The notes under the pieces: model-generated
What the model was told of the DNA's origin: nothing
What the model saw: the letters and a program-made list of their open reading frames with translations, nothing else
Databases searched by the model: none
Program-made: the position numbers and the translations under genes
Part shown: positions 1-64,000 of the stretch, in pieces
Layout: each line of letters begins with the position of its first letter
How positions within the stretch are numbered: position 1 is the stretch's first letter
Assembly (NCBI RefSeq): GCF_004698125.1
Contig: NZ_SRHV01000005.1
Location: 372,001-436,000, forward strand
Source: Halosimplex halophilum
GTDB taxonomy: Archaea; Halobacteriota; Halobacteria; Halobacteriales; Haloarculaceae
Direction: 5' to 3'
DNA: 64,000 nt

Positions 1-709
1 GGTCGGCGCTGACGACTGACTTTCCGTCGAGCCCCTCCAGCAGTCGTTCGACGTGTGGTAGCGTCCGGTCGAGCGTGGACTGATACGCGCGCCAGACCTC
101 GTCCGGGTCGGCCCCGAGTTCACCCGTCATCACCCGGTTCCAGAACCCCGCCTCGTCGGGGTCGAGAAACGAGTGGTCCACCGCGAACGACTCGTCTGCG
201 TCGGTCAGAAACGGGTAGTGTGGCTGCATGTAATGGACGAGGTACCGCTTGTTCGGATACGTCTCGGCGGCTTCGAGCGCGCGGGCGGTCGTCGTCTCGG
301 GGAGGACGGTCCCGTACCGCTCGTCCCACCCGTCTTCCATCCAGACGTGTTCGACCGCGTGAAACGAGGCGTTCAACCAGTCACGATGCCAGTACAGCTG
401 TGGGTTCGCGGTGACGTAGACCGTGTCGTGCAGCGTTCTGTCCTGGACGTTCCCGCGGAGGAACTCCTGCGTACTGGACCCGCGTGAGCGACGGCTCTCG
501 AGTCGTCCGGCCAGCTCCGACTGTCCGGAGAACATGTCGTATCGGCAGGCGTCGAGGAGAACCAGCGTATCCCAGTCTTCCGCGAACACGTCGACCCCAG
601 CGGTATTGTACGCCCTTCGGTTCAGCCGCCGGTGATAGAGACGGTTCGCTTCGCGAAAAAGTAACGACGGCGTCCGGAGCGCTCGTTCGACCTGTGCCCG
701 GGAATACAT
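1..709 (-). CDS. Alkaline-phosphatase-superfamily (sulfatase-like) hydrolase, partial
   Basis: The gene reads leftward and runs off the window, so only about the first 236 residues are seen; no stop is reached. The start is ATG at 709, supported by a TATA-like box 25 nt upstream. Residues LLDACRYD (metal-binding Asp53) begin the alkaline phosphatase fold and are typical of a haloarchaeal sulfatase-like family. The usual formylglycine Cys/Ser position appears to be Thr80 (SSTQEF), so a classical sulfatase is unlikely. The text HYMQPHYPF further on resembles the substrate-side 'PH.PY' segment of the superfamily. No signal peptide or membrane segment is seen, so it is probably cytoplasmic. The substrate is unknown; the context suggests glycan or phosphodiester chemistry. 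Confidence 0.7.
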   Translation of the reverse strand, partial: MYSRAQVERALRTPSLLFREANRLYHRRLNRRAYNTAGVDVFAEDWDTLVLLDACRYDMFSGQSELAGRLESRRSRGSSTQEFLRGNVQDRTLHDTVYVTANPQLYWHRDWLNASFHAVEHVWMEDGWDERYGTVLPETTTARALEAAETYPNKRYLVHYMQPHYPFLTDADESFAVDHSFLDPDEAGFWNRVMTGELGADPDEVWRAYQSTLDRTLPHVERLLEGLDGKSVVSAD

Positions 710-733
710 ACGCCGATAGAGTACCCTCGTCGG

Positions 734-740
734 TTTATAT
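734..740 (-). promoter_or_regulatory. TATA box for the leftward sulfatase-like gene
   Basis: On the minus strand the sequence ATATAAA ends 24 nt before the ATG at 709. This is the spacing expected of a leaderless haloarchaeal promoter, and it fixes the start of the partial gene. The rest of the 257-bp gap to 967 holds no convincing ORF or motif. Confidence 0.6.
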
Positions 741-966
741 CCAACTCCCGTTCTCGTCCCGTACCGGAGACGCCGAACGACCCGCGACGCGGCCGAGACA
801 GTCGACAGGTGCGGCGGAAAGCTACATACGAGTCGACCGACTATCGGTGGATCGTGTGTGACTCTCCGACTGCGGGCAGTTACCGGATTGGTCATCTGTG
901 CGACCCGGTGAACGACGACGAGATCCGTCCCGGCGCGTCGTCCGGAACAGCAACCGCGCCACGGCG

Positions 967-2106
967 ATGAACACGAAGGAGCCGCTGGATATCTGTTTCG
1001 TCTCGGCGCGCGCATACCGGTATCTGGATCCCGACAGCGACCGGCCTGCGGGGGGCGCCCAGCGTCAGCAGTATCTGATCGCCTCCGAACTCCGTGACCG
1101 TGGATACGAGGTCGGATTCGTCGTGGGGGATTTCGGCCAACCCGACGAGCAACTCGTCGAGGGCATACGCGTGTTCACGGGGTGCCCCCGTTCTCTCGAC
1201 GGACCGAAAGGCGTTCCGGCGGCCTGGTGGCGACTGTATCAGGCGCTCAAGCGGGCAGATGCGAGTGTCTATTACGTCCGAGGCGCGCCGCGTCTCGCGA
1301 CTGCGACCGCCCTTTGCTGTCGAATACTCGACCGTCGGTTCCTGTTTTGCGTCGCCAACGACGCCGACGTCGACCCGGACCAGCTGAAGGACCGGTATCG
1401 AGGGTTCGTTCGACGGGGGTATCGATGGGCCCTTCGGAGGGCCGATACGATCGTGGCCCAGTCGGAGGCGCAAGCTGATTCGCTCCGCGACGGCTTCGGC
1501 CGAGAGAGCTCCGTGATCCCGAACGGATACGATCTCCCGCCGGAATCGGCCGTGGTACCGCCGACGGACCGGGAGTTCGTCCTCTGGGTCGGTAGTAGCG
1601 ACCCCGATCAGAAGCGTCCGGCGGCGTTCCTCGAACTCGCCCGCACGCTGTCCGAAACGGAGTTCGTGATGATCTCCCAGCCGGTTCCCGGGGTAGCGTA
1701 CCACGACCAGCTCCGACGAGCGGCGGCCGACATCTCCAATCTCGACTTTCTCGGCGCCGTCCCGCCCGACGAGATCCATCGGTACTACCGACGCGCGTCG
1801 TTGCTCGTCAACACGTCGCGCAACGAGGGGTTTCCGAACACGTTCCTCGAAGCCTGGCGCTACGAGACTCCGATCGTCTCGCTCTCGTTCGACCTCGATG
1901 GACTGCTGTCGGCGTCCGAACCGGATCTAGGTCGGCTCGCCGGTGATGAGCGGGCGCTAGTTCGGATCGTCGAGCAACTCGTCTCGGACCCCGAAACGAG
2001 AGGGGAAATTGGGCGGTCGAGCCGGACGTACATGCGCGAACGCTACTCGCTCGATTCGGTCGTCGACGAGTACGAGCGGATCCTCTCCGCGTTTGTCGGC
2101 GAATAG
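967..2106 (+). CDS. GT4-family glycosyltransferase
   Basis: A 379-residue GT-B enzyme. The N-terminal half contains the glycine-rich acceptor loop (PAGGAQRQQY). The C-terminal half has the GT4 donor-site motif with two acidic residues (NEGFPNTFLEAW), which binds the nucleotide-sugar phosphates. I chose ATG967 rather than an upstream in-frame GTG at 898 because the true N-terminal beta strand (LDICFVSARAY) begins right after it. The protein is soluble and would act on the cytoplasmic face, adding a sugar to a lipid-linked glycan. It is visibly related to the GT4 enzyme at 42936: both carry a GGA(Q/E) loop followed by a V(G/A)D(F/Y)GQP segment. Donor and acceptor cannot be told. Confidence 0.85.
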   Translation: MNTKEPLDICFVSARAYRYLDPDSDRPAGGAQRQQYLIASELRDRGYEVGFVVGDFGQPDEQLVEGIRVFTGCPRSLDGPKGVPAAWWRLYQALKRADASVYYVRGAPRLATATALCCRILDRRFLFCVANDADVDPDQLKDRYRGFVRRGYRWALRRADTIVAQSEAQADSLRDGFGRESSVIPNGYDLPPESAVVPPTDREFVLWVGSSDPDQKRPAAFLELARTLSETEFVMISQPVPGVAYHDQLRRAAADISNLDFLGAVPPDEIHRYYRRASLLVNTSRNEGFPNTFLEAWRYETPIVSLSFDLDGLLSASEPDLGRLAGDERALVRIVEQLVSDPETRGEIGRSSRTYMRERYSLDSVVDEYERILSAFVGE

Positions 2107-2154
2107 CGGGCCTGCACTTGTTTTTATCAGTCTGCGCTGGAGGTACTGAAACGA

Positions 2155-3330
2155 ATGACTGCTCAGCGAACCCGACGGCTCGGTGTCGGCGTCTTTCTCG
2201 CGGCCCTCGGGGCGCGTCTCGTCGGCGTCGGGATCACTCTCTTCACGTCACTGAATCCCTACGATGAGGCCGACGCCGGGAGTTTCGCCGCCAGTGCGGC
2301 CGAAACGGCAGCGGTACTCGCATCCGGGACCCTCCCACAGATCCCCACGAATCCGAACCGCGTCACCACGCTCTGGGGATTCTTTCTCTCGCCGCTGTGG
2401 TTGCTTCCGGGCCCCAACCGGCTGTACGGACGACTGTTCGTCGCCCTCCTCGGCGCACTCGCCGTCTACGGGCTCTATCGCCTCACCAGCGCGCTCCACT
2501 CCCGTGAGGCCGGCGTCGTCGCCGCGCTCCCGATCATCTGCTATCCGAGCTTCGTCTTCATCCATAGCACCGTCCTTCGGGAGTCGTTCGTCCTCGCGGG
2601 GCTCGTCTGGGCGACGGTGTTGCTGAGTGGTGCCGTGTCCGCCCCTGCGTGGATTCCGAACGATATCGGGCCGGGATGGGCCCCGGACGGAACTGCTCGA
2701 CTCGTCGCGGGTCTGGCAGTTCTGGGCGTGATATCGATCGTCCGGTGGGAGAACCTGCCGCTGTACGGGCTCGCGATCGGGGCAGGCGTCGCGGTCGGAT
2801 ACCGCGATCTCCTCTCCCGGGTTCGACTCGCCGCCGCGACAGGTCTCAGTGCCCTCATTGCGCTCACGGTCGCCCGACCGACGGTTCGATCGGCGCTCGA
2901 CTTCCTGGTCGTCAAGCGCCGCCGCCGGAGCCGTGGTCGGACGGTCTATCTCCCTGGATTCCTCCCGGACACGATCCCGAAAGCGGTCACGTTCGCACCC
3001 GTTGGCGCAATCTACTTCCTGTTCACGCCGTTCCCCTGGATGGTTGAGCAGGCGGCCGACGCCGTCGTGTTCGCCCAGGCGGTCGGCAACGTCGTCGCGG
3101 CGGGCTTCGCGGTCTTCGGCGTCCCGGTCCTGTGGCGACGCTCGAAGCGGACGACCGCTGCACTCGTCGCAGCGTTCGTCGTCGGGACGATGCTCTACGG
3201 GCTGGTCAACGCGAACGTCGGGGCGAACGTCCGACAGCGCCAGATGTTCCTCTGGGTGCTCTTCCTGTTCGCCGGCGTCGGCGTCGCCGAGCGCGTCGAT
3301 CTCGCCGAGCGGTTCGAACGGCTTCACTGA
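2155..3330 (+). CDS. GT-C type multi-pass membrane protein (GT39/PMT-like)
   Basis: A 391-residue protein with about 9-10 hydrophobic segments. Soon after the first one lies an acidic motif, YDEADAG (Asp37, Glu38, Asp40), in the first external loop, where GT-C enzymes such as ArnT/PMT place their catalytic acid. It would use a polyprenyl-phosphate sugar on the outside of the membrane. The length is short for the family, and the large C-terminal external domain is missing. A T-rich TATA-like stretch at about 2120-2127 lies about 28 nt before the ATG. A membrane protein of unknown function is the alternative. Confidence 0.6.
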   Translation: MTAQRTRRLGVGVFLAALGARLVGVGITLFTSLNPYDEADAGSFAASAAETAAVLASGTLPQIPTNPNRVTTLWGFFLSPLWLLPGPNRLYGRLFVALLGALAVYGLYRLTSALHSREAGVVAALPIICYPSFVFIHSTVLRESFVLAGLVWATVLLSGAVSAPAWIPNDIGPGWAPDGTARLVAGLAVLGVISIVRWENLPLYGLAIGAGVAVGYRDLLSRVRLAAATGLSALIALTVARPTVRSALDFLVVKRRRRSRGRTVYLPGFLPDTIPKAVTFAPVGAIYFLFTPFPWMVEQAADAVVFAQAVGNVVAAGFAVFGVPVLWRRSKRTTAALVAAFVVGTMLYGLVNANVGANVRQRQMFLWVLFLFAGVGVAERVDLAERFERLH

Positions 3331-3396
3331 TCGCGCTGCCGACTCGCTCCGATCCGACCGACATCGTTAGGGGGCTGAGCGGACGTATGGCGAACG

Positions 3397-3525
3397 ATGA
3401 CTGTCGGACCGGTCGTTCGCGAGACTGGGTGTGCCCAGTCGCTCGGCCCGGTCCGGCTGGCGAAGTCTGGCACCGCCGACACGCTGCTGTTCGAGATGTC
3501 CATCGCGACGGGTGAGCAACAGTGA
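3397..3525 (+). CDS. Possible 42-aa upstream ORF overlapping the sulfatase-like gene
   Basis: ATG3397 opens a 42-codon frame with mostly G/C third positions. Its TGA (3523-3525) overlaps the GTG start (3522-3524) of the next gene as GTGA, a layout typical of translational coupling. No family is recognised (starts MTVGPVVRET, ends ATGEQQ). A second overlapping frame from ATG3387 is also open, so the coding call is uncertain. The rest of 3331-3521 holds nothing else obvious. Confidence 0.3.
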   Translation: MTVGPVVRETGCAQSLGPVRLAKSGTADTLLFEMSIATGEQQ

Positions 3526-5066
3526 CCCGTAACGTCGTCGTCGTGGTGATGGACACGGCCCGCTACCGGGACGTGTTCCCGGAGACCGAAACCGTCGCGC
3601 CGGAACTCGAATCGCTGGCCGCGGACGGCACGCGGTTCGACCGCGCGGTCGCGCCGGCGCCGTGGACGCTCCCGTCGCACGCGTCGCTGTTCACGGGCAC
3701 CTACCCGTCGAAACACGGCGCCCACGCCGACCACAAATACCTCGACGACGACCGCCCGACGCTGGCCGAGGCGTTCGCGGGGGCGGGCTACGAGACCGTC
3801 GCCGTCTCGAACAACACCTGGATCAGCGACGAGTTCGGCTTCGCCCGGGGGTTCGAGCGCTTCCGCAAGACCTGGCAGTACCTCCAGGCCGACACCGACC
3901 TCGGGCCCGTCGCGCGCACCAACGAGGGCAGAGAGAAACTCCGGGCGCTCGCCCGGTCGCTGTTCGACGGCAACCCGCTTGTCAACGCGCTCAACGCGGT
4001 CTACGGGCAGTTCTTCCGCAAGCGCGAGGACAGCGGCGCGCGCAGGACGAACCGATGGGTCCGCGAGTGGCTCGCCGACCGCGGCGGCGACCGACCCTTC
4101 TTCCTGTTCGTCAACTACCTCGAACCCCACCTGGAGTACCGGCCGCCCCGCGAGACGACCGAGCGGTTCCTCCCGGACGGGACCAGTTACGAGGAGGCGA
4201 TGGCCGTCCCGCAGGACGCGTGGTCGCACGTCGCGGGCGACCTCGACCTCGACGAGGAGGACTTCGCGGCGTTGCGCGCCCTCTACCGCGGCGAGATCGC
4301 CTACCTCGACGACCGGATCGCCGAACTTCGTGACGCGCTCGCGGCGGCCGGCGAGTGGGAAGACACGGTGTTCGTCGTCACGGGCGACCACGGGGAGAAC
4401 ATCGGCGACCACGGGCTGATGGACCACCAGTACGCGCTCTACGAGACGCTCCTTCACGTGCCCCTGGTCGTCCACGGCGGGCCGTTCGACGGGGGACGCG
4501 ACGAGCGACTGGTGTCGCTGACCGACCTCGCACCGACGCTGCTCGACGCCGTCGACGTGGACGCGCCGGCGTTCCGCGACCAGGCACAGGGCGAGTCGCT
4601 GCTCGCCGACAGCAGCGGACAGCGAGAGCACGTCTTCGCCGAGTACCTCGCGCCTCAGCCGTCGATGGCGGCGCTGGCCGAGCGGGTGGACCGCCTCCCC
4701 GACGACGTGCGCCGGTACGACCGGTCGCTGCGCGCCGTCCGCGGCGACGACTGGAAGCTGATTCGCGGGTCCGACGGGTCGCGCGAGTGCTACCACCTCG
4801 CGACCGACCCCGACGAGACGGTGGACCTGCTCTCGACTGACGCCGACGGGACGGCCGGCGCGGATGGGGTAGCCGAGGCGGGTGGGACAGCCGAGGCGAA
4901 CACGGCGGACGAGGAATCCGTCGACGCCACACGCCGGGCCGACTCCCTCGACGACGTACTCGACGACTGGCTCGCCTCCTTCGACCACGCCGACCCCGAT
5001 GGCGACCCGGCGATGTCCGAGACGACGGCCCAGCGCCTCGAAGACCTCGGGTACCTGCAGGAGTGA
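3522..5066 (+). CDS. Sulfatase-like alkaline-phosphatase-superfamily enzyme (Thr type)
   Basis: A 514-residue protein starting at GTG. It has metal ligand Asp11 (VVMDTARY), the nucleophile block WTLPSHASLFTG with Thr49 where sulfatases have Cys/Ser, and the second metal site GDHGENIGDHG. This is the full sulfatase/alkaline-phosphatase layout. Thr at the nucleophile site is known in phosphodiesterases and phosphoglycerol or phosphoethanolamine transferases of this superfamily, so formylglycine-dependent sulfatase activity is unlikely. A flexible, Gly/Ala/Glu-rich insert lies near residues 440-475. No signal peptide is seen. It sits just before the sulfoquinovose synthase gene, so action on a sulfonated or phosphorylated glycan is possible but is inference. 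Confidence 0.8.
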   Translation: MTRNVVVVVMDTARYRDVFPETETVAPELESLAADGTRFDRAVAPAPWTLPSHASLFTGTYPSKHGAHADHKYLDDDRPTLAEAFAGAGYETVAVSNNTWISDEFGFARGFERFRKTWQYLQADTDLGPVARTNEGREKLRALARSLFDGNPLVNALNAVYGQFFRKREDSGARRTNRWVREWLADRGGDRPFFLFVNYLEPHLEYRPPRETTERFLPDGTSYEEAMAVPQDAWSHVAGDLDLDEEDFAALRALYRGEIAYLDDRIAELRDALAAAGEWEDTVFVVTGDHGENIGDHGLMDHQYALYETLLHVPLVVHGGPFDGGRDERLVSLTDLAPTLLDAVDVDAPAFRDQAQGESLLADSSGQREHVFAEYLAPQPSMAALAERVDRLPDDVRRYDRSLRAVRGDDWKLIRGSDGSRECYHLATDPDETVDLLSTDADGTAGADGVAEAGGTAEANTADEESVDATRRADSLDDVLDDWLASFDHADPDGDPAMSETTAQRLEDLGYLQE

Positions 5067-5153
5067 ACGCCTGATACGGCCGTCTCTGCCCTGATTCCGA
5101 CAGCTCTCCCTGGGGAACCCAGCGACAGCACCGAACCCCGGGTGATGAAAAAA

Positions 5154-5160
5154 CATATAA
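5154..5160 (+). promoter_or_regulatory. TATA box for the UDP-sulfoquinovose synthase gene
   Basis: CATATAA, preceded by an A-rich stretch, lies 32 nt before the ATG at 5193 and would place the transcription start at about 5183. It differs sharply from the surrounding GC-rich DNA. Confidence 0.6.
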
Positions 5161-5169
5161 CCTAGCGGA

Positions 5170-5190
5170 GTTACTCACAATCTGAGTAAC
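5170..5190. promoter_or_regulatory. Perfect inverted repeat, candidate operator
   Basis: Arms GTTACTCA and TGAGTAAC form a perfect 8-bp dyad around a 5-nt spacer. It lies between the TATA box and the start codon, over the expected transcription start. That is the classic place for an archaeal repressor to block RNA polymerase. The cognate regulator is not apparent in the window. Confidence 0.5.
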
Positions 5191-5192
5191 CC

Positions 5193-6377
5193 ATGACGAT
5201 CCTCGTCACCGGCGCCGACGGCTACATCGGCTGGCCGACCGCCCTGCGCATCGCGAACCGGACGGACGACCGCGTGCTGCTCGTCGACAACTTCGCCCGC
5301 CGCGAGTGGGTCGAAGAGGTCGGCTCGAAGAGCGCGACGCCCATCGCGGGCATCGACCAGCGCCTCGACGCGGCCGAGGACGTGTTCGGCATCGGCAACA
5401 TGTCCTTCGTCGAGGGCGACCTCGTCGAGAAGTCGTTCGTCGACGAACTGCTGGCGGTCCACGAACCCGACGTGGTGGTCCACGCGGCCGCCCAGCCCTC
5501 CGCGCCGTACTCGCAGATCAACGGCGAGCGGGCCAACTACACCCAGCACAACAACATGCAGGCGACGCGGAACCTGCTGTGGGGGCTGGACGAGCACGAC
5601 CTCAACGACACTCACTTCATCGAGACGACGACGACGGGCGTCTACGGCGCGCCGGAGTTCCCCATCCCCGAGGGCGGCGCCGTGATGGAGAACGACGGCG
5701 AGCGCGACGAGGTGCCGTTCCCGGCGATGGCGGGCTCGTGGTACCACCTCACCAAGAGCCACGACGCGGCGAACATGCGGCTGGCCCACCAGCAGTTCGA
5801 CATCCCCATCTCGGACGTGCGCACGGCCATCACGTACGGCACCGAGACCGAGGAGACCCGCGAGGACCCCCGCCTCAAGACGCGGTTCGACTTCGACTAC
5901 TACTTCGGCACCGTCGCCCACCGCTTCGCCGCCCAGGCCGTCGCGGGCTACCCCGTCACCGTCTACGGCAAGGGCGAACAGCGCAAGCCGTTCATCTCCC
6001 TGGAGGACGCCGTCGAAGGCCTCGCGAACCTCGCGCTGCAGGACCACGAGGAGCGCCCGGACGACCTGACCGTCTACAACCAGGTGACCCGCGCCATCTC
6101 CATCGTCGAGATCGCCGAGACCATCGCGGGGGTCGGCGACGAGTTCGACCTCGACGTGGCCGTCGAGCACTTCGAGAACCCGCGCGACGAGGACGAGACC
6201 CACAAGATGGAGATCGAGAACGACCGCTACGCCGACCTCATCGGCGGCCAGGCCCAGGAGTTCGAGGGCGGCATCCGCGACGTGTTCGAGACGCTGACCC
6301 AGCACGCCGACACCATCGAGGCCCACGAGGACCGGTTCCTCCCGGGCGTCCTCGACGACTGGGACGAAGAGGAGTAA
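5193..6377 (+). CDS. agl3: UDP-sulfoquinovose synthase (SQD1/Agl3 family)
   Basis: A 394-residue extended SDR enzyme. It has the NAD-binding loop TGADGYIGW and the SQD1 signatures SAPYSQI, YTQHNN, YHLTKSHDAAN and TVYGKGEQ. The catalytic triad is Thr147, Tyr184 and Lys188, matching Thr145/Tyr182/Lys186 of plant SQD1. The family converts UDP-glucose plus sulfite into UDP-sulfoquinovose; the archaeal member Agl3 supplies sulfoquinovose for S-layer N-glycans. The long match across the whole protein makes the family call strong. The gene starts a run of three SDR genes, and the next one begins 3 nt downstream. Its promoter carries a perfect dyad. The product could feed N-glycans or sulfolipids; the glycan neighbourhood favours glycans. 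Confidence 0.9.
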   Translation: MTILVTGADGYIGWPTALRIANRTDDRVLLVDNFARREWVEEVGSKSATPIAGIDQRLDAAEDVFGIGNMSFVEGDLVEKSFVDELLAVHEPDVVVHAAAQPSAPYSQINGERANYTQHNNMQATRNLLWGLDEHDLNDTHFIETTTTGVYGAPEFPIPEGGAVMENDGERDEVPFPAMAGSWYHLTKSHDAANMRLAHQQFDIPISDVRTAITYGTETEETREDPRLKTRFDFDYYFGTVAHRFAAQAVAGYPVTVYGKGEQRKPFISLEDAVEGLANLALQDHEERPDDLTVYNQVTRAISIVEIAETIAGVGDEFDLDVAVEHFENPRDEDETHKMEIENDRYADLIGGQAQEFEGGIRDVFETLTQHADTIEAHEDRFLPGVLDDWDEEE

Positions 6378-6380
6378 CCC

Positions 6381-7355
6381 GTGGACGTGCTCGTCACCGG
6401 CGGGTGTGGCTACATCGGCAGCCACCTCGTCCCGAAACTCCAGGCCGACGACGACGTCGACCGGGTGGTCGTCCTCGACAGCCTCGTCTCCGGGTCGCCC
6501 CGGGCCCTGTTCGGCTGTTTCGACGACGGCCTGGACTTCCGCCGGGGCGACGTGCGCGAGTACGGCGATGTCGAGAGCGCGATGCGCGATGTCGACCGCG
6601 TGGTCCACCTCGCGGCTATCACGGGTGCGGCGAGCACCCACGACCGCCGCGAGGAGACGTTCGCCGTCAACTACGACGGCACCGAGAACGTCCTCACCGC
6701 CGCGGGCAAACTCGGCGTCGACCACGTCGTCTTCGCCTCCTCGTGCAACATCTACGGCCGCGCGACGAGCACGGACATCGACGAGACGGTCGACCCCGAC
6801 CCGATCAACCCCTACGCCGAGACGAAATACGAGTCGGAGGACCTGCTCGCCGACTACTGCGCCGAGTACGACATGACCGGCACCGCCCTGCGGATGGCGA
6901 CCAACTTCGGCTACTCGCCGGCGGTCCGGTTCAACCTCGTCGTCAACCACTTCGTCTTCCGCGCGGTGACGGGCCGCCCCCTCACGGTGTACGGCGACGG
7001 GTCGAACTGGCGGCCGTTCGTCCACGTCGACGACGCCGCCCGTGCCTACAAACACGCCGTCTGCGAGCCCGACGCGTGGGACGAGCCCGTCTACAACGTC
7101 GGGTCGAACGACGGCAACTACCGCATCGAGGAGATCGCCGAGGTTGTCCGCGACGAGGTCGGCCCCGTCGACATCACCTACCTCGAAGACGAACACCCCG
7201 GCCCCTCCTACCACGTCAACTTCGACCGGCTGGACGGGACTGGCTTCGAGACCGAACACTCCCTCCGCGAGGGCGTCCGCGACCTGGCCGCGCGGTTTCG
7301 GGATTCCGAGGTCGCCCCCGACTCCGGGATCGAAACCGCGAGCGAAGAGCGATGA
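6381..7355 (+). CDS. NAD-dependent sugar epimerase/dehydratase (extended SDR)
   Basis: A 324-residue protein starting at GTG, 3 nt after the sulfoquinovose synthase, so it is co-transcribed. The N-terminal TGGCGYIG binds NAD. Catalytic residues are in the SSCNIYG strand and the YAETK motif (Tyr-x3-Lys). The C-terminal half has the usual nucleotide-sugar binding pattern (VYGDGSNWRPFVHVDDAARA). This is a UDP- or dTDP-sugar 4-epimerase or 4,6-dehydratase; the TDE signature of RmlB is absent, so classical dTDP-glucose dehydratase is unlikely. It probably makes or remodels another sugar of the same glycan. Confidence 0.8.
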   Translation: MDVLVTGGCGYIGSHLVPKLQADDDVDRVVVLDSLVSGSPRALFGCFDDGLDFRRGDVREYGDVESAMRDVDRVVHLAAITGAASTHDRREETFAVNYDGTENVLTAAGKLGVDHVVFASSCNIYGRATSTDIDETVDPDPINPYAETKYESEDLLADYCAEYDMTGTALRMATNFGYSPAVRFNLVVNHFVFRAVTGRPLTVYGDGSNWRPFVHVDDAARAYKHAVCEPDAWDEPVYNVGSNDGNYRIEEIAEVVRDEVGPVDITYLEDEHPGPSYHVNFDRLDGTGFETEHSLREGVRDLAARFRDSEVAPDSGIETASEER

Positions 7356-7512
7356 CCGACGGCGTCCGTGCTGAGGGTCCCGGTGGTCGTGGGGAAACTA
7401 CCGATCGCGTACTGGCAGTTACGTCGGAACGAAACGGACGTAATGGCGGGTATGCGGTTCGACACCCGACCGTTCCTGATATCTACCACACAGGTAAACG
7501 GAAACACAGACT

Positions 7513-8475
7513 ATGACAGACCAACGCACCGTCGCCGTCACAGGCGCGGCGGGATTCATCGGCAGTCGCGTCGTTCACGAACTACAGCAGGCCCACCCCG
7601 ACTGGGAGATCACCGCGCTCGACAACTTCTACCTCGGTGACGTGCGCGAGATCGGGGACGTGACCGTCGAGCACGTCGACGTCCGCAACCGCGACCGGCT
7701 GGAGGACGCGCTCGACGGTGCGGACATCGTGATGCATCTCGCCGCCATCTCCGGCGTCGACGACTGCGAGGAGAACCAGGACCTCGCCTACGAGGTCAAC
7801 GTCCAGGGGACGAACAACGTCGCGTGGTACTGCCGGAAGAGCGGCGCGGCGCTCGTCTTCCCGTTCTCGATGGCGGTACTCGGCGACCCCGTCGAGTTCC
7901 CGATCACCGTCGACCACCCCCGCGACCCGATGAACTGGTACGGCCGGTCGAAACTCCTCAACGAGCGCGCCATCGAGTCGTTCGCAGAAGGTGAGTTCCC
8001 GGCCCATCTCTTCCTCAAGTCGAATCTGTATGGAGAGCACGAGATCGAGGGAGACATCGTCTCGAAGGGGACGGTCATCAACTTCTTCGTCGGCCGCGCG
8101 AAGGACGGCGAGAACCTGACCGTCTACGAGCCCGGCGACCAGGCGCGCAACTACATCCACGTCAAGGACGTGGCCCGTGCGTACGTCCGGAGCGCCGAGC
8201 GCCTCGACGACCAGCTCGCCGCCGGCGAGACGGGCGTCGAGAAGTACGAGATCGCCAGCGACGAGGACCCCGGCATCACGACCGTCGCGGAGATCGTCCG
8301 TGACATCGCCGCCGAGGAGATCGACTTCGAACCGGAGATCGAACTGCTGGAGAACCCGCGCGACGAGACGCTCGTCAGCGAGTTCGAGGTTGACACGACC
8401 CGCGCCCGGGAAGAGCTGGGGTGGAGTGTCGAGCACTCCGTCGAGGAGAGCATCAGGGAACTGTTCCGCCAGTAG
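7513..8475 (+). CDS. NAD-dependent sugar epimerase/dehydratase (extended SDR)
   Basis: A 320-residue protein with NAD motif TGAAGFIG, active-site strand FPFSMAVLG, and Tyr-x3-Lys in NWYGRSK. A late RNYIHVKDVARAYV segment is typical of nucleotide-sugar SDRs. The Ser of the catalytic triad is present, but the residues around it (SMAVLG rather than SS-x-VYG) are unusual. It lies 157 bp after the previous SDR, a gap without a convincing ORF, so it may have its own promoter. The substrate is unknown, probably another nucleotide sugar of this locus. The next gene converges on it. Confidence 0.8.
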   Translation: MTDQRTVAVTGAAGFIGSRVVHELQQAHPDWEITALDNFYLGDVREIGDVTVEHVDVRNRDRLEDALDGADIVMHLAAISGVDDCEENQDLAYEVNVQGTNNVAWYCRKSGAALVFPFSMAVLGDPVEFPITVDHPRDPMNWYGRSKLLNERAIESFAEGEFPAHLFLKSNLYGEHEIEGDIVSKGTVINFFVGRAKDGENLTVYEPGDQARNYIHVKDVARAYVRSAERLDDQLAAGETGVEKYEIASDEDPGITTVAEIVRDIAAEEIDFEPEIELLENPRDETLVSEFEVDTTRAREELGWSVEHSVEESIRELFRQ

Positions 8476-8507
8476 CTACCCCCTCGATCCAAGCGGTACT
8501 TCCTGCG

Positions 8508-9713
8508 CTAGCATCGATTCTCCACGATTCGCTGGAGATGTGCGGTCGTCCGCTCGACGGTCGTCTCCCAGTCGTAGCCATCTTCGACGACTGCACGCGG
8601 CGAGTACGTCTCCCTGTTCCCGGTGACCGCCATCAGCGCGTCCGCGAACCCCTCGATATCGCCGACAGGGACCGTCTCCCCGCCGCCGTCGACGACGCCG
8701 GTGAGCTGGTCGAGCGCGCTCGTGACGACGGGCACGCCGGTCGCCATCGCCTCAAGCACCGTGCGCGGTAGCCCTTCGGCCTCGCTCGGCAACACGAGCG
8801 CGTCGGCCGCCCGGTAGACCGACGGCATCGCATCGTACGGCAGGTGGCCCAGAAACTGGACCGCGTCGTCGAGACCCCTTTCGCCGACCTGTCGTTCGAG
8901 GTCCCCGCAGAGCGGGCCGTCGCCGCAGATCGTGAGCCCGGCCTCGGGCACCCGGTCACGCAGGCGATCGAAGGCCGCGAGCGCGTCGCCCGGTCGTTTC
9001 CCGTCGACGAGCCGACCCACAAAGAGGACTGCGGGATCGCCGACCACATCGTCACGGCGGGGGCCGTCCGAGGTGAACCGCGCCGTGTCGATCCCGTTGG
9101 CGACGACCTCGATCGGGGTCGAGACACCCAGCTCGCGGAGCCGGTCGCGGTCCTCGTCGGTGTAGCAGAAGGCCACGTCCGCGCTGTCGAACGTCCAGCG
9201 CCCGATCGTCCGGAGGTAGCCGTCGAAGACCCACTTCGGCGCTGTCTGGGAGTACAAGCCGTGGTTCGTGACCGCCAGCGGCGTGCCCGACAGCCGGCGG
9301 GCGAGCGCCGCGAGGTTCGTCGAGAAGTACAGGTGCGAGTGGGTGTGGACAACGTCGTATTCGCCGACGCGACGGAGGAACTGCGCGACGCCCGCGGAGA
9401 CGGCGTTGCCGAGCGGCGCGGCGGTCGGCGGGAACCGGACGACCGTGTAGCCGTCGCGCTGCTCGACGTGGGGCCAGTCCCCGTCGGCGTCGGGCGCGAC
9501 CGCCAGCACCGTCACGTCGTGGCCCATCGCGACCTGGTCGCGGCTCAGTGCGTGGACGTGGTAGGCGCCCCCGCCCGCCACGTCCGGGTAGACCTTCTGT
9601 GCGACCCGCAGGATCCGGAGCGAACGCGAGCGGTCGTCGGGACCTTCTGACTCGTCCTCTCCCTCGGACGTCCCCGACGCTGTGTCCGGTACCCTGCGAC
9701 GGTCGCGCGTCAT
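8508..9713 (-). CDS. GT4-family glycosyltransferase
   Basis: A 401-residue GT-B enzyme. After a hydrophilic N-terminal tail of about 30 residues, the core starts at LRILRVAQKVYP with an acceptor loop GGGAYHV. The donor site includes LFVGRLVDGKRP and the acidic pair in EAEGLPRTVLEAM. It lies 13 nt downstream of the WbaP-like transferase gene on the same strand, so it is a good candidate for adding the second sugar to that enzyme's lipid-linked product. Confidence 0.85.
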   Translation of the reverse strand: MTRDRRRVPDTASGTSEGEDESEGPDDRSRSLRILRVAQKVYPDVAGGGAYHVHALSRDQVAMGHDVTVLAVAPDADGDWPHVEQRDGYTVVRFPPTAAPLGNAVSAGVAQFLRRVGEYDVVHTHSHLYFSTNLAALARRLSGTPLAVTNHGLYSQTAPKWVFDGYLRTIGRWTFDSADVAFCYTDEDRDRLRELGVSTPIEVVANGIDTARFTSDGPRRDDVVGDPAVLFVGRLVDGKRPGDALAAFDRLRDRVPEAGLTICGDGPLCGDLERQVGERGLDDAVQFLGHLPYDAMPSVYRAADALVLPSEAEGLPRTVLEAMATGVPVVTSALDQLTGVVDGGGETVPVGDIEGFADALMAVTGNRETYSPRAVVEDGYDWETTVERTTAHLQRIVENRC

Positions 9714-9726
9714 CGGGTGAGGTGAC

Positions 9727-11169
9727 TCATCGGTCGGTGTTAGGCCGGACGGTTCGGACCGCGTCGGCGCCGACGTCCCACAGCTGACGGATCACGATCT
9801 TGAGGTCGAACCAGAACGACTGTCGGCGGATGTACTCCACGTCGTAGCGGAGCTTCTCCTCGGGGTCGTGGCCGGTCGCGTCGTTGATCTGCGCGAGACC
9901 GGTCAGGCCCGGCCGGACGAACCACCGCCGGCGCCACGTGTCGGCGGCCGTCTCCATCTCGGTGTCCAGCTCGGGTCGCTCCGGGCGCGGCCCGACGACG
10001 CTCATGTCGCCGACGAGGATCGACCACAGCTGGGGGATCTCGTCGAGGTGAGTCCGCCGGAGGAACCGACCGACCCGGGTGACTCTGGGGTCGACTTCCC
10101 CCGCGTCCTCCTCGCTCAGTTTCGGCCCGGACGCGGCCTCGGCGTCGGTCACCATGCTCCGGAACTTGTACACCGGGAAGCGGTCGCCGAACTCGGCGGT
10201 GCGCTCCTGGCTGTACAGGACCGGGCCGGGGCTGTCGAGTTTGACGGCGACGGCGACGGCGGCCATCACCGGCGCGAGGACGACCAGCCCCGTCGCGGCG
10301 AACCCGATGTCGAACGCCCGCTTGACGACGTAGTCCTGGGTGTCCCACGGTTCCAGGTCGATGTCGAGGAGTTCGCGCTCGGAGACGCCGCTGGTCAGCA
10401 CGCTGTCGGCGTGGTCGCGGTGGACCTTCGCGACGACGCCGTGCTCGTAACAGGTGTCGAGCGTGCCGAAGAACTCCATGCGGTCGGCGTCCCCGAACGC
10501 GAGTACGGCCGTGTCCACGTCGTAGGCGACGAGGACTTCCTCCAGCCGGGAGAGCCCGCCGAGACACTCCAGTTCCGCCAGGGGGTCGGCCTCGACGACG
10601 ACGCCGCCGTCGGTGTAGCCGGCCTGATCCGGGGACGGCTCGCCGTCCCGCCCCGCGAACGGCGAGACGTAGCCGACCACGTCGAGGTCGGTCGTCGCGA
10701 GCACGTCGCCCATCGCCTCGGGGTCGTCGCCGACGAGGACGGCCCGTTCGGTGCCTGGCGGCCGCCGCCGGATCGCCGCCATCGCCACCGGGAGGACGAC
10801 GAAGAGCAGGCCGGTCACGATCATCAGCGTCGACCGCGGGAGCTTGTAGGTGTAGTTGTAGTAGCCAAGGGCGGCGAGGCCGACCATCGCCAGCAGGACC
10901 CGCTTCTGGGTCAGGAGGATGGTGTCGAGGATCCGCCGCGGCCGCGGCTTGAACACGGGCCACATCGCCGCGGCTACGACGCCGACCGTCGTCGCGATGG
11001 CGACCGTGAACTGCCCGCCCGCGAGCACCGCCGGCGCCGGCCCCCCGAAGTACGGGACCAGCGCGAACAGGTTCTGGACGAACGGGTGGTTCGCGACGAG
11101 GACGGCGACGAGCGTCAGGGCCAGCGTCGCCCCCACGCTCGCGACCCGGTACTGCCACCGCGAGTTCAT
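9727..11169 (-). CDS. Polyprenyl-phosphate sugar-phosphate transferase (WbaP/WcaJ-like)
   Basis: A 480-residue membrane protein. It has about five N-terminal membrane segments, a CoA-binding-like Rossmann region (residues about 140-250), and a C-terminal bacterial-sugar-transferase domain. That domain has the Lys-Arg-Ala-Phe-Asp membrane re-entrant start, the YKFRSM motif, and the catalytic pair Asp376-Glu377 in THLDEIPQLW, followed by GPRPERPE. The family moves a sugar-1-phosphate onto polyprenyl (here dolichyl) phosphate, starting a glycan. ATG11169 is preferred over GTG11172 because the TATA-like box lies about 22 nt upstream. Confidence 0.88.
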   Translation of the reverse strand: MNSRWQYRVASVGATLALTLVAVLVANHPFVQNLFALVPYFGGPAPAVLAGGQFTVAIATTVGVVAAAMWPVFKPRPRRILDTILLTQKRVLLAMVGLAALGYYNYTYKLPRSTLMIVTGLLFVVLPVAMAAIRRRPPGTERAVLVGDDPEAMGDVLATTDLDVVGYVSPFAGRDGEPSPDQAGYTDGGVVVEADPLAELECLGGLSRLEEVLVAYDVDTAVLAFGDADRMEFFGTLDTCYEHGVVAKVHRDHADSVLTSGVSERELLDIDLEPWDTQDYVVKRAFDIGFAATGLVVLAPVMAAVAVAVKLDSPGPVLYSQERTAEFGDRFPVYKFRSMVTDAEAASGPKLSEEDAGEVDPRVTRVGRFLRRTHLDEIPQLWSILVGDMSVVGPRPERPELDTEMETAADTWRRRWFVRPGLTGLAQINDATGHDPEEKLRYDVEYIRRQSFWFDLKIVIRQLWDVGADAVRTVRPNTDR

Positions 11170-11190
11170 CACTCCCGATTCAGTAGCCCG

Positions 11191-11200
11191 TCATATAAGG
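11191..11200 (-). promoter_or_regulatory. TATA box of the WbaP-like transferase gene
   Basis: The minus strand reads CCTTATATGA, about 22 nt before ATG11169, which fits a leaderless transcript. Confidence 0.5.
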
Positions 11201-11351
11201 TCTATGCCACGATTATCGCTGCTGAGTCTCTCAGCGACGGATCCCGCCCGGCGACCACCTCCCCGACAGACCGGCGCGCCCGCGAATCGCTTTCTGTCGG
11301 TCGGCGCCGCCACCCGGTGCGCGTGCCGGCGGGCACCGCGCTGTCGGTAGG

Positions 11352-11359
11352 TTTTAAAC
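11352..11359 (+). promoter_or_regulatory. TATA box of the STT3-like gene
   Basis: TTTTAAAC lies 23 nt before ATG11383, consistent with leaderless transcription and fixing that start inside a longer open frame. Confidence 0.55.
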
Positions 11360-11382
11360 ACGGCCTACCGTCCGTTCGAGAC

Positions 11383-14370
11383 ATGTCCGAGGTTCGCGAG
11401 GCGACGGCCGACCTCGTGGAATCCCGCCCCGCCGCCGAAGACGCCCTCCGAGATATCCTCGCGGCCGACGAGTCCGGTCCGTGGTCGTTCGACGATGTCG
11501 CCGTCGACTCCGGCACGTTCGGCGAGATCGTCGCCGCCGGGATCGTCGAGGAGGTCGACGACGGGTACCGCGTCGCCGACCCCGACGCCGTCCGCGGGGC
11601 GCTCGACGGATCGCCGGGCGAGTCACAGTCCGGGGGCGGCGGCGCGTCGCTTACCGGGCGCGCCGCGGCTCTCCGACCGGCCTCCGTCGACCGGCGGGCG
11701 GTCGCCGCCCTCGCCGTCGCCCTGCTCGCCGTCGCCGTCGTTCGCGTCGCCCTGCCGATGGGCGCGGTGTTCCGGAACGGCGACATCGTCCTCAGCGGCA
11801 ACGACCCGTACCTCTACCGCTACTGGGGCGAACAGCTTCTGGAGCGTCCGGCCCCGGCGCTGGACCCGACGGCGCTCGGGTCGCTCCCGTCCTCGGTGGC
11901 GACCCACGACGTGGCGATGGTCGTCGCGGTCTGGTGGACGGCCGCGCTGTTCGGCGGGACCCCCGAGACGGTCGGCCTCGTCCTCGCGTGGTACCCGGTC
12001 GCCGCCGGCGTGGTCAGCGCCGCCCTCGTCTACCTGGTCACGGTGTCGGTCAGCGCCGACCGGCGTGCGGGCCTCGCCGCCGTCGCCCTGCTGGCGGTCA
12101 CGCCGGTCCACGCCTTCCGCACGTCGCTCGGCTTCGGCGACCACCACGCCTTCGACTACGTCTGGCTCGCGGTCGCCGCCTACGCCCTCGTGCTGGTCGC
12201 CCGCGAACGGATCGACCGCGACGGGCCGCGTCTGGGCGTCTCCGCGACCGGGTGGGCCGCCGTCGCGGCGCTCTCGACCGCGGTGACCGTTCAGGTGACC
12301 GCCTGGCGCGGCGGCCCGCTGCTGGTCGCGCCGCTGGGGCTGTACGCGCTGGCACGGTCGCTCGCGGACGTGCGAGCCGACCGCTCTCCCCTGTCGGGAT
12401 CCGGCCCGCTGCTGGTCGCCCTCGCCGGGAGCGCCGCGCTGACGCTCGCGTTGCACGCGCTGTACGGCTGGCTGGAGCTGTATCGCGCGCTGGCGCCCGC
12501 GCTGCTGGCGGTCGGGAGCGCGTTCGTCGTCGCCGCGGGCGAGCTCGCTCACCGCCGGGACCTCGCGGCGCGCCGCGCGGCGGCCGCGGAAGTGGGCGTC
12601 GGCCTCGCCGTCACCGCGGTCGCCTGGGTCGCCGTCCCCGCGGTCTCCGAGGGGGTCGGCGAGTTCCTCGCCTACATGCGGGAGTTCGGCGGGAGCGGCA
12701 TCGCCGAGACCGCCTCGCTGTTCTCGGGTGCGCAGGGCTCGCTGTTCGCGCCGCTGCTGCTGTTCGGGTTCGTCGCCGTCGTCGCGCTCCCGGTGCTGGC
12801 GTGGGCGCCTGTCGTCGGCTACCGCGAGGACCGCCCGGCGTGGCTCGCCCTCGGCGCGTACGGCTGGTACCTCTTCGCGCTCGCCGTCGTCCAGATCCGC
12901 TTCGCCGGCCAGCTCTCGCTGTTCACCGCCGTCTTCGGCGGCGTCGGCTTCGTCCGGCTGGCCGCCTGGGTCGATATCGCCGAACCGTCGACCGCCCTCT
13001 CCGGGTCGCCCGCCGCGGCGATCCGGGGGCTCGGCTCCCCCGACCTCCGGACGGTCGGCTACGTGGCCGTCCTCTTCCTGCTGGTCGGGAGCCTCGGGAT
13101 GGTCCAGTCGCCGGTCAAGATCAGCCAGGTCACGACCGACGACGCCACCTACGGGACGGCCGCGTCGATCGACGACCACGCCGCCGCCCACGACCGGACG
13201 TTCCCGCGGAACTACGTGTTCAGCCAGTGGGGGCGCAACCGCGTCTACAACTACTTCGTCAACGGACGGGCGTTCTCCTACGGCTTCGCGCTCGCGGAGT
13301 ACGAGTCGTTCGTCTCCGCGACCGACCCCGGCGACGCCCGCGCCGCGCTCAGCGGCCGCGAGGGCTACGTCGTGACCGCCCCGGCCGCCTCCCTGTCGGA
13401 CTCGACGATGCAGGCGCGCCTGCACAGACAGTTCGGGAGCCGCTCGGGGTCGGTCGCGGGACTGGGACACTACCGGCTGATCCACGACGCCGGCGAGGGC
13501 GAGCAGAAGGCCTTCGCCGTCGTCGACGGCGCCCGCGTCGTGGGGGCCGGACCCGCGAACGCGTCGGTGACGCTCTCGGTCCCGGTCACCGTCGGGAACA
13601 CCTCGTTCACCTACGAGCGGCGGGTCCGGACCGGGCCGACGGGCGACGTGACCCTGCGAGTCCCCTACGAGGGGACCTACGACCTGCCGCTGGGCAACAG
13701 TTCGGTGACGGCGGCCATGGTCCGGGAGGGCGCCCAGCCCGGCCAGTATCTGGCCCACTGGGCGTTCGAGTCCGCCGGGACCGGCACCGCCGTCGACCGG
13801 ATCGGGGGTCACAACGGGACCGTCGACGGTGCGACCCCCGTCGCCGGGCCGCGCGGCTCCGCGCTGTCGTTCGACGCCGCCGACGGGGAGTTCGTGAACC
13901 TCGGGCCCGACGCGGTCGACCTCAGCGGGCGCGAGGCGTTCACCACCTGTTCGTGGGCGCGGGTCGACGACCCCGGGGGGCCGGGCAACCACGACGTGCT
14001 CCACCTCGGCACCTACGAGGTCGTGTTGAGCTACGACTCCGCCAACGAGCGGTGGATCTCGTATTTCCACAACGGGACCGAACCGAACGTGGTCCGGGCG
14101 AACGCGACCGGCTCCGGGGAGTGGAGCCACGTCTGCGGGCGCTACGACGGCGAGGCGCTGTCGCTCTGGGTCGACGGCGAGCGCGCCGGGAGCGTGGCCG
14201 CGAGCGGGGCCGTCCGGGACAGCGGCGGCGTCGACGCGATCGGCGGGACCGGACGCCGCGACCGCTTCTTCGACGGCGCGGTCGACGACGTCCACGTCTA
14301 CGAGCGCGCCCTCGCCCCCTCGGAGATCCGGACGCTGTACGGCTACGGTGCGAACGAAACCGGCCGGTAG
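11383..14370 (+). CDS. STT3/AglB-like oligosaccharyltransferase with wHTH-like N-terminus and C-terminal LamG domain
   Basis: A 995-residue protein. Residues 1-75 look like a small winged-helix domain. About residues 105-575 hold many membrane segments with STT3-type acidic motifs: GNDPY (Asp141) in the first outer loop and GFGDHHAFD (Asp253) in the second. This part should be a GT-C enzyme taking a glycan from dolichyl phosphate or diphosphate outside the cell. Where AglB has WWDYG, this protein reads SQWGRN (around Trp616), so acceptor recognition must differ. Residues about 790-990 form a LamG/concanavalin-like jellyroll (AHWAFES ... DGAVDDVHVYERAL), likely carbohydrate-binding. The start is set by the TATA box. 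It could be an OST paralogue, an O-linked transferase or a polymer ligase. Confidence 0.75.
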   Translation: MSEVREATADLVESRPAAEDALRDILAADESGPWSFDDVAVDSGTFGEIVAAGIVEEVDDGYRVADPDAVRGALDGSPGESQSGGGGASLTGRAAALRPASVDRRAVAALAVALLAVAVVRVALPMGAVFRNGDIVLSGNDPYLYRYWGEQLLERPAPALDPTALGSLPSSVATHDVAMVVAVWWTAALFGGTPETVGLVLAWYPVAAGVVSAALVYLVTVSVSADRRAGLAAVALLAVTPVHAFRTSLGFGDHHAFDYVWLAVAAYALVLVARERIDRDGPRLGVSATGWAAVAALSTAVTVQVTAWRGGPLLVAPLGLYALARSLADVRADRSPLSGSGPLLVALAGSAALTLALHALYGWLELYRALAPALLAVGSAFVVAAGELAHRRDLAARRAAAAEVGVGLAVTAVAWVAVPAVSEGVGEFLAYMREFGGSGIAETASLFSGAQGSLFAPLLLFGFVAVVALPVLAWAPVVGYREDRPAWLALGAYGWYLFALAVVQIRFAGQLSLFTAVFGGVGFVRLAAWVDIAEPSTALSGSPAAAIRGLGSPDLRTVGYVAVLFLLVGSLGMVQSPVKISQVTTDDATYGTAASIDDHAAAHDRTFPRNYVFSQWGRNRVYNYFVNGRAFSYGFALAEYESFVSATDPGDARAALSGREGYVVTAPAASLSDSTMQARLHRQFGSRSGSVAGLGHYRLIHDAGEGEQKAFAVVDGARVVGAGPANASVTLSVPVTVGNTSFTYERRVRTGPTGDVTLRVPYEGTYDLPLGNSSVTAAMVREGAQPGQYLAHWAFESAGTGTAVDRIGGHNGTVDGATPVAGPRGSALSFDAADGEFVNLGPDAVDLSGREAFTTCSWARVDDPGGPGNHDVLHLGTYEVVLSYDSANERWISYFHNGTEPNVVRANATGSGEWSHVCGRYDGEALSLWVDGERAGSVAASGAVRDSGGVDAIGGTGRRDRFFDGAVDDVHVYERALAPSEIRTLYGYGANETGR

Positions 14371-14503
14371 CCGACGCCGACTCGCTCGCGGCCGCGTCGT
14401 CGCTTTGCAGCGTGTTGCGCGCTCCGGGCAGCCTGTACTCCCGTGACCGGCTCGGCGTTCGCCGAATCGCGCTTTTTTTATCCGGGTGCGTACAGCACAG
14501 CGT

Positions 14504-15430
14504 ATGGACACCGACCCGGAGCCGGCGGCCCGTCCGGTCTCCGGGTATCAGGTCGACCTCGTCGGGGCCGCGGTCTACACCGTGGTCGCGGTCGCGGTCG
14601 CCCTCGTGCCCGGGCTCGACGAGACGGCGCTTCGACCGGTCATCGCCGTCGGCTTCGGGCTGTTCCTCCCGGGATACGCGTTCGTCGCCGGGCTGTTCCC
14701 GGCCGGAGGGACGGTCTCACTCACGGCTCGGCTCGTGTTCTCTCTCGCGGCGAGCCTCGCGCTCCTCCCGCTGGTCGGCGTCGCCCTCCACGTCTCGCCG
14801 TTCGCGATCACGGGCGCGTCGGCCCTGATCGCGACGGTCGCGCTGACGCTCGCGTCGCTGGCGGTCGCGAACCGCCGCCGGGAGGCGCTCCCGCCCGACG
14901 AGCGGTTCCGGCTCGGCCCGGCCCTGCCCTTCGACCCGACCGCCCTCCTGGCCAGCGAGGGCCGCGCCGAGTCGCTGGTCAACGGGCTGGTCCTCGTGAG
15001 CCTCCTCGTCGCCGCCGTCAGCGTCTCGGCGGCCGTCACCGTCCAGCCGCCCGCGGAGCGCTACACCGAGTTCGCCGTGCTCGGGGAGAACGAGACCGGC
15101 GACCCCAGCGCGACGGCCTACCCGCGGTGGATCGACGAGGAGGACGGCGCGCCCGTCTACGTCTCGCTCGGCAACCACCACCAGCGCGCGATGGACTACA
15201 CGGTGGTCGTCACGCTGTCCGAGGACGCCTCCGGGTCCGGCGAAACGATCGACCGGTTCGGCGTCGAACTGGCGCCGGGCGAGCGAACGCAACTCCGACG
15301 GACGCTCTCGCCGCCGACGACCGGGAGGGACCTGCGGCTCACGTTCCTGCTGTACCGCGGCGACCCGCCGGCCGACCCCTCCCGGTCGACGGCCCGGCAG
15401 GACCTCCAGCTCGTCGTCGACGTGTACTGA
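14504..15430 (+). CDS. DUF1616 membrane protein
   Basis: A 308-residue protein. Four or five membrane segments fill the N-terminal 190 residues. The hallmark GFGLFLPGYAFVAGLFP sits in the second and third helices, as in DUF1616 proteins. The C-terminal part (about 200-308) is an external beta-rich domain. The family is common next to archaeal N-glycosylation genes, but its function is unknown. A T-rich TATA-like element at 14472-14481 ends about 23 nt before ATG14504, so I use that start rather than an in-frame codon 18 nt earlier. The preceding 130 bp holds nothing else. Confidence 0.8.
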   Translation: MDTDPEPAARPVSGYQVDLVGAAVYTVVAVAVALVPGLDETALRPVIAVGFGLFLPGYAFVAGLFPAGGTVSLTARLVFSLAASLALLPLVGVALHVSPFAITGASALIATVALTLASLAVANRRREALPPDERFRLGPALPFDPTALLASEGRAESLVNGLVLVSLLVAAVSVSAAVTVQPPAERYTEFAVLGENETGDPSATAYPRWIDEEDGAPVYVSLGNHHQRAMDYTVVVTLSEDASGSGETIDRFGVELAPGERTQLRRTLSPPTTGRDLRLTFLLYRGDPPADPSRSTARQDLQLVVDVY

Positions 15431-15476
15431 GGGGCCGTGACTCCGCCGCTCGGCCGGCGCGCGTGCATCTCGCCGG

Positions 15477-16598
15477 TCAGTCCGCGCTCTCGCGGTAGGC
15501 CGCCAGCGCCTCCGTGGCGACGCGGTCCCAGTCGAACTCGCCGGCGCGCTCGACGGGCGAGGTGGCCGGCGGGTCGCCGAACAGGCCGGTCTCGATCCCG
15601 TCGACGAGCCCGTCGACCGTGGGTTCGACCAGGTGGCCGGCGTCGCCGACGACCTCGGCGCTGGCGACGTTCGGGTGGTCGGCGGCGACGACCCGACAGC
15701 CCGCCGCCATCGCCTCGACGAGCGTGATGCCGAACCCCTCGCGGACCGACGGCGAGACGAACACCGTCGCGGCCCGCATCGCCGCCAGCACGTCGTCGTG
15801 GTCCTCGACGAAGCCGCGGAACTCGACGCGGTCGGCCACGCCGAGGTCGTCTGCGAGGGCGCCGAGCGCCTCCCGTTCCGGACCGTCGCCGACGACCGCG
15901 AGCGAGAGGTCGTGGCGGTCGGCGACCCGCGCGAACGCCCGCAGCAGCGTGTCGAGGTTCTTGTCGGCGATGAGCCGGCCGACGAACAGCAGGTCCGTCC
16001 CCTCGTCGGCCGGGGCGACCCCGCGAACGTGGTCGAAGTCGATCCCGTTGGGGACGACGGTGATCGCGTCGCGGTCGGGGCCGATCCGCGCGAGGTCGTC
16101 GGCGGTGGTCTCCGAGACGGCGACCGCGTGCTGGGGGACGTTCGCGGCGACGTACTCGACGGCCCGGCCGAACGGCGCGAGCCGTCCGAGGTACTCGTTC
16201 CACCACTCGCCCCAGACCTCGTGCCACGTCGTGACGAGCGGCGTCCGCGTCGCGGTCGCGAGCCGCCCCGCGAAGACCGGGAAGTACGGGAAGACGGAGA
16301 CGACGAGCACGTCGTGGCCGCCGGCGCGTTTCACGAGCGGCCCGGTCGCCCGGGCGGCGAAGTCGACCGCCTCCGCGATCGACCGCCGGTCGTCCGTATA
16401 CAGATCCCGTTCGGGGGCGACGGCCCGCAGGGTCATCCCGTCGTGGCGTCTGACCGCGGGCCCGTCCCAGAAGTGCCGCCCGTAGACGGTCACGTCGTGG
16501 CCCCGGTCGGCGAGCCGGCGGCCGATCTCGTGGATCCGCTTCTCGGCACCGCCCGTGACGAACGGATACACCACGTTCGAGACGTAGCCGATGTCCAC
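15477..16598 (-). CDS. GT4-family glycosyltransferase
   Basis: A 373-residue GT-B enzyme. It opens with a Rossmann strand and the VTGGAEKRIHEIG acceptor loop, continues with VVPNGIDFD at the domain hinge and LLFVGRLIADKNL, and ends with the donor-phosphate motif REGFGITLVEAMA. No membrane segments are seen. It is cytoplasmic and would add a sugar to a lipid-linked glycan. Its stop lies 46 nt from the stop of the convergent DUF1616 gene. Confidence 0.87.
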   Translation of the reverse strand: MDIGYVSNVVYPFVTGGAEKRIHEIGRRLADRGHDVTVYGRHFWDGPAVRRHDGMTLRAVAPERDLYTDDRRSIAEAVDFAARATGPLVKRAGGHDVLVVSVFPYFPVFAGRLATATRTPLVTTWHEVWGEWWNEYLGRLAPFGRAVEYVAANVPQHAVAVSETTADDLARIGPDRDAITVVPNGIDFDHVRGVAPADEGTDLLFVGRLIADKNLDTLLRAFARVADRHDLSLAVVGDGPEREALGALADDLGVADRVEFRGFVEDHDDVLAAMRAATVFVSPSVREGFGITLVEAMAAGCRVVAADHPNVASAEVVGDAGHLVEPTVDGLVDGIETGLFGDPPATSPVERAGEFDWDRVATEALAAYRESAD

Positions 16599-16685
16599 AG
16601 TGGCACCTGACCGGGTGCGGTCAATGCTCTTTCGGTCGCCCCGCCCCGCGACGGGCCCGAGTTCCCGGGAGCGGCCCGGAGCGGC

Positions 16686-18521
16686 TCACCGCCTGACGAA
16701 GGTCGTGTCCGTGCCCGTCGAGTGGACCTTGTTCCACGTCTCGCTCGCGGTCAGCTCCGCTCCGAGGTCGGGGTTGGGTTCCGTCGTGATCGACGCCCGG
16801 TGGCTCATCCCGACCTGTTCCATCTGCCCGCGGACGAGGTAGGCGCTCGGCGCCGGGTCCGCCCCCGCGGGGTCGCGGTAGTAGAGGTCGACCAGCGTCG
16901 ACGCGTTCTCCCGGCTGCTGTACAGCGGTGCGCCCCCGCTCGGGAGGTACGTGTTCCCCCGACCGCCGGCCGTGTAGTAGAGGCTCAGCGTGTTGAAGTC
17001 GCTCGTGACGCGCCGCTCGTTCAGGTGCTCGCCGGCCCACCGGGCCTGGTCGACGTCCGACCCGGTCGTGCTGATGATCTCCATCCCGGGCGTCGTCGGG
17101 GCGAACGTGAACACGGCGAAGGCCGGCCCGGCGACGAGGACGACCACCGCGGCGACGGCCAGCACGTGTCTCGGGGTCGGTCGTGCCGGGAGGGTCCCGT
17201 CGAACAGCCGGCTCAGCACGTAGCCGCCGAACACGGGCGTCACGAGCAGGCCGAGCAACTGCGGGTCGATCCCCCCGCTCGGCGCGAACACCGGCAACAG
17301 CACGAGCGTCGCGATCCCCTGGACGGCGACGCCCACCAGGAGGGCGTCGATCCGGTCGCCGGCCGCCGTGACGACCGCGTCCGACCGGAGGAACGTCACC
17401 ACCCGGTGGAGACCGGCGGCCGCGACCAGCCCGACGGCGGTGAACCTGGCGACCCACCGGAGGTGTTCGTACCAGTCGCGGGCGACCAGGTCCGTCAGCT
17501 GGTACTCGACGACGAGGGGGTGGACGGACCCGGAGGTGCGGGCCGCGGCGATGAGGTCCGCGGGCGTGAACACGACGACGACCGCCGCGATGGCGACCGC
17601 GACGAAGCCGCTGACCGCCAGCGCGAACGACCGCGCCGGGACCGACCGCTCGGCGAGCGCCCGCCGCACCGCGTCGCTCCCGACGACGACGGCGGCGATG
17701 CCCGCAACCCCCGCGAGCACCGCGAGGGGTCTGCCCGGGGTGAACCCGCCGGCGCCGAACAGCCCGCCGAGCCGGCCGGTGAACAGCGAGAAGACGGTGA
17801 GAAACCAGTCGAAGACGACCCCGTAGTAGACGACGATCAGTCCGCTGATCGTGACGTACTGCCCGCGGGTGAGCAGCGGCGTCCGCAGGACGCGCCCGGT
17901 CGCGTACACGACCGACAGCAGGAGCAGCGACGCGACCGGGAGGGTGTGGGCACCCATGATGAACCCGAGCGCGAGGAGGGCGACGCCCAGCCGGGCGTCC
18001 GTTCGGCCGTCCCGGTTGACGGTCACGACGAACGCGAGCAGGGCGAACAGCAGCGCCCACGCCATCGCGCCGCGGTGTGCCGAGAGGGCGAGGTGGGGGA
18101 CGTAGAACTGGTAGGCCACGGCGAGCGCGACCGCGACCGGGAAGACCGCGGCCCGCCGGGCGAGCTGGCTGGCCAGCAGCGCCTGGCTGAGCACGAGCAC
18201 GAGCCCGAACAGCGGGAGCGTCTGGACGAACTGGACGTCGAGTCCGCCGAAGTCGGCGAGGAAGCGGACGACCACCGCCGAGGCGACGTTGTCGTCGAAG
18301 ACGTTCACCCAGGAGACGAGAAACGAGTCGCGTTCGAGCGCGAACGGCCAGATCCGGCCCGACCGCTCGATGCTCCAGGCCCACAGCGACTGCTGGTACC
18401 GCCAGTAGGGGTCGGTCATGAACAGCGTTCGCGACCGCTGGACCGCCGTCGGGACGAGCAGCGCGAGCGACAGCAGGAGTCCGGCGAGGGAGAGCTTCGC
18501 GGTCACCCGCCGTGATGGCAT
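16686..18521 (-). CDS. Multi-pass membrane protein, GT-C-like topology
   Basis: A 611-residue protein with about 12-14 hydrophobic helices and a C-terminal soluble external domain of about 140 residues (starting near TPGMEIIS). This layout matches haloarchaeal GT39/GT87-like proteins, but a clear catalytic acidic motif is not obvious beyond MTDPYWRYQQ in the first outer loop. ATG18521 is chosen because a TATTATG box lies about 26 nt upstream. It lies 81 bp downstream of a flippase gene in the same direction. It may be a membrane glycosyltransferase or a polymerase (Wzy-like role); the exact function is unknown. Confidence 0.6.
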   Translation of the reverse strand: MPSRRVTAKLSLAGLLLSLALLVPTAVQRSRTLFMTDPYWRYQQSLWAWSIERSGRIWPFALERDSFLVSWVNVFDDNVASAVVVRFLADFGGLDVQFVQTLPLFGLVLVLSQALLASQLARRAAVFPVAVALAVAYQFYVPHLALSAHRGAMAWALLFALLAFVVTVNRDGRTDARLGVALLALGFIMGAHTLPVASLLLLSVVYATGRVLRTPLLTRGQYVTISGLIVVYYGVVFDWFLTVFSLFTGRLGGLFGAGGFTPGRPLAVLAGVAGIAAVVVGSDAVRRALAERSVPARSFALAVSGFVAVAIAAVVVVFTPADLIAAARTSGSVHPLVVEYQLTDLVARDWYEHLRWVARFTAVGLVAAAGLHRVVTFLRSDAVVTAAGDRIDALLVGVAVQGIATLVLLPVFAPSGGIDPQLLGLLVTPVFGGYVLSRLFDGTLPARPTPRHVLAVAAVVVLVAGPAFAVFTFAPTTPGMEIISTTGSDVDQARWAGEHLNERRVTSDFNTLSLYYTAGGRGNTYLPSGGAPLYSSRENASTLVDLYYRDPAGADPAPSAYLVRGQMEQVGMSHRASITTEPNPDLGAELTASETWNKVHSTGTDTTFVRR

Positions 18522-18602
18522 TGTTTCCGAGTAGCCCGGCCGCGGCATAATACTCCCGCATCTCCGTCGCCCGCGACGGGTCGGTCGCGGAGCGGCCGTC
18601 GT

Positions 18603-20135
18603 TCACCGGCGCCAGCGGATCGCCCGCTTGACGGGCGCCAGGTCGACCCCGAAGCGCGACTCCCACCGCTCGACGAGTTCCCGGTCGCGCTCGTCGAGAC
18701 TCCGGGTGACGACGAGCGCGACCACCTGCACGACCGTCAGCGCGGCGCCGACGCCGAGCAGGGCAACGAACGACAGCTCGCGACCGGCGAGCGCGCGGGC
18801 GATCCCGGCTCCGGCGGCGACCGTCACGACCAGCGGCTTGACGGTGTCGAACGAGAAGGGGTGGCTCCCGGTCTCCAGGTAGATCGCGACCACCTCCACG
18901 AGGTTGAACACGGCGAAGCCGGCGCCCGTCGCCAGCGCCGCGCCGACGAGCCGGTAGCGGGGGATGAGCAGGAGGTTGAGCGCGACGTTGACCACCAGCC
19001 CCAGCGCGGACGCGACCAACTCGACCCGGGTCCGGTCGATGGCCTTCAGCATCGCGCCGTTCGGACCGACGACGACCCGGAGGAACATCCCCGCGATCAG
19101 GACGGCCAGCGCCGGCGCCGCCGGGAGGTACCGCGCGGTGAAGAACACGCGGACCACGTCGGGCGCGAACAGCACGAACGTCAGCGCGAGCGGGAGCGTC
19201 GCCGTCGTGATCCACTTGGTGGCCGTCGCGTACAGCGCGTCGAGGTCCGCGTAGGCCCCCTCCTCGTAGAACTCCGTCGCGATCGGGTAGTAGAGGAAGG
19301 TGAACGACGTGAGGACGAACAGCGTGATCTCCCGGAGCGGCTGGACGGCGCGGTACTGGCCGACCGCCGCCGTGTCGAGCAACAGCCCGATCATCAGCAG
19401 GTCCATGTCCGAGAGGAACATGACGATCGACGAGCCGACCGCGAGCGGCCACGAGAACGTCCAGAGCCGTCCCAGGGTGGCCCCGTCGACCGCGACCGAC
19501 AGCGACGGTCGGCGGTCGCCCAGCGCGGCCAGCGCGGCGTAGCCGGCCAGCGCACCGAGCGCGGGGATCGCGAGCCAGTAGCCGATGGCGCCGGCGTAGG
19601 GGTAGCCGAGGGCGGCCAGGACGCCGAACAGCGCCAGCCCACAGACCCGGGGAAACAGGTCGCGGGCGACGGTCGTCCGGGCGGACTCCTTCAGGGCCTG
19701 CAGCACCGCGAACAGCACCTGCGCGAGCGGGAAGACCAGCAGGTACGGGAGGAACCACAGGAGGTTGCGCGCGAGCGTCGGGTCGTCCATCAGGGCCGCG
19801 ATCCGGTGGCGGAAGGCGTAGACGAGCACCGTCGCCAGCGCGGCGCCGACGGCCACGAGGACGACGCTGCTGTGGAGGACCTCCCGGCGCCGCGACGGCT
19901 CCGTCTCGCCGCTGATGAGCCGCGTGGTCCCCTTGGGGACGCCCAGCAGCGAGACGTGGCCGACCGCCGAGACGACGGTCAGCGCGAGCGCGAGCTGGCC
20001 GAACAGCTCGACGGACAGCGCCCGGACGATGAGCACCTGCCCCAGGACGCCGAGCGCCCGGCCGGCCACGGTGCCGACGAACACCACGACCGCGCCGCGG
20101 GCGAGCACGCCGAGGCTGTCCGAGATCGAACTCAC
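18603..20135 (-). CDS. Polysaccharide flippase (Wzx/MATE-like)
   Basis: A 510-residue protein with about 14 membrane helices and the oligosaccharide-flippase pattern (start GVLARGAVVVFVGTVAGRALG; a later helix with VNVALNLLLIPRYRLVGAALAT). The family moves lipid-linked oligosaccharides across the membrane, here presumably dolichol-linked. GTG20135 is the start; CTATT about 25 nt upstream serves as a weak TATA box. It is probably in an operon with the membrane protein downstream. Confidence 0.88.
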   Translation of the reverse strand: MSSISDSLGVLARGAVVVFVGTVAGRALGVLGQVLIVRALSVELFGQLALALTVVSAVGHVSLLGVPKGTTRLISGETEPSRRREVLHSSVVLVAVGAALATVLVYAFRHRIAALMDDPTLARNLLWFLPYLLVFPLAQVLFAVLQALKESARTTVARDLFPRVCGLALFGVLAALGYPYAGAIGYWLAIPALGALAGYAALAALGDRRPSLSVAVDGATLGRLWTFSWPLAVGSSIVMFLSDMDLLMIGLLLDTAAVGQYRAVQPLREITLFVLTSFTFLYYPIATEFYEEGAYADLDALYATATKWITTATLPLALTFVLFAPDVVRVFFTARYLPAAPALAVLIAGMFLRVVVGPNGAMLKAIDRTRVELVASALGLVVNVALNLLLIPRYRLVGAALATGAGFAVFNLVEVVAIYLETGSHPFSFDTVKPLVVTVAAGAGIARALAGRELSFVALLGVGAALTVVQVVALVVTRSLDERDRELVERWESRFGVDLAPVKRAIRWRR

Positions 20136-20270
20136 TGCCGGAGAGTCCGTCCCCGCCGAATAGAAGGTTGCGACTCCCGCCGTCGGCCTCGGCGCCGCGT
20201 GCGAACCGGGGCAGCCGCGCGGGTCGCCACACCGACAGCCTTAGGCGAACTCCGCGGGAATCCCCTCGCA

Positions 20271-21629
20271 ATGAGTCGGCCGAACGTGCTGTTCGTGGTG
20301 CTGGACTCGGTGCGGGCCGACAGGCTCTCCTCGTACGGGTACGAGCGGGAGACGACGCCCGGGCTCGACGCGTTTGCGGCCGGGGCCGACCGCTACACGC
20401 GGGCCGTGGCCAACAGCTCCTGGACGATGCCGGCCCACGGGACCTTCTTCACCGGCCGCTACCCGAGCGAACACGGCGCCGGCGCGACCCACCGACGGTT
20501 CTCGGTCCCCCCCGAGCGGACGCTCCCCGCCCGGCTCTCGGCGGCCGGCTACGAGACCGTCGGGCTGTCGACGAACCCGTGGGTCGCCACCGACTTCGAC
20601 TTCGACACCGGGTTCGACGAGTTCGCCGACGTGAAGGCGCCGCTGCCGTTCGACCCCGACGGCCCGAACGGCCACCCGCGGCACATCCTCAGCGAACTCG
20701 GGAAAGAGGAGTGGCAGGGCCCACAGAAGTACCCGCGGTTCGCCCGCTGGGCGCTCGATGGCAACCCCCTGACACGGGTCGTCAACACCTTCTCGTTCCG
20801 GCGGGATCCGGCGAGCTACGCGGACGCGAGCGTCCTCAACGACCGCGCGCTGTCGTGGATCGACGGCCGCGACCGCGACGACCCCTTCTTCATGTTCCTC
20901 AACTACATGGACGCCCACGAACCCTACCACCCCGACGAGGAGTGGCTCGGGCGGTTCCGCGAGGGGGACTGCGAGGCCGACATCGAGTGGCACCTACGCT
21001 CGCTGAACGAGAGCTACGACGACGCCGCGGTCGAGTGCATCAACGACCGCTACGACGCCTGCCTGGCGTATCTCGACGACCAGCTGGCGACGCTGTTCGC
21101 CGAACTCGACGCCCGCGGGCTCCGGGAGGAGACGGCCGTCGTCGTCACCGCCGACCACGGGAAGTGCCTCGGCGAACACGAGTTCATGGGGGTCGGCACC
21201 TTCCTCTACGACGAACTCCTGGAGGTCCCGCTGCTCGTCGACCGGCCCGGCGAGGACGGGGGGACCGTCGACGAACTGACCGACCAGGCCGACGTACACG
21301 ACCTGATCCTCGACATCGCGGGGCTCGACCGGCCCCACGACCGGCCCGACGGCGCCTTCAGCGAGACGCTCGGGCCGAACCAGGACGTGGCCATTCCCCA
21401 CCGGGACATCCCCGCTGAAGGGCGGCGGCGTATCGAGACCGACGAGGGGTCGCTGGTCGTCGACGTCGCCGATGGTGACGTGGTCCGCGTCTCCGAGGCG
21501 TCGCAGACCGGCGCACTCCGGGAGCGGCTCGACGCGCACCTCGACCAGTGCGAACCGTTCGGCACCGCGGAGGGCGTCGACATGGACAGCGGCGTCCGCG
21601 ACCAGCTCGAGGAACTCGGCTACCTCTGA
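20271..21629 (+). CDS. Sulfatase-like alkaline-phosphatase-superfamily enzyme (Thr type)
   Basis: A 452-residue protein. Asp12 (FVVLDSVRADR) is the first metal ligand. The nucleophile block SWTMPAHGTFFTGRYPSEHG places Thr52 where true sulfatases carry the Cys/Ser modified to formylglycine. TADHGKCLGEHE is the second metal site. It is therefore more likely a phosphoric-ester hydrolase or transferase than a sulfatase. No signal peptide is seen. Its family resembles the protein at 3522 (shared fold order and matching 'LDGNPLxxxxN' and 'DRPFF.F.NY' style segments). The context is glycan assembly, convergent with a GT39 gene. Confidence 0.82.
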   Translation: MSRPNVLFVVLDSVRADRLSSYGYERETTPGLDAFAAGADRYTRAVANSSWTMPAHGTFFTGRYPSEHGAGATHRRFSVPPERTLPARLSAAGYETVGLSTNPWVATDFDFDTGFDEFADVKAPLPFDPDGPNGHPRHILSELGKEEWQGPQKYPRFARWALDGNPLTRVVNTFSFRRDPASYADASVLNDRALSWIDGRDRDDPFFMFLNYMDAHEPYHPDEEWLGRFREGDCEADIEWHLRSLNESYDDAAVECINDRYDACLAYLDDQLATLFAELDARGLREETAVVVTADHGKCLGEHEFMGVGTFLYDELLEVPLLVDRPGEDGGTVDELTDQADVHDLILDIAGLDRPHDRPDGAFSETLGPNQDVAIPHRDIPAEGRRRIETDEGSLVVDVADGDVVRVSEASQTGALRERLDAHLDQCEPFGTAEGVDMDSGVRDQLEELGYL

Positions 21630-21650
21630 AACCGCTCACCGCTCGGGCCG

Positions 21651-23705
21651 TCACGGCGCGCCCGTCGCCGGCGCTGGCGGGACTGCTCCCGGAGCCGGCG
21701 AGAGCGCCGCCGAGGCGTTCGTCGCCGCGCCGCAGCCCTCCTGGCCGGAGCCGAACGCGAGGACGGTCACGTCGAAGGCGGGCATCCGGGCGATCACCTC
21801 GCAGGGCCGGGGCGAGCGCTCGGCCCACCCCGAGGGGACGACGGCGTACTCGATGTCGGGCCGGTCGGCGAGTTCGTCGCGGGGGACGGCCCGCAGCGTC
21901 CGGTCGGCGTAGAAGTCGAAGCCGAACAGCGTGCCGTGGTCGACGCGCGTCGTCACCGGGTCGACCGCGACGACCGCGTCCTCGGGGACCGCGTCGTTCG
22001 TCGCGAGCCCCGCCTCGTACTGCTGGATGTCGCCGGCGCTGCCCGGCAGCGCCACGGGCGCGGCGAGCCCCGCGGTCAACAGGAGACAGAGCAGCGTCGG
22101 GACGGCCGCGGTCGCGAGCCGCCCGTCGGGCGGCCAGTCCCCGTCGACGACGCTCCCGAGCCGCGGCAGGCCCACGAGCAGCGCGGTTCCCACCACGACC
22201 ACGCCGAGGACGACCCAGTCCGGCGTCGGACGGATCCCCCAGACCCCCCAGTACCGGCCGGTAAGCGGCGTGTACACGCCGGCCCGCGGCGAGTGGACGA
22301 CCGCCGCCGCGGTCCCGGCGACGAGGCCGGCGGCGGCGACGCGCCACCGCGTCGCCAGCGCGAACAGGTGGCCGACCAGCACCGCGATCGGCACGAACGT
22401 CGGCATGACGTACCAGCCGTGGTTGCCGGTGAACACGAAAAACCAGAACACCGCGTTGGCCCACCAGACGAGAAAGAGCGGGCGCTGGTACCGGTCCAGC
22501 GCGGCGCGGATCCGCGTGACGGCCTCGCCCGTCCCCGACGGCAGATCCACCGGCGCGAACGCGTCGCCGACGACCTCCCGCCGGACGGCGAGGACGCCGA
22601 CGACCGCCGCCGGGGCGAGGTAGTAGATCCACGGGTCGGTGTAGGTGCCGAACTGGCGGATGTAGGGGTACTTCATGAACGCGAACATCGCCCCCTCCCT
22701 GACGAACAGGTCGCCGGAGGCCCGCTCGATGACGTTCTCGACGAAGAATATCCGGACGAACTCGCCCCCGTGGCGGGTGTAGGCCGTCACCAGCCACGGC
22801 GCGGCCATGAGCGCGGTGATCCCGACGCAGGCGGCGAATCCCCTGGAGACGAACGTCCGCCAGCGGGCGAGGACCAGCGGGACGACGACGACGACGAAGA
22901 TCCCGGCACCGAACCCCTTCGCGAGGAAGGTCAGGCCGGCCGCGACGCCGACCGCCGGGAGCAGGTCGGGGCGGTCGCGGTCGGCGACGAGCCACGTCAG
23001 GTAGACGAACAGCGTCCCGAAGAGCAACAGCGGCGCGTCGGTCGTCGCCTGGCGGCCCGCGTTCGGCCCCATGAACAGGTACGGCGTCGCGAGGAGGGCG
23101 AAGCCGGCGGCCAGCCCCGTGCGCCGGTCGTAGCGCTCGGCGCCGATCCGGTAGGTGAGCAGCCCCGTGAGGATCGCCGCGGTGGCGGACGGGAGCCGGG
23201 CTGCGAGCTCCGTCACGCCGAACGCGAGCATCGAGAGCGCCTGGAGCCACGGGACCAGCGGCGGCTTCTTCAGGTACGGCCCGAACGCCGCCTGGGCGTT
23301 GCCGAGGTAGTTGAGGTGGGGGACGAGCCAGTAGCCGTCCTGCACCATGTGCCGGGCCATGTTGGCGTACAGCCCCTCGTCCCACGCCTGGAGGTTGTAC
23401 CCGCCCAGCCCGACGTAGTAGACGTAGACGCCGAACGCGAGGAGGCCCGCGAGGTGGACGTGTCGCGGCCGGAGCCGTCCCGGCGACCAGCCCGGATCCG
23501 GGTCGTCCCGGTCGGGATCCGTTCCCGAGCTGTCCCGGTCGGGGTCCGTTCCCGGGCCGTCGCTGTCACCGGATTCCGGGTTTCCACCGTCACCGGACAC
23601 CGAGTTGCCATCGCCACTGGCCTCCGGGTCGCCTTCGTCGCGGTCGGTTCCCGGGTCGCCGCCGTCGGCGCCGCCGGGGATCGGGATCGCGGAGACGAGC
23701 GACAT
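21651..23705 (-). CDS. GT39 (ArnT/PMT-like) membrane glycosyltransferase
   Basis: A 684-residue protein. Residues 1-80 are a hydrophilic, Asp/Gly-rich tail with short internal repeats (GTDPDRD twice). About 12 membrane helices follow. The first outer loop has the ArnT signature: WDEGLY (Asp109, Glu110), then GYWLVPHLNY, KKPPLVPWL and AARLPSA. The family transfers a sugar from polyprenyl-phosphate sugar on the outer face. The start is uncertain: ATG23705 is preferred, 34 nt after a weak CTTATG box; ATG23741 and ATG23780 are open alternatives. The acceptor is unknown. Confidence 0.82.
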   Translation of the reverse strand: MSLVSAIPIPGGADGGDPGTDRDEGDPEASGDGNSVSGDGGNPESGDSDGPGTDPDRDSSGTDPDRDDPDPGWSPGRLRPRHVHLAGLLAFGVYVYYVGLGGYNLQAWDEGLYANMARHMVQDGYWLVPHLNYLGNAQAAFGPYLKKPPLVPWLQALSMLAFGVTELAARLPSATAAILTGLLTYRIGAERYDRRTGLAAGFALLATPYLFMGPNAGRQATTDAPLLLFGTLFVYLTWLVADRDRPDLLPAVGVAAGLTFLAKGFGAGIFVVVVVPLVLARWRTFVSRGFAACVGITALMAAPWLVTAYTRHGGEFVRIFFVENVIERASGDLFVREGAMFAFMKYPYIRQFGTYTDPWIYYLAPAAVVGVLAVRREVVGDAFAPVDLPSGTGEAVTRIRAALDRYQRPLFLVWWANAVFWFFVFTGNHGWYVMPTFVPIAVLVGHLFALATRWRVAAAGLVAGTAAAVVHSPRAGVYTPLTGRYWGVWGIRPTPDWVVLGVVVVGTALLVGLPRLGSVVDGDWPPDGRLATAAVPTLLCLLLTAGLAAPVALPGSAGDIQQYEAGLATNDAVPEDAVVAVDPVTTRVDHGTLFGFDFYADRTLRAVPRDELADRPDIEYAVVPSGWAERSPRPCEVIARMPAFDVTVLAFGSGQEGCGAATNASAALSPAPGAVPPAPATGAP

Positions 23706-23932
23706 CTGTCGGATGCCTCGAAGTATCGAGAGCCCTCGCATAAGCGTGTCGTCATCCGGTGCCCCGTCGAGCGGAGCCAACGGCGCGCGGTGCGAGCCGG
23801 CCGCGGGAAGCAGGCGGGGTGCGGCGCCACGGGTGACGCGGCCGGCGACGCGACCCCTCGACGGGCGGCGGAACAGCGGGCCGAGCGCCTGTGACGACGC
23901 GGATCCGACGCGGAAGGGACTGAGTCGACAGA

Positions 23933-23938
23933 TTTAAT
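23933..23938 (+). promoter_or_regulatory. TATA box upstream of the short ORF and sulfatase-like gene
   Basis: TTTAAT lies 27 nt before ATG23966. The spacing fits a transcript that begins at the short ORF rather than at the sulfatase-like gene 104 nt further on. Confidence 0.45.
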
Positions 23939-23965
23939 GACGACACAGCGGGAGAACCGGTATCT

Positions 23966-24073
23966 ATGACCGTCTCACGTAGCCGTCGCCGACGGGGGAG
24001 ACCGCCGTCGGACGGGCCACCCTGTTCTCCCGGTGAACCGGAGTCCGAGTCGCCGCTCGATCGGGACGCATGA
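23966..24073 (+). CDS. Possible 35-aa leader ORF coupled to the sulfatase-like gene
   Basis: A 35-codon frame begins at ATG23966, just where a leaderless transcript would start. Its TGA (24071-24073) overlaps the next ATG (24070-24072) as ATGA. The peptide is Arg-rich at the start and Glu/Ser/Pro-rich at the end and matches no family I know. The position favours translation and coupling; the composition could equally be non-coding. Confidence 0.3.
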   Translation: MTVSRSRRRRGRPPSDGPPCSPGEPESESPLDRDA

Positions 24074-25176
24074 CGAGGCGAGACGTCGTCCTGGTCACGG
24101 CCGATTCCGTCCGCTACGACGCGGCCGGGGCGATGGAGACGCTCGACGACCTCGACCAGTTGCGGGGGATCACGGCCGGCCACTACACGCGGCCCAGTCT
24201 CGGTGGGCTCCACTCCGGACGGCTCGACGGGGCGATCCGGTCGCGGGTCGTCGCTCCCTCGCTCGCGGGGACGTTCGCCGACGCCGGCTACACGACCGTC
24301 GGGTTCGCCGCGACGCCGCAGGTCCACCCCGAGTTCGGCTTCGACGACGGGTTCGACACGTACCACGCCTTCGCCGACCGCGGGACGCGCGGGTCGACCA
24401 TCCGCGAACGGCTCAGCAATATCGACCTGCTCCGGCGCGTCTACCACCGCGTGTTCCCGCCCCACGCGAAGCTCTCCGACCTGCCGGCCGACGAGGCGGT
24501 CGTCGACCGGGCCATCGACCGGTTCCGGGCGGCCGACGGCCCGCGGTTCCTCTGGGTGCACCTGATGGGGACCCACCGGCCCTACGGCCGCGGCGCGGAC
24601 GCCATCCCGGAGTCGCTCGACCGCAAGGCGCTGTTCGCGCCGGACCGGCTCTCGGCGGACGAGCGCGACCAGCTCGACGACGCCTATCGCGACGCGGTCG
24701 GGCGGGCCGGCGACGCGGTCGGGCGGCTCCGCGAGGCCGTCCCCGACGACGCGGTGTTCGTGTTCACCTCCGACCACGGGGACGAGTTCGGCGAGGAGGG
24801 CTACTACTTCCACCAGCCACAGCGGCGCCGCGTCGCCGCGAAACTGGTGGAGGTGCCCGTCGCGGTCGACGGGGTCGACACGGTCGGCGACCGGTGTAGC
24901 CTGCTCGACCTGCCGCCGACGCTCGCGAGCGCGGTCGGTATCGACCCGCCGGCCGAGTGGTCGGGCGTCGACCTCGCGACCCGCGAGCGCGAGACGACGC
25001 TGACCGTCGCGCCGTGGAACGACCGGGCGACGGTCCTCTGGCAGGACTTCGACCGCCGCCTGGTCGCGACCGACGCGACGGTCACGCTCGCGGACGACGA
25101 CGGCCGGACGGCCGTCGACGACGGCGACCTCGACGGGCCGACGGAGCAGCTGCGGGACCTCGGGTACGTGGGGTAG
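24070..25176 (+). CDS. Short sulfatase-like alkaline-phosphatase-superfamily enzyme (Thr type)
   Basis: At 368 residues it is shorter than most relatives. Asp12 (LVTADSVRYDA) and the second metal site TSDHGDEFGEEG are present. The nucleophile block is HYTRPSLGGLHSG with Thr40 instead of Cys/Ser. HLMGTHRPYG matches the active-site His loop. It is predicted cytoplasmic. The next gene, a flippase, starts 4 nt after the stop, so the two are co-transcribed. This suggests that the enzyme edits or loads a phosphate or sulfate group on the lipid-linked glycan carried by that flippase, which is inference. Confidence 0.78.
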   Translation: MTRRDVVLVTADSVRYDAAGAMETLDDLDQLRGITAGHYTRPSLGGLHSGRLDGAIRSRVVAPSLAGTFADAGYTTVGFAATPQVHPEFGFDDGFDTYHAFADRGTRGSTIRERLSNIDLLRRVYHRVFPPHAKLSDLPADEAVVDRAIDRFRAADGPRFLWVHLMGTHRPYGRGADAIPESLDRKALFAPDRLSADERDQLDDAYRDAVGRAGDAVGRLREAVPDDAVFVFTSDHGDEFGEEGYYFHQPQRRRVAAKLVEVPVAVDGVDTVGDRCSLLDLPPTLASAVGIDPPAEWSGVDLATRERETTLTVAPWNDRATVLWQDFDRRLVATDATVTLADDDGRTAVDDGDLDGPTEQLRDLGYVG

Positions 25177-25180
25177 GGCC

Positions 25181-26623
25181 GTGGGGCTCTCGACGACCGC
25201 CCGGGCGTACCTGTCGGTCCTGAGCGGCGACGTGGGCCGGCTGCTGACGTTCGCGCTGTTCATCCCGGTCGTCGTCAGGGTCGTCGGCGACGCCGGGTTC
25301 GGCCGGTACGCGCTCGTGATGGCCGTGTTCATGCCGCTCCGGAAGGTGACGAACCTCGGCCTGTTCCAGGCGACGAAGGCCCGCGCCTCCGTGGCCGACC
25401 GCCCGGCGACCGTCGTCGGCCCGTCGCTGGTCCTGCACCTGTGTGCCGTCGGGGTCGCCGCGACGGCGCTGGCCGGCGCGCTGCTCGCGGGACTGGCGCC
25501 CCCGGCGCTGGCCCGCCCGCTGTGGCTCCTCGTGCCGGCGCTCGTCGGCGAGCAGCTGTTCCTGTTCGGGCGCGGCACGCTCCACGCGCTCCGGCGCGAG
25601 GCGCTCGTCGAGCCGCTGATGACCGGCCGGTCGGTCGTCCTCGCGGTCGTGGGGACGGGGCTGGCGGCGGCCGGCCACGGCGTGGCCGGCGTGTTCACGG
25701 GGTTCGCCGTCGCGTTCCTGCTCTCCGGGCTGGTGGCGACGGCCCTGGCGCTCCGCGCGGTCGGCCTCCGGGCGACGCTGTCGGCGCTGTGGACCGACGA
25801 CGGGACCGTCGGGCGGCTCGTCCGCTTCGGCGTGCCCTCGATGGCCCTCGCGCTGACGACCGCCGGGCTCTACAAGGTCGACGTGTTGCTGGTCGGCTAC
25901 TACCTCGGCGACACCGTGACCGGCCACTACCGCGCGGCGCTGCAGGTCGCCGAGTTCGTCTGGGTGCTCCCCATCGCGATGCAGCTCATCATGATCCAGT
26001 CGACCGCGGCGCTGTGGGAGGACGACGCCGTCGCCGAGGTCGACCGCCTCGTCGGCGACATGCTCGAGTACGTCGTCGTCGGCGTGACGCTGCTGCTGGT
26101 CGGGCTCGCGGTCCTCGGGGGGCTGTTCCTCGAGCTGTACTTCGGCCCGTCGTTCGTCGCGGCGCGGCGGCCGCTGGTGTTGCTCCTGCCGGGCGTGTTC
26201 GGCTTCTCGGTCGCGCGGTCGGTCTGGCCGGTGTTGCAGGCGGGCGGCTACCTCCGGGTGCTGGTCGGCGCGGGCGCCGCGGCGCTGGCGACGAACGTCG
26301 CCCTGAACCTCGCGCTGGTCCCGCGGTACGGGATCGCCGGCGCGGCCCTCGCGACGACGGTCTCCTACGCGCTGCTGGGCACGCTCCACCTGACGATCGC
26401 CCGCCGCGCCTCGCTGAGCCCGCTCGCGGGGCTGTCGGTCGGGCGGCTGCTCGCCGTCGCCGGCGCCACGCTCGCGGTGCTGGTCGCCGGGCGCGCGGTG
26501 TTGCCCGGGACGACGGCCGTGCTCGTCGCCCTCGCGGGCGTCGGCGGCGCCGTGTACGCCGCCGGCGCCGTCGCGCTCGGCGTCGTCGACCCCGCGGACC
26601 TGCGCGACCTGGCGACCGGCTGA
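25181..26623 (+). CDS. Polysaccharide flippase (Wzx/MATE-like)
   Basis: A 480-residue protein with about 14 membrane helices. It has the flippase start (YLSVLSGDVGRLLTFALFIP), a central TTAGLYKVDVLLVGYYLG segment, and the LNLALVPRYGIAGAALATT helix shared by the family. It starts at GTG only 4 nt after the sulfatase-like gene. It is the second of three flippases in the window, so it probably serves a different lipid-linked glycan. Confidence 0.87.
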   Translation: MGLSTTARAYLSVLSGDVGRLLTFALFIPVVVRVVGDAGFGRYALVMAVFMPLRKVTNLGLFQATKARASVADRPATVVGPSLVLHLCAVGVAATALAGALLAGLAPPALARPLWLLVPALVGEQLFLFGRGTLHALRREALVEPLMTGRSVVLAVVGTGLAAAGHGVAGVFTGFAVAFLLSGLVATALALRAVGLRATLSALWTDDGTVGRLVRFGVPSMALALTTAGLYKVDVLLVGYYLGDTVTGHYRAALQVAEFVWVLPIAMQLIMIQSTAALWEDDAVAEVDRLVGDMLEYVVVGVTLLLVGLAVLGGLFLELYFGPSFVAARRPLVLLLPGVFGFSVARSVWPVLQAGGYLRVLVGAGAAALATNVALNLALVPRYGIAGAALATTVSYALLGTLHLTIARRASLSPLAGLSVGRLLAVAGATLAVLVAGRAVLPGTTAVLVALAGVGGAVYAAGAVALGVVDPADLRDLATG

Positions 26624-26669
26624 TGCGGACCAGTAAACGTATGGGCCTCCTCCCGGTACCGCCGTCAGC

Positions 26670-27920
26670 ATGGTCCGCCCGCCGCTGCCGGCCGTCTCGT
26701 TGCGCAACCGCGCGCTCGTGGTCGCGGTCGTCCTCGCCTGTCTCGTGCCCGTCGCGTTCGCGGCCGTCCAGTACTCCGAGCCCGCCGCCGCCGGCAACGT
26801 GAGCGAGGACCGGCCGGTCACGTTCATCTCGACGCAGGGGACCGAACTCGGGAGCGGTGCGAAGGTCGTCGCGATCGACACCGAGACCAGGGAGGTGCTC
26901 TGGGCCAACAGCAGCTTCCGCAGCTACTTCGACGTCGACCCGATCGGCGACGACCGCGTCCTCTTCGCCGCGAGCGTCGAGTACGGACAGATGCAGGCGT
27001 TCGTGATCAACTGGCGCACCGGGGAACTCGTCGAGCAGTTCTGGTTGCCCCCCAACGCCCACGACGTCGACTACCTCGGCGGGGACCGCTACGCGATCGC
27101 CGACAAGTACGACCGGGCGCTGGTCTACGACATCCGCCGGGAGACGATCGTCTGGAACTACAGCTTCGAGGGCCGGTTCCCGCCGTCCGACGGCGGGGTG
27201 CGGCCGGGCGACTGGACGCACATGAACGACATCGACCGCGTGGGCGAGGACAAGTTCCTCGTCAGCCCGCGGAACTTCGACCGCGTCATGCTGATCAACC
27301 AGACGACGAAGTCGGTCGTCTGGACGCTGGGCGAGGAGGACAACTACTCGATCCTCTACGAGCAGCACAACCCGACGCTGCTCAGTCGCTCGCCGCCGAC
27401 GGTGCTCGTCGCGGACAGCGAGAACGACCGCGTCGTCGAGTACCGCAAGGACGGGCCGGAGTGGGAGCGCACGTGGACCTACGGCGGGATGTTCATCTGG
27501 CCGCGCGACGCCGACCGCATGCCCAACGGAAACACGCTCATCGTCGACTCGGGGGGCCAGCGGGTCGTCGAGGTCACCCCCGAGGGGGAGATGGTCTGGA
27601 CCCACGACATCCTGCGCAACCCCTACGACGCCGAGCGGCTCGAACACGGGGACGAACCCGGCGGCCCGCCGTCCCACCGGATGGCCGAGAACGGCACCGA
27701 CGTCGAGAGCGTCGTCAGGGAGCCCCAGCGGTCGATCCCCTCGAAGCTCTGGTCGGAGGCGTACTTCCTCTCCTCGTGGGTGTTCCCCGCGTGGGTCGGC
27801 CCCCGCGAGTTCACGTTCGTCGCCGCGGCGCTGGCCGTCGGCGGCGGGTGGCTGACCGTCGAGGTTGCGACCGTCGCCCCGGGCTGGATCGGGCGACTCC
27901 GCAGCCGACTCGGCGTGTGA
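26670..27920 (+). CDS. Arylsulfotransferase (ASST)-like beta-propeller protein
   Basis: A 416-residue protein with a membrane segment or signal anchor at about 13-31 and a second helix near 377-397. Between them lies a six-bladed-propeller-like region with repeating 'V..D...' blades. The three central histidines typical of the ASST family are visible: His131 (AHDVDYLGGD), His184 (THMNDID) and His233 (EQHNPTLL). Bacterial ASST moves sulfate between phenolic esters through a sulfo-histidine. Here it would face outside and might sulfate or desulfate a glycan. PQQ-like propeller proteins without catalysis are an alternative. It lies 46 bp downstream of a flippase gene. Confidence 0.72.
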   Translation: MVRPPLPAVSLRNRALVVAVVLACLVPVAFAAVQYSEPAAAGNVSEDRPVTFISTQGTELGSGAKVVAIDTETREVLWANSSFRSYFDVDPIGDDRVLFAASVEYGQMQAFVINWRTGELVEQFWLPPNAHDVDYLGGDRYAIADKYDRALVYDIRRETIVWNYSFEGRFPPSDGGVRPGDWTHMNDIDRVGEDKFLVSPRNFDRVMLINQTTKSVVWTLGEEDNYSILYEQHNPTLLSRSPPTVLVADSENDRVVEYRKDGPEWERTWTYGGMFIWPRDADRMPNGNTLIVDSGGQRVVEVTPEGEMVWTHDILRNPYDAERLEHGDEPGGPPSHRMAENGTDVESVVREPQRSIPSKLWSEAYFLSSWVFPAWVGPREFTFVAAALAVGGGWLTVEVATVAPGWIGRLRSRLGV

Positions 27921-27983
27921 CCGCCGGGCTACCGGTGGCGCGCTGCCGACAGCAGGTCGTGCGCGGCGAACCCGGGGAGCCGG

Positions 27984-29522
27984 TCAGCCGTCGCCGAGCG
28001 AGAAGGTGTGACGCGAGGGGCTCCCGTCCCGGAGCGTCCGCTCGTCGGTCTCGTCGCCGTCGACCGCGACGGTCGTCGTGAGCGGCGTCGTCGCGGGGCG
28101 GGCCCGTACGACCAGTTGGTCGGCCCGGTCGAGGAGGTCGGCGTCGGCATAGATCCGCGTCGTCTCGGTTGGGCCGCCGAACCAGCGGAACGTCGTTCCG
28201 TCCGCGTCTTCGACGGGGAAGGCGCCGCGCGTGAACACCGGCTCGCGCACGGGGTCGCCCACGTCGTAGGCCCGCAGTACCGTGTCGTCGTCGGCGACCA
28301 GGTGCGCGGCCTCGACCCACAGACAGAGGCGCCGCGGCGTCGTGACCGCGTCGTCGAACGACAGGTCGACCCGCCCGAACGCGTCGAGGTCCGTCCGCGT
28401 CTCCGGGGCGGTCGCCAGCGTCGACGCGGTGATGTCGAGGTACGTCTCGCCGAACGCCTCCCCGGGTTCGACCGCGGAGTACTCGTGCCACTCGTTGAAC
28501 GTCGTGACGAACGCCATCCGGAGGTCGGGGTCGAGGTAGTCGGCCGTCAGCGAACACAGCTCGCGGAACCGCTCGGGCGACCGGGTGAGGATCGTCGACG
28601 GGTCGGGGTCGTCGTGGCCCTTGTCGAAGCCCGGCATCGTCGTGGGGACGAACGCCGTGTCGGTGTCCTCGGCGATGAGCTGCCACTGGAGGAAGTGGTC
28701 CTCGACGCGGTTCCTGAAGTGGTCGAACGACTCGTCGGCGACGAAGTCGAACCCGATCGACGACGGGTCGAACCAGTCGTAGGCGGAGAGGGCGTCGAAC
28801 TGCTCGACCCACTCGGGCTGCAGGTAGACCAGCGGGAACCACCCCGCGAGGTCGCCGATGAGGAACGGGTCGGCGTCTATCGCAGCCCGCGCGTCGGCCA
28901 GCGCCTCCCCGTAGGCGCCCGCGAGGTTGAGCGTCCCCGGATGGTAGACGAAGACGATCGGCCGGCCGTCGACACTCCGGTAGCTCGCCTCGCCGAAGTA
29001 CGTCTCGGCGAGGTACTCGAAGTCCGCGCGCAGCTGCGCGCGGTTCCCGTCGCGGTCGAAGTCGATCACGCCGTCGTCGTCGGCCTGCAGCCGGCCCGTC
29101 ATCTCGTAGAGGACGAAAAACGGGAACCCGTCGGCGCTGGGGAGGAAGTGCTCGCGGATCGTCGTGTCCTCCCAGCTGTCCGGCCCCCACCAGCTCATCG
29201 AGAACGCGTCGATCCCGGCCTGACGGGCCCAGGCGACGTGTTGCTCGACGACCGCATCGGCGCGGGAGTTGTACCGGCCCAGCGCGGGCGTCCCCTCGTA
29301 GCTGCCCTGCCAGTGGCGCGTCTCGCCGTACCAGGGGTAGTAGTGGGCGGCGACGGTCACGTCGCGCTCGGCGGTCGCGTCCGTCCGCGGTACGTCCCTC
29401 GGGACCTGCGTCCCCGGCGTCTTCTCGATGCCCGAGTCGCCCAGTCCCGGCAGGCTCGCACAGCCGCCGAGCGCGCAGGCCGACCCGACGAGGAACCCGC
29501 GACGGTCGAGATACCGACTCAT
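27984..29522 (-). CDS. GH99-like glycoside hydrolase, Tat lipoprotein
   Basis: A 512-residue protein. The N-terminus has a twin-arginine stretch (RRGFLVG) followed by a lipobox LGGC (Cys21), so it is a Tat-exported, lipid-anchored protein. The catalytic part matches GH99 endo-mannosidase/mannanase: AHYYPWYG near the start, the SWWGP strand, and FNEWHE with Glu344 and Glu347, equivalent to the family's paired catalytic glutamates. About residues 375-512 form an extra beta-rich domain. ATG29522 is fixed by a TATA box 26 nt upstream and by the signal peptide. It would cut or remodel glycans on the cell surface or in the medium. Confidence 0.82.
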   Translation of the reverse strand: MSRYLDRRGFLVGSACALGGCASLPGLGDSGIEKTPGTQVPRDVPRTDATAERDVTVAAHYYPWYGETRHWQGSYEGTPALGRYNSRADAVVEQHVAWARQAGIDAFSMSWWGPDSWEDTTIREHFLPSADGFPFFVLYEMTGRLQADDDGVIDFDRDGNRAQLRADFEYLAETYFGEASYRSVDGRPIVFVYHPGTLNLAGAYGEALADARAAIDADPFLIGDLAGWFPLVYLQPEWVEQFDALSAYDWFDPSSIGFDFVADESFDHFRNRVEDHFLQWQLIAEDTDTAFVPTTMPGFDKGHDDPDPSTILTRSPERFRELCSLTADYLDPDLRMAFVTTFNEWHEYSAVEPGEAFGETYLDITASTLATAPETRTDLDAFGRVDLSFDDAVTTPRRLCLWVEAAHLVADDDTVLRAYDVGDPVREPVFTRGAFPVEDADGTTFRWFGGPTETTRIYADADLLDRADQLVVRARPATTPLTTTVAVDGDETDERTLRDGSPSRHTFSLGDG

Positions 29523-29547
29523 CTGCCCGGTGTTACGACGACCGGGG

Positions 29548-29553
29548 GATAAA
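29548..29553 (-). promoter_or_regulatory. TATA box of the GH99-like gene
   Basis: The minus strand reads TTTATC, 25 nt before ATG29522, the leaderless spacing. Confidence 0.5.
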
Positions 29554-29652
29554 CCTGACCGATCGACCGGCGCGTTCGCCGGCGGGGGCCCCGCAGTCGC
29601 TGTCATCCCGCACCCCAGCGGCCGAGAGTGGCGTTCGCCGGCCCGGGGCGGC

Positions 29653-30831
29653 TCAGCCGTCCGCGCCGTCGGCCGCCGTCAACGCCCGGTCGACGGCCGC
29701 CCGCAACCGCTCCGCGAACCGCTCCGGGCCGAACTCGGCGGCGCGGCCGGCGAGGTGGTCGCGGAGGGCCTCGCAGGTCGCCGGGTCCGACAGGACGCCG
29801 TCGATGGCCGCGACCGCGTCCTCGGCGTCGCGATACCGGAGGCGGTCGTCGCCGACGATGGCCCGCTGGCCGCCGTCGTCGGGGACGAACGGGACGGTCC
29901 CGCCGGCGACGAGTTCGGCCACGGCCATCCCGAAGTGCTCGCGGTCCTTCCCGTGGATCCCCCACCGGTGGGTACAGACGAGCTCGACGAGCCGCTCGCG
30001 CGGGACCGCCCCCTCGACGCTGACGAACGACAGCCCGGCCGCCCGCTCCCGGAGGCCGTCCCCGTAGTCGGTGTCGGGGACGGGACCGACGAGGTGGAGG
30101 TGCACGTCGTGGCCGCGGTCGCGGACGCCCGCCACGATGTCGACGGTCCGGTGGACGTTCTTGTCGGGGGTCAACCGCCCGACGCTCACGAACCCGTGGT
30201 CGCGCTCCGCCCACGCCGCGCCGTCGAACGCGTCGACCGCGACCGGGGGGTACACGACCGCCGGCTCGACCCCGTAGGTCTCGCCGATCCGGTCGCGCAT
30301 CCACTCCGAGTTGGTGAGCGGGACCGTCCCCGGCCGCTGCAGCACGGCGGGGTCGAACCCCGCAAGCAGGTCGCAGACGCGGTCGTAGGCCGCGCTCACG
30401 GTACCGGCGGCCTCGGCGTCGCGGCGCGGGACGACCGACCGGTCGAACGCCGGGAAGTGGAGGTACTGGACCGATGGCGGGCCGACCGCGAGCTCGTTTT
30501 TCGTCCCGACGACCACGTCGTGGTCCGCGGCGATCCGCGGCGCGAGCCGCGAGAGCAGCGCCATGTCGAGGAGGCCCAGGTAGTCGGTGTCGGCGAGGGC
30601 CACCAGCGCGTCGCGGAGCCGGCGGACCGCGCCCCCGACCCGGGCGACGGGCACCGCGGCGTCGGTCCCGTGGTAGTCGTTGAGCGCGGCCAGGTCGACC
30701 GGCGCGAGCGTGTACAGCGTCACGTCGTAGCGGTCCTGGAGCGCTTCGAGCGCGTGGAGACAGACCGCTTCGGCGCCGCCGCGGGCCGACAGGTCCGGGT
30801 GGACGACCGCGACGCTGGCTCGCCCGGTCAT
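29653..30831 (-). CDS. GT4-family glycosyltransferase
   Basis: A 392-residue GT-B enzyme starting at ATG30831, which overlaps the upstream gene's TGA by 4 nt (ATGA). It has the LSARGGAEAVCLHALE acceptor loop, FVSVGRLTPDKNVHRTV, and the donor motif REHFGMAVAELVAGG. This motif (H in place of G before FGM) resembles ALG11/mannosyltransferase-like GT4 proteins. It is the last gene of a tight minus-strand operon that begins at 34191. A cytoplasmic role in extending a lipid-linked glycan is likely. Confidence 0.85.
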   Translation of the reverse strand: MTGRASVAVVHPDLSARGGAEAVCLHALEALQDRYDVTLYTLAPVDLAALNDYHGTDAAVPVARVGGAVRRLRDALVALADTDYLGLLDMALLSRLAPRIAADHDVVVGTKNELAVGPPSVQYLHFPAFDRSVVPRRDAEAAGTVSAAYDRVCDLLAGFDPAVLQRPGTVPLTNSEWMRDRIGETYGVEPAVVYPPVAVDAFDGAAWAERDHGFVSVGRLTPDKNVHRTVDIVAGVRDRGHDVHLHLVGPVPDTDYGDGLRERAAGLSFVSVEGAVPRERLVELVCTHRWGIHGKDREHFGMAVAELVAGGTVPFVPDDGGQRAIVGDDRLRYRDAEDAVAAIDGVLSDPATCEALRDHLAGRAAEFGPERFAERLRAAVDRALTAADGADG

Positions 30832-31916
30832 TCGGCCGTCTCGGAGAGCACGGTCAGCAGTCGGTCGGTCGCCGCCTCCCAGGTGTAGCGCGCGGCGCGC
30901 TCGCGGCCGCGCCGCCGCAGCCGGGCCGCGTAGTCCGCGTCGCCGAGCACCGTCGCCATCCCGTCGGCGATGTCGCTCGGGTCCTCGGGGTCGACGGTGT
31001 GGGCCGCGTCGCCGAGCACCTCCGGGAGCGCACCGGCGTCGGAAGCGACGACGGGCGTCCCGCAGGCCATCGCCTCGACCGGCGGGATGCCGAAGCTCTC
31101 GTGGAAGGAGGGGAAGGCGAACAGCGACGCCGCGTCGTAGGCGTACTTGAGCTCCTCGACCGAGACGTAGCCCGGGCGGTGGATATCGTCGGCGGCGGCC
31201 GCCGACTCGGGCGTGACCGAGCCGTAGGTCGGATTCTGCGACGGCCCGATCAGGACGAGTTCGTGGGGGAGGTCCGTCTCCCGCTTCAGCTCGTCGAACG
31301 CCTCGACGAGCCCGGCCACGTTCTTCCGGTCGCTCATCGCGCCGACGTAGAGGACGTACTCCTCGGGCAGGTCCAGGTCGACCGACGGCGTCTCCTCGCG
31401 GTAGAAGATGTCGTCGACGCCGTTCGGGACGACCGCGATCTTCTCCGTCGGGACGCCGACGTACTCGTTGAGCTCCGCCTTGGTGAACTCCGAGACGGTG
31501 ATCACCGTCTCCGCCCGGTCGGTGACCCGCGGGAGCATCCGCTTGCGGAACCGCGCGTAGGCGCCCCGCTTGAAGCCGTGATACGAGGGGATATCCTGGA
31601 CGGCGATCGCCGCGGGGAACGAACAGCTCCGGAGCGGGCAGTAGCTGTTCGGGCAGAACAGGACGTCGATGTCGCGCCTGTCCCCGAGGCGGGGCAACAG
31701 CGTCTGCTCCCAGACGAGCCCGAACGCCTGGGAGTCGACGAGGTAGCCGGCGCTCTCCAGCTCGAACCCGGGGAACCGGTCGGCGACGTTCCCGTGGCCG
31801 AAGAGGGTGACCGCCGTCGACCGGTCGGCCAGCCGGCGCGCGAAGTGCATCCCGTAGCTGATGTCGCCGCCGGGCTCCGGGAAGGAGAACGTCCGGGCGT
31901 CGACGCCCACGTGCAT
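30828..31916 (-). CDS. GT4-family glycosyltransferase
   Basis: A 362-residue GT-B enzyme. The true start is ATG31916 (MHVGVDARTFSFPEPGG), not the upstream ATG32024, because the conserved first strand begins there and a weak T-rich box lies about 25 nt before it. Motifs are VPNGVDDIFY, YVLYVGAMSDRKN and SFHESFGIPPVEAMACG. The N-terminal VGVDAR start is typical of mannosyl/rhamnosyl GT4 enzymes. It is coupled by ATGA to the next GT4 gene. Confidence 0.87.
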   Translation of the reverse strand: MHVGVDARTFSFPEPGGDISYGMHFARRLADRSTAVTLFGHGNVADRFPGFELESAGYLVDSQAFGLVWEQTLLPRLGDRRDIDVLFCPNSYCPLRSCSFPAAIAVQDIPSYHGFKRGAYARFRKRMLPRVTDRAETVITVSEFTKAELNEYVGVPTEKIAVVPNGVDDIFYREETPSVDLDLPEEYVLYVGAMSDRKNVAGLVEAFDELKRETDLPHELVLIGPSQNPTYGSVTPESAAAADDIHRPGYVSVEELKYAYDAASLFAFPSFHESFGIPPVEAMACGTPVVASDAGALPEVLGDAAHTVDPEDPSDIADGMATVLGDADYAARLRRRGRERAARYTWEAATDRLLTVLSETAE

Positions 31917-32024
31917 TGCCCGCCAGTACCCCCCCTCGACAAAAAGGGGTTCTGGTCCGGCCGCCCCGGCTGACAGCGCCCGCTGGACCGGATACCCGCC
32001 GGCGTGGAAGCGGGACGGCCGCAC

Positions 32025-32969
32025 TCAGGGATACCGACCTTCGCCGGTCTCGCCGCGAGCGCCGGCCAGTCCCCCTTCGAGGAGCGCGCGGGCGCTCGCC
32101 CAGTCGCGGTGGAGCACCCGGAAGACGAGCCCGACCGCCAGCCACCAGCAGAAGACGAGCGGGAACAGCGGGGAGACGCGGTCGTCGAACGCCCGGGCGA
32201 ACTGCCAGCGGTTGCGCGCGAGGTAGTAGGAGGTCGTCGGGCTCGCCGGGCCGCCGGAGCTGGCCGACTCCTTGTGGTAGATCCGCGAGCGGGTGTCGGT
32301 CGCCAGCCGGTAGCCGGCGTCGCGGACCCGCGTCCCGTAGGCCACGTCGCCGTAGTAGAGGAAGTACGACTCGGGGTACAGCCCGACCGACTCGAACACG
32401 TCGCGCCGGACCAGGGCGGCGCAAAAGGGGATGTAGTCGTCGTCGACCAGCCCGTCGCGGTCGGGGAACAGCTCCGTCCGCGGGCCGTCGACGTACCAGT
32501 TGCGGTGGCCCCGGTGGCCGGCGTTGCCCGTCGCCCAGTTGAGATAGCCGCGGCGGAACCACACCTCGTCGGTCTCCGGGTAGCCCATCACCGTCGGCGT
32601 GAGCACGCCGACGTCCGGGCGGCGCTCGGCCACCTCGACCAGCCGTCCGAGCAGGTCGGCGTCCTCGACGACCACGTCGTTGTTCAGCGCCCAGACGTAG
32701 TCGGCACCGCGGTCGAGCGCCGCCTCGATCCCGACGTTCATGCCCGGGCCGAACCCGAGGTTCTCGCCGGTCCGGACCACGTCGAGGTCGGGGAACCGCT
32801 CGGCCAGTCGCTCCCCGGAGCCGTCGGTCGAGCCGTTGTCGACCAGCAGGACCTCGAAGCGGTCGTACGCGAGCGTCCGGAGCGTCTCGACCGTCTCGAC
32901 GGTGTCCTCGTAGTTGTTCCAGTTGAGGACGACGCCGACGACCCGCGGGGCCGCGTCCGCGTCGCTCAC
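32025..32969 (-). CDS. GT2-family glycosyltransferase (rhamnosyltransferase-like)
   Basis: A 314-residue protein starting at GTG. GT-A core motifs are VVLNWNNYEDT, LLVDNGSTDGS and ALNNDVVVEDAD (metal-binding Asp pair, Asn in the middle as in this subgroup). A hydrophobic stretch near the end (FPLVFCWWLAVGLVF) would tether it to the membrane. Similar proteins include rhamnosyltransferases (WbbL/RfbN type). It starts 4 nt after the upstream GT2 gene, so it is in an operon with it. The dTDP-rhamnose-type genes nearby make rhamnose transfer plausible, but unproven. Confidence 0.83.
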   Translation of the reverse strand: MSDADAAPRVVGVVLNWNNYEDTVETVETLRTLAYDRFEVLLVDNGSTDGSGERLAERFPDLDVVRTGENLGFGPGMNVGIEAALDRGADYVWALNNDVVVEDADLLGRLVEVAERRPDVGVLTPTVMGYPETDEVWFRRGYLNWATGNAGHRGHRNWYVDGPRTELFPDRDGLVDDDYIPFCAALVRRDVFESVGLYPESYFLYYGDVAYGTRVRDAGYRLATDTRSRIYHKESASSGGPASPTTSYYLARNRWQFARAFDDRVSPLFPLVFCWWLAVGLVFRVLHRDWASARALLEGGLAGARGETGEGRYP

Positions 32970-32973
32970 GGGG

Positions 32974-34191
32974 TCACTCCCCGACGGCCGAGCCGACGAT
33001 GTTCGCGAAAAACGAGATGTAGACCGTCTGGATCCCGAGCAGTATCAGCGTCGCGGCGACGATGTCGGTCTCGACGGTCGGGAGGACGGTGAACCCGCTC
33101 TCGAACCACCGGTAGACGAGGAACGCGGCGATCGCCGCGCCCGCCGCGAGCGTCGCCAGCCCGAGCAGCGTCCCGCGTTCGAGCGTGAAATGTTTGTGGA
33201 CCCAGTTGGTGATGGGGTCGCCGGGCTTCTGGATGGGGTCGGCGACGACCGTCGTCAGCAGACCGAAGCTGCCGACCTGGTAGCCCACCAGCATCAGCAG
33301 ACTCCCCGCGATCAGCGAGTTCACGCCGATCGGCTGGCCGTTGATCAGGATGTCCGAGTACCCCAGCGTCAGCAACACGAGGCCGACGATCCCCATCACC
33401 AGCCCGGGGATCGAGAAGAGGTACCCCGGCGCGTTGACGAGCATGAACTTCACGTGGCGCCAGCCGTCGCGGAAGCTGTCGAGGGTGGCCTCGCCCTCCC
33501 GTTCGTGGTAGGTGATCGGCACCTCCTCGATGGTGAACCCCTCGACGCCGGCGACCATGATCATCTCGCTGGCGAACTCCATCCCGTCGCTGCGGAGCTC
33601 CAGCGACTCGATGGTCTCCCTGGTGAACACGCGGAAGCCGCTGTGGGCGTCGCTGACGCCCACGTCGTAGAAGACGTTCAGGAACGCCGTCAGCGCGGGG
33701 TTGCCGATGTACTGGTGTAGCGCCGGCATCGCGCCGGGCTTTATCTCCCCGTCGAGGCGACTCCCGAGCACCAGGTCGGCCTCGCCCTCGGCGACGGGGG
33801 CGAACAGCTTCGGCAGTTCCTCGAAGTCGTAGGTGGTGTCGGCGTCGCCCATGACGATGTAGTCGCCGCGGCAGCGCTCGAAGGCGTACTGGTAGGCGGC
33901 GCCGTAGCCCGACCGCTCCGGCTCGACCACGCGAGCGCCGAACGCGGCGGCGATCTCCGGCGTCCGGTCGTCGGAGCTGTCGCTGACGACGATCTCCCCG
34001 GTCACGCCCAGCTCTTCGAGGGCGGATCTCGCCTTCCGGAGGCACTCCTCGATGCCCGCCTCCTCGTTCATCGTCGGCATGACGATGCTGACCGTCGGCG
34101 TCACGTCGCTGTCGGCACCCACCAGCACGGGCTCTGCGTCCGCGGGGAGCGAGCCGTCGGCGGTGTCCGAGGTGGGTGTTTCGAGCGACAT
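32974..34191 (-). CDS. Dolichyl-phosphate sugar synthase-like GT2 with C-terminal membrane helices
   Basis: A 405-residue protein. The GT-A domain (about 30-265) has IVMPTMNEEAGI, VVSDSSDDRT and the metal-binding MGDADTTYDF (Asp116, Asp118), the pattern of DPM1/AglJ-type enzymes that load a sugar on dolichyl phosphate. Four membrane helices follow (about 270-400). The start is ATG34191; CATAAC about 30 nt upstream may be the TATA box. It heads an operon of GT2, GT4 and GT4 genes. Its product could feed the GT-C enzymes in the locus. Confidence 0.85.
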   Translation of the reverse strand: MSLETPTSDTADGSLPADAEPVLVGADSDVTPTVSIVMPTMNEEAGIEECLRKARSALEELGVTGEIVVSDSSDDRTPEIAAAFGARVVEPERSGYGAAYQYAFERCRGDYIVMGDADTTYDFEELPKLFAPVAEGEADLVLGSRLDGEIKPGAMPALHQYIGNPALTAFLNVFYDVGVSDAHSGFRVFTRETIESLELRSDGMEFASEMIMVAGVEGFTIEEVPITYHEREGEATLDSFRDGWRHVKFMLVNAPGYLFSIPGLVMGIVGLVLLTLGYSDILINGQPIGVNSLIAGSLLMLVGYQVGSFGLLTTVVADPIQKPGDPITNWVHKHFTLERGTLLGLATLAAGAAIAAFLVYRWFESGFTVLPTVETDIVAATLILLGIQTVYISFFANIVGSAVGE

Positions 34192-34331
34192 GTCGGTCGA
34201 ACCGCCCGGTCTGGGACGGTAAGTTATGCTACGGGAAGGATGGGTCCGGTAATAGTTTTGTGTCTCGTAGAGCCGGATGTGACCGATCCGCACGTCGTCA
34301 CGTTGATGAACGGGCCCCGGATACGTCGGGT

Positions 34332-35201
34332 ATGGACCTGCTCGTCGTCGGGGGAACGGGGCTGCTCGGGACGAACGTCCGCCGCGACGCGCGGGCGCGG
34401 GATGTCGCGGTCGCCGGCACGTCCCGCTCGCCGGCGGGCACCGACTGCGACCACGAACTCGACAAGACCGACCCCGAGGCCGTCGAGCGCGTCGTCGAAG
34501 CGGTCGACCCCGACGCCGTCGTCGACACGGCGGCCTTCCACGACGTGGACGCCTGCGAGACCGACCGCGCGACCGCCTGGGAGGTCAACGCCGCCGGGAC
34601 CGCCGCGGTGGCGCGAGCCGCGGACGCGGCCGGCGCCCACTACGTGTTCGTCTCGACGGACTACGTCTTCCCCGGCGACCCCGCGGAAGCCCCCTACCGC
34701 GCGACCGACCCGGTCGACCCCTGCAACTACTACGCCGAGACGAAGTTCGCCGGCGAGTGCGCGGCCCGACTGGCCGACCACGCGACGGTCGTCCGGCCCA
34801 GCGTCGTCTACGGGCTGGCGAACGACAACTTCCTCACATGGGTACTGGGCGAACTCGACGCGGGCGAGCCCGTCGGGATCGTCGACGACCAGACCTCGGC
34901 GCCGACCTACGCGCCCGACCTGGCGAGAGCGCTCGTCGACATCGTCGACCGGGGGCTGACCGGCACGTACCACGCGACCGGGCCGGAGTCGGTCTCCCGC
35001 TACGAGTTCACCGTCACGCTCGCCGAGACGCTCGGCTTCGACACCGACCTGGTCGACCCGATCACCACCGAGGAACTCGGCCAGCAGGCGCCGCGCCCGA
35101 CCGACAGCACGCTCGACTCGGCCCCGCTGTACGAGGCGCTCGGCTGGACGTTCCGCGAGCCCGCGACCGCCTTCGAGGCGATCGGCGACCGGCGGGAGTG
35201 A
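34332..35201 (+). CDS. rmlD: RmlD-like dTDP-4-dehydrorhamnose reductase
   Basis: A 289-residue SDR. NAD(P) loop GGTGLLG, then TAAFHDVDACE (the RmlD 'AAYT.VD.AE' block), FVSTDYVF, and the Tyr-x3-Lys site YYAETKFAGE. The late block DDQTSAPTYAPDLARAL is diagnostic of RmlD. The family makes the last step to dTDP-L-rhamnose. ATG34332 is chosen because the NAD loop begins immediately. The gene is divergent from the DPM1-like gene, sharing a 140-bp promoter region. RmlA and RmlC genes lie within 4 kb. Confidence 0.85.
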   Translation: MDLLVVGGTGLLGTNVRRDARARDVAVAGTSRSPAGTDCDHELDKTDPEAVERVVEAVDPDAVVDTAAFHDVDACETDRATAWEVNAAGTAAVARAADAAGAHYVFVSTDYVFPGDPAEAPYRATDPVDPCNYYAETKFAGECAARLADHATVVRPSVVYGLANDNFLTWVLGELDAGEPVGIVDDQTSAPTYAPDLARALVDIVDRGLTGTYHATGPESVSRYEFTVTLAETLGFDTDLVDPITTEELGQQAPRPTDSTLDSAPLYEALGWTFREPATAFEAIGDRRE

Positions 35202-35238
35202 GAGAGTCCCGGAGCGACGCTTCCCGGCTGGCCGACGG

Positions 35239-36168
35239 CTACAGCAGGCCCCGGAACTTGTCGGCGAGCTCGGCGACGCCGTCGTCGAGGGTGTAGGCCG
35301 TCTCGAAGCCCTCCGCCCGGATCTTCTCGTCGCTGACGATGTAGGAGAGCTGGTTGAGCTGTTCGGCCTCGACGTAGCCGACCTCGACGTCCGGGAAGTG
35401 TTTTTCGACGGCGTCGACCACGTCCTGCAGGCGGCCGTTCTGGCCGACGACGTTGTACGCCTCGCCGTCGCCGAGCTCGGCCGCGGCGAACAGCATCGAC
35501 CGCACGGCGTCCTGGACGTGCAGGTACGGGCGCTTCTGGTCCTCGGCGCCCTCGTAGACGGTCAGCGGTTCGCCCGTCGCCGCCAGCAGGGCGAACTTGT
35601 CGACGACGGTGTCGAAGCGCATCCCCGTCGTCCAGCCGTAGACGGTCCCCAGCCGGAGCGCGGTCAGGCCCGTCTCGCCGTCGTACCGGGCGAGCATCTC
35701 CTGTTCGGCCTCCAGCTTCGCCTCGCCGTAGGGCGACTCCGGGTCGCAGTCGAACGTCTCGTCGATCTCTTCCTCGGTCGTGCCGTACACCGAGCACGTC
35801 GAGACGTTGACGAACTGGTCGACGCCCGCGTCGCGGGCCGCCTCGTAGGTGGTCAGCGCCGCCTCGTGGTTGACCTCCCAGGTCTTCTCCGGGATGTCGA
35901 ACGTCTCGGGGGCGTTCGTGACCGCCGCGAGGTGAAAGACGGCGTCGACGCCGTCCATCGCCTCGCGGACCGCCTCCGCGTCGCGCACGTCGGCGTCGAC
36001 GAACTCGTAGTCGGCGTAGGCGGGCAGGTCCCACAGCGAGTGAAACCGGGGCTGGCGGTAGTTGTCGAGGATCCGGATCGTCTGGTCGGAGAAGGCGGGG
36101 TGGTCCGGCAGCTCCCGGATGAGCCGCGACCCCAGATAGCCGAGGCCGCCGGTCACGAGGACGGTCAT
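35239..36168 (-). CDS. NAD-dependent sugar epimerase/dehydratase (extended SDR)
   Basis: A 309-residue protein with TGGLGYLGS (NAD), VSTCSVYG (active-site Ser/Thr strand) and SPYGEAKLEAE (Tyr-x3-Lys). QKRPYLHVQDAVRSM marks nucleotide-sugar SDRs. It is last in an operon after the zinc-ribbon, rmlA and rmlC genes. The place suggests it could supply the 4,6-dehydratase step, but the RmlB signature (TDEVYG) is absent, so a 4-epimerase or reductase is equally likely. Confidence 0.78.
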   Translation of the reverse strand: MTVLVTGGLGYLGSRLIRELPDHPAFSDQTIRILDNYRQPRFHSLWDLPAYADYEFVDADVRDAEAVREAMDGVDAVFHLAAVTNAPETFDIPEKTWEVNHEAALTTYEAARDAGVDQFVNVSTCSVYGTTEEEIDETFDCDPESPYGEAKLEAEQEMLARYDGETGLTALRLGTVYGWTTGMRFDTVVDKFALLAATGEPLTVYEGAEDQKRPYLHVQDAVRSMLFAAAELGDGEAYNVVGQNGRLQDVVDAVEKHFPDVEVGYVEAEQLNQLSYIVSDEKIRAEGFETAYTLDDGVAELADKFRGLL

Positions 36169-36181
36169 GGGGGAAGTGCAG

Positions 36182-36364
36182 TCACTCCAGCGTATATTTC
36201 TCCCGGTTCTCGACGATGTGGGTGCGGTCGGCCTCCGGCAGGTCCGAAAACCGCAGGACGGCCTCGCAGTCGAGGCCCGGACACTTCAGCCGGCGCTCGG
36301 ACTCGAGGACGTTGCCGGCGACGACGGTGCCGCAGTCGGGACAGGTGTGGGTGATGATGCGCAT
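36182..36364 (-). CDS. Small zinc-ribbon protein (60 aa)
   Basis: Sixty residues starting at ATG36364, whose first base overlaps the stop of rmlA (TGATG). Two Cys pairs, CPDC near residue 8 and CPGLDC near residue 29, make a zinc ribbon; the rest is charged. It is translated inside the rmlA operon, with the SDR gene 13 nt downstream. No catalytic domain is visible. It may stabilise or regulate a neighbouring enzyme, or bind nucleic acid; the function is unknown. Confidence 0.7.
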   Translation of the reverse strand: MRIITHTCPDCGTVVAGNVLESERRLKCPGLDCEAVLRFSDLPEADRTHIVENREKYTLE

Positions 36365-37437
36365 CAGAGTTCGAGCGATGAGTTGCGGCCGACGACGAGC
36401 TGGTCGCCCGCCGGTCGGCGGTCGGTGTTCGGTCTGATCGTCGCCTTCCGGCCGACGAGGCTGTCGACGACCGTTCGGTCGGCGGTGATCTCGTTTTCGC
36501 CCATCGTGACGCTGGACTCGATGTGTACGTCGTCGACCGTCGAGTCGTCGCCGATGCTCGTGTAGGGCCCGACGTAGGCCCCCGGCCCGATGCGGGTGTT
36601 CTCGCCGATCGAGACCGGACCGCGGACGACCGCCCCCGCCTCGATGACGCTGCCCTCGCCGAGCTGGACGCGGCCGCGGACGTTCGCGCCGTCCTCGACG
36701 GTCCCGCGGATGTCGGTCTCGATGGCGTCGAGGACGAGCCGGTTCGCGTGGAGCACGTCCTCGGGCTTGCCGGTGTCTTTCCACCAGCCGTGGACCTCGT
36801 GGGACTGGACGCGGGCGCCGTCGTCGAGCAGCCCCTGGATGGCCTCGGTGATCTCCAGCTCGCCCCGCCAGGACGGTTCGAGCGCCTCGATCTGCTCGAA
36901 GATCGCCGGGGTGAACACGTAGATGCCGATGAGCGCCAGGTCCGACGGCGGGTCGTCGGGCTTCTCGACGAGCCCGACCACGTCCCCCGACTCGTCGATG
37001 TCGACGATCCCGTACCGCGAGGGCTCGTCGACGGCCTGGACGCCGATCCCCGCGGCGTACTTGTCGGGGTCGAAGTCCCCCACGAGGTCGGTGATCCCGT
37101 CGCGCATCAGGTCGTCGCCGAGGTAGACGACGAACGGCTCGTCGCCGACGAACTCGCGGGCGCAGCCGACGGCGTGAGCGAGCCCGAGTGGCTCGCCCTG
37201 CACGATGTAGGTGATGTCGACCCCGAACTCGCTGCCGTCGCCGAAGTACGCCTGGATCGCCTCCCGTCCCTTGTCCCCGAGGACGATCCCGATCTCGTCG
37301 ATGCCGGCCTCGACCAGATCGTCGAGGGCGTACTCGACGACCGGCTTGTTGGCGACCGGGACGAGCTGTTTCGGCCCGGTGTGGGTGATCGGCCGGAGCC
37401 GCGAGCCCGTCCCCCCCGCGAGGATGACCCCCTTCAT
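36364..37437 (-). CDS. rmlA: Glucose-1-phosphate thymidylyltransferase (RmlA, long archaeal form)
   Basis: A 357-residue enzyme. Nucleotidyltransferase motifs GGTGSRLRPIT and GPKQLVPVANKP open the protein, YLGDDLM carries the metal Asp, and VEKP with GWWKDTGKPED closes the sugar site. After about residue 235, hexapeptide repeats (VRGRVQLGEGSVIEAGAVV) build a left-handed beta-helix, as in the long RmlA/Agl11 type. It makes dTDP-glucose (or UDP-glucose). It sits between rmlC and the zinc-ribbon gene. Confidence 0.9.
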   Translation of the reverse strand: MKGVILAGGTGSRLRPITHTGPKQLVPVANKPVVEYALDDLVEAGIDEIGIVLGDKGREAIQAYFGDGSEFGVDITYIVQGEPLGLAHAVGCAREFVGDEPFVVYLGDDLMRDGITDLVGDFDPDKYAAGIGVQAVDEPSRYGIVDIDESGDVVGLVEKPDDPPSDLALIGIYVFTPAIFEQIEALEPSWRGELEITEAIQGLLDDGARVQSHEVHGWWKDTGKPEDVLHANRLVLDAIETDIRGTVEDGANVRGRVQLGEGSVIEAGAVVRGPVSIGENTRIGPGAYVGPYTSIGDDSTVDDVHIESSVTMGENEITADRTVVDSLVGRKATIRPNTDRRPAGDQLVVGRNSSLEL

Positions 37438-37467
37438 CGGTGGGTCCCCGTCGCTCGCCGCCGGTGG

Positions 37468-37938
37468 TCACTCATGGGGCGGTTCCTCCCAGTCCAGCGG
37501 GATCCGGTCGGTGTCGTAGGGGAGCCGTTCCTCGTCGGGGTCCTCGTAGTCGTAGAGGTTCGTCGGGAAGTTCAACAGCAGCGCCCGCTCGTCGCCGACG
37601 ACCTTGAACCCGTGCCAGCAGTCCCCGGGCACCCGGACGGCCTGGGGGTTGCCCTCGCCGATGATGTAGGTGTCGAGTTCCCCCTCTGTGGGCGAGTCCT
37701 CGCGCTCGTCGTAGATGCCGACCTTGACCTTCCCCTCGGGGACGACGAAGTGGTCGATCTGCCCGCGGTGGTGGCGGTGCCACGCCCGGATGATGCCAGG
37801 GTAGGACATCGAGTAGTAGGACATCGCCGGCTCGTCCTCGCCGGCGTAGAAGTCCCAGTCGCTGCGCCACACTTCCGTCAGCGACCCGCGCTCGTCCGCG
37901 TTGACCTGCAGATCGCGGACCGCTACGTCGTGGATCAT
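37468..37938 (-). CDS. rmlC: RmlC-like dTDP-4-dehydrorhamnose 3,5-epimerase
   Basis: A 156-residue single-domain cupin. DERGSLTEVWRSDWD and MSYYSMSYPGIIRAWHRH give the RmlC active site (His acting as base), with DCWHGFKVVG and FPTNLYDYEDPDE as the later blocks. The family epimerises dTDP-4-keto-6-deoxyglucose. Its start is ATG37938. It lies 30 nt upstream of rmlA in the same operon. Confidence 0.87.
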   Translation of the reverse strand: MIHDVAVRDLQVNADERGSLTEVWRSDWDFYAGEDEPAMSYYSMSYPGIIRAWHRHHRGQIDHFVVPEGKVKVGIYDEREDSPTEGELDTYIIGEGNPQAVRVPGDCWHGFKVVGDERALLLNFPTNLYDYEDPDEERLPYDTDRIPLDWEEPPHE

Positions 37939-38000
37939 ACCCCCGACATCGGACGGCCGTCGCTTACGGATTTCGGTCGCTCGACTCCGGCGTCGCCGCG

Positions 38001-39674
38001 CTAGTTGCCGGTGGCGTTCCCCGGAGGCTCGATCCCCTTCGTGTAGACGTAGACGCGCTCGTCGTCCATCCGTCCCTCGGCGTCCTCGAACTGGTCGTAC
38101 AGTCCGTGGGGGAACCGCGTCTCGAACGGCGATTCGACGACCGCGTACCGCGTCAGGTTCTCGGCGATCCAGTCGTCGGCCGACAGCGGCATGAACGGGT
38201 TGTAGACGACCCACACCCGCTCGTGACTTTCGATCACGTCCCGCATCTCGGCGTTCGTCTCCAGGGCCGGCGCGCCCGTGTGGTAGCTGTTGTTCGTGCC
38301 CGACCACTGCAGCGTGTGGCCGTTGCCCCGGTAGTCCACGTCTCCGGTCCAGTAGTGGACCTTCTTCGGTCGGTTGGTGATAATGATGTCGCCCGGCTGC
38401 CGGGCGTCGCCGACTCGCTCCAGGGCGCGCTGGTAGTCCGGCTGTGGCTCTTCGAGCTGTGACAGGGTGTGCGGGTCGGCGGTGGCGCGCACGTCCTGTG
38501 CCACCGGCGTGGCGACGAGCAGAACGACGACGCTCGCGAGCGCGGCGTTGCGGTACAGCGCGGTATCGTCGAAGCGCGTCGCGGCCCAGTCGGTGGCCGC
38601 GACCACCCCCCGTGCGGCCAGCAGGAGGAACGCGGGCGTGAACACCAGCAGATAGCGCGGCCGCCAGATGAACCGGAAGTTCTCGCCGAGGTAGGCGAAC
38701 AGGACCAGCGGCGCGAACAGCCAGACGAGCACGAGCGCCGTGTGCTCGGTCCGCTCCCACAGCGCCACGCCGATCCCCACCAGGGCAGCGACGGTGAGCA
38801 GCGGGTAGTACGAGAAGAAGAAGTGCGGGACCGATCGCCCGGAGATGGGGTGTTCCCAGATCGCGACCGACTGGACGACCCCCGCACCCGGCACGAAATC
38901 GAAGAGGGAGGGCGGAACGAGCAGTTGCTGGGCGAGCACCAGCGTCGTGACGTTGAGTGCGACGACGGCCCAGACGACCAGCTTCGCGTAGACGAGCCGG
39001 TTCGGTTCGTCCGCGGACGGGACGAGCAGCGCCAGCCCGACGACCAGCGGAACCACGAGCCACTGCCTGTGGGTGTAGGACGCCGCGGCGACCGCGAGCG
39101 CGAAACCCGCGGCGTACACCCCGACTCGCAGCCGCGCGTCCGTCGGGATTCGAACGTCCGAGAGCGGGTCGACGAGCTCGTCGATGCGGAGGTAACAGTA
39201 GACGGCGAGCACGACGAAACACTGCAGCAGCGCGTAGAACCGGGCGGTCCGCGACCACGCGACCGTCACGAGCGAGAATGCCTGCAGCGCCGCGGCGGCG
39301 TACCCGACGCGGCGACCGAACGTGCGGGCGCCGATGGCGTAGACGAGAGGGACGGTCGCGGTCGCGAACAGTGCGACCGGGAGCCGGAGTCCGACGGGAC
39401 CGTCGCCGACCAGCGCCGTCGAGTAACGCGCGAGGTACGTCAGGAGGATGCCCCGACCGTACGTTCGGCCGGACGGCAGCGTGTCGGTCCCCGTCTCGGC
39501 GAGCCCGCGGGCGACCATCCCCGTGATCGCTTCCCCGTCGAGGATCGGGGCCTGGCCGAGCCCGTACAGGCGGACGGCCGCCGCCAGCGCCGTGAGCGCG
39601 GCGACGACCGCGACCGGGGCGTACCGCCGGTACGAGTCCGTCGCCTCTTCGCGGGTCCACACGTCGTCGCCCAT
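38001..39674 (-). CDS. GT39/PMT-like membrane glycosyltransferase
   Basis: A 557-residue protein with about 11-12 membrane helices. The first outer loop shows LDGEAITGMV (Asp46, Glu48), a GT-C type acidic pair. The last 150 residues form an external domain with a DIIITNRPKKVHYWTG segment. It should transfer a sugar from a polyprenyl-phosphate carrier on the outer face. It lies 62 bp upstream of rmlC in the same direction, so it may start that operon. Donor and acceptor are unknown. Confidence 0.75.
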   Translation of the reverse strand: MGDDVWTREEATDSYRRYAPVAVVAALTALAAAVRLYGLGQAPILDGEAITGMVARGLAETGTDTLPSGRTYGRGILLTYLARYSTALVGDGPVGLRLPVALFATATVPLVYAIGARTFGRRVGYAAAALQAFSLVTVAWSRTARFYALLQCFVVLAVYCYLRIDELVDPLSDVRIPTDARLRVGVYAAGFALAVAAASYTHRQWLVVPLVVGLALLVPSADEPNRLVYAKLVVWAVVALNVTTLVLAQQLLVPPSLFDFVPGAGVVQSVAIWEHPISGRSVPHFFFSYYPLLTVAALVGIGVALWERTEHTALVLVWLFAPLVLFAYLGENFRFIWRPRYLLVFTPAFLLLAARGVVAATDWAATRFDDTALYRNAALASVVVLLVATPVAQDVRATADPHTLSQLEEPQPDYQRALERVGDARQPGDIIITNRPKKVHYWTGDVDYRGNGHTLQWSGTNNSYHTGAPALETNAEMRDVIESHERVWVVYNPFMPLSADDWIAENLTRYAVVESPFETRFPHGLYDQFEDAEGRMDDERVYVYTKGIEPPGNATGN

Positions 39675-39728
39675 CTCAGGTCCACCTCAGCGCCGGCTGC
39701 GATTTGAGCCTTTCCTCCGCGTGCGGGA

Positions 39729-39753
39729 CCGACCCCGCCGACTGTGGGGTCGG
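39729..39753. other. Hairpin in a 171-bp intergenic stretch
   Basis: CCGACCCC and GGGGTCGG form a perfect 8-bp stem around a 9-nt loop, about 95 bp beyond the stop of the YdjM-like gene. It may be an RNA structure or transcript end, but there is no T-run. The rest of 39675-39845 shows nothing. Confidence 0.25.
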
Positions 39754-39845
39754 CTGTCCAGTTGTCCCCGACGAGGTGACGCCGCCGATGTCGTCTCGGG
39801 ACGGCCGGACGCGACCGCATCGTCCGGTCGGCTGGCCGGGCGCTC

Positions 39846-40358
39846 TCACGTCGTCTCCGCCTCCGCTGTCTCCGTATTCGGTCGATAGCGACACCAGTAC
39901 CACGCCGCCGCGGCGAGCGCGGCGGCGACGACCAGTGGCCACAGGTCCGTGCTGGTGTACAGCCCCGGTGTCGGCGGCTGGTACGGCGTGAGCGGCCAGA
40001 AGACCGACTGCGACCGCCCGTCCGGCACGCGGATGAGCGCGTCGGTGAACAGGTGCGAGATCGCCCCGACGGACAGCAGCGCGAACACGCGGCGTCGCTG
40101 GTCGGGGACGGCGACCACGACCCCACCGAGTATCAACAGTAGCACGCCGCCCCCGGTCTGGAGCGCCGTCCAGTCGACGAGGACGCCGAACCGGTCGTAG
40201 ATCACACCTGGGGGGAGGATAGTACCGAGATGATCCAGGTCGGGCAGGAGTGCGCCGAGCATCCCGACCGTGACTGCCGCTGGTCCCCAGTCGTAGCGCG
40301 TCGAGAGCGCCGTGCAGACGGCATAGGCCAGCAGGACGTGCGCCAGCAAGTCAGGCAT
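39846..40358 (-). CDS. YdjM-like membrane-bound metal-dependent hydrolase
   Basis: A 170-residue protein with four hydrophobic helices. It starts with MPDLLAHVLLAYA (His in the first helix) and has LLPDLDHL and SHLFTDAL motifs: the His/Asp set of the YdjM/DUF457 membrane hydrolase family, related to phospholipase-C-like metal proteins. Its start overlaps the end of the upstream gene by 8 nt, so the two are co-translated. Substrate unknown. Confidence 0.75.
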   Translation of the reverse strand: MPDLLAHVLLAYAVCTALSTRYDWGPAAVTVGMLGALLPDLDHLGTILPPGVIYDRFGVLVDWTALQTGGGVLLLILGGVVVAVPDQRRRVFALLSVGAISHLFTDALIRVPDGRSQSVFWPLTPYQPPTPGLYTSTDLWPLVVAAALAAAAWYWCRYRPNTETAEAETT

Positions 40359-40881
40359 CGCTTTCCTCCCCTTCCGACTCGAAGATGTTTCCGAATTCGA
40401 TAGGACGGGACCGCGGACGTGCCTGTAGTCGCAGGAGGTCGATCCGCCAGTGACGGAGCAGTCGCATTAGCACCCACAGGCCCGCGACGGCCGAGAGCAC
40501 TCTGGTTCGCCAGTACGACCCGCCGGGTTTCCGGACGACTTCGATGGCCTCGACCGTGCTTTCTGGCCGGAGTACGCCGTATACAGACAGTACGTCTCCC
40601 TCTTGAGCCGCCCCGTCGTATCCGTCGACGGTGAGTTCGACAGGTCCGTGTAGCGTCGACTCTCCACGGATCTGTAGCGGGTCGGTGGAGACCACAGTCC
40701 CGTATACGTGTACCTGCTGTCCCAGATAGTCATCGTATCCCGAGGCAACGTCGCCGGTTCCGGCCGGGATCCCCTGGTCGGGGTGTGGGCCCAGCGAGCC
40801 GAAGCCCACAATTGCAGCTCCGAGACAGCCGACCAGCACGACGAGTACGACGGCACGATACGCGGCGCGTTCTCTGTGCAC
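40351..40881 (-). CDS. Membrane-anchored protein with an OB-fold-like external domain
   Basis: A 176-residue protein. The start is GTG40881: a TATAG box lies 25 nt upstream, and the only upstream ATG is in the divergent gene. It has a helix at residues about 8-25 and another at about 125-142. Between them lies a small beta-rich domain (QQVHVYGTVVSTDPLQI ... GDVLSVYGVL) resembling an OB fold. The C-terminal 30 residues are basic then acidic. No enzyme motif is visible. It is paired by overlap with the YdjM-like gene; a shared role in membrane or envelope maintenance is inference. Confidence 0.65.
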   Translation of the reverse strand: MHRERAAYRAVVLVVLVGCLGAAIVGFGSLGPHPDQGIPAGTGDVASGYDDYLGQQVHVYGTVVSTDPLQIRGESTLHGPVELTVDGYDGAAQEGDVLSVYGVLRPESTVEAIEVVRKPGGSYWRTRVLSAVAGLWVLMRLLRHWRIDLLRLQARPRSRPIEFGNIFESEGEESDA

Positions 40882-40941
40882 GTGTTCTGTTCGGCGACAC
40901 CAATAGCTATAAGTTCGGCGTTTAATCAATACAGCAGTAAC
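40882..40941. promoter_or_regulatory. Divergent promoter region between OB-fold gene and GT2 gene
   Basis: Only 60 bp separates two opposite GTG starts. TATAG on the minus strand and CTATAAG/TTTAAT on the plus strand overlap near 40905-40925, so one AT-rich block probably serves both directions. Confidence 0.5.
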
Positions 40942-41928
40942 GTGGCGACCATCCCGAAGGCGAAACCAGAGCAGGAGGGTTTGCAGGAGGAAGTCGAACT
41001 CTCCGTCGTCCTGCCGGTGTACAACGAGGAGGGCAACCTCCGGCCGCTCGCCGAGGAGATCCGCGAAGTCGCCGATGAGCACTACGAACGCTGGGAAGTC
41101 ATCTTCGTCGACGACGGGTCCCGTGACGGGAGCTTCGAGACGCTCGAATCGCTTCACGGGGCAGACCCACGCTTCAAGGCCCTGAAGTTCCGGAAGAACT
41201 TCGGTCAGAGCCCCGCGATCGATGCGGGCCTCGATTTCGCCGCCGGGGAGATTATCGTGACGATGGACGCCGACGGGCAGAACGACCCCGCCGATATCCC
41301 GAAGCTCATCGACAAACTCGAAGAGGGATACGACTGCGTGTCCGGCTGGCGCCGCGACCGTGACGACCCGTTCACCAAGCGGTTCTTCTCGCGGCTTGCA
41401 TCCGGGATGCGGCAGATGTTTCTCGGGACGGATTTGCATGACTACGGCTGTACGCTGAAAGCGTTTCGCCGTCCCGCCGCGAAGGATATCGACCTCGACG
41501 GCGAAATGCACCGATACATCCCAGCGCTGCTGAGCTGGCACGGGTATCGGATCGCGGAAGTCGAGGTCAACCACCGTCCCCGACGTAACGGGGAAACGAA
41601 GTACTCCTGGCAGCGGCTCCCGAAGGGCTTTCTCGATCTAGTGAACGTCTGGTTCTGGCAGAAGTTCTCCGGGCGCCCCCTGCACATCTTCGGTGGCCTG
41701 GGTGTGCTGTCGATGTTCATCGGGACACTCGGCGGAATATATACTATCTGGCTGAAGCTCGCTGCCGGCGCGAATCTTTCCGATACTGCGTTACCGCTGT
41801 TTTCCGTCTTCATGATTATGATCGGCGTGCAGTTCTTCATTTCGGGTATCCTGGCCGATATCGGGATCAAGGGTTACCAGCACGCCAAGAATGAAGAGCC
41901 GTATCGAATCCAAGAGGTATATAAGTAG
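40942..41928 (+). CDS. Polyprenyl-phosphate glycosyltransferase (GtrB/DPM1-like GT2)
   Basis: A 328-residue protein starting at GTG. The GT-A domain has SVVLPVYNEEGNL, IFVDDGSRDGS and the metal site TMDADGQNDP (Asp109, Asp111). YGCTLKAFRR and RPRRNGETKYSW are typical of GtrB-type enzymes that load a sugar on undecaprenyl or dolichyl phosphate. Two membrane helices follow (about 250-275 and 285-310). It is the last GC-rich gene before base composition drops sharply. It could supply the donor for the GT-C enzymes. Confidence 0.87.
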   Translation: MATIPKAKPEQEGLQEEVELSVVLPVYNEEGNLRPLAEEIREVADEHYERWEVIFVDDGSRDGSFETLESLHGADPRFKALKFRKNFGQSPAIDAGLDFAAGEIIVTMDADGQNDPADIPKLIDKLEEGYDCVSGWRRDRDDPFTKRFFSRLASGMRQMFLGTDLHDYGCTLKAFRRPAAKDIDLDGEMHRYIPALLSWHGYRIAEVEVNHRPRRNGETKYSWQRLPKGFLDLVNVWFWQKFSGRPLHIFGGLGVLSMFIGTLGGIYTIWLKLAAGANLSDTALPLFSVFMIMIGVQFFISGILADIGIKGYQHAKNEEPYRIQEVYK

Positions 41929-42087
41929 TTGCTCTTGGTCTAAGCATATGGGTTTACCGGACTCATCCGTTGTCCTAAATTACTTAAGTCGATCCGCGGA
42001 TTTGGGACGTATGAGTCTTGATATTCGAATCCCGTTTCCGGAGAGTGGTTTAAGTTGCGAGACGAATATAACAAACGAGAATTAATA

Positions 42088-42900
42088 ATGGGAACAGACG
42101 CTATAAATCAAACACTTGGCCTCGCTCAGAAACTAAACATCTTCGGAGATGAAAGTTGGCAGGAGCGCTTGGTGAGTCCTCTCTTCGATACAGAGACCAG
42201 AACTGAGATCAAACTAGAGCTACTGTTTGAGGGCATTGACTTCACTGATCAAACTGTCCTCGATGTCGGTGCTGGTAACGGAATATATAGTCTCTTTGCC
42301 GTGTGTGCCGGGGCTGACCGCATCGTTGCATTAGAGCCGGCTGGAGATGGCAGCAATGGCATTAATGTTAACGGCGTTCGTACCGTTGCAGAATCCGTTG
42401 AAACAATCGAAGTGGTCTCCGAACCGCTCCAGAATTTCAAATCAAACGAACAATTTGATATCGTTATAATGCGAAATGTCATTAATCATCTTGATGAGGA
42501 CGCAACTCGGGACCTCCTAACTGACCCAACTGCGCACCAGCGATACCAAGATATTTTTGGACACCTCGGGGATTTGACCGCCGACGACGCGACAATAGTG
42601 ATAACGGACTCTTCACGCAACAATTATCTCCGATTTCTCGGTGAGCGGAATCCATTTATTGGTTCTCGTGATTGGCCTATTCATCAAGCGCCCGAGGTCT
42701 GGGCTACACTGCTTTCCCATCAAGGGTTTGCCGTTAGAGATATCCGTTGGCGATCAACGCTCTCACTACTTGGTCCGGTAGGGAAGAGATTATTTAGTAA
42801 CCGATTAGTATCCCATCTCACGAGTAGTAACTTCATTCTTATAATGGATCGTATGCGTTCAGATGACCGAATGATAGGGGAGAGTTCCCCAGACGAATGA
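42088..42900 (+). CDS. SAM-dependent methyltransferase
   Basis: A 270-residue class I methyltransferase. VLDVGAGNGIYSLFA binds SAM, with VALEPAG as the acidic loop, and IVIMRNVINHL follows as motif IV. The C-terminal part is less conserved and would hold the substrate. It begins the AT-rich island; ATG42088 is preferred over an upstream TTG. In this context O-methylation of a sugar is likely, but small-molecule or lipid targets are possible. Confidence 0.78.
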   Translation: MGTDAINQTLGLAQKLNIFGDESWQERLVSPLFDTETRTEIKLELLFEGIDFTDQTVLDVGAGNGIYSLFAVCAGADRIVALEPAGDGSNGINVNGVRTVAESVETIEVVSEPLQNFKSNEQFDIVIMRNVINHLDEDATRDLLTDPTAHQRYQDIFGHLGDLTADDATIVITDSSRNNYLRFLGERNPFIGSRDWPIHQAPEVWATLLSHQGFAVRDIRWRSTLSLLGPVGKRLFSNRLVSHLTSSNFILIMDRMRSDDRMIGESSPDE

Positions 42901-42935
42901 TTCAAATACCTCAGGTGATTCGCCGCAAGTGAAAT

Positions 42936-44030
42936 ATGAGGGTCTGTTTCCTCTCTCCGAAGGCCTATCCCCAGTTTGATGATTCTGTGGAGGGGACTCC
43001 CGGAGGGGCAGAAGTTCAGATGGTGCATCTCGGACGCCGTCTCGCACAGCGTGAGAGTGTTGATGTGCACTTTGTTGTCGCCGATTACGGACAGCCTTCG
43101 ACCGTGGTTCAAGATGGAGTCACGATACATCGATCATATTCATTTGACGACCCGCTCTGGATGAAGATCGCAAAATTTGGCAGGAAGCACGTCCGTGCTG
43201 ATGCCGACGTGTATATTCAACGAACACTTTCTCCCTTCTCAGCACCCCTAGCCGCTCTTACGCGTCTTCGCGGCCGGCGATATGTGTATATGGTCTCTCA
43301 CGATCACGAAGCAGATGGCACTCATGACCTGTTCTGTTCTCCCTTTACACGACCTCTTGCTAAGGGGGTTTATGAGCTTTCTAACCTGGTAATCACTCAG
43401 AATCGCTACCAAGAGCGTATGGTGGAAGAGAAATTTGATCTGCACAATACACGGTTGCTTCGCAGCGGGGTGAAATTAAAAAACACAGAACCCGCAAAGG
43501 AATTAAAATACGATGCCATTTGGGTGGGCCGATGTATCGAACGGAAACAACCTGACGTGATGTTAGACATTGTTGAACAGAATCCCGATTGGGATGCTGT
43601 CATGATTGCACCTCAAGCAACTGGTGAGCGCTCATATTTTGAGAAGATTCGATCTAGAGCTGAAGCTATCAATAACATTGAGTTTGTCTCGTTAGTCCCC
43701 AATGATAGGGTAATTGAGTATCTCGAACAGTCCGCTGTGTTCTGCCTTACATCACGTCACGAGGGTTACCCGATGGTCCTCATTGAGGCCGCCGCCGCAC
43801 GAACACCGATCGTCTCACTTTCACTCAACTATCCGCTCCCGTTCAACGACTATCATGCCGGAATCCATTGTGGGGGTGAGATTGATACATTTATCACTGA
43901 AGTCCAGCGACTTTTGTCTGAGAAGTCGAAATTAAACGAGTATGCGGATAATGCGAGGAGATACGCTGAGAATGAACACGATATCGAAAAAAAAGCGGAT
44001 GAATTCTATCGGATGATCGACCCTAATTGA
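42936..44030 (+). CDS. GT4-family glycosyltransferase
   Basis: A 364-residue GT-B enzyme with FLSPKAYPQFD, a TPGGAEVQMVHLG acceptor loop, IWVGRCIERKQPD and SRHEGYPMVLIEAAA. It is a diverged relative of the GC-rich gene at 967: both have the GGA(E/Q) loop, a DYGQP/DFGQP segment and similar length. The composition here is AT-rich, so it is not a recent local copy. It starts 35 nt after the methyltransferase gene. Confidence 0.85.
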   Translation: MRVCFLSPKAYPQFDDSVEGTPGGAEVQMVHLGRRLAQRESVDVHFVVADYGQPSTVVQDGVTIHRSYSFDDPLWMKIAKFGRKHVRADADVYIQRTLSPFSAPLAALTRLRGRRYVYMVSHDHEADGTHDLFCSPFTRPLAKGVYELSNLVITQNRYQERMVEEKFDLHNTRLLRSGVKLKNTEPAKELKYDAIWVGRCIERKQPDVMLDIVEQNPDWDAVMIAPQATGERSYFEKIRSRAEAINNIEFVSLVPNDRVIEYLEQSAVFCLTSRHEGYPMVLIEAAAARTPIVSLSLNYPLPFNDYHAGIHCGGEIDTFITEVQRLLSEKSKLNEYADNARRYAENEHDIEKKADEFYRMIDPN

Positions 44031-44131
44031 GAGTATGTATTGTAATCATCACAGGGCTCAAAATACTATGGAAGCCACTAGCCCATAGAAGGGTATATGA
44101 GCACGCGGCTAAATGGATGGAACAGTCAGAT

Positions 44132-45283
44132 ATGCGCGTCTTAATTCTAAACTATGAATTTCCGCCTTTGGGCGGAGGGTATGGAGAATATCATCTGCTC
44201 GCACGTGAGCTAGCAAAGCAGGGTCATGAGGTCCTCTACGTAACGTCCCGTATGAGTGGACAACCAAAGAGTGAGGTGGTTGACGGTATTTCCATTCTCC
44301 GAGTACCGACGATCCGGCGGCATCGAAAGAGTGCGACCGTGTTTGAAATGTTTACGTATATTTCCTCAACAGCTATTAAATTACCAAGTATCACGAGTGA
44401 ATTTGAGCCGGATGTCTGTCATATATTCTTCGGGATCCCTACAGGCGCCTTGATTTTCCATCCTATGTTACGTAACACCCCGACGGTTCTGACGTGTCTT
44501 GGGTCTGACGTACCTCACCACAACCCGGACCGGTTTAACCTCCTGTATTCAATTTTGACGCCGGGAGTTACTCGGATCTGGGATCGGCACGATGCTGTCG
44601 TTGCAAATAGTTCCGGTCTTAAAGACGAAATACAGGATATTAATCCAGATCAACAGGTTCGAGTAATTAATAACGGGATCGATACAGAGCAGTTTCATCC
44701 GGTCTATGAGGGCGAGGAGGGAATTATCCGGTTCCTGTATGTTGGCCGTCTTATTGAATTAAAACGTATTGATGTGGCTATTAAACTTCTATCCAAACTT
44801 AATGATCTTATCAATAAGCGGGTGACACTTGATATTGTAGGCGAAGGTGAACAAAAACTAGAATTAAAACAATTCACAAGGGAGGAAGGCATGTCCGATT
44901 GTGTAAAATTCCACGATTACATACCTCACGATCGGATCCACACTATGTATCAAAAATGCGATTTTTACATTCAGTTATCTGAAGCTGAAGGTATGCCCAA
45001 TACAATAATGGAGGCTATGGCATGTGGGGCCATACCCGTGGTGACTCCAGTCGGGGGAACTGAAGAGCTGCTTGGTGATGATATCGGAATTTTTGTTCCT
45101 TTCGGATCAGAAGACAATGCGGTAAATCAATTGGTAGATATGGTCCAAGATGATTCAACAGTCAGGGATCAAAAAGAGGCTGCTCGTGAAAGAATAGTAA
45201 ACGAATTTGGGAGAAAAAAATTTGCGTCAAAATATCATTCACTATACAAGGAAGTGATCGATCAATATGCGAACGACAACTGA
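44132..45283 (+). CDS. GT4-family glycosyltransferase
   Basis: A 383-residue GT-B enzyme. ATG44132 (MRVLILNYEFPPLGGGYGEY) is used because the conserved first strand begins there; an in-frame upstream extension would overlap the previous gene. VINNGIDTEQF, FLYVGRLIELKRID and LSEAEGMPNTIMEAMACGA are the donor-side motifs. A TATATGA box lies at about 44094-44100, about 32 nt before the start. It is convergent with the next gene. Confidence 0.86.
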   Translation: MRVLILNYEFPPLGGGYGEYHLLARELAKQGHEVLYVTSRMSGQPKSEVVDGISILRVPTIRRHRKSATVFEMFTYISSTAIKLPSITSEFEPDVCHIFFGIPTGALIFHPMLRNTPTVLTCLGSDVPHHNPDRFNLLYSILTPGVTRIWDRHDAVVANSSGLKDEIQDINPDQQVRVINNGIDTEQFHPVYEGEEGIIRFLYVGRLIELKRIDVAIKLLSKLNDLINKRVTLDIVGEGEQKLELKQFTREEGMSDCVKFHDYIPHDRIHTMYQKCDFYIQLSEAEGMPNTIMEAMACGAIPVVTPVGGTEELLGDDIGIFVPFGSEDNAVNQLVDMVQDDSTVRDQKEAARERIVNEFGRKKFASKYHSLYKEVIDQYANDN

Positions 45284-45320
45284 TTTAGTATGGGGTTCAG
45301 TAGTCCAATTTCGAACACCT

Positions 45321-46505
45321 TCATTGGGTGGTCTGTTCTAGTAGTGAGAGTAACTCGGTAGCGAGAGCCTTAACGCTGTATTCTGAACGTTTTGCGTCGT
45401 CACCAAGACTTTCCGGTCGCATATTATACAGGGATTCCAAGGTGTGGGTGATGTCACTGACATCGGATCGGTGACAGAGTCTAGCCCCTGGAAAGTCTTC
45501 GAGAAGCGACGATATTGCCCCGTCTTCCGAATCAATAGCCAATACTGGGAGATCGCAGGCGAAGTAATCGAATACTTTGATAGGAATGTGGGTCCGATCT
45601 TCAGGTCTTGTCAAGACGAGTCCGATGTTAGCCGCATTTAATTCACGGATTATCTGGTGTTTTGCCGCGTAACCATTAAATTCAACTTTGTCGCTAATCC
45701 CAAGTTGGGATGTGAGATCTTTTACGCGTTCACGGTGGCTATCAGCCTTCCCATAATGTATCAATTTAACATCTGGTTTATTGGCAGCAAATTTAGCGAA
45801 TCCCTCAAAAAAAGGCTCAACGTCGTTACGGAACTTCCCAGGATAAATGATCCGAAACCCATCGGCTTCAACTACATTTCCATGGTAGTCTTCCGGATCA
45901 AAACCGTTTGTCAACGTCTTGAACTCTGTTTGTATCTCTGGGAAGGAGGATTCATACGCACATCTAAGATTTGATGATGACACCGTCACCGCATCCGCAG
46001 CTCTAAGGATACGTGGCTCACAGTGGCGTGATAAGGCTGCCCACCCGCGATCCAATAGAGACTTAGATGACTGTCGTTGTTCGTAATATTGAGAAAGCGT
46101 CCATGGATCGCGAAAATCAACAATATATGGAACTTCGACAAAACTCTTCACAAGTGGGACATTAAGAAGAGGAAGAAATGGCCACGCTGTATGAAAAATT
46201 GCATCAATATTATTTTTATGAACGATCCTTGTAATTGCCGGTGTTAATTTTGGCGTCCAGCGGAACCCATCTTTTTCACCCAGGGAAAGCCAGTCAAGAA
46301 TGATTCCCGTTCGGTGGATCTCCTCAGCAGTCTCAAGTACGGCCGCATATTCCTCATTGTCGGGTCCAGGTTGATACTGTCTTTCAACTGTTAAGACATG
46401 AACTTCGGCACCAAGACGGGAAAGGTACTTTGTGAATTTTGCCGCTCGAAACATCGTCACACCGCCCCCTGGTGGGAACGAATACGAAACTACTAATATT
46501 CTCAT
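45321..46505 (-). CDS. GT4-like glycosyltransferase
   Basis: A 394-residue protein. It starts MRILVVSYSFPPGGGVTMFR and includes VDFRDPWTLSQYY, a hallmark of the GT4-like subgroup with a DFRDPW loop. LTNGFDPEDY lies at the hinge and RTHIPIKVFDYFACDLPVL at the donor site, where the first acid of the usual EX7E pair is replaced. It is divergent from the flippase gene across a 156-bp gap. Acceptor and donor unknown. Confidence 0.82.
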   Translation of the reverse strand: MRILVVSYSFPPGGGVTMFRAAKFTKYLSRLGAEVHVLTVERQYQPGPDNEEYAAVLETAEEIHRTGIILDWLSLGEKDGFRWTPKLTPAITRIVHKNNIDAIFHTAWPFLPLLNVPLVKSFVEVPYIVDFRDPWTLSQYYEQRQSSKSLLDRGWAALSRHCEPRILRAADAVTVSSSNLRCAYESSFPEIQTEFKTLTNGFDPEDYHGNVVEADGFRIIYPGKFRNDVEPFFEGFAKFAANKPDVKLIHYGKADSHRERVKDLTSQLGISDKVEFNGYAAKHQIIRELNAANIGLVLTRPEDRTHIPIKVFDYFACDLPVLAIDSEDGAISSLLEDFPGARLCHRSDVSDITHTLESLYNMRPESLGDDAKRSEYSVKALATELLSLLEQTTQ

Positions 46506-46661
46506 TTAGGTACGTGAGTCGAGGATGGTTGATCTCGGGTTGCTATTTGGTAGTACATCCAAACGATTCTTTCATTGTTGCTTTTACCGTTCAATTGTAT
46601 CAGTTGCATCCCAGTATTGGGTTTGGGAGAATGAGTGTAACGATCCTCAGAGGGAATTTGA

Positions 46662-48125
46662 ATGACCTCGATATCGCGCGTCGTCAAAGGATTTCAAACT
46701 GAACTGGTCGCAAAGGGGGCAGCTATCGTTTCCGGGTTGATCGTCATGGTCTTGTTGGCACGACTTCTTGGCCCAAACAAACTGGGTCAGTTATTCTACG
46801 TTCTTTCAATCTTATCAATTGCACATCTCTTATCAAATCTTGGTTTTCCTCAGTCCGGAGCTCGGTATGTTGCAGAGTTTCTCGAGGAGAACCCATCGAA
46901 AGTTAGACTAGCGATCCGCGTCTCCTTAGGGTATCTTCTATTGAGTAGTCTTCTGGTTGTACTTGTTTTATTCCTTGGCTCTGGAGTATTAGAATCCGTC
47001 TTGGGGGAATCGAACATTCAAAAACTGCTGATGGTCGGTGCAGCATACGTATTCTTCCGCTCGTTACGGTACTATATTAGGCGAATCTTGCAGGCATTTG
47101 GTGCGGTTCCTTGGGCGTCAGCGATGGTGGTCGTCACAGAAGTCGCTAACTTGATATTTATTTTTGGTTTAGTCAGCCTTGGACTTGGAGCAATTGGGGC
47201 CATCGCTGGATACACGCTCGCGTATTGTCTATCATTCTTTCTCGGAGCGGCCGTGTTTTACACACAATTTTATCGATCTTTACCGACTGACTCGTCTTTC
47301 GACATAAATTTAGCCGGGGAAATCTTAAAATACAATTTTAGTCTTGCACTTACCAGTGGTGCGAATGCCATCGAAAAAGAAACAGACACAGTACTGATTG
47401 GATTCTTTCTCGGCCCATCAATGGTTGGTTTTTACGCACTCGGCAAACGAATCGCAAATCGTGCTCGTGCACCTGCAGAGGCCCTTGGCTTTACGCTTGC
47501 ACCGATGTATACGGAGGCAAAACTCTCAGAAGGTAGCACTGAGGCCGGTCACATTTACCGACAAGCTCTTGTAAACATTCTAGTTCTGTATGTTCCGGCC
47601 GTGGTGGGTCTAGTTCTTGTAGCTCGACCGGTAGTCAAGTATATCTTCGGTTCGGAGTTTCTTCCAGCTGTTCCGGTAATCCGGTTATTAGCTCTCCTTA
47701 CACTTTTTCAGAGTATCGGTTACATCACCGGAAACGGACTCGATTATCTTGGGCGAGCTAAGGATCGAGCGAAAATTAAGGGGGTCTCGGCTGTTCTCAA
47801 CCTTATATTGAATCTATTTTTGATACCTGTTTGGGGAATAATAGGCGCTGCATTTGCGACCATCGTTACTAATGGAATTTATAACCTAACTAATGTATAC
47901 TTTATGCATCAGGAGACTGATTTCTGGCGTCATGGTGTCATCTGGGCTTGTTCGAAAATTCTTCTAGTCACGGTCGTGATGGCGGCTCCCGTTTATGTTC
48001 TTGTGCCCCATATCAGAGGGGTATTCAGTCTTGTTCTTGTCATATTTATTGGAATCGCTATCTGGATAGTGGGGTCTTTCGCTCTCAGTCTGATAACAAT
48101 ATCTGATATTAGAAGGGTTATATGA
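46662..48125 (+). CDS. Polysaccharide flippase (Wzx/MATE-like)
   Basis: A 487-residue protein with about 14 membrane helices. It has LLARLLGPNKLGQLFYVLSI near the start and the LNLFLIPVWGIIGAAFAT segment in the second half, both family marks. This is the third flippase in the window and the only one in the AT-rich island, so it probably exports the island-specific glycan. No clear TATA box is seen in the 156-bp upstream gap. Confidence 0.88.
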   Translation: MTSISRVVKGFQTELVAKGAAIVSGLIVMVLLARLLGPNKLGQLFYVLSILSIAHLLSNLGFPQSGARYVAEFLEENPSKVRLAIRVSLGYLLLSSLLVVLVLFLGSGVLESVLGESNIQKLLMVGAAYVFFRSLRYYIRRILQAFGAVPWASAMVVVTEVANLIFIFGLVSLGLGAIGAIAGYTLAYCLSFFLGAAVFYTQFYRSLPTDSSFDINLAGEILKYNFSLALTSGANAIEKETDTVLIGFFLGPSMVGFYALGKRIANRARAPAEALGFTLAPMYTEAKLSEGSTEAGHIYRQALVNILVLYVPAVVGLVLVARPVVKYIFGSEFLPAVPVIRLLALLTLFQSIGYITGNGLDYLGRAKDRAKIKGVSAVLNLILNLFLIPVWGIIGAAFATIVTNGIYNLTNVYFMHQETDFWRHGVIWACSKILLVTVVMAAPVYVLVPHIRGVFSLVLVIFIGIAIWIVGSFALSLITISDIRRVI

Positions 48126-48295
48126 TCATACGTAATAGCGTGTTAAATCTCTCAGGAATAGTATAAGTAATAATATGTGTTGTGACAGTAGACAACCGAG
48201 TGGCTCTGTACTCGTTACTATCCACAGCTCTGTTATAGATACGATCTGTATTCAAAATATCCCCTTCTTAGAGCGAAGGATACTCGTCCGACACC

Positions 48296-48304
48296 TATAT
48301 AAAT
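48296..48304 (+). promoter_or_regulatory. TATA box upstream of the island GT-C gene
   Basis: TATATAAAT lies 36 nt before ATG48341, so a short leader of about 10 nt is expected. The remaining 48,126-48,295 is AT-rich and shows no ORF. Confidence 0.5.
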
Positions 48305-48340
48305 ACGAACTCCACTACTCCCACTAACCTGTCTCAACTA

Positions 48341-50389
48341 ATGTTTAAGCTAGCTTGGGGTCAAAGGGTCCTTAGCGAGAGGCGTAGTACATTTATTAAG
48401 GGAAGCACCCTCACCGCGGTACTATTTGCGTTCTTTCACTTATTGGTTGTTTTTCAATTCCTACCTTCAATGTTTCCGACTGCAACGAGCGAGTTTTTCC
48501 TTCTATCAGTGGCCGTTGTGATGTTATCCACGTATTTAGACATCTATATTAACGGCGTCTCTTCCTCTGTATTAATGTTCGCCCGGTTGTTTGTTGTTCT
48601 TTCACTGTCTTTATTTGCGGTTTCGTATCTTATACCTGTCGTTAGCGGTGGTGATCCATGGATTGATCCTCGTACAATTTGGATTCTCATCGCAGCTGGC
48701 GGCTGTCTTGCTTACTGGAGCAGTGTGGAATCACAGTCAGATGCTCTCAACTACAAATATCAACATCCACAGGTAGCCAAGGTACATTCTAAGGTACAAA
48801 CCCTTTATACACCTGATAACCGTCTCTGGACGGGCTTACTTCTGCTTGTATTCTTTCTTGGGTCGTTTCTCCGCTTCTATAATCTCGGATATCTCAGTCT
48901 GACCAGCGATGAAATATATCTTGGAATGTCGATAAAAGCTATTGGAGAACATTGGCTACCAATTTATCCAGATGGCACGTTATATGACCGGGGGCTAGTA
49001 CACGTCTATTTAGGATGGATTGTCACGCAGATCATCGGCCACGGTGAGACTGCAGTGAGATTCCCGAGTGCTCTCGCAAGCTCATTAACCATTCCGCTGC
49101 TTTACTTCATAGCCCGTGATTTTAGCGGTGACAAACGAATTGGAATCGTTGCTGCCGCAACGTGGGCGCTCTTCCCGTGGGGGATCGAATTTGCAAGATG
49201 GGGACGTGATTATGCCTTGGTATCATTCCTGTTTATTGCTACTTTCTATACAACGTACTTGGGGTTCAGTAACCGGCGCATAGACTATCTCGGTTTTGCT
49301 GTAGGATTCTGTATACTCTCTGTCGTAAATTCCATTATTGGATTTATATCCATCGGTGTCATTGGTTTAGGATTCGTGATCTGGGGATTGAAGCGTGAGA
49401 CAATCCTGAAGCGGCGTAATATTATCGCTATCGCCATAGTTCTACTAATTATTCCCATCTATCGTGTCTTGTTCCATCTTGTAACGGGTGGTCCACTCGC
49501 TGGTATTGTAGATCATATTATCTATGCATACGTATTCTTGCTTCAGTTCAAGTTTGATCCGTATTTCCCAGCTGCGTACCATTCACACTTTACTATTGGA
49601 TCAATTCTCTTCGTCATTAGCTCACTATCTCTTCTCTGTTTTGATTCAAAAAACGTTCGCGAAAACGCTTTCCTTCTCTTCTTCAGCTACGTCCCACTCG
49701 TGTTTATGAGCTACTACAATATCCATCACCAGCCGCGTTACCTCTATTTCTTCACCCCACTTTTCATTACAATGTGCCTTGTTGGAGTTGCCGTGTTCAT
49801 TCGAGATCTCCTTAATTGGATTGACATTTCTGAGGGGACTCGCCGTCAGACAACGCTCATATTTGTGGTTATAATTGCGCTCTTTGCGTTCACTAACGTT
49901 GGTTACGCTACTGAGATTCCGACGCGGAATCACGGTGCTACCTATCAAGAACCGTTCTATTCGCCAACAACTGGACTTTCAACGTATGGGGACTCCAAGA
50001 GTCAGATGATTTATGTGGCGAATCATGCCGATCGAAATGATTCCGTCGTAACCACTGGGTTTCAGTACTATTACTACTATACTGGTGAACAACCCGACTA
50101 CTGGCTCAGACCAGGAGGTCACGCCTCATTTATTCAGGAGACCCCCAACGGAACTCGCGTCCGCTACATGACTAAGACAGGCGCAATTACATCACCCGAA
50201 AAGCTAGTCTCTGTTGCGAACCATACCAAAGGGGAAGTTTGGATCGCTTACTGGCAAGGAGAAACAAACACCGGTCCGCGAGACGAGCTGACCTATCCAG
50301 CTCATATGATGGATCGAGGTTGTGATATTGAACGCGTATACGTTGGTGACGAGGAACTGGCAACAGTGTGGCGACTCAATAGCTGCTAG
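48341..50389 (+). CDS. GT39-like membrane glycosyltransferase
   Basis: A 682-residue protein with about five extra N-terminal hydrophobic helices (to about residue 130), a hydrophilic link, then the GT-C core. In the core, LSLTSDEIYLGMSIKAIGEHW gives the acidic outer loop motif (Asp-Glu near residue 190), followed by AVRFPSALASSL. A soluble C-terminal domain follows from about 560. The extra N-terminal block is unusual for the family. It would use a lipid-phosphate sugar on the outer face. Confidence 0.75.
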   Translation: MFKLAWGQRVLSERRSTFIKGSTLTAVLFAFFHLLVVFQFLPSMFPTATSEFFLLSVAVVMLSTYLDIYINGVSSSVLMFARLFVVLSLSLFAVSYLIPVVSGGDPWIDPRTIWILIAAGGCLAYWSSVESQSDALNYKYQHPQVAKVHSKVQTLYTPDNRLWTGLLLLVFFLGSFLRFYNLGYLSLTSDEIYLGMSIKAIGEHWLPIYPDGTLYDRGLVHVYLGWIVTQIIGHGETAVRFPSALASSLTIPLLYFIARDFSGDKRIGIVAAATWALFPWGIEFARWGRDYALVSFLFIATFYTTYLGFSNRRIDYLGFAVGFCILSVVNSIIGFISIGVIGLGFVIWGLKRETILKRRNIIAIAIVLLIIPIYRVLFHLVTGGPLAGIVDHIIYAYVFLLQFKFDPYFPAAYHSHFTIGSILFVISSLSLLCFDSKNVRENAFLLFFSYVPLVFMSYYNIHHQPRYLYFFTPLFITMCLVGVAVFIRDLLNWIDISEGTRRQTTLIFVVIIALFAFTNVGYATEIPTRNHGATYQEPFYSPTTGLSTYGDSKSQMIYVANHADRNDSVVTTGFQYYYYYTGEQPDYWLRPGGHASFIQETPNGTRVRYMTKTGAITSPEKLVSVANHTKGEVWIAYWQGETNTGPRDELTYPAHMMDRGCDIERVYVGDEELATVWRLNSC

Positions 50390-50418
50390 CAAAAAGCCAA
50401 ACCAACAACTGTGTCTAG

Positions 50419-50807
50419 GGTGGTGTTTAGTTAGTGAAGTTATCCATTGAGAGGAGGCTTGGGACCAGGATTCGGCGGCGTACAGCCAGAACTGTTCGTC
50501 GTTGATCCGAATCACTGTTTCGTCGAGCGCGATCTGATTCGGTATCGACCAGATTCGGGCTGTGGATCGGCTTTCTGGACCCAGTCATGGATCGCTTTGC
50601 GACTCCGATTGCACTCAGTACTCCGAGTAATTCGGCGGTGACAAGCCCACAACGTGCGATTAAATACCTGACATCATCACCGGTCCGGATTCCGATCGTA
50701 CTTTACAAAATCCGAACCGATCCGCTCTTTATGACCGGTGAGGTGGGCGATCTCTGGCATAGGGACCAATAAATCACACCTCACTTCACGCTCAACCAAG
50801 CACGACC
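50419..50807 (-). mobile_element. Shrunken IS6-family insertion sequence remnant
   Basis: About 390 bp bounded by imperfect inverted ends: GGTGGTGTTTAGTTAGTGAAG at the left (50419-50439), and the complementary run at 50784-50807 at the right, matching with a few gaps. Between them is a broken transposase gene lacking its middle part. The element is GC-richer than the surrounding island. With its catalytic centre deleted it resembles a MITE-like derivative. Confidence 0.55.
50425..50760 (-). pseudogene. IS6-type transposase, frameshifted and internally deleted
   Basis: Reading leftward from ATG50760, MPEIAHLTGHKERIGSDFVK matches the N-terminus of haloarchaeal IS6-type transposases. After stops and frameshifts, RKAIHDWVQKADPQPESG and then IALDETVIRINDEQFWLYAA (first catalytic Asp region) follow. 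The text then jumps directly to AESWSQASSQW, which resembles the extreme C-terminus (AESWLQAF.VW), so the middle with the other catalytic acids is deleted. It is not functional. Confidence 0.75.
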
Positions 50808-50824
50808 GTGTGTCAGGAACAATA

Positions 50825-51694
50825 TTATTTATACGCTCTGATGTGGTACTTGTCCCCAGCATCATCCGCTATCTCGATCGTGAACCCACATGATTTGAGT
50901 AGTTCGTGAATCTCTGTTTCTGAACTATCGAATTTCGGTAAATGGAGGCTATGAACCTCACAGTAGACGACCCTGCAGGCATCTTGTGACAGGACCTGCT
51001 CCATGCCTCGAAGCGCTTTGAGTTCTGCACCTTCAACATCGATCTTGACGACAGTTGGTTGAGGAAGTTCCCCATTTTCAACCAGTTCATCACCGGTCTG
51101 CATCTCTACATCCCTTTGCTCAACGCTTCCTTCCCCGTAAGACTCGAGGGATTCATTCACTTCAATAAGGTTATGTCCAGGTGCTACTGTAGTCGACTCG
51201 ACCGCAATAGATAGAGTGACATCGCCAATGGTGTCCGAGAGTGCCTGCTCTTGTACGCTAGCCTCAATGTCGTTCAAGTTCAAATTGTCTCGGAGCCTAT
51301 CGGCGTTTTTTGGATGAGGTTCAAATGAGACGACATCTATGTCTGCTGAACTAGCTCCGACAAGACAGGAATACACTCCGATGTTGGCTCCCACATCAAA
51401 GAATACATCGTCATCCTGAAGATCCGAAAGCAACGAACTGAGAACATCAAATTCAGTCATCGCACGAAGTCGTTCGTACTCATCGTGATCTGCAACTATA
51501 AACTGGGTTTCAGTATCCTGGACTTCCACCTTGTATCTCCCAGCAGAAACAGCGATTGTCGCCATCACACGTTCGTAGACGCGTTTCGTCGTGTTGAAGA
51601 TTCCAACCGTTCGGAGTATCGACTGTAATGATCTGCCAATTTCACTCCGCCTGAGTGATTCGAATCTAGCCGCGAGTGTACTCAACGTGTTCAT
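50825..51694 (-). CDS. FkbM-family methyltransferase
   Basis: A 289-residue protein. VFFDVGANIGVYSCL binds SAM, SFEPHPKNADRLRDN follows, and TVVKIDVEGAELKALRGM is the FkbM signature. About 90 residues precede the domain. The family O-methylates sugars or glycolipids. Its ATG overlaps the stop of neuB by 4 nt (ATGA), so it is translated with the nonulosonate genes and probably methylates that sugar or the finished glycan. Confidence 0.85.
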   Translation of the reverse strand: MNTLSTLAARFESLRRSEIGRSLQSILRTVGIFNTTKRVYERVMATIAVSAGRYKVEVQDTETQFIVADHDEYERLRAMTEFDVLSSLLSDLQDDDVFFDVGANIGVYSCLVGASSADIDVVSFEPHPKNADRLRDNLNLNDIEASVQEQALSDTIGDVTLSIAVESTTVAPGHNLIEVNESLESYGEGSVEQRDVEMQTGDELVENGELPQPTVVKIDVEGAELKALRGMEQVLSQDACRVVYCEVHSLHLPKFDSSETEIHELLKSCGFTIEIADDAGDKYHIRAYK

Positions 51695-52707
51695 AAGCCC
51701 TGAATATCTGACTCTGTAAGTATGGTCTTTGCGGTGATATCACGAGTGGCGCATTTACCAATGACATCGTCGATCATTTTTGGGTCAAGTCCAGATTCGG
51801 GTCGGAGTGCGATGAGATTCTCCCTTTTAAACCGCTCTCCATCCGCGATACCGTTATCTACGGCGAGGCTTCGTCGCATCTGATGCCGTAGATCGTCTTC
51901 TGCATCAAGTGGGCCCTTAATCCTGTCTTCATTGCCTCTGATCGAATCAATCCATTCGGCATGTTTCACTATCTCAGACATTTCTTCTGGATTCGCAGAG
52001 AGGCGGTGATCACCGACTTTCTTCGATTTATTCAGTGTAAAATGCTTTTCGATAATTGTTGCTCCACGGGACATCGCCGCGCAGACAACATCAGGACCAA
52101 CTGTATGATCGGAGTATCCGATTGGTACGTCGAACGCATCCGAAAGCCGGTCAAGCATCTGCAGGTTCGCGTCCGTCTGGTCGGTTGGATAAGCTCCTAC
52201 ACAGTGTAGAAGGTGGAGGCGGTCATTGGGAATTTCCGTGACAGCTCGTTCGATCTCCGCCATCGATGCGAAACCGGTTGACAGAACTACTGGAACCTCA
52301 AGGTCCTTAACGTACCGAAGTAGAGGGATATTCGTCAAGTCTCCAGAAGCGATCTTGACAAACGGACTTCGGCTGGCGACGAAGTCAGCCCAGCGCTCGT
52401 TGAACACACTCCCTGCAAAGTCGATCCCAGCTGTCTCGGCTTCATTAACAAGTTGTTCCCACTCTTCAAGCGTGAATTCGAGTTCTTTAAATCGTTCATA
52501 TTGGCTATCATATTCGTCCCCGGCTAGTGGGAGTGGCGGTTCATCTTCTACGATGAGAGTTTCGGCGCTGTACAACTGGAATTTGACTGCGTGTGCACCA
52601 GCATCAGCGGCGGCGTGGATATACTTGATTGCAGTCTCAATATCGCCGCCGTGGTTACCGCCGACCTCTGCTATCACATACGGTTTGGTGGGTGGAAATT
52701 CATTCAT
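51691..52707 (-). CDS. neuB: N-acetylneuraminate/pseudaminate/legionaminate synthase (NeuB family)
   Basis: A 338-residue enzyme. The TIM-barrel part (1-260) has YVIAEVGGNHGGD, AHAVKFQLYSAETL, VVLSTGFASM, GYSDHTVG and IIEKHFTLNKS...GDHRLS, all NeuB marks; the last holds metal and substrate ligands. The last 65 residues form an SAF antifreeze-like domain (RRSLAVDNGIADGERFKREN). It condenses phosphoenolpyruvate with an N-acetyl hexosamine derivative to give a nine-carbon sialic-acid-like sugar. Which sugar cannot be read from sequence. It starts 5 nt downstream of neuA. Confidence 0.88.
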   Translation of the reverse strand: MNEFPPTKPYVIAEVGGNHGGDIETAIKYIHAAADAGAHAVKFQLYSAETLIVEDEPPLPLAGDEYDSQYERFKELEFTLEEWEQLVNEAETAGIDFAGSVFNERWADFVASRSPFVKIASGDLTNIPLLRYVKDLEVPVVLSTGFASMAEIERAVTEIPNDRLHLLHCVGAYPTDQTDANLQMLDRLSDAFDVPIGYSDHTVGPDVVCAAMSRGATIIEKHFTLNKSKKVGDHRLSANPEEMSEIVKHAEWIDSIRGNEDRIKGPLDAEDDLRHQMRRSLAVDNGIADGERFKRENLIALRPESGLDPKMIDDVIGKCATRDITAKTILTESDIQGL

Positions 52708-52712
52708 GTGTT

Positions 52713-53426
52713 CTATTTCACTTCATCTGTGAATTTAGCTATTGCTTTTGCGATCCGTAACTGGAATTCCGTATCTATTTCGATGGTCGATTCCTCACGC
52801 TGGATGATGGCACGTATGTCCGTTCCCAGCGCAAAGTCTGTTTTATCCCAGTTTAGAAGCAATTTCGGTTTTCGGGCGTAAATCGCTCCTGTAAATCCAA
52901 AGGTATCTGGTCTGTCCTGCCGCTGATTCGGTGTTTCGTCAGTGATTCCCTCGAGCGGTGCAATACGATCTCCTTCAAGACGATACGCTCGGTGGGGATG
53001 CGTATCTGTGATCCGCTCTACGGCGACTACCGAGTCACAATCAGTGTTCCTCAATTTCACTGCCGCTTTGTCAACCTGTTCAGGTGTGGTAAAAGGGCTT
53101 GTCGGCTGGAGACAATGAATCTGTGTTGGTCGACTGTTCTCTTCGATGAGATACTCGAGTGCATGCTTTACGACGGCTATTACAGGGACATCATCTTGGG
53201 AGAGGCTCGCTGGCCGAATAAATGGGACCTCTGCGCCGTATTTTTGCCCGATCTCGGCGATCTCTTCGTCATCAGTTGACAATATTACCCTATCGATCCG
53301 CTCTGCGGCTAGTGCCGTTTCGATTTGATAGCTTACGAGTGGTTGTCCATCGATTGTCCGCAGGTTTTTACGCGGGACGCCCTTCGATCCCCCTCGAGCG
53401 GGAACAACCGCGACAGTATCACTCAT
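52713..53426 (-). CDS. neuA: CMP-nonulosonate cytidylyltransferase (NeuA family)
   Basis: A 237-residue enzyme. VAVVPARGGSKGVPRKN is the CTP-binding loop, LQPTSPFTTPEQVDKA the sugar site, and FTGAIYARKP a late block. It would activate the NeuB product as a CMP sugar. ATG53426 is chosen because the CTP loop starts six residues in; it overlaps the upstream gene by 8 nt. The length is normal for the family. Confidence 0.88.
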   Translation of the reverse strand: MSDTVAVVPARGGSKGVPRKNLRTIDGQPLVSYQIETALAAERIDRVILSTDDEEIAEIGQKYGAEVPFIRPASLSQDDVPVIAVVKHALEYLIEENSRPTQIHCLQPTSPFTTPEQVDKAAVKLRNTDCDSVVAVERITDTHPHRAYRLEGDRIAPLEGITDETPNQRQDRPDTFGFTGAIYARKPKLLLNWDKTDFALGTDIRAIIQREESTIEIDTEFQLRIAKAIAKFTDEVK

Positions 53427-54870
53427 CTTTTGTTGTGAGTCCTTGATAACTGGGTCGAAGTCCGTTTGTTTCCGCATCTAATACTTTCTCACACATCTTC
53501 AGATCAAACCAAGTGTCAATGTGTATTGCGTGATGCGGTTCCATGAGAACATGTCCGACATTGTCCCCCGTAAGTTCATCACGGTTATGTACGATACTTG
53601 GTTCGAACCCGTAAATGGCTCCATTTTCTTCGTATAGCGTCTCTCGCTCCTCTCTAAGTAATCTCTCCTCAAACAGTGGTTCCAATCCATACTTACCTGG
53701 TTGCCAGAGGAACTTTCGGTTTTCTGTGACACTAATAACTGAATCTACAGAGAACATATGCCAGGTGTCAACTACCTCATCAACGTTAATGGCTGTTTTT
53801 AGGGGGGAAACGTATTGTAGAAGGACGACAAAATCGGGATCATAGCATTCTGTCGTTCGAAGTTCTGTGAGCAGGTCTGCGATAACACTACTCAACGATA
53901 CTTCAGACCCTACTAAGTTGTCTGGGCGGAGGTGTGGAACCTCAGCACCGGCTTTGCGGGCCGCAGTTGCGATCTCTTCTGACTCTGTAGAGACGACTAG
54001 TCGATCGATGCGATCTGCTTCCAGCATCTCAGTTACCGTATAGTCAAGAAGTGATTGATTGTCTACTTCCCAGAGAGCCAGCGGTGCGTCAGGAACTGAG
54101 GCGCTTTCCGGTGGTTCGATTCGTCGCTCACTCTGTGCTGGCACGACTCCAAGTACTTCCGCTTCGGCTGCTTCGTCTGCCAAATTCATGTCCACAAACT
54201 GGTCTTTAACGTTCCGTCGCGCTTCCAAACGTCCACTTAGATTCTGAGACATGCTGTCATTGTGTTGCCTATAATACATCAACGGAAGATTCACGTTACG
54301 TACGTTAAATCGGTTAACGAACCGGACCCAAAAATCATAATCTTCCTGGTAGCTGAGGGATTCGTTGTACCCACCAATAGCCTCCCACGCTTCCTTTCGA
54401 TACATGGCGCCCGCTGCTAGCGGTGCACGGTTCAGCAGTTTCACCTCATCTTGGACCTTCAGCATTCGTACGTGGTTGAGTATTTCTCCCTCGCTATCAA
54501 CAGTATAATAATCCGGGAAGACCAGATCGATCTCTGGATTTGCGTCAAGGTACGTGGATTCGACGGTGAGGATATTTTCGTCGAAAAAGTCGTCCGCGTC
54601 GAGACGTACAACATATTCTCCGTCAGCGGCTTCAATGCCGGCATTACATGCAGACGGGAGCCCCTCTCCTTCGAGACGGATAGTATGTAACCGTTCGGGA
54701 TACTCAAACTTGGCCGCTCTTAGAATCTCTGGAGTCTCATCGGTTGAACCATCATCAACGACGATTACTTCGTACTGGTCGTAAGTCTGCGTAAGCGCGC
54801 TTTCGAGGCATTCTTCTAGAAAGTGTGCATAGTTATGAGCTGTAATAATAATACTGACCTTCGGATCCAT
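53419..54870 (-). CDS. Fusion: GT2 glycosyltransferase + NeuA-like cytidylyltransferase domain
   Basis: A 483-residue two-domain protein. Residues 1-225 are a GT2/GT-A domain: SIIITAHNYAHFLEEC, VVVDDGSTDET, and metal site RLDADDFF (Asp91, Asp93). Residues about 238-470 look like the cytidylyltransferase fold of NeuA: a first loop VVPAQSERR in place of PARGGSK, then RLVVSTESEEIATAARKAGAEVPHLRP, LQYVSPLKT and ENGAIYGFEP. The Arg-Gly-Gly-Ser-Lys loop is lost, so the second domain may be inactive or use another substrate. A normal neuA follows with an 8-nt overlap. The gene could make or transfer the CMP sugar. Confidence 0.82.
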   Translation of the reverse strand: MDPKVSIIITAHNYAHFLEECLESALTQTYDQYEVIVVDDGSTDETPEILRAAKFEYPERLHTIRLEGEGLPSACNAGIEAADGEYVVRLDADDFFDENILTVESTYLDANPEIDLVFPDYYTVDSEGEILNHVRMLKVQDEVKLLNRAPLAAGAMYRKEAWEAIGGYNESLSYQEDYDFWVRFVNRFNVRNVNLPLMYYRQHNDSMSQNLSGRLEARRNVKDQFVDMNLADEAAEAEVLGVVPAQSERRIEPPESASVPDAPLALWEVDNQSLLDYTVTEMLEADRIDRLVVSTESEEIATAARKAGAEVPHLRPDNLVGSEVSLSSVIADLLTELRTTECYDPDFVVLLQYVSPLKTAINVDEVVDTWHMFSVDSVISVTENRKFLWQPGKYGLEPLFEERLLREERETLYEENGAIYGFEPSIVHNRDELTGDNVGHVLMEPHHAIHIDTWFDLKMCEKVLDAETNGLRPSYQGLTTKDE

Positions 54871-54912
54871 TTATGTCACCGTTCTCTCTGGAAAGAGAGA
54901 ATAGCGATCGGT

Positions 54913-56367
54913 TTAGGAGTTTCGTCTGCCGTTGCGAAGTGCTTCATTCGGTGGCATTGCTACCAGTCTTTCCAGTTCTTTTTTGATCGTCTTGATCGAG
55001 GATTCAGTAAAGAGATCCTCTCGCTTAATCGTGACAGATTGACTCAAAGAAATTTTGCTGGCCAAGTCTTCGGTGCTTTCTACGACAGTAGCATACCCCG
55101 ATTCGGCAAGCGGTCGCGTATATTGGATGCTAGGGAGGTTTAGTAGAAATGTCTCTAACCCGAACATCAAACCCTCGTAAAGCGCAGTTGATCCGACACC
55201 GATCTGGGTTCTTGATTCTGCGAAGAGTCGATATAGCGGGGGATCATCTGATGAAACAACATTGATATCACTGCCTACTAACCATGGATACCGAGACTGC
55301 CATCCTTCGTATTCTCTCGGATGAAGTTTGTAGATAACTCTTGAGTCAGTGTGCCTGCTTACTTCTTGAGCAACTCTTGAAAGCGGTTCACCAATTGATT
55401 GCTGAGAAATAAATAAAATCTGGTCTTTTGTATCTGTGTTCTTATATTCTTCAACTTTAGATTCAAGATATGGGTATCCACAATCAATCAATCGCTCTTC
55501 TCCAATGGGAAAATCTGCCATCTCTCTCCAAAATGGGCCAAATAGAAACAAATAATCCGGGAAGTGTCTTTTTTCCCGATCATTTGGGTAGGAGTATCCG
55601 TAGTGAAAGGGATGAATCACACCGTGCTGGAGTTCTATCACTGGGATGTCTTGGTCGTGACAAGCCTCAATGAACGTCTCTTTTCCATAACTTACCGTGA
55701 GGACCACAACACGTGGATTGATACGTTTCAACAGTCGCTTGTACAGATTGAGACGGGATGCCCGAAACGATAGCGCATCTCGGACTTCTCCAACCGCGTC
55801 AGGGCGAATGCCAGATCGGCGCTCAAAGGCCCGTTCAAAGGATTCAAGTCGGTTTAATATGTCTCTCGGGATAGTCTGAGAACTGACACCTACCTTTCGT
55901 TGAAACTCCCCGATATACTCAATGAGATCAAGATATCTGAGTCGGGGTGTTTTCGCAGGACGGCGGTGCTGTTTCTCTAACGGGGACTCCAAGTGGATGT
56001 AGTCCAGATCTGTCCCCGTATAGATTGGGTCAAAGTAAATGTCCCACCAACGGTCATCTTCAAGCTTTTTTCTCCGTTCATGACCCCATATTAGAATATC
56101 GTGCTGTGATTCGAGGAACGGATTGCGGATAACTATATTCCTCATCGCGAGCCAAAGACTGCGAAGATAATCTAACCGATTGGAATCCGATTTGGAGGTA
56201 CTGCTCGCGAACACGTCACTCTGTCGTACAACCTTCCGATGTAAGTGGAATCTCACACGTTCCCAAATTGGGACACCACAAATATTGAGATCAAAGAGGT
56301 CAAACTCTGATTCCAATTCTAGAAATGTCTCATGTAACTGCTCAAATCGGACTATGTTATCGGGCAT
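54913..56367 (-). CDS. Putative glycosyltransferase with KLHP motif (sialyl-/capsule-type)
   Basis: A 484-residue soluble protein. No standard GT4 or GT2 motif is present. IELQHGVIHPFHYGY near residue 250 and VIYKLHPREYEGW (His349-Pro350) near residue 349 are typical of capsule and polysialyl-type GT-B transferases (the 'HP' motif of bacterial sialyltransferases and related CDP-polyol transferases). STALYEGLMFG supports a donor-site loop. The first gene of the nonulosonate operon, it lies 42 nt upstream of the fusion gene. Transfer of the CMP-activated sugar is a reasonable guess; a CDP-glycerol-type transferase is the main alternative. Confidence 0.6.
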   Translation of the reverse strand: MPDNIVRFEQLHETFLELESEFDLFDLNICGVPIWERVRFHLHRKVVRQSDVFASSTSKSDSNRLDYLRSLWLAMRNIVIRNPFLESQHDILIWGHERRKKLEDDRWWDIYFDPIYTGTDLDYIHLESPLEKQHRRPAKTPRLRYLDLIEYIGEFQRKVGVSSQTIPRDILNRLESFERAFERRSGIRPDAVGEVRDALSFRASRLNLYKRLLKRINPRVVVLTVSYGKETFIEACHDQDIPVIELQHGVIHPFHYGYSYPNDREKRHFPDYLFLFGPFWREMADFPIGEERLIDCGYPYLESKVEEYKNTDTKDQILFISQQSIGEPLSRVAQEVSRHTDSRVIYKLHPREYEGWQSRYPWLVGSDINVVSSDDPPLYRLFAESRTQIGVGSTALYEGLMFGLETFLLNLPSIQYTRPLAESGYATVVESTEDLASKISLSQSVTIKREDLFTESSIKTIKKELERLVAMPPNEALRNGRRNS

Positions 56368-56558
56368 GGATGTGATCTCAGTTTATCTATAATTATCTTG
56401 TATGCCGGCACCAAAGAAACCCTTTCTTTTAGCTCTTGGCGAGACTCCCTGTTAATATATTAGTGGTTAACGCTCTACAGCTATCCACAATTCGTTATAA
56501 GTGGAGCTTCCAATTTGAGTTGGTTTAATGAGTATCTTATGTAGAGGGGACGCCCCAC

Positions 56559-56850
56559 TCACGGGTTTCTCGAACCGGTTCGCCTCCGCTCGCTTCCCGC
56601 ATCGTCGACGTGGTCAACCGTAACAGTATCCGTCCCGTTCTTCTCCGCGAGCCGTCCGGCTTCGTACAGGGTGTCGATCGCCTTCCGCGCATCGCCGTGC
56701 TCTTTCGCGGACAGCGCGGCGACTTTCGGGATGACATCTGGATCGAGCACGCCGTCCTCGAAGGCGTCCGTCCGATTTGCGAGGATCTCGCGGAGCTGGT
56801 CGGCGTCGTAGGGGTCGAATACTAGTTCGTTGTCCTGGGGACTGGAATCG
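56559..56850 (-). pseudogene. Orc1/Cdc6 replication initiator, C-terminal fragment
   Basis: The minus strand encodes DNELVFDPYDADQLREIL, then KVAALSAKEHGDARKAIDTL and DTVTVDHVDDA, the standard sensor-2/lid region of archaeal Orc1/Cdc6. The AAA+ core before it and the winged-helix domain after it are missing. The fragment is fused in frame to VirB4-like sequence, so it is a recombination remnant. Confidence 0.78.
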
Positions 56851-57436
56851 AGCCGCTCGTTCCACGCGTAGGTCCCGTACTCGATCCCGGGCTCGGCGAA
56901 CGCACCAGCCACAAAGGGAAACATCGCGCCGAGTGCACCAGCGAGCATCGGCGTCGTCGTGTCCATCGACTCGTTCAACTTGTCCACACCGACGGGACTT
57001 CCTGAGATCAGCGAGTCCAACTGCGTCCACCGCGGCACACTGGCGTCAGATTCGCGGGCGACTGCCGTGCGATACTGGATACACCATCCCCGGTGATCTC
57101 GTCCCGAGAGTTACCGTGCGTCGTCAGATACATCGACGTATCGAACGCCTGCATCGAGGTGTTCCGGAGGGTGTCGTAGAGCGCCTGGTAGTCTTCCAGA
57201 TCCTTTCGAACCCCGCGAGCGTCTGCCCGGCGCTTCTCCCAGAGGGACTCCACGTCGGCCTCCAGGTCTTCGATCGTGTTCTCGATCGTATCGAGCGTGG
57301 CACTCGTCTCCCGCGGTCTGATGTGCAGGCTGATGTCCATCGAGTGCATCTCCGCCGTCGCATAGAGCCCTTGGGAGAGAGCCGCGTCGAGAAACCGCGC
57401 GGCGATGACTCGCTTGCGGATGGGAGCCCACGTCAC
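56850..57436 (-). pseudogene. VirB4/TraC-like conjugation ATPase, fragment with frameshift
   Basis: Two overlapping leftward frames (57436-57008 and 57038-56850) together look like the middle of a haloarchaeal plasmid VirB4-like protein: DISLHIRPRE, a long charged helix (DLEADVESLWEKRR), FDTSMYLTTHG, then after a shift LNESMDTTTPMLAGALGAM and a final YGTYAWNE. The N-terminus and Walker ATPase core are absent. The family assignment rests on overall pattern and is moderate. Confidence 0.5.
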
Positions 57437-57545
57437 ACGCCCACAGGATGCTCCCGGCCGAGGGTCGAAACCCGCCCTGCTGACGCCGGGTGAGGGAGTC
57501 CTGAAACCTGCTCGGCACCGGCCGGGTTTCCTCCTGTGGGGGGAG

Positions 57546-57565
57546 CCGCGCCGTAAACGGCGCGG
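57546..57565. mobile_element. Hairpin resembling an IS200/IS605-type right end
   Basis: CCGCGCCG and CGGCGCGG form a perfect 8-bp stem with loop TAAA, followed by GGGGATGTCAG. In haloarchaea, similar stem-loops followed by GGATGTCA mark the right end of TnpB-type elements. No TnpB gene is intact here. The surrounding 57,437-57,646 has no gene. Confidence 0.35.
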
Positions 57566-57646
57566 GGGATGTCAGATCGTGCTCAGATATCCGACCGTAC
57601 CTAGAGATAGTCATACTCAAGAAGTTCGGGAACGGTCCTCTCGGAT

Positions 57647-58882
57647 GTGAATCTTCGGCTCCCGGGGACGAACAGCGAGGGACGACTCGTCCTTGGGTCC
57701 GTCATCGTCAGCACGTTTTTCATCGGGTTCGGCGGCGGTGTGATCTTCCCGATCCTGCCGAATCTCGGGACGATTCTCGGGATTTCACCGTTTCTCGTCG
57801 GCATCATCCTGAGCGCGAACCGATTTTCGCGTCTGTTCGCGAACGCGCCGGCCGGGAGTCTCGTGGACCGATTCGGGACGAGAAAACCGTTCGTCGTCGG
57901 GATGGTCATCCAGGGAATCTCCACGTTCGGCTACGTCATCGCACTGCTCGCTCCGTTTCCCGCAGCGTGGTTCATGGCTGCCCGCGTCCTCTGGGGCGTC
58001 GGAAGCGCGCTCGTCTTCGCGACCGCGTACACGATCGCCGACGACATCAGCGACGGTGGCTCGCGGGGCTCGAACATGGGGCTCATCAGGGGCGGGGTGC
58101 TTTTCGGATTCCCGACTGGAGTGGTGCTGGGCGGCCTCGTCAGCGAACTCTTCGGGAACGTCGTCGCGTTCGCGGTCGCTACCGCCTTCGCGTTCCTCGC
58201 CAGCGTCATCGCATATCAGACGGTGCCCGAAACACACGTCGACGGAGAGGTGAACCAGTCGGTCAAACCGTGGGATATCAATACGAGTCTCCCCGCGGTC
58301 ACGGTCGGCCTGGTCAACTTCGCCGTGCTGTTCGTCTACATCGGTGCGCTGTTCGCGACGCTCGTCCTGTTTCTCGACCCGAATCAGCTCAGCGTCTTTG
58401 GATTTGACGCCCAGGGCTCCTCGGGCCTGTTCATGGGGGTCACCGTCGTCGCCGCGGGGCTGTCGATGTATCTCGGGGGATACGTCAGCGACCGGAACCA
58501 GTCACGAGTCCCGATTCTGCTCCTGTTTCTGGGCGTCACGTCGATCGGATTCCTGCTGCTCGCACTCGCGGACTCGGCGCCGACCCTGGCTATCGCCTGC
58601 GTGTGTATCGGACTCGGACAGGGCGGCACGAGCGGGCCACTGATGGCGCTGTTAGGCGATCTCGTCGCCGACGGCGAGATGGGACGCGCCGTGGGGACGA
58701 ACAACGTCTTCGGTGACATCGGCGGGGGGTTTGGTCCTATTGTTACCCTCCCAATCGTCGAAATCGTCGGCTTCTGGCCCGTGTATTTCTGCTGTGCGGC
58801 CATGCCGCTCGTCGCGGCCGTGGTCCTCCTGGGTGGTGTCCGACGAGAGACCGGGTACTTTCTCCCGAGTGTCGGTTCCTGA
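57647..58882 (+). CDS. MFS transporter
   Basis: A 411-residue protein starting at GTG, with 12 hydrophobic helices. The MFS loop between helices 2 and 3 reads GSLVDRFGTRKP, and a similar GYVSDRNQSRVP appears after helix 8, giving the two-halves pattern. It is GC-rich like the chromosome outside the island. The substrate (drug, sugar or organic acid) cannot be told. It stands alone, 280 bp downstream of degraded sequence. Confidence 0.85.
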   Translation: MNLRLPGTNSEGRLVLGSVIVSTFFIGFGGGVIFPILPNLGTILGISPFLVGIILSANRFSRLFANAPAGSLVDRFGTRKPFVVGMVIQGISTFGYVIALLAPFPAAWFMAARVLWGVGSALVFATAYTIADDISDGGSRGSNMGLIRGGVLFGFPTGVVLGGLVSELFGNVVAFAVATAFAFLASVIAYQTVPETHVDGEVNQSVKPWDINTSLPAVTVGLVNFAVLFVYIGALFATLVLFLDPNQLSVFGFDAQGSSGLFMGVTVVAAGLSMYLGGYVSDRNQSRVPILLLFLGVTSIGFLLLALADSAPTLAIACVCIGLGQGGTSGPLMALLGDLVADGEMGRAVGTNNVFGDIGGGFGPIVTLPIVEIVGFWPVYFCCAAMPLVAAVVLLGGVRRETGYFLPSVGS

Positions 58883-59636
58883 GGTGACGTCCGCTGTGCC
58901 GCCCGCAAACGCGCTTCGAGCCGAGAGTTTCGATACCACGCGCATCGGACTCGAAGAACTCCCCGGCAAACTCTAGTTGGGTGAGAGGATGCATACTGGC
59001 TTCCAGAGTACTCCGTCGAGAGCGCTCCACCGCAGGTGGCGCCGATACAACTCGTGTAGCGCGTCCCCCTACAGGCCTTATGTAACAATCTTTTCGCCCC
59101 ATCGGCAGTATTGATACATAAGATTCGATCACCTCGAATTAGCGCGGCGAACCCGATGTCGCACCCGGTAGTCTGCGGTCGGGTTTCGGACAACCACACG
59201 TGTCTCGTGTACAGTACAACAGATGTCGCCCCGAAGGCGGGAGCTCCACCCCGCCCAACAGAAATCCAACACTTGTGGTGTCACTCACTTCCTCACATTC
59301 GTTCTATTCAGGTACGTAATTTAATAACCTATACCGTCGAACACGGATGGACAGGATTCGGGCGTCCTATGACACATACGATCTATGAACATCTGTCGAC
59401 ACTGCTACCTGTGATATCGACACGCTGGCAGACGATCACCAGTGGGGCTGTCGCGTCGACTGGGCTTCCGAACCGATGATACTGGACCAGAACACGAACG
59501 GGCGTGGACGACACGGGCTTGATGCGGATCAGAACACGAACGGGCGTGGACGACGCGAACTGGGTCCGGCCCCGAATCTCCCGGTCGCCGATAAACCACG
59601 GGCCGTGTTCGCCGGGAACGAGGAGCACCCGGGCGG
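58883..59636. other. 754-bp stretch without a convincing gene
   Basis: Short frames exist but none is long or family-like. A stem GGCGGG/CCCGCC with an 8-nt loop lies at 59236-59255, an AT-rich block with TTTAATAA lies at about 59310-59330, and a direct repeat follows at 59488-59554. The mixed composition and stray hairpin suggest decayed mobile or regulatory DNA. The AT-rich block may hold the promoter of the next gene, but it is 300 bp away. Confidence 0.5.
59488..59554. repeat. Two direct copies of a 25-bp sequence
   Basis: A 25-bp unit starting CAGAACACGAACGGGCGTGG occurs at 59488-59512 and again at 59530-59554, a 42-bp period. The copies are identical. They lie 80-150 bp before the Bat-type regulator gene and could be a duplicated protein-binding site or simple slippage. 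Confidence 0.6.
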
Positions 59637-62600
59637 ATGACCGGTAAGCCGGATCCGTTCCGCGTCCTTCTGGTCGCCGACGACCCGGAACTCGTGGCGG
59701 CAGTCGAAGACCGCCGCTGTACGAACGGAACAGTTCTAACGGCGGCGACGGGGGAAACCGGACTGGCAACCGTCGAGGACCGGGCCGTCGACTGCGTCGT
59801 CGCCGGACACGAACTCCCCGATTGGGACGGTATCGAGCTCTGTCGGCGGCTCCGCGGCACCGGCGTCAATCCGCCGGTGATCCTCTGTCCCGGAGACGGG
59901 AGCGAAGCGCTCGCCAGCGACGCCATCTCGGCAGGAGTCTCGGAGTACGTGCCGCGCCCGGACGGGGCCGACCCGTCCGAACTCGCCGACCGGGTCGGCG
60001 AGGCCGTCGACCGGGTACGGTCGAACCGGTCGGCCGACGCGGCCCAAGTTGAAGGCGCGATCGACGACGCGTCCGACGAGACCGAGCACGAGCACGACCG
60101 CAACCGCGACCGAGAACTCGAACGACAGCGGGACCGCTACCGCGCGGTCTTCGACGAGGCCTTCGACGCGATGGTGATCGCCGACGACGAGGGTCGATAC
60201 GTCGAAGTCAACGACAGCGCGACCGAGCTGTTCGGGCTTCCCGAGGCGGAGCTACTGGGGCGCTCGATCGGGGAGTTCGCGCCCGCGGAGTTCGACTTCG
60301 AGGCGGCGTGGCGAGCGTTCCGCGAGTCCGAGGCCGACCGGGGGACGTTCCCGCTCGTCGACGCGGACGGCGAGGAACACGTCGTCGAGTACGCCGCGAC
60401 CACGGACATCGTCCCAGGGCAGCACCTCTCGGTGATACGGGACGTGACCGACCGCGAGGAGCGCAAGCGCGAACTCGAACAGCGCGAGCAGCGCTACGCG
60501 AACCTCGTCGAGGAGTCGCCGGCGCCGATAAACCTGTTCGACAGCGACGGCGAGACGGTCTGGGGGAACGACGCGCTCGTGGACCTGCTCGGCGTCGACA
60601 GTCGGGCGGACCTCGTCGGCCGGTCCGTCTTCGATTTCATCCACCCGGACGACCACGGCGCGGCGACGGAGGAACTGGAGCGCGTGTTCGAGAAGGGGGA
60701 CGCCGTCGGACCGACGGACATCCGGCTCACGTGTGCGGACGGCGAGACGCGCCACGTCCGCGTGAAGACGACGCTGGGCTGGTACGAGGGCGAGCGCGTC
60801 GGCCAGGCGGTCGTCGTCGACATCACCGAGCTCCGCGAGCTGGAGTCGAAGCTCCGGCGAAACGAGCGGCGTTACCGGACGCTGGTCGAGATGTCGCCCG
60901 AACCGATACTCGTCCACAGCGGCGGGACCGTCGTCTTCGCGAACGACGCGGCCGCCTCCCTCGCCGGCGTCGAGAGCGTCGACCGGCTCGTCGGGACCTC
61001 GATCGTCGAGTACGTGGCGCCCGACGAGCGCCACGAGGTGGCTCGCACCGCCCGCCGCGCGGAGCGAGGGGAGTCCGCGCCGACGGACCACGAGTGGACG
61101 ATACGGACGCGCGAGGGGGAGCAGCGCCACATCGAGACGACGGCCCATCCGATCACCTACGAGGGCGAGCAGGCCGTGCTCACGGCCGTCAAGGACGTCA
61201 CGGACCGGTTCAGACACGAGGCGATGCTGACGGCGCTCAACGAGCGAGTGCGGGCGATGACCTGCGCCGAGGGACGGGAGGCCATCGCGACCGTGGCCGC
61301 GGAGACGCTGGCCGAACTGCTCGACCTCGACGGGGCGGTCGTCTTCGAGTTCGACGGCCAGGACGACCTCGTCCCGCTGGCGCCCGCGGAGGGAGACGAC
61401 GGGTCCGACGACCGGCCACGGCGGATCACCGACGGTCCGGTCTGGGACGCCTTCGCCAGCGGCGAGGTCCGCACCTGTGGCATGGCCGGTGCGACCGAAC
61501 CCGAGGCGGAGTTCCCGTTCGTGTCCGTCCTCGTCGTCCCGGTGGGCAACCACGGGGTGCTGGTCGGCGGTGCGACGAGCGAGCGCTCGCTCACGACCGC
61601 ACAGCGGGAGGTCGCCGAGCTCGTGGCCGAAAACCTCGAAGCCGCGCTCGACCGCGCCGAGAACGAGTCGGCGATCCGGGAGCGCGACTCGCAGCTGCGC
61701 CGACAGAACCAGCAGCTCGAACAGCTGAACCGGCTCAACCGGATCATCCGCGAGATCAACCAGGCGCTCGTCCGCTCGACGAGCGAGGCGGAGATCCGGG
61801 AGAGCGTCTGCGACCGATTGAGCGCCGCGAACCAGTACGCGTTCACCTGGGTCGGCGAGCGCGACCCGTCCGAGGAGCGGACCCGGCCGCTGGAGTGGGC
61901 GGGAGTCGACTCGGAGTACGTCGACACCCTCCGGGCCGACGGCTCCCGGCAGCCGCTCCAGCGCATGGTCGACGCCGCCTACCGCGAGGGGTCGATCCAG
62001 GTCGTCGACGACGTGCTCGAGGACGACGACTGGGAGCGCTACCGGAAAGACGCGCTGACCTATGGCTTCCGGTCGATCGCCGTCGTCCCGGTCTGCCGCG
62101 GCGACGCGGTCGATTGCGTGCTCGTCGTCTACGCGGAGGCGGCCGACACGTTCGACGGCGAGGAGCGGCGCGTCCTCGAAGAACTGGGCGACACGGTCGG
62201 CTACGCGCTCCGGAACGTCCGGCGAACCGACGCGGTCCACCCCGAGGCGAACACGGAGGTCGAGCTGACGGTCGGGACGGAGCGGCTGTTCGCGAACCGC
62301 CTCTCGGCCGAGCTGGGCGCGACCGTCGAGTTCGTCGGCGCGATCGACGGCGAGGACGGCGCGATCCGGGCGTTCTTCAGACTCGACGGGGAGTCGGTGG
62401 AGCCGGACCGGCTGACCGACTTCGAGTTCGTCCGCTCGGTCCAGCCGCTCTCGGTCGACGACGCGCCGGGCCTGTACCAGCTGACGCTCTCGACGCCGCC
62501 GCTGTTCGCGACGCTGCGGGCCGACGACGCCCAGCTGCGGGCGCTGACGGCCGAGAACGGGACGACGACGCTCACCGTCGTCCTCACCGGCGATGTCGGC

Positions 62601-62900
62601 GTGCGTCCGTTCGTGGACGACGTGCAGTCGATGTACCCGGAGACGGAACTGCGTGCGCGCCGGGAGGACCCCGAGCCGGTCGAGACCAGGCAGCTGTTCC
62701 GCGAGAACATCGTCGAACGGCTCACGGAGCGACAGTTCGACGCGCTCAGAGCGGCTCACTACGGCGGGTTCTTCGAGTGGCCGCGCGTGAGTTCGAGTTC
62801 AGAACTCGCCGAGACGCGCGACATCGCCGCGTCGACGTTCCAGTACCACCTGCGCGCCGCCGAGCGGAAGGTGATCGACGCCGTCCTCGGGTCGACCTGA
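59637..62900 (+). CDS. Bat-type sensor regulator: pseudo-receiver, three PAS, two GAF, HTH_10
   Basis: A 1087-residue cytoplasmic protein. Residues 8-125 are a receiver-like domain whose phospho-Asp position is Gly57 (VVAGHELPDWDG). A charged coiled linker follows, then three PAS domains (about 165-285, 290-405, 412-525), GAF-like domains (about 540-680 and 710-870), a bacterio-opsin-activator N-terminal-type domain (about 885-1010), and a C-terminal HTH_10 (LTERQFDALRAAHYGGFFEWPR). The family senses light, redox or small ligands and controls transcription directly, without a kinase domain. Its target is unknown. Confidence 0.85.
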   Translation: MTGKPDPFRVLLVADDPELVAAVEDRRCTNGTVLTAATGETGLATVEDRAVDCVVAGHELPDWDGIELCRRLRGTGVNPPVILCPGDGSEALASDAISAGVSEYVPRPDGADPSELADRVGEAVDRVRSNRSADAAQVEGAIDDASDETEHEHDRNRDRELERQRDRYRAVFDEAFDAMVIADDEGRYVEVNDSATELFGLPEAELLGRSIGEFAPAEFDFEAAWRAFRESEADRGTFPLVDADGEEHVVEYAATTDIVPGQHLSVIRDVTDREERKRELEQREQRYANLVEESPAPINLFDSDGETVWGNDALVDLLGVDSRADLVGRSVFDFIHPDDHGAATEELERVFEKGDAVGPTDIRLTCADGETRHVRVKTTLGWYEGERVGQAVVVDITELRELESKLRRNERRYRTLVEMSPEPILVHSGGTVVFANDAAASLAGVESVDRLVGTSIVEYVAPDERHEVARTARRAERGESAPTDHEWTIRTREGEQRHIETTAHPITYEGEQAVLTAVKDVTDRFRHEAMLTALNERVRAMTCAEGREAIATVAAETLAELLDLDGAVVFEFDGQDDLVPLAPAEGDDGSDDRPRRITDGPVWDAFASGEVRTCGMAGATEPEAEFPFVSVLVVPVGNHGVLVGGATSERSLTTAQREVAELVAENLEAALDRAENESAIRERDSQLRRQNQQLEQLNRLNRIIREINQALVRSTSEAEIRESVCDRLSAANQYAFTWVGERDPSEERTRPLEWAGVDSEYVDTLRADGSRQPLQRMVDAAYREGSIQVVDDVLEDDDWERYRKDALTYGFRSIAVVPVCRGDAVDCVLVVYAEAADTFDGEERRVLEELGDTVGYALRNVRRTDAVHPEANTEVELTVGTERLFANRLSAELGATVEFVGAIDGEDGAIRAFFRLDGESVEPDRLTDFEFVRSVQPLSVDDAPGLYQLTLSTPPLFATLRADDAQLRALTAENGTTTLTVVLTGDVGVRPFVDDVQSMYPETELRARREDPEPVETRQLFRENIVERLTERQFDALRAAHYGGFFEWPRVSSSSELAETRDIAASTFQYHLRAAERKVIDAVLGST

Positions 62901-62992
62901 GCCGGCCACCTCTAGTCACCTAGACTGGGTCGCCGTCGCACTACCACGTATGTACACAGTACCGACAGGCCGTTCGAGACCAGTGATCGCCC

Positions 62993-63307
62993 ATGGCGGA
63001 TACGGATCACGCCGAGGTCGAACGTCGGGTCCACCACGACTGGGACGGCGATACCTCGCTCACGACGACGATCGTCGACGCGATCGCCGGTCTCGACGAC
63101 GACTACCTGTCCGGTGATAAACATCTCTACCAGCGAATCGACCCCGACGCGCTCGAACGCCTGTTCGTCTCGCGGTCCGGGATCCCGCGGTCGGAGGGGC
63201 GTGTTTCGTTCCCGTTCGGCGGTTGCCAAGTGACCGTCCACGCGTCGGGCGACGTTCTCGTCCGACCGCGGACAGGGAGGGCGGTCAGCCGTGACGAGTC
63301 CGCATGA
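62993..63307 (+). CDS. HalOD1 output-domain protein
   Basis: A 104-residue protein. After an acidic N-terminus, SLTTTIVDAIAGLDD, YQRIDPDALERLF and VSFPFGGCQVTVHASGDVLV match the haloarchaeal output domain HalOD1, usually attached to or beside response regulators. Its TGA overlaps the next ATG by 4 nt, so it is made together with the HalX regulator. Confidence 0.78.
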   Translation: MADTDHAEVERRVHHDWDGDTSLTTTIVDAIAGLDDDYLSGDKHLYQRIDPDALERLFVSRSGIPRSEGRVSFPFGGCQVTVHASGDVLVRPRTGRAVSRDESA

Positions 63308-63930
63308 CAGGGTCGAACGAGGTCGTCCTCGTCGTCGAGGACGACCCCGAGATCGCCGCGCTGTACGCGCGCTGGCTCTCCGAGGAGTACCAAACCCGGG
63401 TCGCCCACGGACCGGACGAAGCGCTCGACCGGCTCGACGAGTCGGTCACGGTCGTCCTGCTGGACCGGCAGCTATCGGAGGGCGATGGCGAGTCGGCTCC
63501 CGACAGCGAGTCGGCACCCGACGGCGAGTCGGTACTCGACGCGATCGCAGCCTCCGAATACGACCCCTCGGTCGCGCTGGTGACGGCCGTCGAACCGGAC
63601 TTCGACATCGTCGACATGGATATCGACGCGTATCGCCTGAAACCGCTCACCCGGACCGAGCTCCTGGAGCTCGTCCGGTCGCTGCGGCGCAGGGCCCGCT
63701 ACGACGCGTCGCTCTCCGAACTGTTCTCGCTCGTGTCCAAGCGGGCGGCGCTGATGGCCAGTCGGTCCGACGAGGAGCTGCGGGACAGCGACGAGTACCG
63801 CGAGCTCGTCGCGCGACTCCAGACGGTCAACGCACGGACGGACGACCTCGTCCGCGGGCTGAGTGCGCGGGACGTGGAGACGCTGTTCCGCCAGCTGGAG
63901 ACGCGACGGGGAGGGCCGGGCGGTGACTGA
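63304..63930 (+). CDS. HalX-domain response regulator
   Basis: A 208-residue protein. The receiver domain has acidic pocket EDDPE, phospho-acceptor Asp54 (VVLLDRQLSEG) and a late Lys (YRLKPL). A HalX domain follows (about 125-200, RRRARYDASLSELFSLVSKRAAL). Immediately after Asp54 is an insert of about 15 residues rich in Ser-Ala-Pro-Asp-Gly-Glu from a tandem DNA repeat, and the usual Pro after the phosphosite loop is Ser. It is coupled to HalOD1 before and a KaiC-like gene after. Confidence 0.85.
   Translation: MTGSNEVVLVVEDDPEIAALYARWLSEEYQTRVAHGPDEALDRLDESVTVVLLDRQLSEGDGESAPDSESAPDGESVLDAIAASEYDPSVALVTAVEPDFDIVDMDIDAYRLKPLTRTELLELVRSLRRRARYDASLSELFSLVSKRAALMASRSDEELRDSDEYRELVARLQTVNARTDDLVRGLSARDVETLFRQLETRRGGPGGD
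63488..63540 (+). repeat. Three tandem 18-bp units inside the HalX regulator gene
   Basis: Units beginning GCGAGTCGG start at 63488, 63506 and 63524, with one to four changes between copies. They encode Gly-Glu-Ser-Ala-Pro-Asp type repeats in the loop after the phosphorylated Asp. Confidence 0.75.
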
Positions 63931-64000
63931 CGCCGGCGACGAGCGGATCTCCACCGGGATCGACGGGCTCGACCGGGTACTCCACGGCGGGCTCGTACCC
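63923..64000 (+). CDS. KaiC-like RecA-superfamily ATPase, partial
   Basis: GTG63923 overlaps the HalX stop by 8 nt. The visible 26 residues (DERISTGIDGLDRVLHGGLV) match the start of KaiC-like ATPases, just before the Walker A loop, which lies beyond the window. In haloarchaea such proteins often accompany HalX/HalOD1 regulators in signalling. Confidence 0.75.
   Translation, partial: MTDAGDERISTGIDGLDRVLHGGLVP

Follow-up and report, generated by a model that had tools for sequence, protein, structure and literature searches.

Five genes on the minus strand form a compact cassette in the window, by which we mean the whole 64,000-nucleotide stretch of Halosimplex halophilum DNA that was analysed (Table 1). 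In the direction of transcription, they encode a protein with a KLHP motif (GTB), a fusion of a GT2 glycosyltransferase with a pseudo-CMP-synthetase (FUS), a CMP-nonulosonate synthetase (NeuA), an ulosonate synthase (NeuB), and an FkbM-family methyltransferase (FkbM). All five open reading frames (ORFs) listed in a first-pass annotation of this DNA were recovered at the same coordinates, on the same strand, and with intact frames. Both of the overlaps that it had reported could be read on the sequence: NeuB and FkbM have 4 nt (ATGA) in common, and FUS and NeuA share the 8 nt ATGAGTGA if NeuA starts at its second methionine (Met18, position 53426). The longest NeuA ORF (start at 53477) would give a FUS/NeuA overlap of 59 nt. 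NeuA and NeuB are separated by 5 nt and GTB and FUS by 42 nt.

Table 1. Coordinates in the window of the cassette genes, their domains and motifs, and features of the surrounding island
Feature	Position	Strand	Basis
GTB, 484-aa KLHP protein, candidate nonulosonate transferase	54913..56367	-	No Pfam family; weak NCBIfam BFO_1060; co-occurrence with NeuB in Halobacteria
KLHP motif of GTB, residues 347-350	55318..55329	-	Conservation in 33 homologues
FUS, GT2 - pseudo-CMP-synthetase fusion, 483 aa	53419..54870	-	Pfam, AlphaFold2, Foldseek
FUS N-terminal GT2 domain, ~residues 1-225	54196..54870	-	PF00535; 6p61 TM 0.95; DxD
FUS C-terminal CMP-synthetase-like domain, ~residues 236-470	53461..54165	-	Alignment; motif count; 6ifd TM 0.85
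NeuA, CMP-nonulosonate synthetase; probable start 53426	52713..53477	-	PF02348; P-loop RGGSKGVPRK; NCBIfam PseF
NeuB, PEP-dependent ulosonate synthase with SAF domain	51691..52707	-	PF03102; PDB relatives; separate clade
FkbM-family methyltransferase	50825..51694	-	PF05050, TIGR01444; homologue in L223 cluster
Flippase, in island	46662-48125		
PMT_2 membrane protein, in island	48341-50389		
Low-GC island with cassette, methyltransferase, GT4s, flippase, PMT_2 membrane protein	41800..56500	.	GC 46.5%

A Cdc6-type lid fragment was seen at the right edge of the island listed in Table 1. The assembly (4.47 Mb in seven contigs) is about 99.9% complete. NeuB is the sole NeuB of the genome and NeuA its sole intact CMP-sugar synthetase, and the two CTP_transf_3 proteins that the genome encodes both lie within the cassette. 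The GC content of the island is 46.5%, compared with 63 to 75% in most of the flanking DNA and 64% in the whole window, and neither FUS nor GTB was found in the other two species sampled from this genus. We take the island that carries the cassette to be foreign and horizontally acquired.

Synthase, synthetase, methyltransferase, and candidate transferase

The NeuB and NeuA motifs named in the first-pass annotation are present, and the catalytic motifs of both proteins are kept according to Pfam and alignment. NeuB matched PF03102 (E = 8e-67) and carries a SAF domain (PF08666). When NeuB was aligned to SiaC, SpsE, and PseI, residues E14, K42, K118, S121, S143, H201, H222, D233, and R302 were found to be kept; we take these to be functional residues. 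The closest PDB match was SpsE (1vli), with PseI and SiaC also related. The best NCBIfam model was TIGR03569 (NeuB_NnaB) at 281 bits (cut-off, 400), and the PseI model TIGR03586 gave 244 bits (cut-off, 340); due to both scores falling below their cut-offs, they name no product. NeuA matched CTP_transf_3 (E = 2e-24), and its best NCBIfam model was PseF (TIGR03584; 146 bits, below the cut-off of 206). The sequence family of this stand-alone NeuA includes CMP-Neu5Ac synthetases and the CMP-Kdn synthetase PpNeuA (9t4z). FkbM matched PF05050 (E = 3e-24) and TIGR01444 (101 bits; cut-off, 37.7), and a homologue with 52% identity lies within another cluster of NeuB, NeuA, and GTB genes (L223), which makes methylation of a glycan by FkbM plausible.

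GTB had no match to a Pfam family and no sequence match in the PDB, profile search included, and no homologue was found on viral contigs and plasmids. The AlphaFold model, computed from three input sequences, had a pLDDT of 40 and was discarded. Among 33 homologues, K347, H349, and P350 are invariant and L348 is nearly so. Homologues of GTB were found in 39 of 391 Halobacteria genomes (two of the 39 matches are short fragments) and NeuB in 78, and every one of the 39 genomes with GTB also had NeuB (Fisher P = 3e-32). The two genes were on the same contig in 36 genomes and no more than 10 kb apart in 32 of these 36. The NeuBs associated with GTB are of several kinds (NeuC-linked, isomerase-fused, and FUS-linked), which ties GTB to nonulosonate use in general. 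The NCBIfam model BFO_1060, presumably named for a T. forsythia locus tag, matched 10 of the 33 homologues weakly and also gave a weak hit to the GTB of the cassette.

The transferases GtfS and TFUB4_00887 of Tannerella forsythia act on NulO sugars and carry an HP motif, and their knock-outs lose Pse or Leg (PMC6388019, PMC6120980). GTB likewise has the HP motif of these proteins (∼445 aa, GT-B type), although its homology to them is very weak, and we do not equate BFO_1060 with GtfS. A transferase role for GTB fits with the motif, the Tannerella precedent, and the weak BFO_1060 matches. The KLHP transferase of the first-pass annotation is further supported by the complete co-occurrence with NeuB, and, as judged from sequence, GTB is very probably the nonulosonate transferase of the cassette.

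GT2 joined to a probably dead CMP-synthetase domain

FUS matched the GT2 family (PF00535; E = 9e-32) and retains a weak remnant of CTP_transf_3 (E = 2e-4). Its AlphaFold2 model (pLDDT, 85.7) has two domains, which were compared with known structures using Foldseek. The N-terminal domain matched the GT2 structure 6p61 (TM, 0.95) and has a GT-A fold with DDGSTD and DxD motifs; the DxD (DADD, residues 91 to 94) is intact in 25 of 25 homologues. The C-terminal domain has the CMP-Neu5Ac synthetase fold (6ifd; TM, 0.81 to 0.85). This half thus resembles the CMP-N-acetylneuraminate synthetases 6ifd and 1eyr in fold (TM, ∼0.8) but differs from them in lacking the P-loop and one metal ligand. The P-loop (R-x-x-S-K...K-N) is missing from the second domain in all 25 homologues; the partner stand-alone synthetases keep the motif in 22 of 24 cases, and a further one (L135) has RGGSK without the Pro. 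At the metal site, haloarchaeal FUS proteins have I-H-I-D, compared with I-(D/E)-I-D in NeuA, so that one Asp is replaced by His.

Hence, the proposed fusion of a GT2 with a NeuA-like protein holds as far as the folds are concerned, but the NeuA-like half is no ordinary synthetase, because none of the relatives has kept the P-loop and the haloarchaeal proteins carry His in place of one metal Asp. The family has conserved residues of its own (H440 in 20/21 and R315 in 21/21), and a conserved ERE..Y...G stretch lies in the dead domain at the region where NeuA binds sugar. These new conserved residues, H440 in particular, argue for a retained, noncatalytic role. We also considered whether FUS is a pseudogene and rejected this reading because the P-loop loss is conserved across phyla. 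We predict that the GT2 of FUS is active and that the CMP-synthetase domain joined to it is catalytically dead.

Distribution of FUS loci and precursor supply

With FUS as bait, four full-length copies were found in the 391 Halobacteria genomes: that of the cassette and three others, in G333, G372, and G026, which are 61 to 64% identical to it. Further full-length copies were found in another genome of the same phylum (G469, locus L221) and on an Azospirillum plasmid (L211). A NeuB-family gene and a cytidylyltransferase adjoin FUS in every one of these cases. With NeuB as bait in 84,980 species, we found 21 loci with FUS in about a dozen phyla (Aenigmatarchaeota, Hadarchaeota, Bacteroidota, Verrucomicrobiota, Nitrospirota, Bdellovibrionota, and others); the adjacency of FUS and NeuB is not independent of the search in these loci, whereas the matches obtained with FUS as bait are independent. 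NeuC was found in none of the 21 FUS loci and in 31 of 59 others (P = 4e-6), and SpsF was found in 14 of 21 compared with 5 of 59 (P = 5e-7), although these counts are not statistically independent of NeuB clade membership.

The comparison of NeuB clades that the first-pass annotation had suggested was carried out as a tree, in which FUS-linked NeuBs cluster apart from NeuC-linked ones, including those of haloarchaeal NeuC-NeuA-NeuB operons (SH-aLRT support, 86 to 92, from a quick search with some forks open). Since this clade is separate and its FUS-linked loci have no NeuC wherever examined, the label sialic, legionaminic, or pseudaminic acid is unproven, and an ulosonate other than these three is a live option on the basis of the sequences.

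The upstream hexosamine steps are absent from the cassette, as had been noted before. We searched the genome for precursor genes family by family, using Pfam and TIGR families, and found no hydrolysing 2-epimerase (NeuC/LegG) and no PseG; the sole Epimerase_2 protein is of the non-hydrolysing WecB type (123 bits on TIGR00236). In this search for precursor genes, which had been proposed earlier, DegT and dehydratase candidates scored below cut-offs and were unlinked. The sole strong DegT aminotransferase (425 bits) lies apart from the cassette on contig C1, adjacent to a hexapeptide acetyltransferase, and its best NCBIfam models were PseC (303 bits; cut-off, 423) and LegC (269 bits; cut-off, 420). 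About 4 kb from it is a Gfo/Idh oxidoreductase like UDP-GlcNAc 3-dehydrogenase, which points to a 3-amino sugar. Neither Epimerase_2 nor PseG was found in G026, whose cassette is of the same type. PseG is present in G333 and G372, beside a second, different NeuB (in G372, as placed by coordinates). Due to the lack of NeuC and PseG in both the genome studied here and G026, the known hydrolysing steps are missing where the cassette stands alone.

Thus, no known gene set in the genome bears out the earlier claim that the precursor must come from elsewhere, and we infer that neither NeuC nor PseG produces it. The precursor could be a common sugar, with mannose as one simple candidate that would lead to an acid like Kdn; alternatively, an unrecognised enzyme could release an aminosugar. 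Genes outside the Pfam and TIGR families searched could be the source.

Proposed pathway and alternatives

We interpret the cassette, with a probability of roughly 0.62, as an operon, gained by horizontal transfer, for the synthesis and use of an acidic 3-deoxy-2-ulosonic sugar of the nonulosonate type, all enzyme activities, the acceptor, and the methylation target being predicted. NeuB would join an aldose and PEP to form an ulosonic acid, NeuA would activate the acid with CTP, and GTB would move it from CMP to a surface glycan, the assembly of which would fall to the glycosyltransferases, the flippase, and the membrane transferase encoded nearby. FkbM might then O-methylate the acid or the adjoining sugar. 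The dead domain of FUS most likely binds the nonulosonate or serves as a docking site for the active NeuA or SpsF, a putative role in which the GT2 would work beside the supply of CMP-sugar. The first-pass annotation had described a cassette that makes, activates, transfers, and methylates a sialic-acid-like residue; synthesis, activation, and transfer are supported and methylation is plausible, but the identity of the sugar is unproven. More tentatively, and at somewhat less than even odds, we propose that GT2-pseudoNeuA is an old cross-domain family that uses a dead synthetase as a donor-binding or docking module and that, with its NeuB clade, it marks, in archaea and many bacterial phyla, an unrecognised ulosonate pathway that is independent of NeuC and PseG and might, for instance, lead from a common aldose to a Kdn-like acid.

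The acid could instead come from an ordinary pathway for legionaminic or pseudaminic acid, with the genes for its early steps dispersed over the genome (the DegT/acetyltransferase cluster on C1 and a NAD-epimerase), as in Halorubrum sp. PV6, which keeps LegH apart from its other genes (PMC6137143). This is consistent with the strong DegT match, its adjacent acetyltransferase, and its affinity to PseC and LegC; we nevertheless consider it unlikely, as all candidates score below the NCBIfam cut-offs, the nearby Gfo/Idh protein suggests a 3-amino sugar, and the hydrolysing step is missing. Neu5Ac proper, formed from ManNAc that is scavenged or supplied by the WecB-like epimerase and an unrecognised hydrolase, would agree with the presence of that epimerase, with NeuB_NnaB as the top model of NeuB, and with the NeuC-NeuA-NeuB operons known in haloarchaea. 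Yet the NeuBs of those NeuC-linked operons fall in a different clade, and G026 has the same cassette type without any Epimerase_2, and we regard this origin as improbable.

The division of labor between the two glycosyltransferases can also be drawn differently from the pathway that we favor: FUS may polymerise or modify the acceptor, its GT2 adding an NDP-sugar to a nonulosonate held by the dead domain, with GTB adding the nonulosonate. The intact DxD would fit this role, as would the ERE..Y...G stretch and His440 in the dead domain. However, a GTB homologue is detectable in just 1 of 21 FUS loci, so that FUS might be the only transferase in the others, and we hold this arrangement to be less likely than not. 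Finally, the loss of the P-loop and the metal Asp, together with the foreign origin of the island, could be taken as signs that the transferred cassette is in decay or no longer works and that the NeuA half of FUS is a pseudogene relic. We consider this very improbable, given that the same P-loop loss is found in 25 homologues from about a dozen phyla with newly conserved residues and that all five frames are intact.

Compared with Halorubrum sp. PV6, in which LegI and LegF were assayed, the cassette is similar in having NeuB and NeuA homologues in a surface-glycan gene region (PMC6137143). PV6 also has LegB, LegC, LegH, LegG, and NeuD; in contrast, none of these is in the cassette, and the genome studied here has no LegG/NeuC. 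No transferase was named in PV6, and the legionaminic acid transferase in protein glycosylation was stated to be unknown when that pathway was described (PMC6137143), whereas GTB is proposed here and offers a concrete archaeal candidate for a nonulosonate transferase. A NeuB/NeuA surface-sugar locus as such is already known, haloarchaea included (PMC6137143); what differs here is the pseudoenzyme fusion and the NeuC-free NeuB clade. In the literature searched, we found no description of a natural GT2/CMP-synthetase fusion. The fusion family may serve as a marker for one type of NeuB pathway, and it would be a case of a glycosyltransferase that has taken up a pseudoenzyme. Loci of this kind, if annotated from NeuB and NeuA only, would be labelled sialic acid loci, perhaps wrongly.

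The sps locus of Bacillus subtilis differs in having SpsM, SpsC, SpsD, and SpsG for its precursor and no described GT2-pseudoNeuA fusion (PMC7439481). It is similar in that SpsE is the best PDB relative of NeuB and in that SpsF-type cytidylyltransferases accompany FUS in bacteria. At the Cloacimonadota locus L190, NeuB, SpsF, GT2, and pseudoNeuA are all parts of one protein of 1042 residues.

Proteins fused to NeuB or recurrent beside it

Two haloarchaea encode NeuB and a xylose-isomerase-like TIM barrel (PF01261) in a single protein. NeuA adjoins this fusion in both loci (L050 and L053), and in L050 it is also immediately adjoined by GTB, the candidate nonulosonate transferase. The isomerase half may produce the substrate of NeuB; if it does, these two loci would represent a further route without an adjacent NeuC.

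The four-part protein from a Cloacimonadota locus (L190) is a Rosetta-stone fusion, and a second NeuB adjoins it. In genome G168, NeuB and GTB share a cluster with the ORF combining NeuA with a PseG-like match (L223), and the closest of the FkbM homologues is there too. A radical-SAM-like protein of ∼330 aa recurs in several clusters (L133-L136, L146, L186, and L190), where it often directly precedes a second, deep-branching NeuB and SpsF.

Coordinates of features (each locus has its own numbering)
Feature	Location	Length (aa)	Source
NeuB-PF01261	L050:8887-10779		Haloarchaeon
NeuB-PF01261	L053:9976-11865		Haloarchaeon
NeuB-SpsF-GT2-pseudoNeuA	L190:6876-10004	1042	Cloacimonadota
NeuA + PseG-like match	L223:6822-8462	546	G168
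UDP-GlcNAc-3-dehydrogenase-like gene, hexapeptide acetyltransferase, DegT aminotransferase	L023:3486-10079		Contig C1
Cdc6/Orc1 lid-domain fragment	56559-57038		Window
Arylsulfotransferase (ASST)-like protein	26670-27920		Window

Spread of NeuB, and a possible diamino-sugar pathway

Because 78 of the 391 haloarchaeal species sampled (20%) have NeuB, ulosonate genes look commoner in haloarchaea than the limited spread described earlier. The three genes found together on C1, another contig of the genome that holds the window, suggest a 2,3-diamino sugar pathway outside the window's cassette.

Other features of the window

The low-GC island is bordered on its right by the Cdc6/Orc1 fragment, perhaps a truncated replication gene that remained after the insertion. 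The ASST-like protein, encoded where the glycan region has a high GC content, has a sulfatase-family protein and a flippase nearby.
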